Source: Loxodes magnus
Taxonomy: Eukaryota > Ciliophora > Karyorelictea > Loxodida > Loxodidae
DNA length: 64,000 bases
Assembly: GCA_946699065.1 (NCBI GenBank)
Contig: CAMPDV010000232.1
Location: 310,001-374,000, forward strand
Reading direction: 5' to 3'
Position numbers and translations under genes: made by a program. Shown here piece by piece: positions 1 to 64,000 of this stretch (within the stretch, counting starts at the first letter, position 1; every line of letters begins with the position of its first letter). The notes beneath the pieces were generated by a model. The model did not search any database. It was not told the origin of the DNA and saw only the letters and a list, made by a program, of their open reading frames with translations.

Positions 1-828
1 AAAGAATATTTGAAGAAAGTAGGATACAATCCAGCTAAAATTCCATTCGTCCCCATTTCAGGATGGGTTGGAGACAATATGATTGAAGCATCCACAAACA
101 TGGGATGGTACAAGGGACCAACACTTTTATAGTGCTTAGATGCCGTTCTACCACCAAAAAGACCAACTGACAAACCTCTACGTCTTCCTCTATAAGATGT
201 ATACAAAATTGGCGGTATTGGAACTGTCCCCGTAGGAAGAGTGGAAACTGGTATCTTGAAAGCAGGTATGGTCGTAACATTCGCTCCCGTAGCATTGGCT
301 ACTGAAGTAAAATCAGTTGAAATGCATCATGAAACTCTTGAGGAAGCTATTCCAGGAGACAACGTAGGATTCAACGTAAAGGGTCTCAGTGTTAAAGATA
401 TCAAGAGAGGTTACGTTTGCGGTGACTCAAAGAACGACCCACCAAAGGAAACTGGATCTTTCTTAGCTCAAGTTATCATTTTGAACCATCCAGGATAAAT
501 CCAAAAAGGTTATTGCCCAGTATTGGATTGCCACACTGCTCACATTGCTTGCAAATTCGACGAACTTAAACAAAAAGTCGACAGACGTACAGGTGCAGTC
601 ATTGAAGAGGAACCTAAATTCGTAAAATCAGGAGAAGCTGCTATTATTAGACTCGTTCCAAGCAAACCAATGTGTGTTGAATCTTTCTAATAGTATCCTC
701 CTCTTGGAAGATTTGCAGTAAGAGACATGAGACAAACCGTTGCAGTCGGTGTTATAAAGGAAATAGAAAGAAGAGAAGTAGGTGAGAAGATGACTAAAGC
801 TGCCCAGAAGGTGGCCAAGAAGAAGTGA
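1..828 (+). CDS. EF1A: Translation elongation factor 1-alpha, C-terminal part (cut by window edge)
   Basis: This is the 3' part of an EF1A gene, 275 codons plus a TGA stop, running in frame from the first base of the window. EF1A is the GTPase that delivers aminoacyl-tRNA to the ribosome. The segment covers the end of the GTPase domain ([11 protein letters not shown]) and beta-barrel domains 2 and 3, ending in a lysine-rich tail (KVAKKK). In-frame TAA and TAG sit at glutamine positions, for example NHPG-Q-IQKGYC and the QQ pair after MCVESF. It matches the complete copies downstream at every position I compared. The missing 5' part lies outside the window. Confidence 0.97.
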
Positions 829-1657
829 GTAAAAGCATCTAAATTTTTAATTTTAATGATTATAATTAAAGATCTTCCTTTATAATAGCTAGGAAGACAT
901 GTTATTTATATGTAGCTGATTAATATTATTGAAAGTCAATAATTGTTTACTGGTAAAATCTTGGATACAATGAAATTAAGCTTCTGCTAAATTTAAGTTT
1001 AACTCTCTAAACTTTTCTTTCACTGTAAATTAAAGCTTGATATAAGGTGTCAGACGAAAGATAATACCAATATATTGTATATAATTATATTTAAAGTTTT
1101 TTTTAATAAGGTAATATAGTTATTAGAGCAGAAGTTTAGAATAATGTATTAACTAATAATTTACAAGCTTTAAATTTTAGAGCTAACTTATAAACATATA
1201 TCTCTATATTAAACTGATTATCATATGAAGGCTTATATATGATGGAAGATAAATAATATACGAACATAATATAAGCTTTGCTATCTCAAATTTTAAGGAG
1301 TATAATGTGATAGTGCTTTTGTATCCTTTTATTTTAATAGACTAGAATTAAAGTCTTTAGATAGAAATATATTAGTTCTTAATTAATTTTTACTTTAAGA
1401 GACTCTTAAACTAGCATTCTTTCAAGCTAGATGACTTATATTAAGTGTTAAAATGGTTCTAAGTCATTTAATTTAATCTTTGGATTTCATTTAATGAACT
1501 AAACAAGCAATATAATAATAAGAGTCATAATTAGGTATAATACCATTTAACTATCAACTTTTACTTAATTCTCACAATCATATTTCAAAACATCTCTATA
1601 TTGCTTAAATCTGCTACTTTACTATACCTTTTTACATAACCAAGTCCAATACTTTTA
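1..1657 (+). repeat. Tandem EF1A repeat unit, partial (first in window)
   Basis: This is the end of an 11-kb unit, defined by the point where the array breaks off on the right (829 nt after the last EF1A stop). It contains the EF1A 3' part and the first 829 nt of its 3' flank, both repeated at +11000, +22001 and +33392. The array therefore continues to the left of the window. Confidence 0.9.
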
Positions 1658-3119
1658 TCCTGTTTATCAGTGCATGGAAGAAATAAGTTGATTAGCATTT
1701 GAGAAGATACAAAATGTCTAATAATAGCTGTATGGTTACAGTTGTTTTATGCTTTTAGCTTAAAATCATATTTAATTTAGAGTTAAAGCTTCATAGATTT
1801 AGGTGAAAAAGCGTTGTCTATATAATAGAAGCCAAGTTGGTATAATTAGGTGAACTTAGATGATTTCCAAACGACTACTAGTAATTGATTAAGAAACGAT
1901 ATAATAAGTGACTGGTGTTTATATCACTAAGAATAAAGAAAGCCGATAAAGATAAATAAACTGGTTCTGAAAGACAGATTTAAGTACTGATTAAAAGTTT
2001 TCTTAATCTTTTGATAATAAATATGATATTTATTAGAGTAGATTAATTAATACTAACTAGATTCAATTAGTGTCTTCTTTCAGGTAAATGATAAATATTT
2101 TGATAATCATAGTTTATTTAGAACACTTAAAGATTGATATATTGTCTTAGACATATTTCAGGGTATTAACATATACCTATTTAAAATTAATTATCAGTCT
2201 CTTTTAGATTAGTATATTACCATCAATTTAACTAACTCTAGTAGCTTTATTTAAATGATATTGAACTCAATGAACTAGACTGATATAACTCCCTGTACAA
2301 AGTTACATTCTATTATCCTTAAATAGGAGTAGTATTAAGGATTAAAAATTCATTAATCGGATGTTATAAAACAATACTGTTTGGTGTAAATATAGCTATA
2401 GAAACCAATAGGACTCTAAAGGAAAACTGTATTTGATAAGTTCAATAATCAATAAAGCAGACGAAACATGAAAGATAAATCTATCCTATAAGCCTGATAT
2501 TTTAAAACTAAAAGCTTAAAAAATATGCATCATAAATTTTTAAAGTTAATAGACTCTAGTAATATAATAATTATCTTATTTATAGCTCTAGATTATTAAA
2601 TTTGCTTTAAACAAATTTCTTATTTATTAAATATAAACCTTTATTAGTTTAAGGGAATCATAATGGTTTAAATCTTTAACTTGTTATGCGCTTTAAATTA
2701 ATAATATGTATAATTAGATAGTTTATTATCCCTAATTTTTGCTTATCACGATTAAAGCTATTGAAAAGATATACTTCGATATTATGTAAAAAAGGTTTAT
2801 TATATAGAATTATACTTATAATAATATATTAAAGTGACATCACCATTGTTAAGTTTGTATCCAATTAACATTTTTACAAGTCTTATTCATCAATAGATCT
2901 TGAAATCGTATTGCTCTGCTTTTTTTATCGTAAATCCTTATAAATTGCTTTATTTATCCTCTTACCAGCAATTGGAAATCAATTTCATATTTTTATCAAG
3001 TTTTCTCAGTGTATGCATAATTTTTGGAGCATCTTAATATGGTTACAATCTTTGTTTGTAGCATCTTCTGCTAGCGATAAATATTGAATCAATTTTAAAT
3101 TCTTTGTTCTGCTTCTTTA
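829..3119. other. AT-rich spacer downstream of EF1A, no gene recognised
   Basis: I see no convincing coding region here, even with TAA, TAG and TGA read as sense. The stretch contains direct repeat copy a (2551-2730). Equivalent stretches are 11829-14116 and 22830-25120. Because nearly any frame is open in this code, absence of a gene rests on composition and lack of recognisable motifs, and is only a moderate statement. Confidence 0.5.
2551..2730 (+). repeat. Internal direct repeat, copy a (unit 1)
   Basis: About 180 bp starting AGACTCTAGTAATATAATAA and ending near TAGATAGTTTATTAT. It recurs about 4.0 kb downstream in the same unit (6554-6742) with clear similarity but many differences. Copy b lies just 3' of the four-TM gene, copy a just 3' of the zinc-knuckle retroposon, so this may be a duplicated 3' flank. 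Confidence 0.7.
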
Positions 3120-4158
3120 ATCATTAATCATTAAAATAAATGTTCGCCTCCCGGCTAAATTGAAGTTTTAAATATATAATATCTCCGTTCCTGCATGTTT
3201 GTTCCTTGCATTGTTCTTTTTCCTTGAATTCTCTCTTTTGAATAATCTGAGTTGAGAATTTTTTTTCAGATTTTCCCATTTACCTATGAGAAGAATTCCG
3301 TCACTCGCTACTTCAGTTGCTATTAGTTATCATTTCTCCAGATATTCATTCTTATCTTTTTCTATTGGGAACATTTCTTCCATAAATGTCAAGTGCTATT
3401 GCAAATATAGCATCTTTTTCTTGCTCTCGGAAATGTCTTTTCTTGTTTCTCTATTTCCATTGGAGTTCCTTATGAAGGCTTCTACAGGTTTTCTTCTATT
3501 AATTTGAGTCTAGAATCTAATTTTACTCAGTTTTTCTCGTCTTGCTCTTGCATTACTCAAATATCATTCTCTTAACATGCTGTTTGCTCATAAACTCCGA
3601 CTTTGCTCTTTTGTCTACCGCATGGACTTCATCATCTTCATGATTTATCAAATCCTGACTTAATACAAACATCTTTCCTTCTGGGAGTTTAATTCCTCTT
3701 CGAGTTTTTTATGTTTCTAATAAGTTGATGTATCAGCTGTTTCATCTACTCAAAATCCATTTGTTCTATTTCGGTATTGTCTAAATAAAAGGTAATAAGA
3801 TCTATAATGAATTATCGTACTTTACCTCCTTCATTTATTTTTATTTTTTCGTTATTATTTTTATTGATTCAGTTGAATGATCTCTTTTTTCAGTTTTCAA
3901 TGGAGGTGTTGAGAGGTGTGCTAACTTTTCTGTTCTGAATTTTTATCTCAATTTTTACTTGTCTTTTGATGGAAGAGATCAGCTTTATTTTAATTTGTAG
4001 GAGTTAGTATTTTTATCAGTTCTTCTAATTTATTAGATAGTTCTGGTTATTTTTATTAAGAAGAGCGTTAAGTTGAAGAAGACGTGGTGAGAATATGTGC
4101 TTCTGGTTTTCTCTCCTGTTCTGAGGAGATGGTAAAAAACCCTTCTTGAAGCCAGCCA
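3120..4158 (-). mobile_element. Zinc-knuckle ORF retroposon copy in array unit 1
   Basis: Read on the minus strand, the 5' end resembles the start of the intact element at 62627-63448 (KKGF near the start, then an arginine-, proline- and serine-rich stretch). The 3' part encodes PMEIE followed by a CCHC knuckle (CYICNSTWHLWKKC, near 3367-3412) and a basic tail. TGA is used as Trp inside the knuckle spacing. The family looks like the ORF1 of a non-LTR element or a gag-like protein; no reverse transcriptase is present. This copy looks old and broken in its 5' half. Just past it lies a short GCCGGGAGGC hairpin. Confidence 0.6.
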
Positions 4159-6811
4159 ATTTATATTATTCGTTCTGCTTCTTAAGTTTATTTCCCTTAA
4201 ATCTGTAGCACTAAAGATCTTAAGTCTATATTTTTTTGCAATATCAACATCTAATTTTTCTTTTTTTCTAAGAGGAGTTTATGAGTTGATTCTATTCTTC
4301 TCTTGACTCAGTAGATTCGATAGTTAGTTAAGCTTGAATGGGGCAGTTAAAAGTTCCTCATGTAAAGTTTGACTTAAATTGGCTTTGATTAAATTGTATT
4401 TGAATCTGTTAAGAATGTTCTGTTAATTTATGGTTATGGGTCTATTAAGATATGAGTTTGGTAATAGTTAGCATAAGAGATTAAGGTATTTACTTCAGAA
4501 TTAAAGTTGGTTTGGTAGTTTCTAATAATCTAATTACAAATAGTTAGGCTGACTAATTGATGCTTTAGAGATGGTAATTTATGGGAAGCATTTTTAATAT
4601 ATAATGATGTAAAATAAAGGATGAAATAGCTTTGATAGAAATATGAAAGGAAAGATAAGTATAAGAATCCTATGTGTCTATCTACTTGCTTGGTATATAT
4701 AAAGAGTAATTTGATGATTTATTTATGACTGTAAAGGTAATTAGTCTCATAAGAAAATAGTAGTATCATATAAGCATTCATTTAGGCTTTATACAATAAT
4801 TTTAAAAGAAGTGAACATAAACTTAATTTCTAACGATTATGAGCGTTCTTATATGTAAGAATTAAATAGTTTTAAAGTATGCTAGTTATATTTATTAGGA
4901 AATACTGATTTATTAGTTGCAGACATATTGGAGACTGTTTACTTTGAAAATAAATGTAAGAAATAGATATATTAGGCACTGTTAAGGTGATAGAATATTC
5001 AAAAATTACAGTATTAAAGACAATAAGACTAAAGACTCTGAGGTTTAATTAAATAGCTTTGGTTCTCTTATACTTATCAATTTGTATATCTTTAATAGTA
5101 AATGCTATTGTATTTACTGATAACTATATCAGATATACATGAATAATAGTCCTATAATTTTGAACTAGATATTTAGTCTCAGTATCTTCTAAATATTATG
5201 CTGACTAAATTATTTAAAATTGATATAGCTACTATATGGTTATTATGCTTACAATAGAATTTCTATTTAAATAACATCTTCATTATAAATGAGATACCCT
5301 AAATAAATGTAATTGATATCAAAAGTCTATAAGGCATTTTAGTTAAAAACTAAATCAAACAGCAATATATCAAAATACTACCTACTTAATCTCATTTACA
5401 TGGGAATATACTCTATATGCTGTCTCTAGAAAATACCTAGTAAGATTAAACCTACTAATAGTTCATCAAGAAGATAAGTAACCAAATTCAATTCTAGAAA
5501 TACCTATCACAACCAACAGTAATGCAAAACTTACTAATTCATACTTAATCAGATGCTTTAAAGCTAAATATTCAACATTTTTGCTTTTAGCTACAAAACC
5601 TATATGAGGCTCTTAGATTAGCTAATATAAAACTATTCAAAAACAAACTACTATTAACTCAGATTAGGCACATATGGTTAAAGCATTAAGTAGAGTACAA
5701 ATGTTTATTATATGCTAATATTGCTGTAACTATCCAGCTTTATATAAGTAATATATTTAAGCAATAGGACAATTATATTTCTAGAAGTCTTTAAATTGCT
5801 TAACTCTCTACTTTAATAACCTTCTACATTAACTTTATGTACTAATTTAAGTTTATGAGACTAGTAGCATTAGTTGATATCCTTTCTATTTAAATTAATT
5901 TTCATTATTCATGCTAAAATAATTAATTCAATCTTAATTAAAGAGTCTTTGATTAAGACACTAATTCAAATCCTTTGTAAGCAAATTGTTTTACTTTATA
6001 ATCATAGGAATATTAAATACATAAGAGCTAATTCAAATGAGGTTTGAGGCCTATAAAATAATTAAATGCTTTTAGCAAATACCACTATCCAAATTTTGAT
6101 AAGCTTAAGATTGAAATTTATCCAAAGTAACTAAGTTTCTTAACAAACAGTTTCATCTTTATAATATATAAATAATCAACCAAAACTAAAATTAATAAAT
6201 ATTAGAATATTATTCATTCATAAACCTTTCGAGATATGGTGTTCTATAGAAGTTTAGTTTATCACTCTTAATAATGCTAAAATTGAACCTGCTTCTATCT
6301 GAAACTAGTAAGTGTAATTATTTAAGCTTATACCATACATTTGTACCAAACCTACATAAATATAAAAAAGTAGATTCTAAAAGGCATAAAACAAAACCTT
6401 AAAGAATACTTCTAGCAATATACTTTTAAATAGAAAGGAAGTTTAATAGAATTGACTATAGAACTATCAAATAATTGATTATAGATATTACATAGGATTG
6501 TAGCATTTAGTCAATCATTAATAATCTTAACTTATAACTTAATAATCTAATATAGACTCTAATAATATAATAATTATCTTATTTATATCTCTAGATTATT
6601 AAAGCTGTTTAGATTCCCTTTAAGAATATTTCTTATTTATTAAGTATAAACCTTTATTAAAGTTAAGGGATTTATAATGGCTTCTGCCTTTAACTATTAT
6701 TAGTAGTAAGTCTATAATATAAATAATTATATAGTTTATTATGCTTGAACATATCAATTAGAGGATTATTAAATATAAAGAAAGAAGTTAAACTTTTTTA
6801 TTTTAGCTTCA
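4159..6811. other. AT-rich spacer, no gene recognised
   Basis: This spacer lies between the zinc-knuckle retroposon and the four-TM gene and includes direct repeat copy b at 6554-6742. I found no motif-bearing reading frame in it. Equivalents are 15155-17808 and 26159-28763. In the third unit the portion from about 27590 differs by many substitutions and indels. Confidence 0.5.
6554..6742 (+). repeat. Internal direct repeat, copy b (unit 1)
   Basis: Partner of 2551-2730. Both share the block around CTAGATTATTAAA, the TTCTTATTTATTAA block and the TATAAACCTTTATTA block in the same order. Confidence 0.7.
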
Positions 6812-7588
6812 TCACTACTAAGGCCACTAAGCTCCAGTCTACTAAGTTTGCTATGCATAGTTTGGATTTTGAACTCCAGTTTATTAGACTTATGGATTAG
6901 GTTATACTTGGTATGGTGCTTAATACTAAGTTCCCTGCTAGTAACCTTACTAGTAGCCAGTTGGCTAGCTAATAATTAAACCCTGCTAAATAAATTAGGG
7001 TTAAATTCCAGCTTATTAAACTCCTTGGTATTAGAAGTTTTATTGTTGTTGATAAGACACTTGAATCTACTAAGGAGTGTGCTATATTAGATAAGGAGTT
7101 GGTTACTCTAGCCTTATCTTTCTGCTAATAAAGCTAAATTTATATGAAAACTAGTAAAAGCGACGCCGCTAACGAAAAAACAGAAGCTATTATCACTCAG
7201 CTTCTCCTTTATCAGCCCAAGAACAATCATAGCAAGGACCGTCATTTTTACAACAATCCCAATCATCACAATTAGTATCATTAAAGCATAATTTGATGAA
7301 ACTATGACAACAATTAGAGAAAAAATGAACATATATAAAGTATAGCAGCACCAGTAAACTCTCCACACTAAAAACGACTAAGGATTAAGCTGTATATTTC
7401 TAAAATTAACGCATATTAGCATGGTTATCATGGGAAAGGCATCAATAAATGGAGCAAAAACAAAAGCAGATGTGGCAAATAGAATAAAACTTGCAGAGTC
7501 CCCATACAAGAGGAAACATTAGTAAGAAATGAATTTTATAGGACTCCTTATAGTCGCACATACAGCATTTCTTAGTTTCTGATTACAT
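6812..7588 (-). pseudogene. Four-TM, Q-rich-tail membrane protein, decayed copy (unit 1)
   Basis: Homologous along its length to the intact gene at 28764-29582. Recognisable pieces include the WR-YWCCYTLYMFIFSL membrane segment and the Gln/Pro/Tyr-rich C-terminal tail ending at TGA (here TGA TGA). Compared with the intact copy it has a 10-bp deletion in the cysteine-rich loop region (the bases CTCATCATAG are missing near 7290) and several small indels in the N-terminal third, none restoring frame. Unit 1 also lacks a six-base stretch near 7198 that units 2 and 3 keep. I infer loss of function after array duplication. Confidence 0.75.
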
Positions 7589-8017
7589 TTTTGATTATTA
7601 ATACTTGCTAAAACTTATTTCATAAAGGAAATCTAAACGATACAATAAAAGTAAATATAGGTTTTAAATGATTTTATCTATTTAAAGTGATTATTAGCTT
7701 GTGAACTCAATATCAGTTAAGTTTTAGTAAGCATTAGTAAGTGACAGTCATAGAAGGATTTAGCAATTGAAAAATAAAATTAAAGCTATAGCTTAGAAAT
7801 AAAAAACAATCTTCTAATGGTTATATGATGCTAGTGGAATAATAGATACTATTTAAATACAAATAAACTTAATAAAGATAGATAAAGAGAAGGATCAATT
7901 ATATCTTATAAAATAACTTAAGGAATAATTTTTGAGAAACCTTATCTTGATAAAATATAAGTATAATTAACTTTTGCCACTAAACTATTTTAATATCTAA
8001 CTTTAATCAAGATTTAG

Positions 8018-8170
8018 TCATAATTTACTTTTTACCTTCTCAAATGTTAATGAGCTTATTTCTTCCTTAATAGTAATATATCTATGACTTTGTTCATCAA
8101 AGTTTTCTTTTGAAGGTTTAAATTATGATTATTCTATCTCGCACTTTACACTCTTAACTTACTTAGGCAT
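8018..8170 (-). CDS. Small hypothetical ORF, 50 aa (unit 1)
   Basis: Starts MPKQVKSVKCEIEQ and ends EKVKSKL before TGA; two TAA codons are read as Gln. The composition (Lys, Glu, Ser with few of the Phe/Ile/Asn runs typical of random AT-rich translation) looks like real coding sequence. It has no membrane segment or known motif. It is identical in all three units, and the strong divergence of unit 3 starts just past its stop, suggesting this short stretch is constrained or lies at a conversion boundary. It could instead be a first exon of a longer gene. It lies about 430 nt upstream of the four-TM pseudogene on the same strand. Confidence 0.4.
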
Positions 8171-9412
8171 TTTGATTAGTAATGTTTTCCATTTTGAATA
8201 ATATTATAAAATAAATTTGGTAGAAATAAAATAGAAGAGTTAGTTGATAGCCTTTTATATGGACTTATAAAATCACACATTGATCCTTAAGATAAAAGTA
8301 GCTACTTTAAAATAGTTTCTTACTATTTAATACTTGATATTCTTTACTCTAGTATTAATATCTTTATATATTTAAATCATTTAGATTGTTAGATTAACTA
8401 GTGCTTAAAACTTAAGACATTTAACTAAATACTTGTAAACAACTGATCGGAGGGATGAGAAGTATTATATTTACTTAATTTCTACTAAATTATTAATTAA
8501 GCTACTGAAAACAAGCAAATTATCAAGCATAGATAAGAAGATAGATAGAGCTTATAAAAATGGACATAGCTTAACTACCTATTGTTCTATACTGGATCTT
8601 AAGCTTTAGAAAGAAGAAACATTATTTGCTTATATATTCAACTAAAGTTAGTAGAAACTGTCTATCTAAAGCATATCTTAGTGGATACATTTATTAGAAT
8701 ACAATTAGGGATATTTAATATTTGTATAACTTATAATGAGGTATGATTAATAGTATATATCTCTATCTAATATTTAAATGTTATGTCCTTAGTAAATATA
8801 AAGAAAGTTCAGTTTTGGTAGGATCCAATTTCTTATATATCTCAATATTATTTTATAAGAATAATTTTTTCTAGGAGAGTAGGATTACATTTAAAAGTTT
8901 CAAAAATAAGAAATGGTGTTGAAAGATTTCAGGTTATGGTTAATAGAGTATACTAAGCAGTATTAATAACTTTTTAGTTCATATATTTTAATGAAGCATA
9001 ATCATTAGATATAAAGTTTAACTCATATAATATATGAAAGATGCTAAGCTAAAGTTTGCTGTATAATTTAGTTAAAATATTAGATTATAGAAAGTTATCA
9101 AGTCTATTTTACCTTAAAAAACTCTAAGAAAAAGCATAAGTGGCTGTATAGTATCACCGATATATAAAATCGTATATAAATGACTAGTAAGAAGTGAGAG
9201 TATAAATTAGAGTTTACTTCAAACTAAAGCAAAAAGTTAGCAGCATAACTGTAAGATTAACAATAGATGTGAAATACTAATTAGCATACTGACACTTGTA
9301 ATGATTTAAATCTTATCTTAAGTAATTTTTCTATTTTCCTTCATTTTTTATATTATCTAAAGCCAATGAAGTTCTAGAGTATTAAAGAAATACTAAAGTT
9401 ATATAATAAATC
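8171..9412. other. AT-rich spacer, no gene recognised
   Basis: Upstream of the 50-aa ORF and before the tRNA-like gene. I see nothing recognisable. Equivalents are 19172-20413 and 30563-31804, which look identical at the positions I compared. Confidence 0.5.
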
Positions 9413-9479
9413 GGCTGCTTGGTCTAGCGGTATGATTCTCGCTTCGGGTGCGAGAGGTCACGGATTGCCGTAGCAGCCC
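9413..9479 (+). tRNA. tRNA-Pro(CGG)-like gene with shortened T arm (unit 1)
   Basis: 67 nt. The 7-bp acceptor stem is perfect (GGCTGCT with AGCAGCC). The D arm (GGTCTAGCGGTATGATT) and anticodon arm (CTCGC-TTCGGGT-GCGAG) are typical of eukaryotic tRNA-Pro; the anticodon is CGG. The T arm is abnormal: only ACGG-ATTG-CCGT, about five bases short and lacking the TTCRA loop. The loop is part of the internal B box, so Pol III transcription is doubtful. It is either a tRNA pseudogene or an armless-T variant. All three units carry it unchanged. Confidence 0.75.
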
Positions 9480-10478
9480 TTATTTGTTTTTTGAATTTAG
9501 GTAATGAAGCAAAAGGTATTCTTAATAACTATGACTAGTTTTTAGTTGATTGGTAACATGTTTGCTTAATAATTTTTTGGATATTTAAGGAAGTAATTGG
9601 AAATACATGATACTATCTAGAGTTATTGGTCTAAATATATATTATAATTATAAAGATTTTGAATGAATGTTGCCCTAGATAGGTTATGTAGAAATAGCTT
9701 CTGGCTTATAATATTTATGCTGCTTAATAATTGCAGAAGGTACATTATATCTTTGCCTAGCTTACTTATTAAAGTATATTGGATTTAGAGAAATATCTTT
9801 GCTTAAAGTATTTTAGTAATATCTTAGCTTGCTATACTAAGAAGTTAATAGCAATAAATATAACTAAAGAATCTCCTAATTTAGTTTATTACTATCTCTC
9901 TTTTATCAGCTTAAGTAATTACACTTCAATCTCAGCTAGGATCAGCTTTATTCATCTTATGATATTTCATACTCTATAGAGTTATATTTATTGTCATAAA
10001 GTTATTATGTTAATGGCAGTTAGTTTAATAGTAAAATAATGGCACTCAACCAAGATAGCCTTATAATAATCTGACTTGCCTTAATCTGCTTGTCATTAGT
10101 ATGCTTATAATATATAGTACTTCTTGCTACTAGCATTAAAAAATGTAAGGAGAATTTTAATTAAATGCTTGATAAAGACTAGATGATTTACAGGATGCTA
10201 TAGCAGCTCTTTATTATTCATCAGCCTTCGTTTATTTCTTATAATAATATAGCTTAAATATCCATACTCACTTATAGAAGATCATTATATTAAAGCTACT
10301 AAGTTGTATATGTTGTGCTTATAAAGGTATAATCATAAATAGGTTCTTGCATTTTATCTAGGATTTTAAAAGTCAAATAATCGTGAAAAGTTTTAAATCA
10401 AGCTTTTCACAACTTAATTATGATTGGCTGATTCATTTTTAAATATGGAACTTTACCTTCATTTAATAATTAACCACC
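9480..10478. other. Upstream region of EF1A, no certain gene
   Basis: About 1 kb of AT-rich DNA. From an ATG at 9668 a frame stays open for about 135 codons (starting MLPQIGYVEIAS) when TAA/TAG are Gln, ending at TGA. A second overlapping frame from 9779 lacks any TAA, TAG or TGA for 66 codons. Because random frames are long in this code, I do not call either. The promoter of EF1A should lie in the last few hundred bases. Equivalents are 20481-21479 and 31872-32870. Confidence 0.4.
10383..10410 (+). promoter_or_regulatory. Perfect 8-bp inverted repeat upstream of EF1A
   Basis: GTGAAAAG, a 12-nt spacer, then CTTTTCAC, ending 68 nt before the EF1A start. It could be a 5'-UTR hairpin or a dimer-binding site. 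Only position and symmetry support it. Confidence 0.35.
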
Positions 10479-11828
<1,350 letters not shown>

Positions 11829-14116
11829 GTAAAAGCATCTAAATTTTTAATTTTAATGATTATAATTAAAGATCTTCCTTTATAATAGCTAGGAAGACAT
11901 GTTATTTATATGTAGCTGATTAATATTATTGAAAGTCAATAATTGTTTACTGGTAAAATCTTGGATACAATGAAATTAAGCTTCTGCTAAATTTAAGTTT
12001 AACTCTCTAAACTTTTCTTTCACTGTAAATTAAAGCTTGATATAAGGTGTCAGACGAAAGATAATACCAATATATTGTATATAATTATATTTAAAGTTTT
12101 TTTTAATAAGGTAATATAGTTATTAGAGCAGAAGTTTAGAATAATGTATTAACTAATAATTTACAAGCTTTAAATTTTAGAGCTAACTTATAAACATATA
12201 TCTCTATATTAAACTGATTATCATATGAAGGCTTATATATGATGGAAGATAAATAATATACGAACATAATATAAGCTTTGCTATCTCAAATTTTAAGGAG
12301 TATAATGTGATAGTGCTTTTGTATCCTTTTATTTTAATAGACTAGAATTAAAGTCTTTAGATAGAAATATATTAGTTCTTAATTAATTTTTACTTTAAGA
12401 GACTCTTAAACTAGCATTCTTTCAAGCTAGATGACTTATATTAAGTGTTAAAATGGTTCTAAGTCATTTAATTTAATCTTTGGATTTCATTTAATGAACT
12501 AAACAAGCAATATAATAATAAGAGTCATAATTAGGTATAATACCATTTAACTATCAACTTTTACTTAATTCTCACAATCATATTTCAAAACATCTCTATA
12601 TTGCTTAAATCTGCTACTTTACTATACCTTTTTACATAACCAAGTCCAATACTTTTATCCTGTTTATCAGTGCATGGAAGAAATAAGTTGATTAGCATTT
12701 GAGAAGATACAAAATGTCTAATAATAGCTGTATGGTTACAGTTGTTTTATGCTTTTAGCTTAAAATCATATTTAATTTAGAGTTAAAGCTTCATAGATTT
12801 AGGTGAAAAAGCGTTGTCTATATAATAGAAGCCAAGTTGGTATAATTAGGTGAACTTAGATGATTTCCAAACGACTACTAGTAATTGATTAAGAAATGAT
12901 ATAATAAGTGACTGGTGTTTATATCACTAAGAATAAAGAAAGCCGATAAAGATAAATAAACTGGTTCTGAAAGACAGATTTAAGTACTGATTAAAAGTTT
13001 TCTTAATCTTTTGATAATAAATATGATATTTATTAGAGTAGATTAATTAATACTAACTAGATTCAATTAGTGTCTTCTTTCAGGTAAATGATAAATATTT
13101 TGATAATCATAGTTTATTTAGAACACTTAAAGATTGATATATTGTCTTAGACATATTTCAGGGTATTAACATATACCTATTTAAAATTAATTATCAGTCT
13201 CTTTTAGATTAGTATATTACCATCAATTTAACTAACTCTAGTAGCTTTATTTAAATGATATTGAACTCAATGAACTAGACTGATATAACTCCCTGTACAA
13301 AGTTACATTCTATTATCCTTAAATAGGAGTAGTATTAAGGATTAAAAATTCATTAATCGGATGTTATAAAACAATACTGTTTGGTGTAAATATAGCTATA
13401 GAAACCAATAGGACTCTAAAGGAAAACTTTGATAAGTTCAATAATCAATAAAGCAGACGAAACATGAAAGATAAATCTATCCTATAAGCCTGATATTTTA
13501 AAACTAAAAGCTTAAAAAATATGCATCATAAATTTTTAAAGTTAATAGACTCTAGTAATATAATAATTATCTTATTTATAGCTCTAGATTATTAAATTTG
13601 CTTTAAACAAATTTCTTATTTATTAAATATAAACCTTTATTAGTTTAAGGGAATCATAATGGTTTAAATCTTTAACTTGTTATGCGCTTTAAATTAATAA
13701 TATGTATAATTAGATAGTTTATTATCCCTAATTTTTGCTTATCACGATTAAAGCTATTGAAAAGATATACTTCGATATTATGTTAAAAAGGTTTATTATA
13801 TAGAATTATACTTATAATAATATATTAAAGTGACATCACCATTGTTAAGTTTGTATCCAATTAACATTTTTACAAGTCTTATTCATCAATAGATCTTGAA
13901 ATCGTATTGCTCTGCTTTTTTTATCGTAAATCCTTATAAATTGCTTTATTTATCCTCTTACCAGCAATTGGAAATCAATTTCATATTTTTATCAAGTTTT
14001 CTCAGTGTATGGATAATTTTTGGAGCATCTTAATATGGTTACAATCTTTGTTTGTAGCATCTTCTGCTAGCGATAAATATTGAATCAATTTTAAATTCTT
14101 TGTTCTGCTTCTTTAA
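11829..14116. other. AT-rich spacer (unit 2)
   Basis: Same as 829-3119 apart from a few substitutions and a 5-bp deletion near 13428. It includes direct repeat copy a at 13547-13725. No gene recognised. Confidence 0.5.
13547..13725 (+). repeat. Internal direct repeat, copy a (unit 2)
   Basis: Same element as 2551-2730, paired with 17551-17739. Confidence 0.7.
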
Positions 14117-15154
14117 TCATTAATCATTAAAATAAATGTTCGCCTCCCGGCTAAATTGAAGTTTTAAATATATAATATCTCCGTTCCTGCATGTTTGTTC
14201 CTTGCATTGTTCTTTTTCCTTGAATTCTCTCTTTTGAATAATCTGAGTTGAGAATTTTTTTTCAGATTTTCCCATTTACCTATGAGAAGAATTCCGTCAC
14301 TCGCTACTTCAGTTGCTATTAGTTATCATTTCTCCAGATATTCATTCTTATCTTTTTCTATTGGGAACATTTCTTCCATAAATGTCAAGTGCTATTGCAA
14401 ATATAGCATCTTTTTCTTGCTCTCGGAAATGTCTTTTCTTGTTTCTCTATTTCCATTGGAGTTCCTTATGAAGGCTTCTACAGGTTTTCTTCTATTAATT
14501 TGAGTCTAGAATCTAATTTTACTCAGTTTTTCTCGTCTTGCTCTTGCATTACTCAAATATCATTCTCTTAACATGCTGTTTGCTCATAAACTCCGACTTT
14601 GCTCTTTTGTCTACCGCATGGACTTCATCATCTTCATGATTTATCAAATCCTGACTTAATACAAACATCTTTCCTTCTGGGAGTTTAATTCCTCTTCGAG
14701 TTTTTTATGTTTCTAATAAGTTGATGTATCAGCTGTTTCATCTACTCAAAATCCATTTGTTCTATTTCGGTATTGTCTAAATAAAAGGTAATAAGATCTA
14801 TAATGAATTATCGTACTTTACCTCCTTCATTTATTTTTATTTTTTCGTTATTATTTTTATTGATTCAGTTGAATGATCTCTTTTTTCAGTTTTCAATGGA
14901 GGTGTTGAGAGGTGTGCTAACTTTTCTGTTCTGAATTTTTATCTCAATTTTTACTTGTCTTTTGATGGAAGAGATCAGCTTTATTTTAATTTGTAGGAGT
15001 TAGTATTTTTATCAGTTCTTCTAATTTATTAGATAGTTCTGGTTATTTTTATTAAGAAGAGCGTTAAGTTGAAGAAGACGTGGTGAGAATATGTGCTTCT
15101 GGTTTTCTCTCCTGTTCTGAGGAGATGGTAAAAAACCCTTCTTGAAGCCAGCCA
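14117..15154 (-). mobile_element. Zinc-knuckle ORF retroposon copy in array unit 2
   Basis: Nearly identical to 3120-4158, with the same order of parts: N-terminal KKGF-like start, CCHC knuckle CYICNSTWHLWKKC, and a GCCGGGAGGC hairpin just past the 3' part. It was carried along by array duplication and is not an independent insertion. Confidence 0.6.
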
Positions 15155-17808
15155 ATTTATATTATTCGTTCTGCTTCTTAAGTTTATTTCCCTTAAATCT
15201 GTAGCACTAAAGATCTTAAGTCTATATTTTTTTGCAATATCAACATCTAATTTTTCTTTTTTTCTAAGAGGAGTTTATGAGTTGTTTCTATTCTTCTCTT
15301 GACTCAGTAGATTCGATAGTTAGTTAAGCTTGAATGGGGCAGTTAAAAGTTCCTCATGTAAAGTTTGACTTAAATTGGCTTTGATTAAATTGTATTTGAA
15401 TCTGTTAAGAATGTTCTGTTAATTTATGGTTATGGGTCTATTAAGATATGAGTTTGGTAATAGTTAGCATAAGAGATTAAGGTATTTACTTCAGAATTAA
15501 AGTTGGTTTGGTAGTTTCTAATAATCTAATTACAAATAGTTAGGCTGACTAATTGATGCTTTAGAGATGGTAATTTATGGGAAGCATTTTTAATATATAA
15601 TGATGTAAAATAAAGGATGAAATAGCTTTGATAGAAATATGAAAGGAAAGATAAGTATAAGAATCCTATGTGTCTATCTACTTGCTTGGTATATATAAAG
15701 AGTAATTTGATGATTTATTTATGACTGTAAAGGTAATTAGTCTCATAAGAAAATAGTAGTATCATATAAGCATTCATTTAGGCTTTATACATATAATTTT
15801 AAAAGAAGTGAACATAAACTTAATTTCTAACGATTATGAGCGTTCTTATATGTAAGAATTAAATAGTTTTAAAGTATGCTAGTTATATTTATTAGGAAAT
15901 ACTGATTTATTAGTTGCAGACATATTGGAGACTGTTTACTTTGAAAATAAATGTAAGAAATAGATATATTAGGCACTGTTAAGGTGATAGAATATTCAAA
16001 AATTACAGTATTAAAGACAATAAGACTAAAGACTCTGAGGTTTAATTAAATAGCTTTGGTTCTCTTATACTTATCAATTTGTATATCTTTAATAGTAAAT
16101 GCTATTGTATTTACTGATAACTATATCAGATATACATGAATAATAGTCCTATAATTTTGAACTAGATATTTAGTCTCAGTATCTTCTAAATATTATGCTG
16201 ACTAAATTATTTAAAATTGATATAGCTACTATATGGTTATTATGCTTACAATAGAATTTCTATTTAAATAACATCTTCATTATAAATGAGATACCCTAAA
16301 TAAATGTAATTGATATCAAAAGTCTATAAGGCATTTTAGTTAAAAACTAAATCAAACAGCAATATATCAAAATACTACCTACTTAATCTCATTTACATGG
16401 GAATATACTCTATATGCTGTCTCTAGAAAATACCTAGTAAGATTAAACCTACTAATAGTTCATCAAGAAGATAAGTAACCAAATTCAATTCTAGAAATAC
16501 CTATCACAACCAACAGTAATGCAAAACTTACTAATTCATACTTAATCAGATGCTTTAAAGCTAAATATTCAACATTTTTGCTTTTAGCTACAAAACCTAT
16601 ATGAGGCTCTTAGATTAGCTAATATAAAACTATTCAAAAACAAACTACTATTAACTCAGATTAGGCACATATGGTTAAAGCATTAAGTAGAGTACAAATG
16701 TTTATTATATGCTAATATTGCTGTAACTATCCAGCTTTATATAAGTAATATATTTAAGCAATAGGACAATTATATTTCTAGAAGTCTTTAAATTGCTTAA
16801 CTCTCTACTTTAATAACCTTCTACATTAACTTTATGTACTAATTTAAGTTTATGAGACTAGTAGCATTAGTTGATATCCTTTCTATTTAAATTAATTTTC
16901 ATTATTCATGCTAAAATAATTAATTCAATCTTAATTAAAGAGTCTTTGATTAAGACACTAATTCAAATCCTTTGTAAGCAAATTGTTTTACTTTATAATC
17001 ATAGGAATATTAAATACATAAGAGCTAATTCAAATGAGGTTTGAGGCCTATAAAATAATTAAATGCTTTTAGCAAATACCACTATCCAAATTTTGATAAG
17101 CTTAAGATTGAAATTTATCCAAAGTAACTAAGTTTCTTAACAAACAGTTTCATCTTTATAATATATAAATAATCAACCAAAACTAAAATTAATAAATATT
17201 AGAATATTATTCATTCATAAACCTTTCGAGATATGGTGTTCTATAGAAGTTTAGTTTATCACTCTTAATAATGCTAAAATTGAACCTGCTTCTATCTGAA
17301 ACTAGTAAGTGTAATTATTTAAGCTTATACCATACATTTGTACCAAACCTACATAAATATAAAAAAGTAGATTCTAAAAGGCATAAAACAAAACCTTAAA
17401 GAATACTTCTAGCAATATACTTTTAAATAGAAAGGAAGTTTAATAGAATTGACTATAGAACTATCAAATAATTGATTATAGATATTACATAGGATTGTAG
17501 CATTTAGTCAATCATTAATAATCTTAACTTATAACTTAATAATCTAATATAGACTCTAATAATATAATAATTATCTTATTTATATCTCTAGATTATTAAA
17601 GCTGTTTAGATTCCCTTTAAGAATATTTCTTATTTATTAAGTATAAACCTTTATTAAAGTTAAGGGATTTATAATGGCTTCTGCCTTTAACTATTATTAG
17701 TAGTAAGTCTATAATATAAATAATTATATAGTTTATTATGCTTGAACATATCAATTAGAGGATTATTAAATATAAAGAAAGAAGTTAAACTTTTTTATTT
17801 TAGCTTCA
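15155..17808. other. AT-rich spacer (unit 2)
   Basis: Counterpart of 4159-6811, including direct repeat copy b at 17551-17739. No gene recognised. Confidence 0.5.
17551..17739 (+). repeat. Internal direct repeat, copy b (unit 2)
   Basis: Same element as 6554-6742, paired with 13547-13725. Confidence 0.7.
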
Positions 17809-18589
17809 TCACTACTAAGGCCACTAAGCTCCAGTCTACTAAGTTTGCTATGCATAGTTTGGATTTTGAACTCCAGTTTATTAGACTTATGGATTAGGTT
17901 ATACTTGGTATGGTGCTTAATACTAAGTTCCCTGCTAGTAACCTTACTAGTAGCCAGTTGGCTAGCTAATAATTAAACCCTGCTAAATAAATTAGGGTTA
18001 AATTCCAGCTTATTAAACTCCTTGGTATTAGAAGTTTTATTGTTGTTGATAAGACACTTGAATCTACTAAGGAGTGTGCTATATTAGATAAGGAGTTGGT
18101 TACTCTAGCCTTATCTTTCTGCTAATAAAGCTAAATTTATATGAAAACTAGTAAAAGCGAAGCCGCTAACGAAAAAACAGAAGCTATTATCACTCGTTAA
18201 GCTTCTCCTTTATCTACCCAAGAACAATCATAGCAAGGACCGTCATTTTTACAACAATCCCAATCATCACAATTAGTATCATTAAAGCATAATTTGATGA
18301 AACTATGACAACAATTAGAGAAAAAATGAACATATATAAAGTATAGCAGCACCAGTAAACTCTCCACACTAAAAACGACTAAGGATTAAGCTGTATATTT
18401 CTAAAATTAACGCATATTAGCATGGTTATCATGGGAAAGGCATCAATAAATGGAGCAAAAACAAAAGCAGATGTGGCAAATAGAATAAAACTTGCAGAGT
18501 CCCCATACAAGAGGAAACATTAGTAAGAAATGAATTTTATAGGACTCCTTATAGTCGCACATACAGCATTTCTTAGTTTCTGATTACAT
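17809..18589 (-). pseudogene. Four-TM, Q-rich-tail membrane protein, decayed copy (unit 2)
   Basis: Shares with the unit 1 copy the 10-bp deletion in the cysteine-rich loop and the N-terminal small indels, so both descend from one already broken copy. It keeps a six-base stretch near 18198 (GTTAAG) that the intact unit 3 gene also has and unit 1 lost. It ends in TGA TGA after the Gln-rich tail. The intact relative is at 28764-29582. Confidence 0.75.
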
Positions 18590-19018
18590 TTTTGATTATT
18601 AATACTTGCTAAAACTTATTTCATAAAGGAAATCTAAACGATACAATAAAAGTAAATATAGGTTTTAAATGATTTTATCTATTTAAAGTGATTATTAGCT
18701 TGTGAACTCAATATCAGTTAAGTTTTAGTAAGCATTAGTAAGTGACAGTCATAGAAGGATTTAGCAATTGAAAAATAAAATTAAAGCTATAGCTTAGAAA
18801 TAAAAAACAATCTTCTAATGGTTATATGATGCTAGTGGAATAATAGATACTATTTAAATACAAATAAACTTAATAAAGATAGATAAAGAGAAGGATCAAT
18901 TATATCTTATAAAATAACTTAAGGAATAATTTTTGAGAAACCTTATCTTGATAAAATATAAGTATAATTAACTTTTGCCACTAAACTATTTTAATATCTA
19001 ACTTTAATCAAGATTTAG

Positions 19019-19171
19019 TCATAATTTACTTTTTACCTTCTCAAATGTTAATGAGCTTATTTCTTCCTTAATAGTAATATATCTATGACTTTGTTCATCA
19101 AAGTTTTCTTTTGAAGGTTTAAATTATGATTATTCTATCTCGCACTTTACACTCTTAACTTACTTAGGCAT
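19019..19171 (-). CDS. Small hypothetical ORF, 50 aa (unit 2)
   Basis: Identical in sequence and setting to 8018-8170: starts MPKQVKSVK, ends at TGA after KVKSKL, with two TAA codons as Gln. It sits about 430 nt upstream of the decayed four-TM gene on the same strand. No family recognised. Confidence 0.4.
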
Positions 19172-20413
19172 TTTGATTAGTAATGTTTTCCATTTTGAAT
19201 AATATTATAAAATAAATTTGGTAGAAATAAAATAGAAGAGTTAGTTGATAGCCTTTTATATGGACTTATAAAATCACACATTGATCCTTAAGATAAAAGT
19301 AGCTACTTTAAAATAGTTTCTTACTATTTAATACTTGATATTCTTTACTCTAGTATTAATATCTTTATATATTTAAATCATTTAGATTGTTAGATTAACT
19401 AGTGCTTAAAACTTAAGACATTTAACTAAATACTTGTAAACAACTGATCGGAGGGATGAGAAGTATTATATTTACTTAATTTCTACTAAATTATTAATTA
19501 AGCTACTGAAAACAAGCAAATTATCAAGCATAGATAAGAAGATAGATAGAGCTTATAAAAATGGACATAGCTTAACTACCTATTGTTCTATACTGGATCT
19601 TAAGCTTTAGAAAGAAGAAACATTATTTGCTTATATATTCAACTAAAGTTAGTAGAAACTGTCTATCTAAAGCATATCTTAGTGGATACATTTATTAGAA
19701 TACAATTAGGGATATTTAATATTTGTATAACTTATAATGAGGTATGATTAATAGTATATATCTCTATCTAATATTTAAATGTTATGTCCTTAGTAAATAT
19801 AAAGAAAGTTCAGTTTTGGTAGGATCCAATTTCTTATATATCTCAATATTATTTTATAAGAATAATTTTTTCTAGGAGAGTAGGATTACATTTAAAAGTT
19901 TCAAAAATAAGAAATGGTGTTGAAAGATTTCAGGTTATGGTTAATAGAGTATACTAAGCAGTATTAATAACTTTTTAGTTCATATATTTTAATGAAGCAT
20001 AATCATTAGATATAAAGTTTAACTCATATAATATATGAAAGATGCTAAGCTAAAGTTTGCTGTATAATTTAGTTAAAATATTAGATTATAGAAAGTTATC
20101 AAGTCTATTTTACCTTAAAAAACTCTAAGAAAAAGCATAAGTGGCTGTATAGTATCACCGATATATAAAATCGTATATAAATGACTAGTAAGAAGTGAGA
20201 GTATAAATTAGAGTTTACTTCAAACTAAAGCAAAAAGTTAGCAGCATAACTGTAAGATTAACAATAGATGTGAAATACTAATTAGCATACTGACACTTGT
20301 AATGATTTAAATCTTATCTTAAGTAATTTTTCTATTTTCCTTCATTTTTTATATTATCTAAAGCCAATGAAGTTCTAGAGTATTAAAGAAATACTAAAGT
20401 TATATAATAAATC
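19172..20413. other. AT-rich spacer (unit 2)
   Basis: Counterpart of 8171-9412. Nothing recognisable. Confidence 0.5.
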
Positions 20414-20480
20414 GGCTGCTTGGTCTAGCGGTATGATTCTCGCTTCGGGTGCGAGAGGTCACGGATTGCCGTAGCAGCCC
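20414..20480 (+). tRNA. tRNA-Pro(CGG)-like gene with shortened T arm (unit 2)
   Basis: Identical to 9413-9479: normal acceptor, D and anticodon arms, and a 4-bp T stem with a 4-nt loop in place of the usual 5-bp stem and TTCRA loop. Confidence 0.75.
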
Positions 20481-21479
20481 TTATTTGTTTTTTGAATTTA
20501 GGTAATGAAGCAAAAGGTATTCTTAATAACTATGACTAGTTTTTAGTTGATTGGTAACATGTTTGCTTAATAATTTTTTGGATATTTAAGGAAGTAATTG
20601 GAAATACATGATACTATCTAGAGTTATTGGTCTAAATATATATTATAATTATAAAGATTTTGAATGAATGTTGCCCTAGATAGGTTATGTAGAAATAGCT
20701 TCTGGCTTATAATATTTATGCTGCTTAATAATTGCAGAAGGTACATTATATCTTTGCCTAGCTTACTTATTAAAGTATATTGGATTTAGAGAAATATCTT
20801 TGCTTAAAGTATTTTAGTAATATCTTAGCTTGCTATACTAAGAAGTTAATAGCAATAAATATAACTAAAGAATCTCCTAATTTAGTTTATTACTATCTCT
20901 CTTTTATCAGCTTAAGTAATTACACTTCAATCTCAGCTAGGATCAGCTTTATTCATCTTATGATATTTCATACTCTATAGAGTTATATTTATTGTCATAA
21001 AGTTATTATGTTAATGGCAGTTAGTTTAATAGTAAAATAATGGCACTCAACCAAGATAGCCTTATAATAATCTGACTTGCCTTAATCTGCTTGTCATTAG
21101 TATGCTTATAATATATAGTACTTCTTGCTACTAGCATTAAAAAATGTAAGGAGAATTTTAATTAAATGCTTGATAAAGACTAGATGATTTACAGGATGCT
21201 ATAGCAGCTCTTTATTATTCATCAGCCTTCGTTTATTTCTTATAATAATATAGCTTAAATATCCATACTCACTTATAGAAGATCATTATATTAAAGCTAC
21301 TAAGTTGTATATGTTGTGCTTATAAAGGTATAATCATAAATAGGTTCTTGCATTTTATCTAGGATTTTAAAAGTCAAATAATCGTGAAAAGTTTTAAATC
21401 AAGCTTTTCACAACTTAATTATGATTGGCTGATTCATTTTTAAATATGGAACTTTACCTTCATTTAATAATTAACCACC
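20481..21479. other. Upstream region of EF1A (unit 2)
   Basis: Counterpart of 9480-10478; probable promoter region. No certain gene. Confidence 0.4.
21384..21411 (+). promoter_or_regulatory. Perfect 8-bp inverted repeat upstream of EF1A (unit 2)
   Basis: Same GTGAAAAG/CTTTTCAC stem as at 10383-10410, 68 nt before the EF1A start. Confidence 0.35.
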
Positions 21480-22829
<1,350 letters not shown>

Positions 22830-25120
22830 GTAAAAGCATCTAAATTTTTAATTTTAATGATTATAATTAAAGATCTTCCTTTATAATAGCTAGGAAGACA
22901 TGTTATTTATATGTAGCTGATTAATATTATTGAAAGTCAATAATTGTTTACTGGTAAAATCTTGGATACAATGAAATTAAGCTTCTGCTAAATTTAAGTT
23001 TAACTCTCTAAACTTTTCTTTCACTGTAAATTAAAGCTTGATATAAGGTGTCAGACGAAAGATAATACCAATATATTGTATATAATTATATTTAAAGTTT
23101 TTTTTAATAAGGTAATATAGTTATTAGAGCAGAAGTTTAGAATAATGTATTAACTAATAATTTACAAGCTTTAAATTTTAGAGCTAACTTATAAACATAT
23201 ATCTCTATATTAAACTGATTATCATATGAAGGCTTATATATGATGGAAGATAAATAATATACGAACATAATATAAGCTTTGCTATCTCAAATTTTAAGGA
23301 GTATAATGTGATAGTGCTTTTGTATCCTTTTATTTTAATAGACTAGAATTAAAGTCTTTAGATAGAAATATATTAGTTCTTAATTAATTTTTACTTTAAG
23401 AGACTCTTAAACTAGCATTCTTTCAAGCTAGATGACTTATATTAAGTGTTAAAATGGTTCTAAGTCATTTAATTTAATCTTTGGATTTCATTTAATGAAC
23501 TAAACAAGCAATATAATAATAAGAGTCATAATTAGGTATAATACCATTTAACTATCAACTTTTACTTAATTCTCACAATCATATTTCAAAACATCTCTAT
23601 ATTGCTTAAATCTGCTACTTTACTATACCTTTTTACATAACCAAGTCCAATACTTTTATCCTGTTTATCAGTGCATGGAAGAAATAAGTTGATTAGCATT
23701 TGAGAAGATACAAAATGTCTAATAATAGCTGTATGGTTACAGTTGTTTTATGCTTTTAGCTTAAAATCATATTTAATTTAGAGTTAAAGCTTCATAGATT
23801 TAGGTGAAAAAGCGTTGTCTATATAATAGAAGCCAAGTTGGTATAATTAGGTGAACTTAGATGATTTCCAAACGACTACTAGTAATTGATTAAGAAATGA
23901 TATAATAAGTGACTGGTGTTTATATCACTAAGAATAAAGAAAGCCGATAAAGATAAATAAACTGGTTCTGAAAGACAGATTTAAGTACTGATTAAAAGTT
24001 TTCTTAATCTTTTGATAATAAATATGATATTTATTAGAGTAGATTAATTAATACTAACTAGATTCAATTAGTGTCTTCTTTCAGGTAAATGATAAATATT
24101 TTGATAATCATAGTTTATTTAGAACACTTAAAGATTGATATATTGTCTTAGACATATTTCAGGGTATTAACATATACCTATTTAAAATTAATTATCAGTC
24201 TCTTTTAGATTAGTATATTACCATCAATTTAACTAACTCTAGTAGCTTTATTTAAATGATATTGAACTCAATGAACTAGACTGATATAACTCCCTGTACA
24301 AAGTTACATTCTATTATCCTTAAATAGGAGTAGTATTAAGGATTAAAAATTCATTAATCGGATGTTATAAAACAATACTGTTTGGTGTAAATATAGCTAT
24401 AGAAACCAATAGGACTCTAAAGGAAAACTGTATTTGATAAGTTCAATAATCAATAAAGCAGACGAAACATGAAAGATAAATCTATCCTATAAGCCTGATA
24501 TTTTAAAACTAAAAGCTTAAAAAATATGCATCATAAATTTTTAAAGTTAATAGACTCTAGTAATATAATAATTATCTTATTTATAGCTCTAGATTATTAA
24601 ATTTGCTTTAAACAAATTTCTTATTTATTAAATATAAACCTTTATTAGTTTAAGGGAATCATAATGGTTTAAATCTTTAACTTGTTATGCGCTTTAAATT
24701 AATAATATGTATAATTAGATAGTTTATTATCCCTAATTTTTGCTTATCACGATTAAAGCTATTGAAAAGATATACTTCGATATTATGTAAAAAAGGTTTA
24801 TTATATAGAATTATACTTATAATAATATATTAAAGTGACATCACCATTGTTAAGTTTGTATCCAATTAACATTTTTACAAGTCTTATTCATCAATAGATC
24901 TTGAAATCGTATTGCTCTGCTTTTTTTATCGTAAATCCTTATAAATTGCTTTATTTATCCTCTTACCAGCAATTGGAAATCAATTTCATATTTTTATCAA
25001 GTTTTCTCAGTGTATGCATAATTTTTGGAGCATCTTAATATGGTTACAATCTTTGTTTGTAGCATCTTCTGCTAGCAATAAATATTGAATCAATTTTAAA
25101 TTCTTTGTTCTGCTTCTTTA
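22830..25120. other. AT-rich spacer (unit 3)
   Basis: Counterpart of 829-3119, with direct repeat copy a at 24552-24730. It matches unit 1 rather than unit 2 at the 5-bp indel near 24430. No gene recognised. Confidence 0.5.
24552..24730 (+). repeat. Internal direct repeat, copy a (unit 3)
   Basis: Same element as 2551-2730, paired with 28508-28696. Confidence 0.7.
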
Positions 25121-26158
25121 ATCATTAATCATTAAAATAAATGTTCGCCTCCCGGCTAAATTGAAGTTTTAAATATATAATATCTCCGTTCCTGCATGTT
25201 TGTTCCTTGCATTGTTCTTTTTCCTTGACTTCTCTCTTTTGAATAATCTGAGTTGAGAATTTTTTTCAGATTTTTCCATTTACCTATGGGAAGAATTCCG
25301 TCACTCGCTACTTCAGTTGCTATTAGTTATCATTTCTCCAGATATTCATTCTTATCTTTTTCTATTGGGGACATTTCTTCCATAAATGTCAAGTGCTGCT
25401 GCAAATATAGCATCTTTTCTTGCTCTCGGAAATGTCTTTTCTTGTTTCTCTATTTCCATTGGAGTTCCTTATGAAGGCTTCTACAGGTTTTCTTCTATTA
25501 ATTTGAGTCTAGAATCTAATTTTACTCAGTTTTTCTCGTCTTGCTCTTGCATTACTCAAATATCATTCTCTTAACATGCTGTTTGCTCATAAACTCCGAC
25601 TTTGCTCTTTTGTCTACCGCATGGACTTCATCATCTTCATGATTTATCAAATCCTGACTTAATACAAACATCTTTCCTTCTGGGAGTTTAATTTCTCTTC
25701 GAGTTTTTTATGTTTCTAATAAGTTGATGTATCAGCTGTTTCATCTACTCAGAGTCCATTTGTTCTATTTCGGTATTGTCTAAATAAAAGGTAATAAGAT
25801 CTATAATGAATTATCGTACTTTACCTCCTTCATTTATTTTTATTTTTTCGTTATTATTTTTATTGATTCAGTTGAATGATCTCTTTTTTCAGTTTTCAAT
25901 GGAGGTGTTGAGAGCTGTGCTAACTTTTCTGTTCTGAATTTTTATCTAAGTTCTTACTTGTCCTTTGATGGAAGGGATCCGCTTTATTTTAATTTGTAGG
26001 AGTTAGTATTTTTATCAGTTCTTCTAATTTATTAGATAGTTCTGGTTATTTTTATTAAGAAGAGCGTTAAGTTGAAGAAGACGTGGTGAGAATATGTGCT
26101 TCTGGTTTTCTCTCCTGTTCTGAGGAGATGGTAAAAAACCCTTCTTGAAGCCAGCCAA
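25121..26158 (-). mobile_element. Zinc-knuckle ORF retroposon copy in array unit 3
   Basis: Same element as at 3120-4158 but mildly diverged, with scattered substitutions over 25075-26240 while the flanking spacer is identical between units. It keeps the CCHC knuckle region (near 25370-25415) and the GCCGGGAGGC hairpin just beyond the 3' part. The local divergence marks a patch where unit 3 has a different history from units 1 and 2. The copy is old and broken. Confidence 0.6.
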
Positions 26159-28763
26159 TTTATATTATTCGTTCTGCTTATTAAGTTTATTTTCCTTAAA
26201 TCTGTAGCACTAAAGATCTTAAGTCTATATTTTTCTAAGAGGAGTTTATGAGTTGATTCTATTCTTCTCTTGACTCAGTAGATTCGATAGTTAGTTAAGC
26301 TTGAATGGGGCAGTTAAAAGTTCCTCATGTAAAGTTTGACTTAAATTGGCTTTGATTAAATTGTATTTGAATCTGTTAAGAATGTTCTGTTAATTTATGG
26401 TTATGGGTCTATTAAGATATGAGTTTGGTAATAGTTAGCATAAGAGATTAAGGTATTTACTTCAGAATTAAAGTTGGTTTGGTAGTTTCTAATAATCTAA
26501 TTACAAATAGTTAGGCTGACTAATTGATGCTTTAGAGATGGTAATTTATGGGAAGCATTTTTAATATATAATGATGTAAAATAAAGGATGAAATAGCTTT
26601 GATAGAAATATGAAAGGAAAGATAAGTATAAGAATCCTATGTGTCTATCTACTTGCTTGGTATATATAAAGAGTAATTTGATGATTTATTTATGACTGTA
26701 AAGGTAATTAGTCTCATAAGAAAATAGTAGTATCATATAAGCATTCATTTAGGCTTTATACATATAATTTTAAAAGAAGTGAACATAAACTTAATTTCTA
26801 ACGATTATGAGCGTTCTTATATGTAAGAATTAAATAGTTTTAAAGTATGCTAGTTATATTTATTAGGAAATACTGATTTATTAGTTGCAGACATATTGGA
26901 GACTGTTTACTTTGAAAATAAATGTAAGAAATAGATATATTAGGCACTGTTAAGGTGATAGAATATTCAAAAATTACAGTATTAAAGACAATAAGACTAA
27001 AGACTCTGAGGTTTAATTAAATAGCTTTGGTTCTCTTATACTTATCAATTTGTATATCTTTAATAGTAAATGCTATTGTATTTACTGATAACTATATCAG
27101 ATATACATGAATAATAGTCCTATAATTTTGAACTAGATATTTAGTCTCAGTATCTTCTAAATATTATGCTGACTAAATTATTTAAAATTGATATAGCTAC
27201 TATATGGTTATTATGCTTACAATAGAATTTCTATTTAAATAACATCTTCATTATAAATGAGATACCCTAAATAAATGTAATTGATATCAAAAGTCTATAA
27301 GGCATTTTAGTTAAAAACTAAATCAAACAGCAATATATCAAAATACTACCTACTTAATCTCATTTACATGGGAATATACTCTATATGCTGTCTCTAGAAA
27401 ATACCTAGTAAGATTAAACCTACTAATAGTTCATCAAGAAGATAAGTAACCAAATTCAATTCTAGAAATACCTATCACAACCAACAGTAATGCAAAACTT
27501 ACTAATTCATACTTAATCAGATGCTTTAAAGCTAAATATTCAACATTTTTGCTTTTAGCTACAAAACCTATATGAGGCTCTTAGATTAGTTAATATAAAA
27601 CTATTCAAAAACAAACTACTATTAACTCAGATTAGGCACTTTAATATGGCTAAAGCATTAAGTAGAGTACAAATGTTTATTATATCCTAATATTGCTGTA
27701 ACTATCCAGCTTTATATAAGTAATATATTTAGGCATTAGGAAAATTATATTTCTAGAAGTCTTTAAATTGCTTAACTCTCTACTTTAATAACCTTCTACA
27801 TTAACTTTATGTACTAATTTAAGTTTATGAGACTAGCAGCATTAGTTGATATCCTTTCTATTTAAATTACTTTTATTATACATGCTAAAATAATTAATTC
27901 AATCTTAATTAAAGAGTCTTTGATTAAGACACTAATTCAAATCCTTTGTAAGCAAATTATTTTACTTTATAATCATAAGAATATTAAATACATAAGAGTT
28001 AAATTTAATCAGGTTTAGCCTATAAAATAAGTAAATCCTTTAAGCAAATACCACTATCCAAATTTATAAGCTTAAGATTGAGATTATCTAAAGTAACTAA
28101 GCAGTTTCATCTTTATAATATATAAATAATCAACCAAAACTAAAATTAATAAATATTAGAATATTATTCATTCATAAACCTTTCGAGATATGGTGCTCTA
28201 TAGAAGTTTAGTTTATCACTCTTAATAATGCTAAAATTGAACCTGCTTCTATCTGAAACTAGTAAGTGTAATTATTTAAGCTTATACCATACATTTGTAT
28301 CAAACTTACATAAATATAAAAAAGTAGATTCTAAAAGGCATAAAAAAAAACCTTAAGGGATACTTCTAGAAATATACTTTTAAATAGAAAGGAAGTTTAA
28401 TAGAATTGACTATAGAACTATCAAATTATTGATTATAGATATTACATAGGATTGTAGCATTTAGTCAATCATTAATAATCTTTACTTATAACTTAATAAT
28501 CAAATATAGACTCTATTAATATAATAATTATCTTATTTATAGCTCTAGATTATTAAAGCTGTTTAGATTCCCTTTAAGAATATTTCTTATTTATTAAGTA
28601 TAAACCTTTATTAAAGTTAAGGGATTTATAATGGTTTATACCTTTAACTATTATTAGTAGTAAGCTTATAATATGAATAATTAGATAGTTTATTATGCTT
28701 GAACATATCAATCAGGAGGATTATTAAATATAAAGAAAGAAGTTAAACTTTTTTATTTTAGCT
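26159..28763. other. AT-rich spacer (unit 3), diverging from about 27590
   Basis: Counterpart of 4159-6811. It is identical to units 1 and 2 up to about 27590, then carries frequent substitutions and small indels up to the four-TM gene. It includes direct repeat copy b at 28508-28696. No gene recognised. Confidence 0.5.
28508..28696 (+). repeat. Internal direct repeat, copy b (unit 3)
   Basis: Same element as 6554-6742, lying about 70 nt beyond the 3' end of the intact four-TM gene. Here it is closer to copy a at a few positions (for example TTTATAGCTCTAG) than copies b of units 1 and 2 are. Confidence 0.7.
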
Positions 28764-29582
28764 TCATTACTACTAAGGCCACTAAGCTCCAGTCTACTAA
28801 GTTTGCTATGCATAGTTTGGATTTTGAACTCCAGTTTATTAGACTTATGGATTAGGTTATACTTGGTATGGTACTTAATACTAAGTTCCCTGCTAGTAAC
28901 CTTACTAGTAGCCAGTTGGCTAGCTAATAATTAAGCCCTGCTAAATAAATTAAGGCTAAATTCCAGCTTATTAAACTCCTTGGTATTAGAAGTTTTATTG
29001 TTGTTGATAAGACACTTGAATCTACTAAGGAGTGTGCTATATTAGATAAGGAGTTGGTTACTCTAGCCTTATCTTTCTGCTAATCTAATAAAGCTAAATT
29101 TATATGAAAACTAATAAAAGCGAAGCCGCTAACGAAAAAACAGAAGCTATTATCACTCGTTAAGCTTCTCCTTTATCTACCCAAGAACAATCATAGCAAG
29201 GACCGTCATTTTTACAACAATCCCAATCATCACAATGAGTATCATTAAAGCACTCATCATAGTAATTTGATGAAGTTATAACTACAACTAGAGAAAAAAT
29301 GAACATATATAAAGTATAGCAGCACCAGTAAATTCTCCACACTAAAAACGACTAAGGATTAAGCTGTATATTTCTAAAAGTAATGCATGTGAATATTAGC
29401 ATGGTTATCATGGGAAAGGCATCAATAAATGGAGCAAAAACAAAAGCAGATGTAGCAAATAGAATAAAACTTGCGACACAGAGTCCCCATACTAGTAAAG
29501 AGGAAACAATAGTAAGAATGAGATTAATTTTATAGGACTCCTTGCATTCGCACATGCAGCATCTTTTAGTTTCTGATTACAT
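28764..29582 (-). CDS. Four-TM membrane protein with Cys-rich loop and Q/P/Y-rich tail (intact)
   Basis: 272 aa, ATG to TGA, about 30 TAA/TAG codons read as Gln. The N-terminus has a Cys cluster (CCMCEC, residues 8-13), a plausible palmitoylation site. Hydrophobic segments lie at about 18-45, 47-68, 85-104 and 142-162. Between the third and fourth is an acidic Cys-rich loop (six Cys at 111-132, including CCK and CYDC). The tail from about 165 is dense in Gln, Pro, Tyr and Gly and ends QTGAQWPQQQ. The four-span layout with a Cys-rich loop before the last span is tetraspanin-like, but I see no CCG signature, so no family is assigned. It is the only unbroken copy in the window. Confidence 0.8.
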
Positions 29583-30409
29583 TTTTTATTATTAATACTG
29601 TCTTTTTAACTTAAATAACCTTGCCTAAAACTTATTTCATAAAGGAAATTTAAGCAAAATAAATAAAAGTAAATATAGCTTTTAATTGATTTTGTCCATT
29701 TAAAGTGATTATTAGCTTTATCACACTCAATATCAGTTAAGTTTTAGTAAGCATTAGTAAGTGTTATTACAGTCATAGAAGGATTTAGCAATTGAAATTA
29801 AAGCTATAGCTTAGATAAAGAAATAAAGCTTAGAAATAAAAAATAATCTTCTAATGGTTATGTAATGCTAAATAAGTGGAAAAAGAGGCTTTTTAAATAC
29901 AATTAAACTAAATAAAGGAAAGATAGATAAAAGAGAAGGATGATTTATATCTTATAAAGGAATTATAAAATAATTAGCTAAATATATAAAAGCCAAACTT
30001 TAATAAAATAAAGAGATTCAAATATATAATTATTAATGCTAAAGCTATAAGATTTTTATTTTTATACTAAGGATTAAACTTAGAAACTTTTATTTTTTCA
30101 ATGAAATTATCTTTATTTTTATGATTTTGTAGAGTTAAGATTTTTAGTCTAATTATCAACAATCATTAAAAATTTAGAAAGAAGTAAAAATATTTTACTA
30201 AGGATGAGAAAGTTAGGAAGTCAGAAGCATCATTCAAATTATTTAAATTAAGATTAAGAAATCTATAGCATGCAAAGATAAATTAAGGAATCATTTTTGC
30301 TTGAGAACCTATATTTGATAAATTATTTCATAAGTATAATTAACTTTTACAATACCACTAAACTATTTTAATTTTGAAAATCTAACTTTAATAAAAATCC
30401 TAAATTTAG
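29583..30409. other. Upstream region of the intact four-TM gene, mostly specific to unit 3
   Basis: About 830 nt of AT-rich DNA, roughly 400 nt longer than in units 1 and 2. The unit 3-specific stretch is about 29850-30300. It should hold the promoter of the intact four-TM gene. No box-like motif was identified. Confidence 0.45.
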
Positions 30410-30562
30410 TCATAATTTACTTTTTACCTTCTCAAATGTTAATGAGCTTATTTCTTCCTTAATAGTAATATATCTATGACTTTGTTCATCAAAGTTTTCT
30501 TTTGAAGGTTTAAATTATGATTATTCTATCTCGCACTTTACACTCTTAACTTACTTAGGCAT
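30410..30562 (-). CDS. Small hypothetical ORF, 50 aa (unit 3)
   Basis: Same 50-aa reading frame as at 8018 and 19019. In unit 3 the sequence immediately after the TGA differs strongly from the other units while the ORF itself does not. This fits either selection on the ORF or a gene-conversion edge here. Confidence 0.4.
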
Positions 30563-31804
30563 TTTGATTAGTAATGTTTTCCATTTTGAATAATATTATA
30601 AAATAAATTTGGTAGAAATAAAATAGAAGAGTTAGTTGATAGCCTTTTATATGGACTTATAAAATCACACATTGATCCTTAAGATAAAAGTAGCTACTTT
30701 AAAATAGTTTCTTACTATTTAATACTTGATATTCTTTACTCTAGTATTAATATCTTTATATATTTAAATCATTTAGATTGTTAGATTAACTAGTGCTTAA
30801 AACTTAAGACATTTAACTAAATACTTGTAAACAACTGATCGGAGGGATGAGAAGTATTATATTTACTTAATTTCTACTAAATTATTAATTAAGCTACTGA
30901 AAACAAGCAAATTATCAAGCATAGATAAGAAGATAGATAGAGCTTATAAAAATGGACATAGCTTAACTACCTATTGTTCTATACTGGATCTTAAGCTTTA
31001 GAAAGAAGAAACATTATTTGCTTATATATTCAACTAAAGTTAGTAGAAACTGTCTATCTAAAGCATATCTTAGTGGATACATTTATTAGAATACAATTAG
31101 GGATATTTAATATTTGTATAACTTATAATGAGGTATGATTAATAGTATATATCTCTATCTAATATTTAAATGTTATGTCCTTAGTAAATATAAAGAAAGT
31201 TCAGTTTTGGTAGGATCCAATTTCTTATATATCTCAATATTATTTTATAAGAATAATTTTTTCTAGGAGAGTAGGATTACATTTAAAAGTTTCAAAAATA
31301 AGAAATGGTGTTGAAAGATTTCAGGTTATGGTTAATAGAGTATACTAAGCAGTATTAATAACTTTTTAGTTCATATATTTTAATGAAGCATAATCATTAG
31401 ATATAAAGTTTAACTCATATAATATATGAAAGATGCTAAGCTAAAGTTTGCTGTATAATTTAGTTAAAATATTAGATTATAGAAAGTTATCAAGTCTATT
31501 TTACCTTAAAAAACTCTAAGAAAAAGCATAAGTGGCTGTATAGTATCACCGATATATAAAATCGTATATAAATGACTAGTAAGAAGTGAGAGTATAAATT
31601 AGAGTTTACTTCAAACTAAAGCAAAAAGTTAGCAGCATAACTGTAAGATTAACAATAGATGTGAAATACTAATTAGCATACTGACACTTGTAATGATTTA
31701 AATCTTATCTTAAGTAATTTTTCTATTTTCCTTCATTTTTTATATTATCTAAAGCCAATGAAGTTCTAGAGTATTAAAGAAATACTAAAGTTATATAATA
31801 AATC
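30563..31804. other. AT-rich spacer (unit 3)
   Basis: Counterpart of 8171-9412, identical again to units 1 and 2 at the positions I compared. Nothing recognisable. Confidence 0.5.
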
Positions 31805-31871
31805 GGCTGCTTGGTCTAGCGGTATGATTCTCGCTTCGGGTGCGAGAGGTCACGGATTGCCGTAGCAGCCC
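31805..31871 (+). tRNA. tRNA-Pro(CGG)-like gene with shortened T arm (unit 3)
   Basis: Identical to the copies at 9413 and 20414. The T arm is the same shortened ACGG-ATTG-CCGT form. Confidence 0.75.
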
Positions 31872-32870
31872 TTATTTGTTTTTTGAATTTAGGTAATGAA
31901 GCAAAAGGTATTCTTAATAACTATGACTAGTTTTTAGTTGATTGGTAACATGTTTGCTTAATAATTTTTTGGATATTTAAGGAAGTAATTGGAAATACAT
32001 GATACTATCTAGAGTTATTGGTCTAAATATATATTATAATTATAAAGATTTTGAATGAATGTTGCCCTAGATAGGTTATGTAGAAATAGCTTCTGGCTTA
32101 TAATATTTATGCTGCTTAATAATTGCAGAAGGTACATTATATCTTTGCCTAGCTTACTTATTAAAGTATATTGGATTTAGAGAAATATCTTTGCTTAAAG
32201 TATTTTAGTAATATCTTAGCTTGCTATACTAAGAAGTTAATAGCAATAAATATAACTAAAGAATCTCCTAATTTAGTTTATTACTATCTCTCTTTTATCA
32301 GCTTAAGTAATTACACTTCAATCTCAGCTAGGATCAGCTTTATTCATCTTATGATATTTCATACTCTATAGAGTTATATTTATTGTCATAAAGTTATTAT
32401 GTTAATGGCAGTTAGTTTAATAGTAAAATAATGGCACTCAACCAAGATAGCCTTATAATAATCTGACTTGCCTTAATCTGCTTGTCATTAGTATGCTTAT
32501 AATATATAGTACTTCTTGCTACTAGCATTAAAAAATGTAAGGAGAATTTTAATTAAATGCTTGATAAAGACTAGATGATTTACAGGATGCTATAGCAGCT
32601 CTTTATTATTCATCAGCCTTCGTTTATTTCTTATAATAATATAGCTTAAATATCCATACTCACTTATAGAAGATCATTATATTAAAGCTACTAAGTTGTA
32701 TATGTTGTGCTTATAAAGGTATAATCATAAATAGGTTCTTGCATTTTATCTAGGATTTTAAAAGTCAAATAATCGTGAAAAGTTTTAAATCAAGCTTTTC
32801 ACAACTTAATTATGATTGGCTGATTCATTTTTAAATATGGAACTTTACCTTCATTTAATAATTAACCACC
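31872..32870. other. Upstream region of EF1A (unit 3)
   Basis: Counterpart of 9480-10478; probable promoter region. No certain gene. Confidence 0.4.
32775..32802 (+). promoter_or_regulatory. Perfect 8-bp inverted repeat upstream of EF1A (unit 3)
   Basis: Same GTGAAAAG/CTTTTCAC stem as in the other units. Confidence 0.35.
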
Positions 32871-34220
<1,350 letters not shown>

Positions 34221-35297
34221 GTAAAAGCATCTAAATTTTTAATTTTAATGATTATAATTAAAGATCTTCCTTTATAATAGCTAGGAAGACATGTTATTTA
34301 TATGTAGCTGATTAATATTATTGAAAGTCAATAATTGTTTACTGGTAAAATCTTGGATACAATGAAATTAAGCTTCTGCTAAATTTAAGTTTAACTCTCT
34401 AAACTTTTCTTTCACTGTAAATTAAAGCTTGATATAAGGTGTCAGACGAAAGATAATACCAATATATTGTATATAATTATATTTAAAGTTTTTTTTAATA
34501 AGGTAATATAGTTATTAGAGCAGAAGTTTAGAATAATGTATTAACTAATAATTTACAAGCTTTAAATTTTAGAGCTAACTTATAAACATATATCTCTATA
34601 TTAAACTGATTATCATATGAAGGCTTATATATGATGGAAGATAAATAATATACGAACATAATATAAGCTTTGCTATCTCAAATTTTAAGGAGTATAATGT
34701 GATAGTGCTTTTGTATCCTTTTATTTTAATAGACTAGAATTAAAGTCTTTAGATAGAAATATATTAGTTCTTAATTAATTTTTACTTTAAGAGACTCTTA
34801 AACTAGCATTCTTTCAAGCTAGATGACTTATATTAAGTGTTAAAATGGTTCTAAGTCATTTAATTTAATCTTTGGATTTCATTTAATGAACTAAACAAGC
34901 AATATAATAATAAGAGTCATAATTAGGTATAATACCATTTAACTATCAACTTTTACTTAATTCTCACAATCATATTTCAAAACATCTCTATATTGCTTAA
35001 ATCTGCTACTTTACTATACCTTTTTACATAACCAAGTCCAATACTTTTAATTTAGATGCAAAACTGATTATTAAGGGTTTTTCTACTTTATCAAGTATTT
35101 CAATTTGAAGAGATTGGACTAGCTTTTTTAACCGGTTGAATGATAAATAGGTATTATTATCAAAAGGGAGTTTACTTTTTGGCTTCTATTTAGAGCTTTA
35201 ACGTAAGTATAACCTATACTTCCTATTTTTTGCTGTATTAAATAATGCAAACATTGAGCTTAAGAAAATCTGATTACCTTTAATTCAAGTTTATAAA
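34221..35297. other. EF1A 3' flank and right edge of the tandem array
   Basis: Repeat sequence runs to 35049 (last shared bases ...CCAATACTTTTA), then single-copy DNA begins. I see no mobile-element end, microsatellite or duplication exactly at the edge. No gene recognised. Confidence 0.6.
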
Positions 35298-35561
35298 ATG
35301 AGAAGTCAAGAAGAATATCTAAATATGAAGGTAAGAAGAGTTCATAGCTAACTCTTTAATATGATTAGCCAAAAATCTCATTTGAAAACAATAGTAAAAA
35401 TGGTTGTTTCATAAGAAGTTAATTAAGCAAGATAATTAGTTGCTAGATACAAAGCATTTTATCCATTTATACTAAAAGTAAACTACCAAGTTAGAAATAA
35501 ATTAAAACCACCACAATTAAACTTCTAGCTTTTAATAAACCTTTGCAAGAAGAATGATTGA
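35298..35561 (+). CDS. Possible small ORF, 87 aa
   Basis: ATG followed by MRSQEEYLNMKVRRVHSQLF; basic, with TAA/TAG as Gln in plausible places (SQEVNQARQLVARY). The frame meets TGA at 35559. The stretch is less AT-biased than the region after it, but no motif or homologue supports it, and a frame of this length is easy to obtain in this code. It lies 250 nt beyond the array edge. Confidence 0.25.
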
Positions 35562-36373
35562 AGAAAATAAAAGTTTTATTATAAGAAGGTTTGTGCATTA
35601 ATCATATTTATGCAATTATTTAAAAGTACTAAAATGTAGAAACTTTTATATCTATTATTATTATTAATTATACCTTACTATATTTATACAAATATTAAAT
35701 ATCTCTAATTGTATTCTATTTAGTAAGATATGTTTAAGACAGTCAGTTTCTATTAACTCAAGTTTAACATATAAGCAAATATTCTTTCTATTTCCACTGA
35801 TTTGCTAACTTAAAATAAAACTTATAGGTTTATATTAATTATAGTATAAATTAAAGTTAAAGAGATTTTATTTTAATGAAATAATTGTAAAATTAATAAA
35901 ATAATAAAATATGTTAAATAGATATTATTTAAAGCTTATAGCTAAGCAGTTTATTAAGCTCTTATTTATATTTAATGGATTTATTTTTTACATTTAATTA
36001 TTTTAATTTTATTCTTATCTTAAAAATGAACGAAAATTTTATAATTTTTAATAACTATATTTTATTAATATTTCCATATAATAATAATAGCAATATCGAA
36101 TTATAGTGATACCACCTTTAATAAGATTTATCAGTGGGTAAATACTCAAAGTAATTAAAAATAATTTCCTTTAAATAATACTTCAACAGTTTTCCTCAGT
36201 TTTGTACTATATTCTGTCAACTCTATTTATACTATTTACGCCTTTTTTAATTTAGGTATTTAACTGAAATCGGATTAGTTACGAATATTTATTAATACTG
36301 ATGTATTTAGATTTCTCCAAACATAGTAAGTAAATCTTTTCAATTAAGCATTTTAAATATTTATATATTATCC
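35562..36373. other. AT-rich intergenic DNA
   Basis: Very AT-rich with homopolymer and TAT-type runs. No gene, RNA or repeat recognised. Confidence 0.5.
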
Positions 36374-36703
36374 TCAGAAGTAATAAGCAGTTTACAATTA
36401 ATTATATACTTTAAAAATTTCTCTTTCGAGGGATTGGATACTCCTTTCCAGCTAGACAACCCATGGCACTCTCTTTATACACATAGCGCAGATATCCTGT
36501 TGCTTAATTTAAAAAACTTTGATCAGGGGATTTCATAACTACGAACCAACAGACTTCAATCCTCTAACAAGAGTGGATAATCGTAAAAAATTGTTCACTT
36601 GCTGAGATTGACTCTAACCAAGAATCTTATAGGCAGATAGGAACATGCATTTATCCATAAAATTAGAAGGTTTAATAGGAGAATTAACCTCAGCTTCCGC
36701 CAT
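36374..36703 (-). CDS. Hypothetical protein, 109 aa
   Basis: ATG to TGA, 109 aa, starting MAEAEVNSPIKPSNFMDKCM. It stands out because the base composition is clearly GC-richer than both flanks and the amino acid mix is balanced. One internal TGA reads as Trp (SQLWNPL, residue 57), another Trp is TGG (VPWVV), and several TAG/TAA read as Gln. There is a CxxC (CAMC, residues 72-75) but no further pattern. No signal peptide or membrane span is evident. The stop may be the TGA after NQLQTAYYF, though TGA is ambiguous here. No neighbour suggests a role. Confidence 0.55.
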
Positions 36704-37413
36704 CTTTTTAATTATTCTATTTTTAAATTATTTGTGCATGCTTTTATTATAACTATACATATCTTATAAAAAATTTTAAATTACATAGAAAACTTTTAAT
36801 TCTAATATTATTTAATAATAAATAAGAGAAAAAAGATATTAAACTTGAAGAAAAATGAAATTTCTTCAATAAATCTGTTAAAGCATTGCCATATTTCTTA
36901 TTTCTAGATGAGTTTACCAAAAAATAAGTCTTTTTGTGATTTAACTTTAGCAACCATTTTTTGCATCTATGCTTTTTGGAGTTACAATATTTTGATATTA
37001 ACTGTAATATTTTTGCTCTTAAATTCTTGCACAACTTTAATTGATCTCTTATAAAATTTATTTTTTGCTTTACAAATCTGTTTTCTAAATTATTAATAAA
37101 CTATAATATCACCTTATCTCGTTTTATCTTATAAAAGTATTACTTTTAAGAGTTAAATTTTTATCTTCAAATAATCTAGTAACTTTCAGCTTATATCAGA
37201 TATTATGAAAACATAAGGTTACAATCTTTAAAAAATAATAGATATTTTTAATTATAAAATGAATATAAAAGAATTTTAATTTCTTGATAAGATCTTTAGA
37301 TTTAAATAAGTGTTTAGTCTTTTAAAATTTATATTAAATAAACCTTTTAATATTATTATGCTTATGAATATTTAGTACCTTAAATAAAAAATACTTTTTT
37401 GTATATAGAAAAA
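36704..37413. other. AT-rich intergenic DNA
   Basis: A minus-strand frame at 36753-37034 has 93 codons without standard stops but begins at TTG, not ATG, and is rich in Lys, Asn and Phe. I do not call it a gene. Confidence 0.4.
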
Positions 37414-38160
37414 ATGGAAAAATTCTTGTAAAAAACCTCTTTTCAAAAAGATTCATCTTACGAGCAATAAAATATATTTTAAGTACTCCAATTGCTGTAA
37501 TAAGAAAATTTCAACCTCCTAAGAACAGTTCAAGAACTAGAAAGAAAAATAGAGCACCTGATGTACAATTAATAAGAATAAATGAAAAATGAAAATAAAT
37601 AGACAGGAAATAACAAAATAGAAGAGCTAGAGAAAAAATTCTACTAATTCGCAGAACTAACTGAAAGCATATTTTTGCAAAATATACAGGGGAATGATTC
37701 TATGGATGTGGAGAAACAGCCTGCAATAAAAGATATTCCCTATAGGAAAATACTGCGATGCTGATACTGCAAGAGACCAGGACACAAAGTTAGAAACTGC
37801 TTCTAATTCCAATAAAAACAGAAAGCGGAAAATTTAAAGCAATGAAGAACCATAAGTAAACTATATTGCACTGCGAAGGAAGAATTTATAGAAGGAAGAT
37901 GTACACAGGGCATGAAATTCTAGAAGACGTGATTATAGCAGGACAAAGAAGAAATGAACAAATGCTTGGAATGAAGATTGATTGAAACAAGATTACGAAA
38001 ATAAAAAAGGGAGAACACAGCACAGATAGATATGTGCTTCAAGAAGAAGACCCAGAAGAAGACTGGAAATGGAAATTTTAGCAAAACTATTAAACTTTAA
38101 AAAGTGACGAACCTTATTGATAGGTGGGATCACTATAATTAATTATTATTATTATATTAA
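37414..38160 (+). mobile_element. ORF-bearing zinc-knuckle retroposon with terminal stem-loop and TTA tail
   Basis: One uninterrupted frame from ATG (MEKFLQKTSFQKDSSYEQ) through a coiled coil (about residues 25-90), the PMEIE-like box (SMDVEK) and a CCHC knuckle (CWYCKRPGHKVRNC, Trp as TGA), then a basic Lys/Arg tail with further TGA at Trp-like sites. The frame runs past the probable end into the tail, so the C-terminus is uncertain. The 3' end has AAAGTGACGAACC...GGTGGGATCACTATAAT, a stem-loop built like those of SINE-A and SINE-B, then a TTA run. No reverse transcriptase is present. The protein resembles a non-LTR ORF1 or a gag-like nucleic-acid-binding protein. It looks whole. Confidence 0.65.
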
Positions 38161-39149
38161 ATCAATCATTTATTAAAGGAATGATTAATTAAAATTATAA
38201 TTTAAGTGTCTAATAATTTAGAATAAAGCAAAATAGCTCATTGTTAAGGTTATTTAAGAATTTGTGTATTATTCTCTTTATCGGCTTAGTAAAAAACTTT
38301 GCTTTTTATAATGCTATATATGTTTTCTTTTTAAATTGTACGAAATATTTCCCATTTCTTATAGATATAATTCTAATAATTATTAACTTATAGTCTTTAA
38401 ATTATTTTGATTAATACAAAAGATTGAAGCTTTTCTTTTATCATTTTTTGATATAATGAAAACTATATTGATTTCATAATTATTTACACTTTTATTTGTT
38501 AATTAGCCTTATTTAATATTAGAATATAATTTTACTCTTATTTTAGATGGAAGTATAAAGATACTTTACAAGAAAGTGTAGATTTTTAAAATTTTGCATA
38601 TTCTAAATATTTAAATAGTTTACAAGCAAATTTTTTTATATGATAGATAATCAATCCTTTGTTTTCAAAAGATTCCAACTTTAATAAAATAACTTCATTC
38701 GAAATTCAAATTTTAAGATTAAATAAATAAAATCAATTTTCTAAATACACAGTAGATATATTCATGTTGCTTACAATCCGAAAGCTAATCTTTAAAGCTA
38801 TTCCTTTTAATATTACAAAATTTAAAAAATTTTGAAGAGAAAAAATACTTAATATAACAATTTTTTCTTAAAATTTATTTTTCTCTTCTAAATTAACATC
38901 TTTGCGCAAACTAAAAAATCAGAAAAATTACTCATAGTAAGCTCCTTTCAAAACACTTTTACTCATCTTTTTAAATTTTTTTTATGTTTTTCTTATTATT
39001 ATAATAAAGCAGTTTTTTTAAATTTGATTAATAAGTTTTTATTTGTACATTTTATATATTTAGGGTTAGATATATTATTTAGATTATTTTTTAATTACTT
39101 TTCTTAGATTCTTTGTAGATTTGCCTAAAATTTATTATTACAGATTCAT
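38161..39149. other. AT-rich intergenic DNA
   Basis: About 1 kb of very AT-rich sequence. No coding frame, RNA or repeat recognised. Confidence 0.5.
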
Positions 39150-41351
39150 TATACAACGTTCTTTCTATTTGATTATTTATATTTCGTAAAGAGATTTTTG
39201 AACTCTTTTTGATTAGTTATTTTTAATAATTCACAATACCTTTTATAAAAGATAGCTTTAAATACTCTTATAGAGACATTTTTTTAGTAATTTTATTTTG
39301 TCCTAAGATTGTCATTTATTTTTTATCTTCAGTTCTTAAAAACCACTTTTGAAAAAAATTAATTAATCTTTTAAAACTTTATCCATTTTAAAATATTTAT
39401 CCATCCCAATCTTCTGTATTGTAAAATTCAGAGAAAAAAATAAAGGTTAATTTTTTCACGATTTCATGCTTTAATTTATTATCTCTTTTGTTCCTTGAGA
39501 TCCTTTTCAATTAAGTAAATTCTTATAAAATTAAATATTTTATCACAAGTTTTTATCATTTACACGAAAAGAAATTTGAATGTTTAAAAATTTCCAAATT
39601 CTAGTTTTATTTCTATTTTTCTCAACAATTTTATATTTGGAATTTTTTCATTCAATTTTATTCCCTTTTAACTTTTTTATCCCCAAATAAAAATATGTTC
39701 CTTCCCGAAAATATCCTCTAGTGTAAAACACTGAGACTAAAACAAATTTTGTATTTTTTGAAATTTAACTATAAAATTGAAAAATAAATAAAAAAACTTA
39801 CTATAATAAAAAAATTTTCTAATAGGAAGCAAAACATGTTAAACATAAAAATTAGAATTTAATTGTGTACTAAACATAACATATAGCATAATTTAATAAA
39901 TAATAATAATAATAATAATATCTAAGATTACAAATAAATAGAAGCAAAATTTAATTTAAATAAATAAAAATAAAAATAAAACATCTAATAAAGATTTTTA
40001 AATAATAATCAAGATTATAAACTAACTTTGCATTTACAAATAAATTTAGCAACTTCAAAAAAAAATTCTAATTTTTGCATAACTTGAACTTTTTACAAAA
40101 CCACAATTGGATAAATTTCTAAAAAATTTTATGAAATAAAAAATCTTAAGTTTACTATATATCTTTAAATACTAAAAAATAAATTTAGCATTACCCTCTT
40201 AAATCACTTACACACTTTGACGAATTTCAATAATCTATAAATATAACTTACTATAATAACCTTAATATTAAAGAATGCAAAACTTTTAAATTCCTAAATA
40301 AAACATAACAATTTGATAAAAATTTTATAAACCAACAAATACTTAACTCACCTAGAACATTCATTTAAATGAATAACTAATAATTAATCTTTAAAATGAA
40401 AATTAAATTAAGTTCAAATTAAGTTACTCAAATTCAACTTGAAATCCTCCACTTTCGCACAGTCTTGTCAACAGACCCCGATACCAACCATTTATTATCA
40501 CCACTTAATGCTATAGAAGCTATTTCTTTTGTATGCCCTTATAAAGTCTATATGCACTCACCCTTATCAAAATTCCATATCTTGATTGTTCTATCACCAG
40601 AACCAGAAAATATAGCACTTGAATCAGCACTTAACTGAATACTTGTTACATATTTTTTGTGACCTTAAAGAGTACGAATTCACTAACCAGTTGAGAAGTC
40701 TCATATCTTAATTGATTTGTCCCACGAACCCGATATTATATACCTATTATCCCAAGACACTATTACTGATAAAACATCGCTTGAATGCCCAGAAAGAGTT
40801 CGAACAAGCTGACCAGTCTGGAAATTCCAGATCTTTATGGTTGTATCTACAGATGCTGATATAATATATTTAGAGTCAAGGGAGATTACTACTGATTCAA
40901 CTAAAGAAGTATGTCCCGTTAAAATTCTTTGGAGAGCACCATTTTGGAAATTTCAGATCTTGATCGTTGTATCACCAGATGCTGATACAATATAGTTAGA
41001 GTCTGGGGAGATTACTATCGATCTAACTGTATTAGTATGACCTGTTAAAGTTCTTAGGAGAACACCAGTCTACGAATTTCAGATCTTTATGATGTTGTCA
41101 CCAGATGCTGATACGATATATCTAGAATCAGGGGAGATTATTACCGAAGAAATTCAATCAGTATGTCCAGTCATAGCTCTTAGGAGAGTACCAGTCTGAA
41201 AATTCCAAATCTTTATCGAATATTCAGGAAATGTTGAACCTGATACAATTCAATTCAGGTCCCTTGATATGGCTACCGTTAAAACTTCAGAGATATGACC
41301 AGTAATGACTAAGTCTAAAAAATATTAAAGAAGTACCTTTACTTTTGTCAT
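39150..41351 (-). repeat. Left arm of an old inverted duplication (with WD40 gene)
   Basis: Its reverse complement aligns with 49435-52654: the WD40 coding part is strongly similar, and the 3' flanks show shared blocks (for example TAAGTATTTGTTGGTTTATAAA and CGTGTAAATGATAAAAACTTG) separated by many indels. The arms are 8 kb apart. Divergence in non-coding parts indicates an old event. The right arm is about 1 kb longer because of extra AT-rich modules near 51100-52200. Confidence 0.8.
40434..41351 (-). CDS. WD40-repeat protein, WD40 domain only (duplicate lacking the membrane anchor)
   Basis: 305 aa from ATG at 41351 (MTKVKVLLQ) to TGA. Seven WD40 repeats (TGH...IKIWN pattern) form one predicted beta-propeller, a protein-interaction platform. 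In-frame TGAs mostly fall at the Trp of IKIWN or at TDWISS; two sit where the paralogue has Leu and Cys. Compared with the paralogue at 48769-50358, the N-terminal myristoylation site, TM span and coiled coil are missing; homology stops about 15 codons before the first repeat. A one-base difference just before the propeller puts the upstream sequence in another frame, so this is either a soluble short form or a decaying 5'-truncated duplicate. Stops are TGA ATT TGA in tandem. Confidence 0.65.
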
Positions 41352-42354
41352 AGCTGATCTTATTTATAAGTTTTTTGTAACATAAATTGGGCAGAATTTC
41401 ATACTTAAAATGAAGAAGAGATATTTTCCCTAGTATGTGATTTCTTGCTCTTAGAAGTTTTCGTAAAAAAATACTTTTAGTAAATTGCTTTTCTTTTTTC
41501 TCCACTTTCCTTTTTATAACTTACTCAATAATTATTTAATTAAAATAACTTCACTTAATAATTTTCCTGATTTATCTTCAATACAATTAAACAATTAAAT
41601 TATTTATTTATTAACCATACTTATAAATATCTTATTTCTAAAAAATTGATATGAAAATACTATTTTTGTCTTAAATCAAGACAGATATAAAACTAACACT
41701 ACAGTGTACAAATTTTTACAATTTTAATTATTTTATATCTTTTTACTTTAAAAAAAAGGATAAATTATTATATTAAAAGTTTTATAACGAAGAATTTATA
41801 TCCTTATTATAATAACTTTAATATGCATTTATTAATTACAACTTTTTTGAGTTTTAAATTAAAGACTCTTAATAAGAAAACCTTATTTCTTTATAGACCC
41901 TAATAAATGATAAATAAAACAATGCAATTATTTTAAAACTACTGTTATTAATTATTGTTTTTCATTTATATTTAATCAAAAAATGATTTCTTTAAGCTTT
42001 TATTAATTAAAAAAATGAAATAAAATAAATTTCTTATTAATTAATTTGAATAGAGATAATATATTAAAAACGTAAAATTATTTAAAAAACATTAAAATTA
42101 GAATTTATAAGATAAAATCTTTTAATTATCCACTTTCTTACTACTATTTCATTAAATTTTTTTAAATAAAAATCTCCCTTAACATAATAAACTAATATCG
42201 TTTATTACTTTTAATTCTTATTCTTAGCAAAATAGATTATATAAATGTAATAAATAGAAGTAAATATTTAAAACTAACTAGAAATGTATGATCACTAATT
42301 TTAGCCTACGATTATTAAATAGTAATATTTAATTTTATTATTAATTTTTTTTTT
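41352..42354. other. AT-rich intergenic DNA between the inverted arms
   Basis: The first 150 nt upstream of the left WD40 gene contain a basic reading frame (starting VEKKEKQFTKS) joined out of frame to the WD40 part; it is not similar to the N-terminus of the paralogue. The rest is plain AT-rich DNA. Confidence 0.45.
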
Positions 42355-42863
42355 AAACCGCCATAGTTGTTCGAAGTGAACAACAAGGTCATCTTCATCA
42401 GAGGTTGGGGAAGTTAAGTACCCATAATCGACTTTATGTCTTCCTCTGATTTGGTTTGGCCTCGAGACATAAGATTCTTAGACCTTCGGCACTGACTTAT
42501 TATAATTTTTAATTCTGGAACGAAAAAGAAATAATATTGCGAGCTTCATCAGAGGTGGGGAATTTAAGTACCCATAATTGAAACATGTCGTCCTCTGCTT
42601 TGGTGAGGCAACGAGACACAATCCTGCCATGTCCTTGGACCTCCAACAAATAGAAAAGATTACGAGTATTCTAAAATTATATCAGTATTGAACATTTTTA
42701 TCAGTACTGAATAATTATACCGTATTGAACAAGGTCTACCAGTATCTGATAATTTTATCAGTAAGAAACGTTCTTATCAGTATGAAACATTTTTTTAAAG
42801 AGCTGCGCACCAATGAGAGTGCTACGCGCTCTATAATCAAATTTATTATTATTATTATTATTA
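42355..42863 (+). mobile_element. SINE-A, copy 1
   Basis: About 510 bp. Parts in order: 5' hairpin GTTGTTC/GAACAAC; two similar modules of about 95 nt (42396-42489 and 42546-42637), each with CAGAGG...CCTCTG closing a stem and GGGGAA-TTAAGTACCC inside; six 19-bp degenerate repeats with consensus TATCAGTATTGAACATTTT (42679-42794); a terminal stem-loop AAAGAGCTGCGCACC...CTACGCGCTCTATAATC; and a TTA tail. No ORF. The 3' stem-loop plus short-motif tail is typical of elements copied by non-LTR reverse transcriptases. Homologous copies at 52655-53168 (-) and 57125-57600 (+). Confidence 0.8.
42679..42794 (+). repeat. Six 19-bp degenerate tandem repeats inside SINE-A
   Basis: Units read TATCAGTATTGAACATTTT, TATCAGTACTGAATAATTA and so on, always 19 nt long. 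The copy at 57125-57600 has four units, the copy at 52655-53168 has six. Confidence 0.75.
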
Positions 42864-44109
42864 AAATAAGCTTTAATATGTTTAATTATATCTATTAAAA
42901 TACTTAAAATTTTATCCTTTTAGCTTTTAGAGTTATTAATTTAAATTGTTCTATTTAATTTATAAAGATATTAGATTAGTTATAATTAATAGTTAATATA
43001 TTTAGATACCTTTCTCTTTTTATACCAAACTAATATTATATTTATTATTTATACTTTCTTTGGAATTATCATTTCAAATTAATAATACCTATATTATTTT
43101 ACTTTATATAACACTTACTTATTTTCTATTATTATATACAATACTAGGCTATTTAAAAAATTTGAATCAAAGAGCATAACCAAAAAATAACTTCGGAGAA
43201 GAATAATTTTAACGATGTTTTAAAAAAAAAGCTCAGTAACTTTACTTTTTAGACCCTTAAAGTTATAAGTGGAAATAGTTCGTATGCTTAATTTATTATA
43301 TGTTTGGCTATTAAGCAATACAATGCTAAAAAGGTTAAAGATTTTTTGTAAAGGACTAATAAAAAATTTAATCCTTCAAGTAAATTCCTAGAATAGAAAT
43401 TCTATGAATATTGGAACTTTTGCAAAAGATTTACCTAATAGGTGTAAAATTTTAATGAACTTAAAAGATTATTTCTTATACCTATAGGATATTAGTCAGT
43501 AAACTTGGATAGAATGTTGTACGACTTAATAGTTATAATAGGATAGATAAAAATTGAAGATTAGTAAGATTTTGAAGAAATAATATAATTAGGAATAAAG
43601 CTAAATTAGTAATTCCATTTTGAGGGTTACTAATTCTTATTTGTTAATAAGTATCGAATAGCATTTATTTTATAACTATAAACTTGATAGAGCTTGTTTA
43701 ATATAATATAGAGAAAGTAATAAAACGTTGTTTTAAGAGTAATAATGAGTTAAATTAGATTAAGTAAAAATAATAATAGAAAGGAAGATTGATGATTTAC
43801 TATTAAGCTTCTTTTATTAATTATAAACTTATTTAATATAAGGAATATATTAGATTAAGTAATAAGACAAAAATTACTGTGATTAAAAGATTGTAGTTTT
43901 AGCATGATTTTTCTTACTAAAAGTTAGCAAATAATAGAGTTGTATTATGCTCATCTTCTCTTACTCTTCTGATGTTTTCTTCTTAAAATTAATAAAGATA
44001 ATTTTATTTTTCTGGCCTTTGGCTTCTGTTTTTTCCTTTAATCATCTAAGGGTTTATCACCTCGACAAATATGTAAACTTTTCAGAAATTTATTTGTTCT
44101 TCTTTTTAG
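42864..44109. other. AT-rich DNA, possible decayed coding sequence
   Basis: Around 43150-43930 two successive plus-strand frames give protein-like translations when TGA is Trp, but without an ATG, shared motif or repeat structure. This may be a remnant gene. I cannot name it, and chance cannot be excluded in this code. Confidence 0.3.
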
Positions 44110-44420
44110 CTCTCATTTACCCGAGGGTTCTCTCTAGCACTATGAAAGCTTGACGAGCGAGCCTTCTAATTTAATGACTTAATAACTAATTCTTATTTGG
44201 ACCTTATTCAAGACTGAAGCATTTTATTAAAGATTTAAGAATAATTTTTAATAAGAAGATTCCCAATTTGGACAAGATTAAGTGATTCTTTGGACGATTA
44301 GAATGAAATCAAGCTTTTGAGAAACTTTTTTAATATTAAATATTAATAATGAAAGAGTTGCACGCCAACGAGATGCTACACACTCTATAATCATTTTTAT
44401 TTATTTATAATTTATTTTAT
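44110..44420 (+). mobile_element. SINE-B, copy 1 (5' end uncertain)
   Basis: Matches the reverse complement of 60058-60464 from GGTTCTCTCTAGCA through CTTATTTGGACCTTATTCAAG to the terminal stem-loop GAAAGAGTTGCACGCC...CTACACACTCTATAATC, then a TTTA tail. The outer stem is GAGT/ACTC here and GAGC/GCTC in SINE-A, a compensatory pair. The body is unrelated to SINE-A, so only the 3' end is shared. It looks worn, and the 5' part is not clearly alignable. Confidence 0.65.
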
Positions 44421-44699
44421 TTTATCTAAATTATTTGAAAATGCATTTTTTAATATTTAAACACTAAATAATTATGATTAAAAAGTCTATTATATGGAAG
44501 CTTTTATATTTTAATCTAATTTTAATTTTTTAATTTTTAGAATAAATTAAAATAGTAATTGCTAATGTAATTTTAATCTAATTTTACTATTTAATTCTTT
44601 ATATTTAGAACGAGAGGGATTTAATATTTTATAAAGCTACTAATTATTATATTTAGCATAAGTGCTGGTTATTCAATATAAAAAATCTAACTTCAAGAA

Positions 44700-45385
44700 A
44701 GGTTGTTTTCCATTTTCTCTGAGCAGGGGAAAAAATCTGAAGAATCATTTTTAGCCACGTCTTAGCATCAATTAACCAATTCTTCTTTTGATAAAATGGA
44801 TATTCTCAGAAATTGATTCTCGAAAACTCCAAAATATGCAAAAAGAAAATAACTAGCTATCCATACAGATTAATTCACTTAAAGAATAAATTTAATGTTT
44901 GATATCTAACATAAATATGCTAAGATAAGAAATAATAACTTCAAGATCTAAATTAGCAAGCATCCTTAGTTATTAGAGTTTTATTAGAAAATTGTAAAAA
45001 CAGAAGAAAAAGCAAACTAAATCGTTGAGATTACTGAGAGTCTGTCTCTAAAAAACCTTGCTCATAATGGTCTTATGGATATAGAGCAAGTTATGCAACC
45101 AGATAAAGGAAATAGAATAAAGGAAAAATCTAAATGCTGGCTTTGTAAAATTCCTGGTCATTTTGTAAGACAATGATGGAAATTATAGGATAAACAAAAT
45201 ACAGAGAATAAGAAAATTCAAAAAGTATGGAATAAGCTAAGCAGATTGAAGTTACCCAAGAGGGTAAAATTTATAGACTTAAGAAAACAAACAAAAAAAT
45301 CAGCAAGTTTGTTGTGATGAACTTAATGAAAGATTCTATCACTTTAATTAATTATTATATAATTATTATATCTTATATTTAAAAC
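44700..45385 (+). mobile_element. Zinc-knuckle ORF retroposon, old copy
   Basis: Contains a coiled-coil-coding part (LQNMQKENNQLSIQINSL), the box LMDIEQ, and a CCHC-type knuckle region (CWLCKIPGHFVRQ). It ends in TATCACTTTAATTAATTATTAT, like the tail of the element at 37414-38160. Same family, broken, and more diverged than the copies at 37414 and 62627. Confidence 0.55.
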
Positions 45386-45939
45386 ATAATATTTTGCACT
45401 AAAGCTTCTTTTATTTTTTTATAATTAAGTGATTTCAAATCTTTCAAAAAAATTTTGATAGAGAAATAGATGGACATTTATTAAAGCTTTTTCGTATAAT
45501 TATTTAGTTTTCTCTTTTTCTTATACGTCAATTTTAACATCTTCTCTTATGAAATATATAGCATTTTTTATAAATCTTTCAAAATTTTAATTCTTGAATT
45601 ATTAGAATATGTCTCTTTATTAAAGTTTGTTATTTAAACTAATTAGAGATTAATCTAAATGAGTTTCTTATGAAGATTGACTTCTTTTTTATTACTGTAA
45701 AGTGAACAAGAAAAGATGGTTTGATATTAATAGCGATATTTTAATATGAAAGTATATAGCTTTTGAAAAAGAGCAGACAAATGAATAAGAAATGCGTATA
45801 TTATTATATATAAAATGCCTTCTAAGAAATAACAGAACTTTGAGCAAAGCATTTAAATAGGAAAATTCTCTAAAAAACAAAAAAGCGGAATAATTACAAT
45901 GAGTGAAAGAGAGAAATATGATTGATATGACGAACACTA
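45386..45939. other. AT-rich intergenic DNA
   Basis: No gene recognised; an 81-codon minus frame at 45692-45937 is rich in Phe, Leu, Ser and Tyr and lacks supporting features. Confidence 0.4.
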
Positions 45940-46650
45940 ACCACTTGGAAATCCAGAATTAAAAAAACTTCCGACAAAAAACACAAATAGAAATATTATC
46001 TAAGTCATTAAAAGAGTTTATGTTCAAAAATAGATATCTCACTGATAAAGTAGAAAAATTAGAAGAACTAATAACGTCTTTACTTGAGAAACAATATTAA
46101 TCATCATAAGAAATAGAAAAAAAATGGAACAAAGAATTCTTTAAATTTAATAATACATTCAGTTAACGCCATTTTTGTTTTTACAGAATTAATCAGATCC
46201 TATGGAAATAGAAAATGAAGCCCCAAATTAAAATAAACAGTAAACGTTTATTTAAAATAAGTAGTAAATTTAAATTAAGTAAGTGTTACAGGAATAATAG
46301 TTTAAAAGAAGAATAAAATGCTACGTGTGCAATAAATAACACCAATGAAAATACTGCTACTAACTAAGCGAAATTTAAAGAAAGAGTAAATAAGATATAT
46401 TAAAAAACTATTTAGGGTATATCCAATATAAAGCGGAAAAATTTATAGAAAAAAATTCTATAAATAAAATCTTAATCCTTGGAAAAATAATTAAGAAAGT
46501 TACATGCAAGACTAAAACTATTCAGATTATTAAAGGATGGTACATTAATGAAGTGCAATATCGCCTTTCTAAGCCTAGTAGGAATTCATGACAAAATAAT
46601 GGAGATAAGCTGATAGAATAGATCAGATAGCTGACTACTAAGGCTTTAAC
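45940..46650 (+). mobile_element. Zinc-knuckle ORF retroposon, diverged copy
   Basis: Encodes a coiled-coil stretch (TDKVEKLEELITSLLEKQ), the box PMEIENE, a Gln-rich linker and a CCHC knuckle (CYVCNKQHQWKYC, Trp as TGA), then a long basic C-terminal part still open in one frame. The two parts lie in different frames around 46165-46200, where a GT...AG stretch might be a short intron. Same family as 37414-38160, but the C-terminal region is longer. Partly broken or intron-bearing; undecided. Confidence 0.55.
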
Positions 46651-48768
46651 AAAGCTTTTAAACAATTAACTTTTAACTTTTTTTTAAAATCTATTATTAC
46701 AGTTTATTTGTTAAGGAATATTTAGATATTGATAAATTATGCTAAATTTATTTCTACTTTAACTATTATTCTTTGAAGATGATTCAAATAATATTTAAAT
46801 GATCTTTGGCATATATCTATCTAATTAAATGAAAGAACCTGTTAAGAAAAAAATGATTTGTAAATAAATTTCCAAAAAGTTTAATTAGTGGTAAGAAATT
46901 AAATAATCTAAGGAAATTTTTTCATTGTGCTCATTATTTTAGAGAATATATATTTTTATTTGCATGGCAAAGTAGATAATTTTTCAAAATTAAATCAAGA
47001 ATAATTAGTAAAGAAACAATTTACTCTTTTTAATTCTCTTCCAATAATGAATCCAAATATATATAAAGCCAATGCTATCTCTTTTGCTAATATTAAACTA
47101 TTTTAACTTATATATAATTTATTCTTAAAGTAACAATAATAAATTTGAATACTTTACCATTAGTTTATAATCTGTATTAACTACTCAAGTTAATACATCT
47201 AATAATTTAGTTATTAGCTTTATCTGATTCATTAAGTATCTCTTCTGCACTATCTCTATAAGTCTTTCATATATATATATAATATATTTACTTCTTAGTA
47301 ATAGGATATGCTGGAACTATTGGAAGAAACTTTCAAGAAGTGAGTATAAGCAAAAAGTTTTAACTTCTCGCATCAAAAAAAATAAAGTTTATTTGCTTTA
47401 TCTTTTCGAATAAAGACAGTATGATATTTTATTACTTTGTAATATTTGGATTTCTCTAAAATAGTTTCTCCGAAATAACATTCTCAAAAAATTATCAATT
47501 TAGATATAATTATTTAATAAAATATAAAGCATCAGTAAGGTATTTTTCTTAATTAAAAAACATACTTCCTTAAATTTATTGGCAAATATATATCATTTGA
47601 TAGAAATATGCGCATTTCTATTTGGTTATAAGATTTTAATCTTTTTTAATTTAAATTTTTGAGAATAAACAACATATTAGATTTCATAAATTTCTATAAA
47701 TCTATGCTTCAAAATTCTAATATGTTTTATTTTCAAATCTACTTGTAAGTTACTTACCTATTAGTACTTATTGATGATAAGTTTTTTAAGTTAATTTTAT
47801 GATGCTAAATCTTTTAGTTAAATTTAGGGCTTTAGTTAGCTTAATTATCTTAGATATTTCAAAGTAATTATCTCATCAACTTATTCAATCTTTAATCTTG
47901 GATTCTGTCAAGTATTTTATTGTTTTTCAATAAATATTTTTATGCTTTTCTTCGATTTGAAAAAGTAAGGGAAAGATCTTTCTGTTATATTTGTATTTAC
48001 ATTTTTATCTTATATCTTAAAAAAGCTCTAAAACGAGTTAGAAATTCAAAAAAAACTAAAAAATAATGAGAGTACTACTTAATTGTTAAACATCAGCCCA
48101 TCTTTAAGTTATAATGTGGTTCTTAACATAATTACTTGGCTAGAGCTTATTAACTTTCTAAAATTTTAACTTTTTTTTAATTTTAGTTCATTTATATCTT
48201 AATGATTTTAGAGTTTTTATAAAAGATTTAATAATTAAAAAAAAATTTTAACTCAGATAATTTTTTCATTTGAAGGAAAAAATGCATTCTTTTATAAAAG
48301 CATTTACACGCATATGATTTTTAAATTATATCAATAGAATTATAAACTATTTTAATACTAAAGATGTTTATAATTCATACTTTTATAAAAAATTATGATT
48401 ATTAATCTAATTATCTAAGTTTTAAGACCTTTAATTAATGTTTGTGTAATTGCATTAAAATTTTAAAAATTTAAGATAATTTTATAATGTTAACGAAAAT
48501 GAATAATATTATTAGTTTTTTAAGTTTTTCTTATACATTTTCTTTAATTTTAATATATGAAGGATGATAAGATAGTTATAAATACAATTATTTTAGTAGT
48601 TGTAATATCTGTAATTTTAAGTAATTATTTTATTATGTTAATAATGTTCTGATAATTTATATTCATAAAATAAGTTTATAAAAAAAAGGTAAAATTATTA
48701 TGTTACAGTTTGTGAAATTATCACTTTATTTGAATATAAGGAATCAAATGTATTAAAATAATTAAAAA
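46651..48768. other. AT-rich DNA upstream of the anchored WD40 gene
   Basis: One plus-strand frame from about 46690 to 48030 can be read as a hydrophobic, membrane-protein-like sequence with TGA only at Trp-compatible places, but no ATG-defined start, motif or homologue supports it. The last 700 nt should contain the promoter of the WD40 gene. Confidence 0.3.
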
Positions 48769-50358
48769 ATGGGGAATAGTTAATCAAATAACTAAAAAGA
48801 AGAATACGTATAATTATTTGACCAAGACAATTAAGTTCAAGGATATTAATAACTAGAATCAAGATGAAAATTTGTCAAGGTTTGTTTAGTTGTTATATTT
48901 TTCATCTTGTTGGCATAGGTCTCTTTTTAGTTTTCCATGGTTATTAAAGAAGATTGAGAAGAAATGAAGAATAATACAATCTAAAGCAAGTTACAAGTAT
49001 TAAATATGTAAGAGGATTTAAAATAGTTTTAATAGCAGATGTTGGACATATTGAAAAAATTATAATAGAGCTAGGATAATAAGTTTACGATAACGAATGA
49101 GTTTATTTTTGACTTATCTAAGTAGATGTAGAAAGAAACTAAGAGAATAGTAAGTTAAGAAAGTTAATAGATATAATTGAAGATAGAGAATAAGACAAAG
49201 CAAGCAATTTTTAGTTAGGTTAGTTAAGCAAACTAGTTAGTTAGTAAGTTAGACGGTGCATATAAGAATCTTTCGTAGCTATTAAATAAAGTTTCTTAGG
49301 AGAATAAAAAGAACTAGGAAGTGAGTGTAGATTAATAATAAGTAAAGAATTCGACTATAAATGAGTCGAGAGAGTAAGTTTTAAATAATTCTGATGTATA
49401 ACTGAACAATAATTAAAGTTTAACTAGGTTTTAACTAAGCTACGACCAAAGTAAAGGTATTTCTTTAATAGTTTTAGACTAAATCATCACTGGCCACACC
49501 TCAGCTGTTTTATCAGTAGCCATATCAAGTGACCTGAATTTAATTGTTTCTGGTTCGTACAGGTCTGAAAATTCGATAAAGATCTGGAATTTCCAAACAG
49601 GTGTTCTCCTAAGGACTTTAACTGGACATACTGATTGAATTTCTTCGGTAGTAATCTCCCCAGACTCTAGCTATATTATATCAGGTTCTTAGGATAGAAC
49701 GATCAAGATCTGAAATTCGTAGACTGGTTCTCTCCTAAGAACTTTAACAGGTCATACTAATACAGTTAGATCGGTAGTAATCTCCCCAGACTCTAACTAT
49801 ATTGTATCAGCATCTGATGACTACTCCGTAAATATCTGAAATTTCCACAATGGAACTCTCTTAAGAACATTGACTGGAAATGCTCGCTATGTTTACTCGG
49901 TAGTAATCTCCTCAGACTCTAATTATATAGTATCAGCATATGATGACAAAACTATAAAGATCTGGAATTTCCAGACTGGTCAGCTTGTTAGAACTCTTTC
50001 TGGGCATTCAGGCTATGTTTTATCGGTAATAGTGTCTTAGGATAATAGGTATATAATATCGGGTTCGTTGGACAAATCAATTAAGATATGGGAATTTTCA
50101 ACTGGTTAATGTATTCGTACACTTCAAGGGCATACAAGGGCTGTATGAAGTATTTCACTTAGTGCTGATTCAAGTATTATATTTTCTGGATCATTGGATA
50201 ATACAATCAAGATATGGGACTTTGATAAGGGTGAGTGCATATAGACTTTATAAGGGCATACAAATGAAATATACTCTATAGCATTGAGTGGTGACAATAA
50301 ATGGTTGGTATCTGGAGGATTTGACAATACTGTGAGAAAATGGAGGATTTCGAATTGA
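48769..50358 (+). CDS. Membrane-anchored coiled-coil WD40-repeat protein (intact)
   Basis: 529 aa, ATG to TGA, no intron. The N-terminus MGNSQSN fits an N-myristoylation site. A single TM span follows at about 37-58 (KVCLVVIFFILLA), then a Gln/Glu/Lys-rich probable coiled coil to about 230, then seven WD40 repeats from residue 241 to the end, enough for one propeller. It is thus a scaffold displayed on a membrane. Trp is encoded by TGA six times (residues 33, 63 and four in the repeats) and TGG six times, all at positions where WD40 repeats or neighbours use Trp. The end is TGA AGT TGA. Its truncated paralogue lies 7.4 kb away in inverted orientation. Confidence 0.88.
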
Positions 50359-52654
50359 AGTTGAGTAACTTAATTTGAACTTAATTTAATTTTCATTTTA
50401 AAGATTATTGGTAAGACAAAATTTTTTGAATGCATGTTTGATGTGAGTTAAGTATTTGTTGGTTTATAAAGTTTTTGATAAATTTATATTTTTTTAGTAA
50501 TTCAAAAATTTTATATTCTTAATTTAATATTAAGGCTATTATAGTAGGTTATATTTTTTTGCTATTGAAATTTTGTGAAAGTGTTCATGCAATTTAAGAA
50601 TGGCTATGTTTAAATATATTTTTAGTATTTAAAGATATCAAATAAAAGTAAGGTTCTTGTATTTCAAAAAAAATGTTTTTAATTTATTTGTTAGGTTTTG
50701 TAAAAAATTTAGTAAAAGTAAGGGTTTTAAACTCTGTTTAAATTTTTTTTGTGAAGATGCTAGAATTTTATTTGTACTGGCAAAGTTAGTTTATAATCTT
50801 AATTATTATTTAAAAATTTTATTAAGTGTTTCATTTTATAAAATATTTCATTTAATTTTTGTTATTTTTCAATTAAATTTTGTTTTTAATTATTTGTAAT
50901 CTTATTTTTTAATTTTAATTATTACTAATTATTATTATTTTAATTACTATTTATTATTATTTTTTATTATGATAATTTTTATAATTTATTATTGTTTATT
51001 ATTATTATTATTATTATATTTTATTTTAAACATTTTTCTTTTTTAAGTTATTATAAGCAATTTTATTATTTTAATCTGTTTTTAATGTGTTTTTTTTTAA
51101 GAAAAAAAATTTCTGTTTTGCTCAGCGTTTTGCAGTAAAAAATTTTAAGATAGTACTAATTTTTTTGATTTCGGGATAAAAAATCTCAAATAGGAATAAA
51201 TAATCCTAAAAAGAATAAAAATTTCTAAATAAATTAAAAAATTCTAAATAGGAATATAAAATTTAAAACAACTTTTAAAATAATTTTCTAAAATGGTTTC
51301 GAAAATAATTTTCAAAAATGTTTTTTAAAATAATTTTACAAAATATTTCATGAAAACTGCTTCTTAAAATAATTTTTGGAAAAAATTAAAAAAACTTTGA
51401 AAATTTTTTAGGATAAATTTTTTATAATTTCTTTTGATAAAAAATTTCAAATTTTCTTTTTCAAAACATTTTTATAAAGATTTTTTAATATAAATTTGTT
51501 TTTGCTCAGCGATTTATACTACCAAGATTTTTGGGATGAAATAAATTTTTTTTAAAATATTTAAAAAAGTGAAAAAGTATAAAACTTAAAAATAAAGAAA
51601 TTTTTGAATTTTGAGATACTAATTTAAATTTTTTAATTTAAATGTTATTAAAAGTTATTTAAATATGTTATATATTGTATTTAAGTTCAATATTAATTTT
51701 TATTTTATATTTAGCATGTTTCGTTTCCGATTAGAAAAAAAATTATCATAGTGTTTTCTTTATTTATCATTATCTATTAATTACAAAGCATAAATTTCAT
51801 GAAAATAGGAAATTTATCTTTTCTCAACGTTTTACAATAGAGGACATTTTCGGAACGTAATAAATTTTTTTGATTTAAGGATGAAAAAAGTAAAATGGAA
51901 CAAATTTTCAAGAAAAAATTCAAAATATAAAAAATTTTTGAGAAAAAATAGAAAATTAAAAATAATTGCATATTAAAAATAATAATGGAAATTTTTAAAT
52001 TAAAATGGCATTTTCTACAAATGAAAAAACTTATTTTATTTGAATAAATGAAAATTTTTTAGATTTTAAAAAATTTGAATAAGTATTTTTTTTGGCTTTT
52101 TATTTAAGAAAAAAAATTTAAAATTGTAAATTTTTTTGAAACTTTAAAAAAAATGTATTGTTTATGTTTTTGATAAAAATAAAATTTTTGATTTGAAATT
52201 AAAATTTTTAAACATTCAAATTTCTTTTCGTGTAAATGATAAAAACTTGTGATAAAATATTTAATTTTATAAGAATTTACTTAATTGAAAAGGATTTCAA
52301 GGAACAAAAGAAATAATAAATTAAAGCATGAAATCGTGAAAAAATTAACCTTTATTTTTTTCTCTGAATTTTACAATACAGAAGATTGGGATGGATAAAT
52401 ATTTTAAAATGGATAAAGTTTTAAAAGATTAATTAAATTTTTTCAAAAGTGGTTTTTAAGAACTGAAGATAAAAAATAAATGTCAATTTTAGGATGAAAC
52501 GAAATTAGTAAAAAATGTCTCTATAAGAGTATTTAAAGCTATCTTTTATAATAGGTATTGTGAATTGCTAAAAATAACTAATCAAAACGAGTTCAAAAAT
52601 CTCTTTACGAAATATAAATAATCAAATAGAAAAAACGAGAGATATTAATCTGTA
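49435..52654 (+). repeat. Right arm of the inverted duplication
   Basis: Counterpart of 39150-41351. It begins about 18 codons before the first WD40 repeat and runs through the 3' flank to the insertion site of a SINE-A copy, which interrupted it just after CTGTAATAA. A motif like GCTCAGCGTTTTACA-TA followed by a GGGAT-rich segment recurs at about 51113, 51503, 51813 and 52363, but only twice in the left arm (about 39420 and 39700), which accounts for much of the length difference. Confidence 0.75.
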
Positions 52655-53168
52655 ATAAATAAATAAACAAATAAATAAATAAATTTGATTATAGAGCGCG
52701 TAGCACTCTCATTGGTGCGCAGCTCTTTAAAAAAATGTTTCATACTGACAAGAATGTTTTTACTGATAAAATTATCAGATACTGGTAGACCTTGTTCAAT
52801 ACGGTATAATTATTCAGTACTGATAAAAATGTTCAATACTGATATAATTTTAGAATACTCGTAATCTTTTCTATTTGTTGGAGGTCCAAGGACATGACAG
52901 GATTGTGTCTCGTTGCCTCACCAAAGCAGAGGACGACATGTTTCAATTATGGGTACTTAAATTCCCCACTCTGATGAAGCTCGCAATATTATTTCTTTTT
53001 AGTTCCAGAATTAAAACTAAACGAAGCCAGTGCCGAAGGTCTAAGAATCTTATGTCTCGAGGCAAAACCAAATCAGAGGAAGACATAAAGTCGATTATGG
53101 GTACTTAACTTCCCCAATCTCTGATGAAGATGATCTTGTTGTTCACTTCGAACAACTATGGCGGTTTT
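52655..53168 (-). mobile_element. SINE-A, copy 2 (reverse orientation)
   Basis: Reverse complement of the copy at 42355-42863, highly similar over the full length including six 19-bp repeats, terminal stem-loop and a TAAA/TAAAC tail (TTTA on the element strand). It is inserted in the right arm of the inverted duplication, about 100 nt beyond the 3' end of the F-box/LRR gene frame. The similarity suggests recent spread. A plus-strand 77-codon frame at 52875-53108 is only its antisense. Confidence 0.8.
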
Positions 53169-53263
53169 AAAAAAATATATAATAAAATAAATTAGAAGTA
53201 AGAAATAAAAAAATACTAAATAAATATTAATTATAAAGACTATATCTTGCTTAATTTTCTTAA

Positions 53264-55642
53264 TCATAAATTTTTCAATAAAATAAATATACTCTAAGCA
53301 TTATAATTGCTTAAAGAAATTAAGTGTAATTAGATATATTTTGATTTAAATATTTATAAATGATAATTAATTTATAGAATGAAGTAGTTATAATTATTTA
53401 ATTTAATTTTATATTTAATTATTATATTAATTTATTTAATAATAATCTTAAGTTAATTTTCCTATTCTATCAAAATCTTCCCTAAATTCAAATCTTCACC
53501 TTTTCCATCTTAAAAAGGCTATTCTTCTATAAAATAATATTTTAAGATTTTTAGATTTTTGCCTTATTCATTAATCAAATTTCATTCGATTTAGTCGCAT
53601 CCATATAAATCTAAATTTCTTAAATTGTTTCATATTGGATAATAAAAGCCTTACTCATTTTTAAATATAAATCCTTCCTAAGTCAATAAAGCATTATAGC
53701 CTAAGTTCAAATTTTTTAATAAATGACAACTTTTTATTATTTTATGTAAATCTTAATTTCTTACTTAGCACTAAAATAATTTTAATGTATTTAGCTTTTA
53801 TATTTTCGTAATTTAATCAATCCAATTTTCATTCATAAAAGTGCATTAATTCAAATTAAGATTATTAAGGATATAGCAGTATTTACTTATCTTTTCCAAA
53901 GTTTCACTTGATATGTTTCTTATTTATATTAGTTCTATTAATTTTAGTTTGTTACAACTTTAAAAAATGAAGTTTAAAGTTTCATCAGTCACTTGAATCA
54001 AATTCTTTAATTATAGTTCCTAGATATTTTAATTGTATTAAGCAATTAATCTAATAGTTTAATCTTATAGTTATTTTAAATTTAATAGTTTTATAATTCT
54101 TAAATTAGGGCTATTTTTTAAAACTAGACCAATCGTTTCATCTTATATATAACTAAGACCTTCTAATGCTAGCAATTATAAGGATGCTAGTTATTATAAA
54201 TGCTATAGACTGTTAATTTGTATCTAGTTTTATTTATTTTGTTATTAAACCGTTTCATGTTAGTCAGATTATAAGTATAATTCTTTTAAATTTGGAGTAA
54301 TCTATAGTAAATATATCAGAGATTTGCTATTAAAAGTCAAGCACTTACTTATCTAAATTCTGTAAAGTTTCTTTAAATTTATATTATATTAATTATAGTT
54401 AAAAACCTCCTCCTCATTTTAAATTACTATTTACGTATTTTAACTTGCTTTAAAGAGATTATCTAATTAACTTCATTTTAACTTTTTTAGATTTGGAGCG
54501 TTTTAGAGTAATGAAAACAGTATTTAACTTTAAAATGGCGTATAGTTAACTATTTAAATATATTCAAGATAATTTCAGTTATTAGAAAAGAAATCAATCA
54601 ATGCTTCGATATTTTAATAATCTATCATAATCTTTAGCTTCTATAAGTTCAAATTCATTACTAATTTTAAAGTTTCTTTCTGTAATTATCGTACTAAAGA
54701 AAATTCAAGACTGCTTAATTTTGGACATAAGTGTATAAAATCTAACGTATTATTGTTTATTAATATTTCTTAAGCAAAGTTACCTTTTATCATTAAAAAG
54801 CTTTTAATATAATCATTGTTTATTTGAGTACTTTGTATTTTTATTACTTTTAAGTTTAAGTTTTTACAGTAAGATATTAAAAACTAACCTGTTATATTTT
54901 ATACCCAATCAAGAGAAATAAATTCTAAATTAGGTAAATTTTGTATAAATTCTAGCTCATTATCTGTTATATCTATATTATCTATATCTAAATGCTTTAA
55001 GTTTAAACAGCTTGCCAGATTAAGAATTCCATTTATATTATTAAAAGATGAAAAAATGGAGTTTTGTATTTTAATTTCTTATACCCTGAGATATTTACCA
55101 TTTTTAATACTTTTCTATCTGAAACTTATACACCTATTAAACTCTTATATTACCCAATTTCAGACTATCTATGATAAATCAAATAAATCAAAATGGATTT
55201 GCTTGATATCTTAATACGCTATTTATTTTAATGATCAATACATACTACTTCTAATTTATTCTTTACTGCCCTAAATTTTATTCAACTGTAGCAATTAAAT
55301 TTTAAAGGTGAACTTATAGAAAAACTTACTAACTTATTAGAAAATTGCTATTTCTTTATTGTCAAAGTATTAAAATACTTAGTCAAGGATGTTCTTATTT
55401 TTTCAAAAACTATCCCTTGTATTCTACTTTTATATTTTATGCTATTAGCTTGCTTTGACTTCTATCTTTTACTAGTCAAAAGCTTTAACTAAAACTTATA
55501 AGTCTTTTATATCAGGAGACTCTTATTTTAATTGCTGCTATTGCTAGCAAATCTAAACATTTTAAAGTAGATTCATTTCCTATTATTATATATTTAAGCC
55601 TTCCTAGCAGCTAGTATTTTACTATTCTTAATTTTGATTCAT
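53264..55642 (-). CDS. F-box / leucine-rich-repeat protein
   Basis: Up to 792 aa in one frame from ATG at 55642 (MNQNQEQQNTSCQEG). A Gln-rich N-terminal tail is followed by an F-box-like motif (ILDQVFQYFDNKEIAIF, about 85-101, through VSKFFYKF), then more than a dozen leucine-rich repeats of the F-box/RNI type from about residue 205, e.g. LNLKHLDIDNIDITD, NLKELYL, LKNLNLGYN and LRNLDLYGCDQIEW. Such proteins present substrates to SCF ubiquitin ligases; that role is inferred. Seven internal TGAs fall at Trp-compatible places. The true C-terminus is uncertain: repeats end about 85 codons before the next TGA at 53264, and that last part looks like UTR. A SINE-A lies just downstream. Confidence 0.78.
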
Positions 55643-57124
55643 CTAGGTTAAGTTCTAAGTATTGCAATTTTAAGAATAAATAATTTTGTTAGGTTACATT
55701 AATAAGATAAGTTAGGATTGAACCAGATAATAAATAAATTATGAAAGAAATAAAATATTTAATTATTAATTATAATTTATAATATATAGCATAGTCTTAT
55801 TTAATTATCATTCAACCATATATCATCTCTATACTTTTCCTTTTATTGTTTTCAGTTAGTAAAAAGAGATATTATTTAGTAAATTTAAAAAGCAGTGAAA
55901 AAGTAAATTATTAAGTATTTTTAATATTTAGATTATAAAGTATTGATTAAGATTATAAAGTACTTTAAAGATAATTTGAAGCATTTTTAAATTAAATAAA
56001 TAGAAATTAAATTATAAATACCTTTTAAATAGTAATGCACATAATTGAATTATCTATTCAAATTAAATTATCTAGCTCTTATTTTATTTATTTCTTTTAT
56101 ATTATTATTTTACTTTAAATTTGCTATTACCCAAAATATCCAAAGTTTAAAACTTTAAATATAGCTATTTTTTATATAAATTATTAAAAGCAGTATTTAT
56201 TTAAGTGCATGGAGGAAAATTTTAATTTAATTCAATCTAAAATTTTGAAAAATAATTTTAATATTAATAAATCAAAAAATTTAAATTATACATTGCTTTT
56301 TATCTTTTTTAAATTTTGAAATATTTCTTAAATTAAATCTGTTTTAATATTTAAATTAGTACTTTAATCTTAAATTTCTAAAATGTTTCAAAATTTTCCT
56401 TAATAGAATTATTTTATTTAATAATTGTAATTGCTTATATTTCTAGATAATTTATAAGTTCAAGATAAAAATGGTTATTTATTTTGTGGTAATCGATTTT
56501 TAAATTTATATATAAGATTTTCCTGTAATAACTAATTTTTGAAAAATGTAAAAAGAACTACCAATAAAATTTTTTTCATATAAATTAATATAAAATTTTT
56601 ATCTTTTTTAATGAAATAAAATATCAAATATTTAAATTTTGGATATCCTCAAATTTAACTTTTTATTAGCTTATTTAATTTATTCTTGAATTACTACTTT
56701 CAAATTTGCTTATTGATATTGATATAAATAATACTTGGCTAATTAATTTTTTTTATTGAATAATATAAATTAATTTGTACTGTTTTCTTATTTTTATCCA
56801 TATAGTTAAAAAAAATTACAGTTCAATAATTTTCCTTCAATTACGTTTCCCTTTTATCTTCTTTATTTATTTTTTTCGTAACTTTCATTTTGAGAAATAA
56901 ATTTTCCATTTATATGTTATTTTTTCCTTATATTGAATTTTTCTTCAAAGAGCATTTGAAAAGAAATTTTTATTCTTAAGGTAATTTTATTAAAAATTTG
57001 AATTTTAAATTAGCTATTTCAGGTTATAAGTTAATTATTTGAGTAAATCAAATCTCCTCGAAACTTAAAATATTTTAAACAAAATTTGTAGAATTTTATG
57101 TTATTAAAAAATTATAATTTTTTT
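55643..57124. other. AT-rich upstream region of the F-box/LRR gene
   Basis: About 85% AT by eye. A 36-codon ATG-TGA frame at 56209-56319 (MEENFNLIQSKIL) is too short and AT-biased to call. Probably promoter and intergenic DNA. Confidence 0.45.
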
Positions 57125-57600
57125 AAAACCGTCATAGTTGTTCGAAGGTGAACAACAAGGTCATCTTCGTCAGAGGTTGGGGAAGTTAAGTACCCATAAT
57201 CGACTTTATGTCTTCCTCTGTTTTGGTTTGGCCTCGAGACATAAGATTCTTAGACCTTCGGCACTGACTTATTATAATTTTTAATTCTGGAACGAAAAAG
57301 AAATAATATTGCGAGCTTCATCAGAGGTGGGGAATTTAAATACCCATAATTGACACATGTCATCATCTACTTTGGTGATGCAATGAGACACAATCCTGCC
57401 ATGTCCTTGGACCTCCAGCAAGTATTAAAGATTACGAGTATTCTAAAATTATATCAGTATTGAACATTTTTATCAGTATCTGATAATTTTATCAGTAAGA
57501 AACATTCTTGTTAGTATGAAACATTTTTTTTTAAAGAGCTGCGCACCGATGAGAGTGCTACGCGCTCTATAATCAAATTTATTTATTTATTTATTATTTA
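57125..57600 (+). mobile_element. SINE-A, copy 3
   Basis: Same organisation as 42355-42863: 5' hairpin, two related structured modules, 19-bp repeats, terminal stem-loop (AAAGAGCTGCGCACCGATGAG...), then a TTTA tail. It has four 19-bp repeats where the others have six, and scattered substitutions in the second module, so it is somewhat older. As in the other copies, it begins after a T run with TTTAAAACCG. Confidence 0.8.
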
Positions 57601-58289
57601 AATACTTCAAAATAATTATTTTTCGAGAAGGCAAATTTATGAATATTTAATAATTATATCTTTATTTCAGATCATTCTTTAATTTTTAAGTATAATTCCT
57701 TTATTTAAAATCAAGTCTAGTTCTCATAATTTGTTTAGTTTCTTGCAGATATGAGCGAATAGAAAATTTGTGATATTATTGTTTAAATTTTCCAAATTAA
57801 AATATTTTTTTGCTAATATTGTATAATTTCCATTTTTTTGTTTAATTTCTCCATAAATGGAATCATATATTTATTTTTTTAGTACATTACTATAAGTTTA
57901 ACATAAATAGGTTTTTTATATTCAATTACAGTTTGCTCAATTTTTTTATTATATAGCATTTTTCTAATTTTTAAAAGTTTGATAATAAGATCCTTCATAT
58001 TTATAAATTATCAAGATTAAATACTTACAATTATAATAAATTATAAGAGTTTCAATATTTAGAAATATTGTGTCATAATTAGATAATTTTTATAGAAATA
58101 ATCAAGTAATTATGCTAAAAATAAAAGCTTACACTCATCAATTGCTTAATCTCAGTCATCTTACTTTAAATTCCAAACAAATATTCTCATTGAGTTCTTT
58201 TTCGTCTAAGGAATTTATTTAATATTTTAATTAAAAAAATGAAATGTATAAATTTAAGTTCATTATAAGGTATTTCAACTTCTTACGGA
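57601..58289. other. AT-rich intergenic DNA
   Basis: No gene recognised. A short minus frame around 58150-58220 (NSLDEKELNENI) is protein-like but too short to support. Confidence 0.4.
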
Positions 58290-59195
58290 AGGAAGTACTT
58301 CATGCTCCCTGTTGTTAGATAAGAATAATTGGGATCTCCAATTTTAGCGAGATTTAGAACTAAGATTTTTCCAGCTTTTCCTCTTATTTCCTCACTTCTT
58401 CTATCCTCTCCTCTCCTTTTCTTATCTCTTATATAAATTTATTCACTCAGTCTTCAATATATTCGGTTTAATCTTGCTTCTTCTTGACAATTTCTTCAAT
58501 TTTCTTTTATCCAATAGTTCAGTTTATTCTGCTAAAATTTCTAACATTTCAAATATAAAAGAACTCCATAACAGAAGTATTTTTTTTCTAATCTTTAGTT
58601 TCCTCTATTTTTTAAGGCATTCTGATATATTCTTCTTCAATTGTCATTGGGTCACTTTTTTTGTCCTTTTATCTCCATTTGAAATTGTAATTTATCCAAG
58701 CTTTCTTCTTTTTTTTAGTTCTATTTCCAATTTCTTTTGCTTCTGTTTCTGATTTTAAGATTGGTTGCATTGATCTTATGAAATGCTTCAGAAAGTGATA
58801 AATCTTTTTCCTATGACATGAGTATTTAATCAAGCTTTTCTTGTTTGCATAAAATCCCTTCTAATTTTTTTGTATTTTTTTAGCCTTTTCACCTCTTTCT
58901 GGAGTTTTAACATCACTTTAACTAATTGTTCATAGCTAATCATTTTTTCAGTGGCGAATTTGCGACTTCTAGGGGCATTATATTCTTAACCTATTTCATA
59001 GGTTTTTCTCTGATAGTTGAGTCTCGAAATGGTGAAGGGCTTTCTGTTATCTTTTTTCTAGTTCATTGGAAGTTAGTGCTAAGTTTATTAAAAAGATTAT
59101 TTTTTTTAAAGACGACATGGATATAAGAATTGGCGCTCCTCTCTTACTCTTAGGAGGCGGTATTGAAGTTCTTTCTAAAACCATCCAATGATTTT
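58290..59195 (-). mobile_element. Zinc-knuckle ORF retroposon family, old copy
   Basis: On the minus strand the 5' end aligns with the start of the element at 62627-63448 (shared ACTTC/ATACC-CCTCC pattern), followed by the EQL-KV coiled-coil start and a PMTIEEE-like box. The knuckle is no longer clear. It is heavily worn and broken. Plus-strand frames here are antisense shadows. Confidence 0.5.
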
Positions 59196-60057
59196 TTATA
59201 ACTTTAGAAAACTAAGAAATAAAAATAATGAAAGCCATTTTTAACATAAAGCTAAAGATGAAAGTTAAAAACTAATAGCCTTTAATAATCTCAATTACTA
59301 GCATTATGAAATTAACTAAATTTCTATTATTCCAAATAAAATTTTATTTTTAGAAGTTTAATTTAGAAAATGCCTTGAATTTATAAATCTAAAATAAATA
59401 AAATTATAAGATGAAAGTATGGCTAATATCATAAAATAAAAACTAACTTAAAAAACATAAATAGGTTAAATAAAGATAAATGAAATCTATTTTATAATGT
59501 GTTTTAAAATTATAAATAGAATAAATAGGATATACCCAAGCAGCAATCTACCTTAAAATAGAAAGATTATATTTTTGGTTTTTAATTAATTACAAACAGA
59601 AGTTTTTAATCTATTGGAAGAATATAGATTAAAGTTTAGTTATAGTTTAAGTTCATTAGTAAAAGATTTAAATAGTATGACAATATATCTTTATATAGTA
59701 GTAATTTAAACAGTTTAAAATTATTACTTTAATTAACATTTAATTAGAAATTTCATAATTTAAGCTTAAAAAGAGGTGAATATCAAAGAAGGTTGAAAAC
59801 TAGTTTAATTAGCAAATAACATAATAGTTGCTAGACATTTTCTAAAAATTACGTTTTTAAGCAAAAGGAGAATAAGATTAAAAAATAGTATTTTGAATTA
59901 TAATTAAAAGCTGTATCTTTATAAAATTTATCTATTTGAAGGACTTTAATAAAATATTTAGTATCATAAGTATTAAAATAAGTCAATTATGAAATTAGTT
60001 AAAGCTTAGTTAAATTTCAACTATTAAACGAAATTTTTAAAAATAAATGTAAAAAAT
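59196..60057. other. AT-rich intergenic DNA
   Basis: Several frames are open when TAA/TAG/TGA are sense, none with a motif. Nothing called. Confidence 0.4.
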
Positions 60058-60464
60058 GATTATAGAGCGCGTAGCACCTCATTGGCGCGCAGCTCTTTCA
60101 ATATTAATATTTAATATTAAGAAAATGTTCTCATGTTTCTTGTTAAAATTCTAGAGGTACGATGAGTCATGTCAGCTTCTCCAAATGGGGAATCTTCTTA
60201 TTAAAAACTATTCTCAAATCTTGAGTCAAATGCTTCAGTCTTCTTGAATAAGGTCCAAATAAGAGATAGTTATTAAGTCGGTGATTAGAAGGCCCGTTAG
60301 TCAAACTTTAATACTGCTAGAGAGAATCCTCGTAGTAAGTTAGGTATATCTCAACAGAGCTTATCCACCCTTCCCCGTGGTGTCATCTAGTGCGAGATTA
60401 CTCGCAATACATTATAAACTGTACCAGATTACCTACAAGTTTGGCTGACGCGGCTGACATCCAT
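60058..60464 (-). mobile_element. SINE-B, copy 2 (longer, GC-rich 5' head)
   Basis: On the minus strand: a GC-rich head (GGATGTCAGCCGCGTCAGCC, then GCGAGTAATCTCGC forming a hairpin and a CACCACGGGGAAGGGTGG stretch), a body shared with 44110-44420, an ATATTAAATATTAATATT palindrome, and the terminal stem-loop AAAGAGCTGCGCGCC...GCTACGCGCTCTATAATC. The head is unlike anything else in the window and may be the RNA polymerase III promoter or another structured RNA. No clear A or B box was found. Confidence 0.7.
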
Positions 60465-61094
60465 TTTATTTAATATTTAATAAAAATATTGATTACTAAT
60501 ATGCTTTTAAAAAATAAACAAAAAAGGAGTGGTTTAGAATATTTGAGAAAATAAATATATAAATAGTTACTCTAAAGAGTTATTAGCAAGTATCCTAATA
60601 AATAAAATAAGTAACTAATTTAATCAATTAAATGGAAAAATAATTAAATATAAAGACTCAATTGATACATTATAATAAAACGCGCACAAATTAAAATTGA
60701 AATATTTTCTAACTAAAGTTAAAATATAAAATAGTATCTTTCTAAATTTTTATTTTTTATATCTACTAACAGCAAAAGTAAACTTATTTTAAAAGAATTT
60801 TGCAAATAATTTAAAATTCTATCATTATATAAAAATTTGAAAAGCTACTTTTTAATAGCTGAAGATACTTTATTATATTTAATAACCATTTAACTTATTT
60901 ATTTTATTTAAAAATAATAAATTAAAAATGGAATATTATAAATACCAATAGTACTAGATTTTTATCAAATATAGAAAAAAAAATTTACTAGCAAAAATTT
61001 AAAAAAAACTAAAATATTAATTATAATAAATTTGTAAATTATAGTTAAAATAGTTTGCACTAAAGTTTATAATAATTAAAGAGTTGCAAAAAAT
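60465..61094. other. AT-rich intergenic DNA
   Basis: Nothing recognised. Confidence 0.5.
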
Positions 61095-61335
61095 ATATTA
61101 AATAAATGATAAATTTGGATTAGAACACGTAGTAACACGTTGCTGAGCCGCTCTTTAAATTAAGTGATACTCTAAGAGACCTAACAATCTAGCATCTTTC
61201 ATCTAGTGTTATTTGATGCCTCTGGTTCTTTCTTCTCGGCTTCTACCATGACCTTTGCTTATTTCGTCACTCTTGAGGTACTTCCTGGTAACATAGTTAA
61301 AGCTAATCTCAGTTGAAGAATTTTCCATCCTATTT
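61095..61335 (-). mobile_element. Short retroposon relic with a variant terminal stem-loop
   Basis: On the minus strand it ends AAAGAGCGGCTCAGCAACGTG...CTACGTGTTCTAATCC followed by AAATTTATCATTTATTTA. This is similar in layout to the SINE-A/B ends (AAAGAG start, CTAC in the 3' strand, CTAATC end, AT tail). The body is GC-richer than the flanks and not similar to SINE-A or SINE-B. Likely a third, single-copy family. Confidence 0.45.
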
Positions 61336-62029
61336 AATCTATATATTTTAATAGATTTAATAATTATATTAACAATATAGCAAAACATTAATTATGCTTT
61401 ATTTATATATAAATAACTAGATTATTATAGCAATTTAATATAAAGAAATTATAATAATTCATCAGTATTATACTCCAAATATTTTATAAAATTTACCTTC
61501 TTTTACTTCATATATATCTTATAATATAAAATTCAATAAATAAGATTCAAATCAGAATTAAAATATTTTAAATACTTTACAATTTGTTAATTTTTAAACG
61601 AAAAGTAAAAAAAAAATGGTAGAGAAAATTTACTTTTAGTCTATTTATCATAGTAATATAAAATTTAAATTTAAAAGGTTTAGAAAAAGAAAAAAGAGTA
61701 AATCAAAAATTACGTGAAACAAACTTAAAGTATAAAAGTAATCAGTAATTAAAGTTATTTTTACTTTCAAGATAAAAAGTAAAAAAGATTTTTGAAAGTT
61801 TCTACTACTTCAAAATAAATTCTTATATCAATAGCAATCAATTTTATTTATTTCAACTAAAGATAACTTATTATCAAATAAAAAATTGATATTTCTAATA
61901 AGTAAAACTTAAAGAAATTATGAAAAATGGCACTAAATAAAATGTAAATTAAAATTAAAAAAGGAAATTAAATGAAATAACTTCTCATTTTTTTGTTAAT
62001 GAGCTGAGAGGAAAATATCTAAAAAATTG
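61336..62029. other. AT-rich intergenic DNA
   Basis: Nothing recognised. Confidence 0.5.
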
Positions 62030-62390
62030 TTAAAGGTATAGTTCCTCTTGTATTTGATGTCTGCATATCCTATAATCTTCCGGTTCCTGCAATATTTTTT
62101 CTAACCTTTCCAGCATTAATGCATTTTCTTATCTTAGTGTTCCTATAAGCTTCCGTAGTTCTTCAAAATCTTCTTAGTAGTTTTCACTTTATGTGCCTTA
62201 AAAAATTTAACTTTTGAAGGAGATTAGGTTTGCCCTGATTCATATTCGTGCTTTTGGTGCTTGTGAGGAGGAGTAATTTCACGAGTCGCTCCGATTCTTT
62301 ATTTTGCTCTTTTTTCTCCTCCTTTTATATAAAAGTTGTTCTTAATATGGCAAAATGGTAACTTTAAGTTTGATGGAAGGAGCTTCAAAA
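62030..62390 (-). mobile_element. 5' fragment of a zinc-knuckle ORF retroposon
   Basis: Minus-strand start resembles that of the neighbouring element (NNFYIKGGEKRAKQ compared with KKGFYTTSKKQERK), then basic sequence and a coiled-coil part (FEELRKLIGTLRQENALML). No knuckle follows. It lies downstream of the whole copy at 62627-63448 in the same orientation. Broken. Confidence 0.5.
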
Positions 62391-62626
62391 AAGGTAATTA
62401 ATTTCTAAACTTAAAGGCTAAACTTCTTTAAATTGAAAAAATTATTTTCTCATTGAGTTGAATATAACATCATAAGATGTTATATATATTAATATCTTCA
62501 CTCTTTTAAACTCTTTTGAATTGGATATCATTAGATATAAAAGAAACACTTAACTGAAATATTTAAATTAAATTCAATTTAAATGTTCTGCAGTAGCTTC
62601 AAGCCGCCGCATAAAATAAAAGTTTT

Positions 62627-63448
62627 TCAATCTTGGTGGTTTTTCTTCTTGATTCTCTCTTGTCCCAATTCTCATCTTCTCTATTCTTGAAGTTCCTGAT
62701 TGTTTTTATTTTTTCTTGTATATCTGTCCGTCTTTATTGCAATACAGTTTCTTCCTTTCCTTTTCTTCTTTAATTCAGTATCTTTCTTGAATTTCTAGAA
62801 TTTCTTACATCTTCTGTACAGATGATTCTGGCTTTTACAAAAGTAACATTTCTTCTTTATCTTTCTAGCCGGCTCCATCTTGATTACCTGCTCTTCTTCT
62901 ATTTCCATTTTGTCGATCTTAGGAATTTCTTGTCTCTAACTTAATATTATTTCCTTATTCTAATCTTGTATCGTTTTTATTGAGGCGTTCATCTGTTTCA
63001 ACTCTTCCTACTGATACTTCCAGAGAGTGTCAAGCTCCCTTTCCCAATTTGCCATTCGAAGCTCTCTTGAGTCCTGTTGCTCAATTAAATCCATTAGCTT
63101 CGTATTTTCCTTCTTGAGCTTATTAACCTCTTCCTATAGGTTTATGACTACCTTAATTAATTGTTCTATGCTCAACTACCCGGATGGATAGCCTTCCGAC
63201 ACCTCCTAATGTAGAGCCGACTTAGGCTGCTTCCTTGGCTTTTCCTGCGTTGACGGAGTGAGTTCATGGCTTGTCCTAGCAATTGGATATTCTTCCCTGG
63301 GTAAGGAAGATTAATATTACTTCACCGGAGTTTAGTCTTATTAAGAAGAAGATTAGGGTTAAGTGTAAGACGACTGATTAAGAGTGGCTTCTGGTTTCCT
63401 CTCCTATTTCTTGGAGGTGGTATAGAAACCTTTCTTTAAGCCTTCCAT
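62627..63448 (-). CDS. Zinc-knuckle, coiled-coil protein of an ORF-only retroposon (intact)
   Basis: 273 aa if it ends at TGA 62627; 258 aa if the TGA at 62672 is the stop. Order: basic N-terminus MEGLKKGFYTTSKKQERK, a Pro/Ser/Gln-rich linker, a coiled coil (about 92-175, with LQEEVNKLKKENTKLMDLI), the box KMEIEEE, a CCHC zinc knuckle (Cys201, Cys204, His209, Cys214; CYFCKSQNHLYRRC) and a Lys/Arg-rich tail. It probably binds RNA or single-stranded DNA and self-associates, like ORF1 of non-LTR elements or Gag-like proteins. No polymerase, protease or integrase is nearby. Composition is much less AT-biased than the flanks, suggesting a young copy. Related copies: 3120, 14117, 25121, 37414, 44700, 45940 and 58290. 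Confidence 0.72.
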
Positions 63449-64000
63449 TTTATTTTTAACTGAAATATTTAAAGTTAATTATATTGTAACATATTAAGAA
63501 AATATAATTAGCTTAATTTTATGTTAATTTCAAAAAAAATAATGGATGAAGTATAGAATTAACTAGTTCTAAATAGTGACTCTTCTTTAATTAATTAAAA
63601 AGAAACTGCAAATTCAAAGGTAAGCAAGGTAGGTGCATAAAAACCTCCAAATAAGAGATTTGGAGTCTCTAGAACTTATAGAAGTAAACTTAATAATTAA
63701 TTCGTTAAGAAAATTATTAAAAAACAAAGTTAAAAACCAGAAAACAAATTCCTATGTGTTCCATTAAAATTACTTCGAAATTCTCTTCAATGGGGACATT
63801 AATTGTAGAGTTTGCTGAAAGAAAAACCAATATATAGGAAAAAAATTAGTATTACCGCCTAAAATAGTACCGCCAAAGATACTTATGAGTATCCTAAAGA
63901 CATTTTTTTTAAATAAGATATTATCTAAGATAGTGAGAATATAAAAGATATGCACTCAAATCTGAACTAAAATAAAAATATCTTTATACGATAATCAAAA
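63449..64000. other. AT-rich intergenic DNA at window end
   Basis: A minus frame at 63770-63955 encodes a hydrophobic 61-aa sequence (MHIFYILTILDNILF) that could continue when TAA is Gln. There is no motif, so it is not called. Confidence 0.4.

Follow-up and report, generated by a model that had tools for sequence, protein, structure and literature searches.

TGA as a probable tryptophan and stop codon in a repeat-rich stretch of DNA that fits the karyorelict nuclear code

How can one codon, TGA, stand in frame inside genes and also at the points where genes should end? This question is raised by a window of 64 kb (the whole stretch of DNA that was analysed; GC content 25.7%), for which a sequence-only reading had proposed that TGA is read as tryptophan as well as stop and that TAA and TAG are read as glutamine. 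In all likelihood, this is nuclear DNA, probably of a karyorelict or related ciliate, in which TAA and TAG would encode Gln and TGA would encode Trp inside a gene and stop at its 3' end, because TGA is found at invariant Trp positions of WD repeats, in genes that are under selection beyond their TGAs, and also where a WD40 gene and EF1A should end. The proposal is thereby supported on narrower evidence than claimed. As the best reading, it draws on a pair of WD40 genes and on EF1A, and its Trp part would depend on a single gene family, the two WD40 genes being paralogues.

Positions 1-35040 of the window consist of an 11-kb unit repeated head to tail (three full copies plus a further, incomplete one of about 1.65 kb), and EF1A spans the ends of these units. 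Between units 1 and 2 there are 7 substitutions; between units 1 and 3 there are 135, almost all of which lie at unit positions 3000-8500, with the EF1A part unchanged. The right part of the window contains two inverted WD40 paralogues, an F-box/LRR-like frame, and dispersed repeats. One dispersed repeat of about 500 bp is present at 42344-42847, 52636-53178, and 57148-57625, in pieces that are 85-99% alike; it is composed of two similar half-units containing CTGATGAAG, and its comparison with Rfam returned two sub-threshold matches and none better. In the 64-kb window, no tRNA genes were found and no Rfam family, rRNA included, reached the gathering threshold. None of ten long TGA-free ORFs had a match above the Pfam cutoff.

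The EF1A gene (10479..11828, forward strand; additional copies have their ends at 828, 22829, and 34220) has six TAA and four TAG codons in frame, four TGG, and no TGA before the TGA at 11826-11828. The earlier observation that EF1A ends at TGA and has only TGG for Trp was thus correct. When scored against the best 120 of 7999 homologues, Gln is the commonest residue at five of the ten TAA/TAG columns (119/120, 119/120, 68/120, 120/120, and 111/118), with codons 108, 132, and 239 facing Gln in 119-120 of these 120 homologues. At the remaining five columns, the commonest residues are Ala, Lys, Glu, Ser, and Glu. Assignment of TAG to Gln relies mainly on codon 132, the only one of the four TAG codons in a near-invariant Gln column. 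Overall, decoding of TAA and TAG as Gln appears well supported by these columns. Decoding as Glu, as in Blastocrithidia with its code table number 31, is not supported in this way, several TAA and TAG codons lying on invariant Gln columns of EF1A. A search of viral contigs with EF1A returned two EF1A fragments; the IMG/VR contig region L001:2-562 (contig of 2139 bp) carries an EF1A fragment with an in-frame TAG, possibly a ciliate sequence among viral ones. The names shown for the best 120 of 7999 EF1A hits include none of a ciliate, solved structures did not help to place the lineage, and an exact EF1A pattern had no match in a collection of genome contigs from which the genome of the window itself may be missing.

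WD40 gene A (48769..50358, forward strand) has a probable ATG start, seven WD repeats, a possible membrane segment recognized by eye, and a terminal TGA at 50356-50358. Read from 48769, its frame contains six internal TGAs, at codons 33, 63, 290, 315, 357, and 460, alongside six TGG in 528 codons, exactly as first counted. Paralogue B (40434..41351, reverse strand) has six internal TGAs, at codons 34, 66, 91, 133, 217, and 224, a terminal TGA at codon 306, and seven TGG. A second TGA follows two codons past the terminal TGA in both genes (50362-50364 in A). The statement that no frame disruption accompanies the TGAs is valid for A and for the coding block shared by both genes; B is offset by 1 nt relative to A, 33 nt into the homology and at the 5' edge of B. 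It may start at its own ATG or be 5'-truncated, or the offset may be a sequencing error.

Both proteins were aligned to the best 120 of 6517 homologues after all TGA, TGG, TAA, and TAG codons had been replaced by X. Seven Trp columns per gene are conserved, and these 14 columns are occupied by nine TGG and five TGA codons and by nothing else. Trp is found at the five TGA columns in 116/120, 113/120, 115/119, 114/120, and 113/120 of these homologues. Alignment with homologues, which the sequence-only reading had suggested as a check, bears out the Trp assignment for the WD40 pair (five TGAs in columns with Trp in 113-116 of 119-120 homologues) and gives columns without Trp for the F-box/LRR-like frame described below. 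The claim that all six TGAs of A fall where Trp is expected, four of them at conserved sites, was overstated. Only two of the six, codons 315 and 357 (116/120 and 113/120 Trp), are located in conserved Trp columns. Codon 290 belongs to a variable column with Trp as joint commonest residue (14/120), codon 460 to a column led by Asn (28/120; Trp 9), and codons 33 and 63 precede the domain, with a coverage of at most 20 homologues. Paralogue B was said to show the same pattern, which is true of three of its six internal TGAs (codons 91, 133, and 217) and does not extend to the other three, whose columns show Ser and Trp (16/16 of 119), Thr (38/108, Trp 6), and Glu and Leu (36/32 of 120), with Trp outside the six commonest residues in the last case.

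Altogether, five of ten TGAs aligned to homologues fall outside the conserved Trp columns (two in A, three in B), which speaks against the Trp reading. Variable columns also hold four TGG codons (512 in A; 200, 210, and 288 in B), so TGA and TGG behave alike in this respect. A direct comparison of both genes within the aligned domain identified three positions with TGA in both and one at which the TGA of B is matched by TGG in A; at the remaining three, two TGAs of B correspond to TTA and TGT in A, and codon 460 of A corresponds to ACA in B. With A and B treated as independent, at least five of ten TGAs would fall into these 14 of 578 codons by chance with a probability of 9e-7. Because three of the TGAs are shared, each shared position was also counted once, which gives three of seven TGA positions in seven of 290 columns and a chance of 3e-4.

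These columns bear directly on two other explanations. Translation of TGA as a different residue, Cys as in Euplotes or another, would agree with the one TGA of B that faces TGT (Cys) in A, but it is contradicted by the five conserved columns, in each of which at most one homologue has Cys, and can be given hardly any credence. Alternatively, TGA could be a stop codon that these genes overcome through programmed readthrough, RNA editing, or selenocysteine insertion. Such a mechanism would leave all other proteins unaffected, which agrees with an EF1A gene without TGA; it is nevertheless very unlikely given six internal TGAs per gene, five of the 12 being located at invariant Trp columns. Selenocysteine would be expected at Cys rather than Trp columns, and six readthrough events per protein would presumably leave little full-length product.

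Taken alone, the column test is compatible with pseudogene decay by TGG-to-TGA transitions, and selection past the TGAs was therefore analysed. The corresponding explanation assumes a ciliate with code 6, in which TAA and TAG encode Gln and TGA is the only stop, and regards the WD40 pair and the F-box/LRR-like frame as decaying pseudogenes. It is in accordance with the lack of internal TGA in EF1A, with the 1-nt offset of B, with the repeat-rich window and its zinc-knuckle copies with broken frames (see below), and with TGA counts in A, B, and the F-box/LRR-like frame that are near the expectation from base composition. However, A and B differ by 150 substitutions and no indels over 882 coding nt, whereas six gap events are found in the 332 nt from the terminal TGA on (p 4e-4). 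The differences are distributed as 41/34/75 over the three codon positions (882 nt, p 7e-5), and this bias persists past the first TGA common to A and B (31/27/57; 714 nt, p 0.001). In this part, dN/dS is 0.40 (238 codons; bootstrap range 0.27-0.59, with none of 2000 replicates reaching 1). Codon-position bias and dN/dS past the first shared TGA thus argue against pseudogenes of an organism that uses TGA as stop. The same is true of the 14 conserved Trp codons, all of which are TGG or TGA, and of a terminal TGA at the end point of half of the WD40 homologues, so that decay under code 6 is an improbable explanation. Starting at the terminal TGA, a stretch of 54 nt (50356-50409 in A) differs at only two sites between A and B, compared to 17% in the coding part, and local gene conversion is a possible cause of this near-identity.

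Two further sets of frames had been put forward in favor of Trp. The F-box/LRR-like frame (53400..55798, reverse strand) does contain the seven TGAs counted earlier, at codons 132, 188, 213, 408, 442, 723, and 739 of the stretch, together with three TGG (733 codons counted). Their description as Trp-compatible places was not borne out. Two homologues were found at E <= 0.001, and the TGA columns covered by them, 442, 723, and 739, show Leu, Cys or a gap, and Asp or Ala, respectively, and never Trp. The frame has an LRR match above the Pfam cutoff (E 1.5e-7) and an F-box match below it (E 0.025), separated by four TGAs, with no TGA inside either match. Two Pfam matches in one frame across four TGAs weakly suggest that TGA is a sense codon. 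As evidence for Trp in particular, the frame was set aside as neutral, because its Pfam matches are TGA-free and its covered TGA columns are without Trp.

The zinc-knuckle ORFs, which were said to show the same pattern as the WD40 genes, were rejected as evidence, as they represent a dispersed repeat family with at least two frame-disrupted copies. The ORF at 62420..63451 (reverse strand) has no TGA before its zinc knuckle and several further on. Used as a query at E < 0.001, this ORF at 62.4-63.5 kb matched regions at 58.2-59.2 kb, 3.1-4.2 kb (with tandem copies), 37.4-38.2 kb, and 44.7-45.2 kb, and more weakly at 38.6-39.2 kb; composition correction was off in this search, and low complexity may inflate the matches. 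The family copies are located at 58251-59188 and 3116-4151 on the reverse strand and at 37399-38199 and 44739-45224 on the forward strand, and a CCHC motif is also found at 46319 on the forward strand. In the copies at 58.2-59.2 and 3.1-4.2 kb, two frames match over overlapping stretches, which indicates that they are broken, and TGAs stand at many non-Trp positions. The ORFs of the family are rich in Gln and Lys, a CCHC zinc knuckle is present in several of them, and by eye they look like a retroelement gag. No reverse transcriptase was detected among the window ORFs compared with Pfam, and the zinc-knuckle query had no match among viral contigs.

A coding scan with TGA and TGG scored as neutral, for which EF1A, the WD40 pair, and the F-box/LRR-like frame served as the training set, recovered EF1A and both WD40 genes as well as the ORF at 62.6-63.4 kb and a weaker stretch at 58279-58764. 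Further matches on the opposite strand or in other frames overlapped the recovered stretches. The scan missed the F-box/LRR-like frame despite its presence in the training set, which counts against leaning on this method.

The role of TGA as stop was deduced from the positions at which genes end. The terminal TGA of EF1A lies at most three residues from the end of the homologue in 87 of the best 120 of 7999 homologues. At codon 528 of WD40 gene A, -2 to 11 residues are left in 60 of the best 120 of 6517 homologues, with the alignment nearest to the end of each homologue being taken, which is a lenient choice. The other 60 homologues run at least 24 residues past the end of A, which makes the WD40 end less secure than that of EF1A. 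Three gene ends were examined (EF1A, WD40 A, and WD40 B); all are TGA, none is TAA or TAG, and only two are independent, as A and B are paralogues. The last internal TGA precedes the stop by 70 codons in A (460 to 530) and by 82 codons in B (224 to 306), distances that come from two paralogues only. In the 100 nt that follow each gene, GC content is 20% for EF1A and 22% for WD40 A, compared to 40 and 32% in the genes themselves.

The preferred reading (Gln for TAA and TAG, Trp for internal TGA, and termination at the TGA of gene ends) corresponds to a pattern that had been attributed to code 27 or code 28. This attribution was appropriate, and the pattern fits NCBI code 27 of karyorelicts, which has already been published. 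Seah et al. 2022 is reportedly a paper on this code across karyorelicts. In code 27, sense TGA is depleted over the last 20 or so codons before the stop. Code 27 has been described as the karyorelict nuclear code of Parduczia and Loxodes (PMC4967479) and of Loxodes magnus (PMC11441545). Common features are TAA and TAG as Gln, TGA as Trp inside and as stop at the end of genes, a coding GC content above that of the 3' flank, a repeat-rich genome, and a last internal TGA at least 70 codons before the stop (A and B). Differences are that no introns are apparent in the frames read here and that TGA makes up 12 of the 25 Trp codons of the WD40 pair, a share biased by the fact that the WD40 and F-box/LRR-like genes were noticed for their TGAs, compared to a UGA usage of 0.120% in Parduczia (PMC4967479).

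In code 28 of Condylostoma magnum, all three stop codons are also sense codons and TGA encodes Trp, but genes also end at TAA or TAG (PMC4967479), whereas TGA is found at all three gene ends examined here. Code 27 is favored over code 28 on this sole ground, two of the three ends belonging to paralogues. In Amoebophrya sp. ex Karlodinium veneficum, UAA and UAG were likewise assigned to Gln and UGA to Trp by the authors; in contrast to the present DNA, where the genes examined end at TGA, the termination codon is not settled there (PMC12005148), and AT content is 65.2% (the table column taken as this strain) versus 74% here. The nonstop nuclear code of Blastocrithidia shares TGA as Trp and differs (PMC12153298) by UAR as Glu and UAA as stop, in contrast to the Gln columns and TGA ends of this window.

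The ratio of TGA to TGG follows that of TAA to TAG in A (6:6 and 24:18), in B (6:7 with the terminal TGA left out, and 3:3), and in the F-box/LRR-like frame (7:3 and 59:21). EF1A breaks this agreement with 0:4 and 6:4. A tentative and rather doubtful extension of the preferred reading is that UGA may be a nearly free synonym of UGG in ordinary genes and be excluded from highly expressed genes such as EF1A, which would amount to much heavier sense use than in Condylostoma or Parduczia, for which PMC4967479 gives a UGA usage of 0.042% (C. magnum) and the value above. Regarding the mechanism, in the published model (PMC4967479, PMC11441545) Trp is the default meaning of UGA, and translation ends at UGA only near the poly(A) tail. 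Reassignment of UGA to Trp by a tRNA-Trp(CCA) would involve an anticodon stem shortened to 4 bp together with eRF1 changes, and the window contains no tRNA gene. By analogy, UGA would be decoded as Trp by default in these genes and would act as terminator only close to the poly(A) tail. The distances of 70 and 82 codons between the last internal TGA and the stop agree with this model, as does the low GC content of the 3' flanks.

Ambiguous codes of this kind, in which a codon has both a stop and a sense meaning, bear on how the ribosome tells codon meanings apart. The principle is published, and what would be new here is only the high share of TGA in these genes and possibly another lineage. 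Annotation with the standard or the Tetrahymena code would cut such genes at their first TGA.
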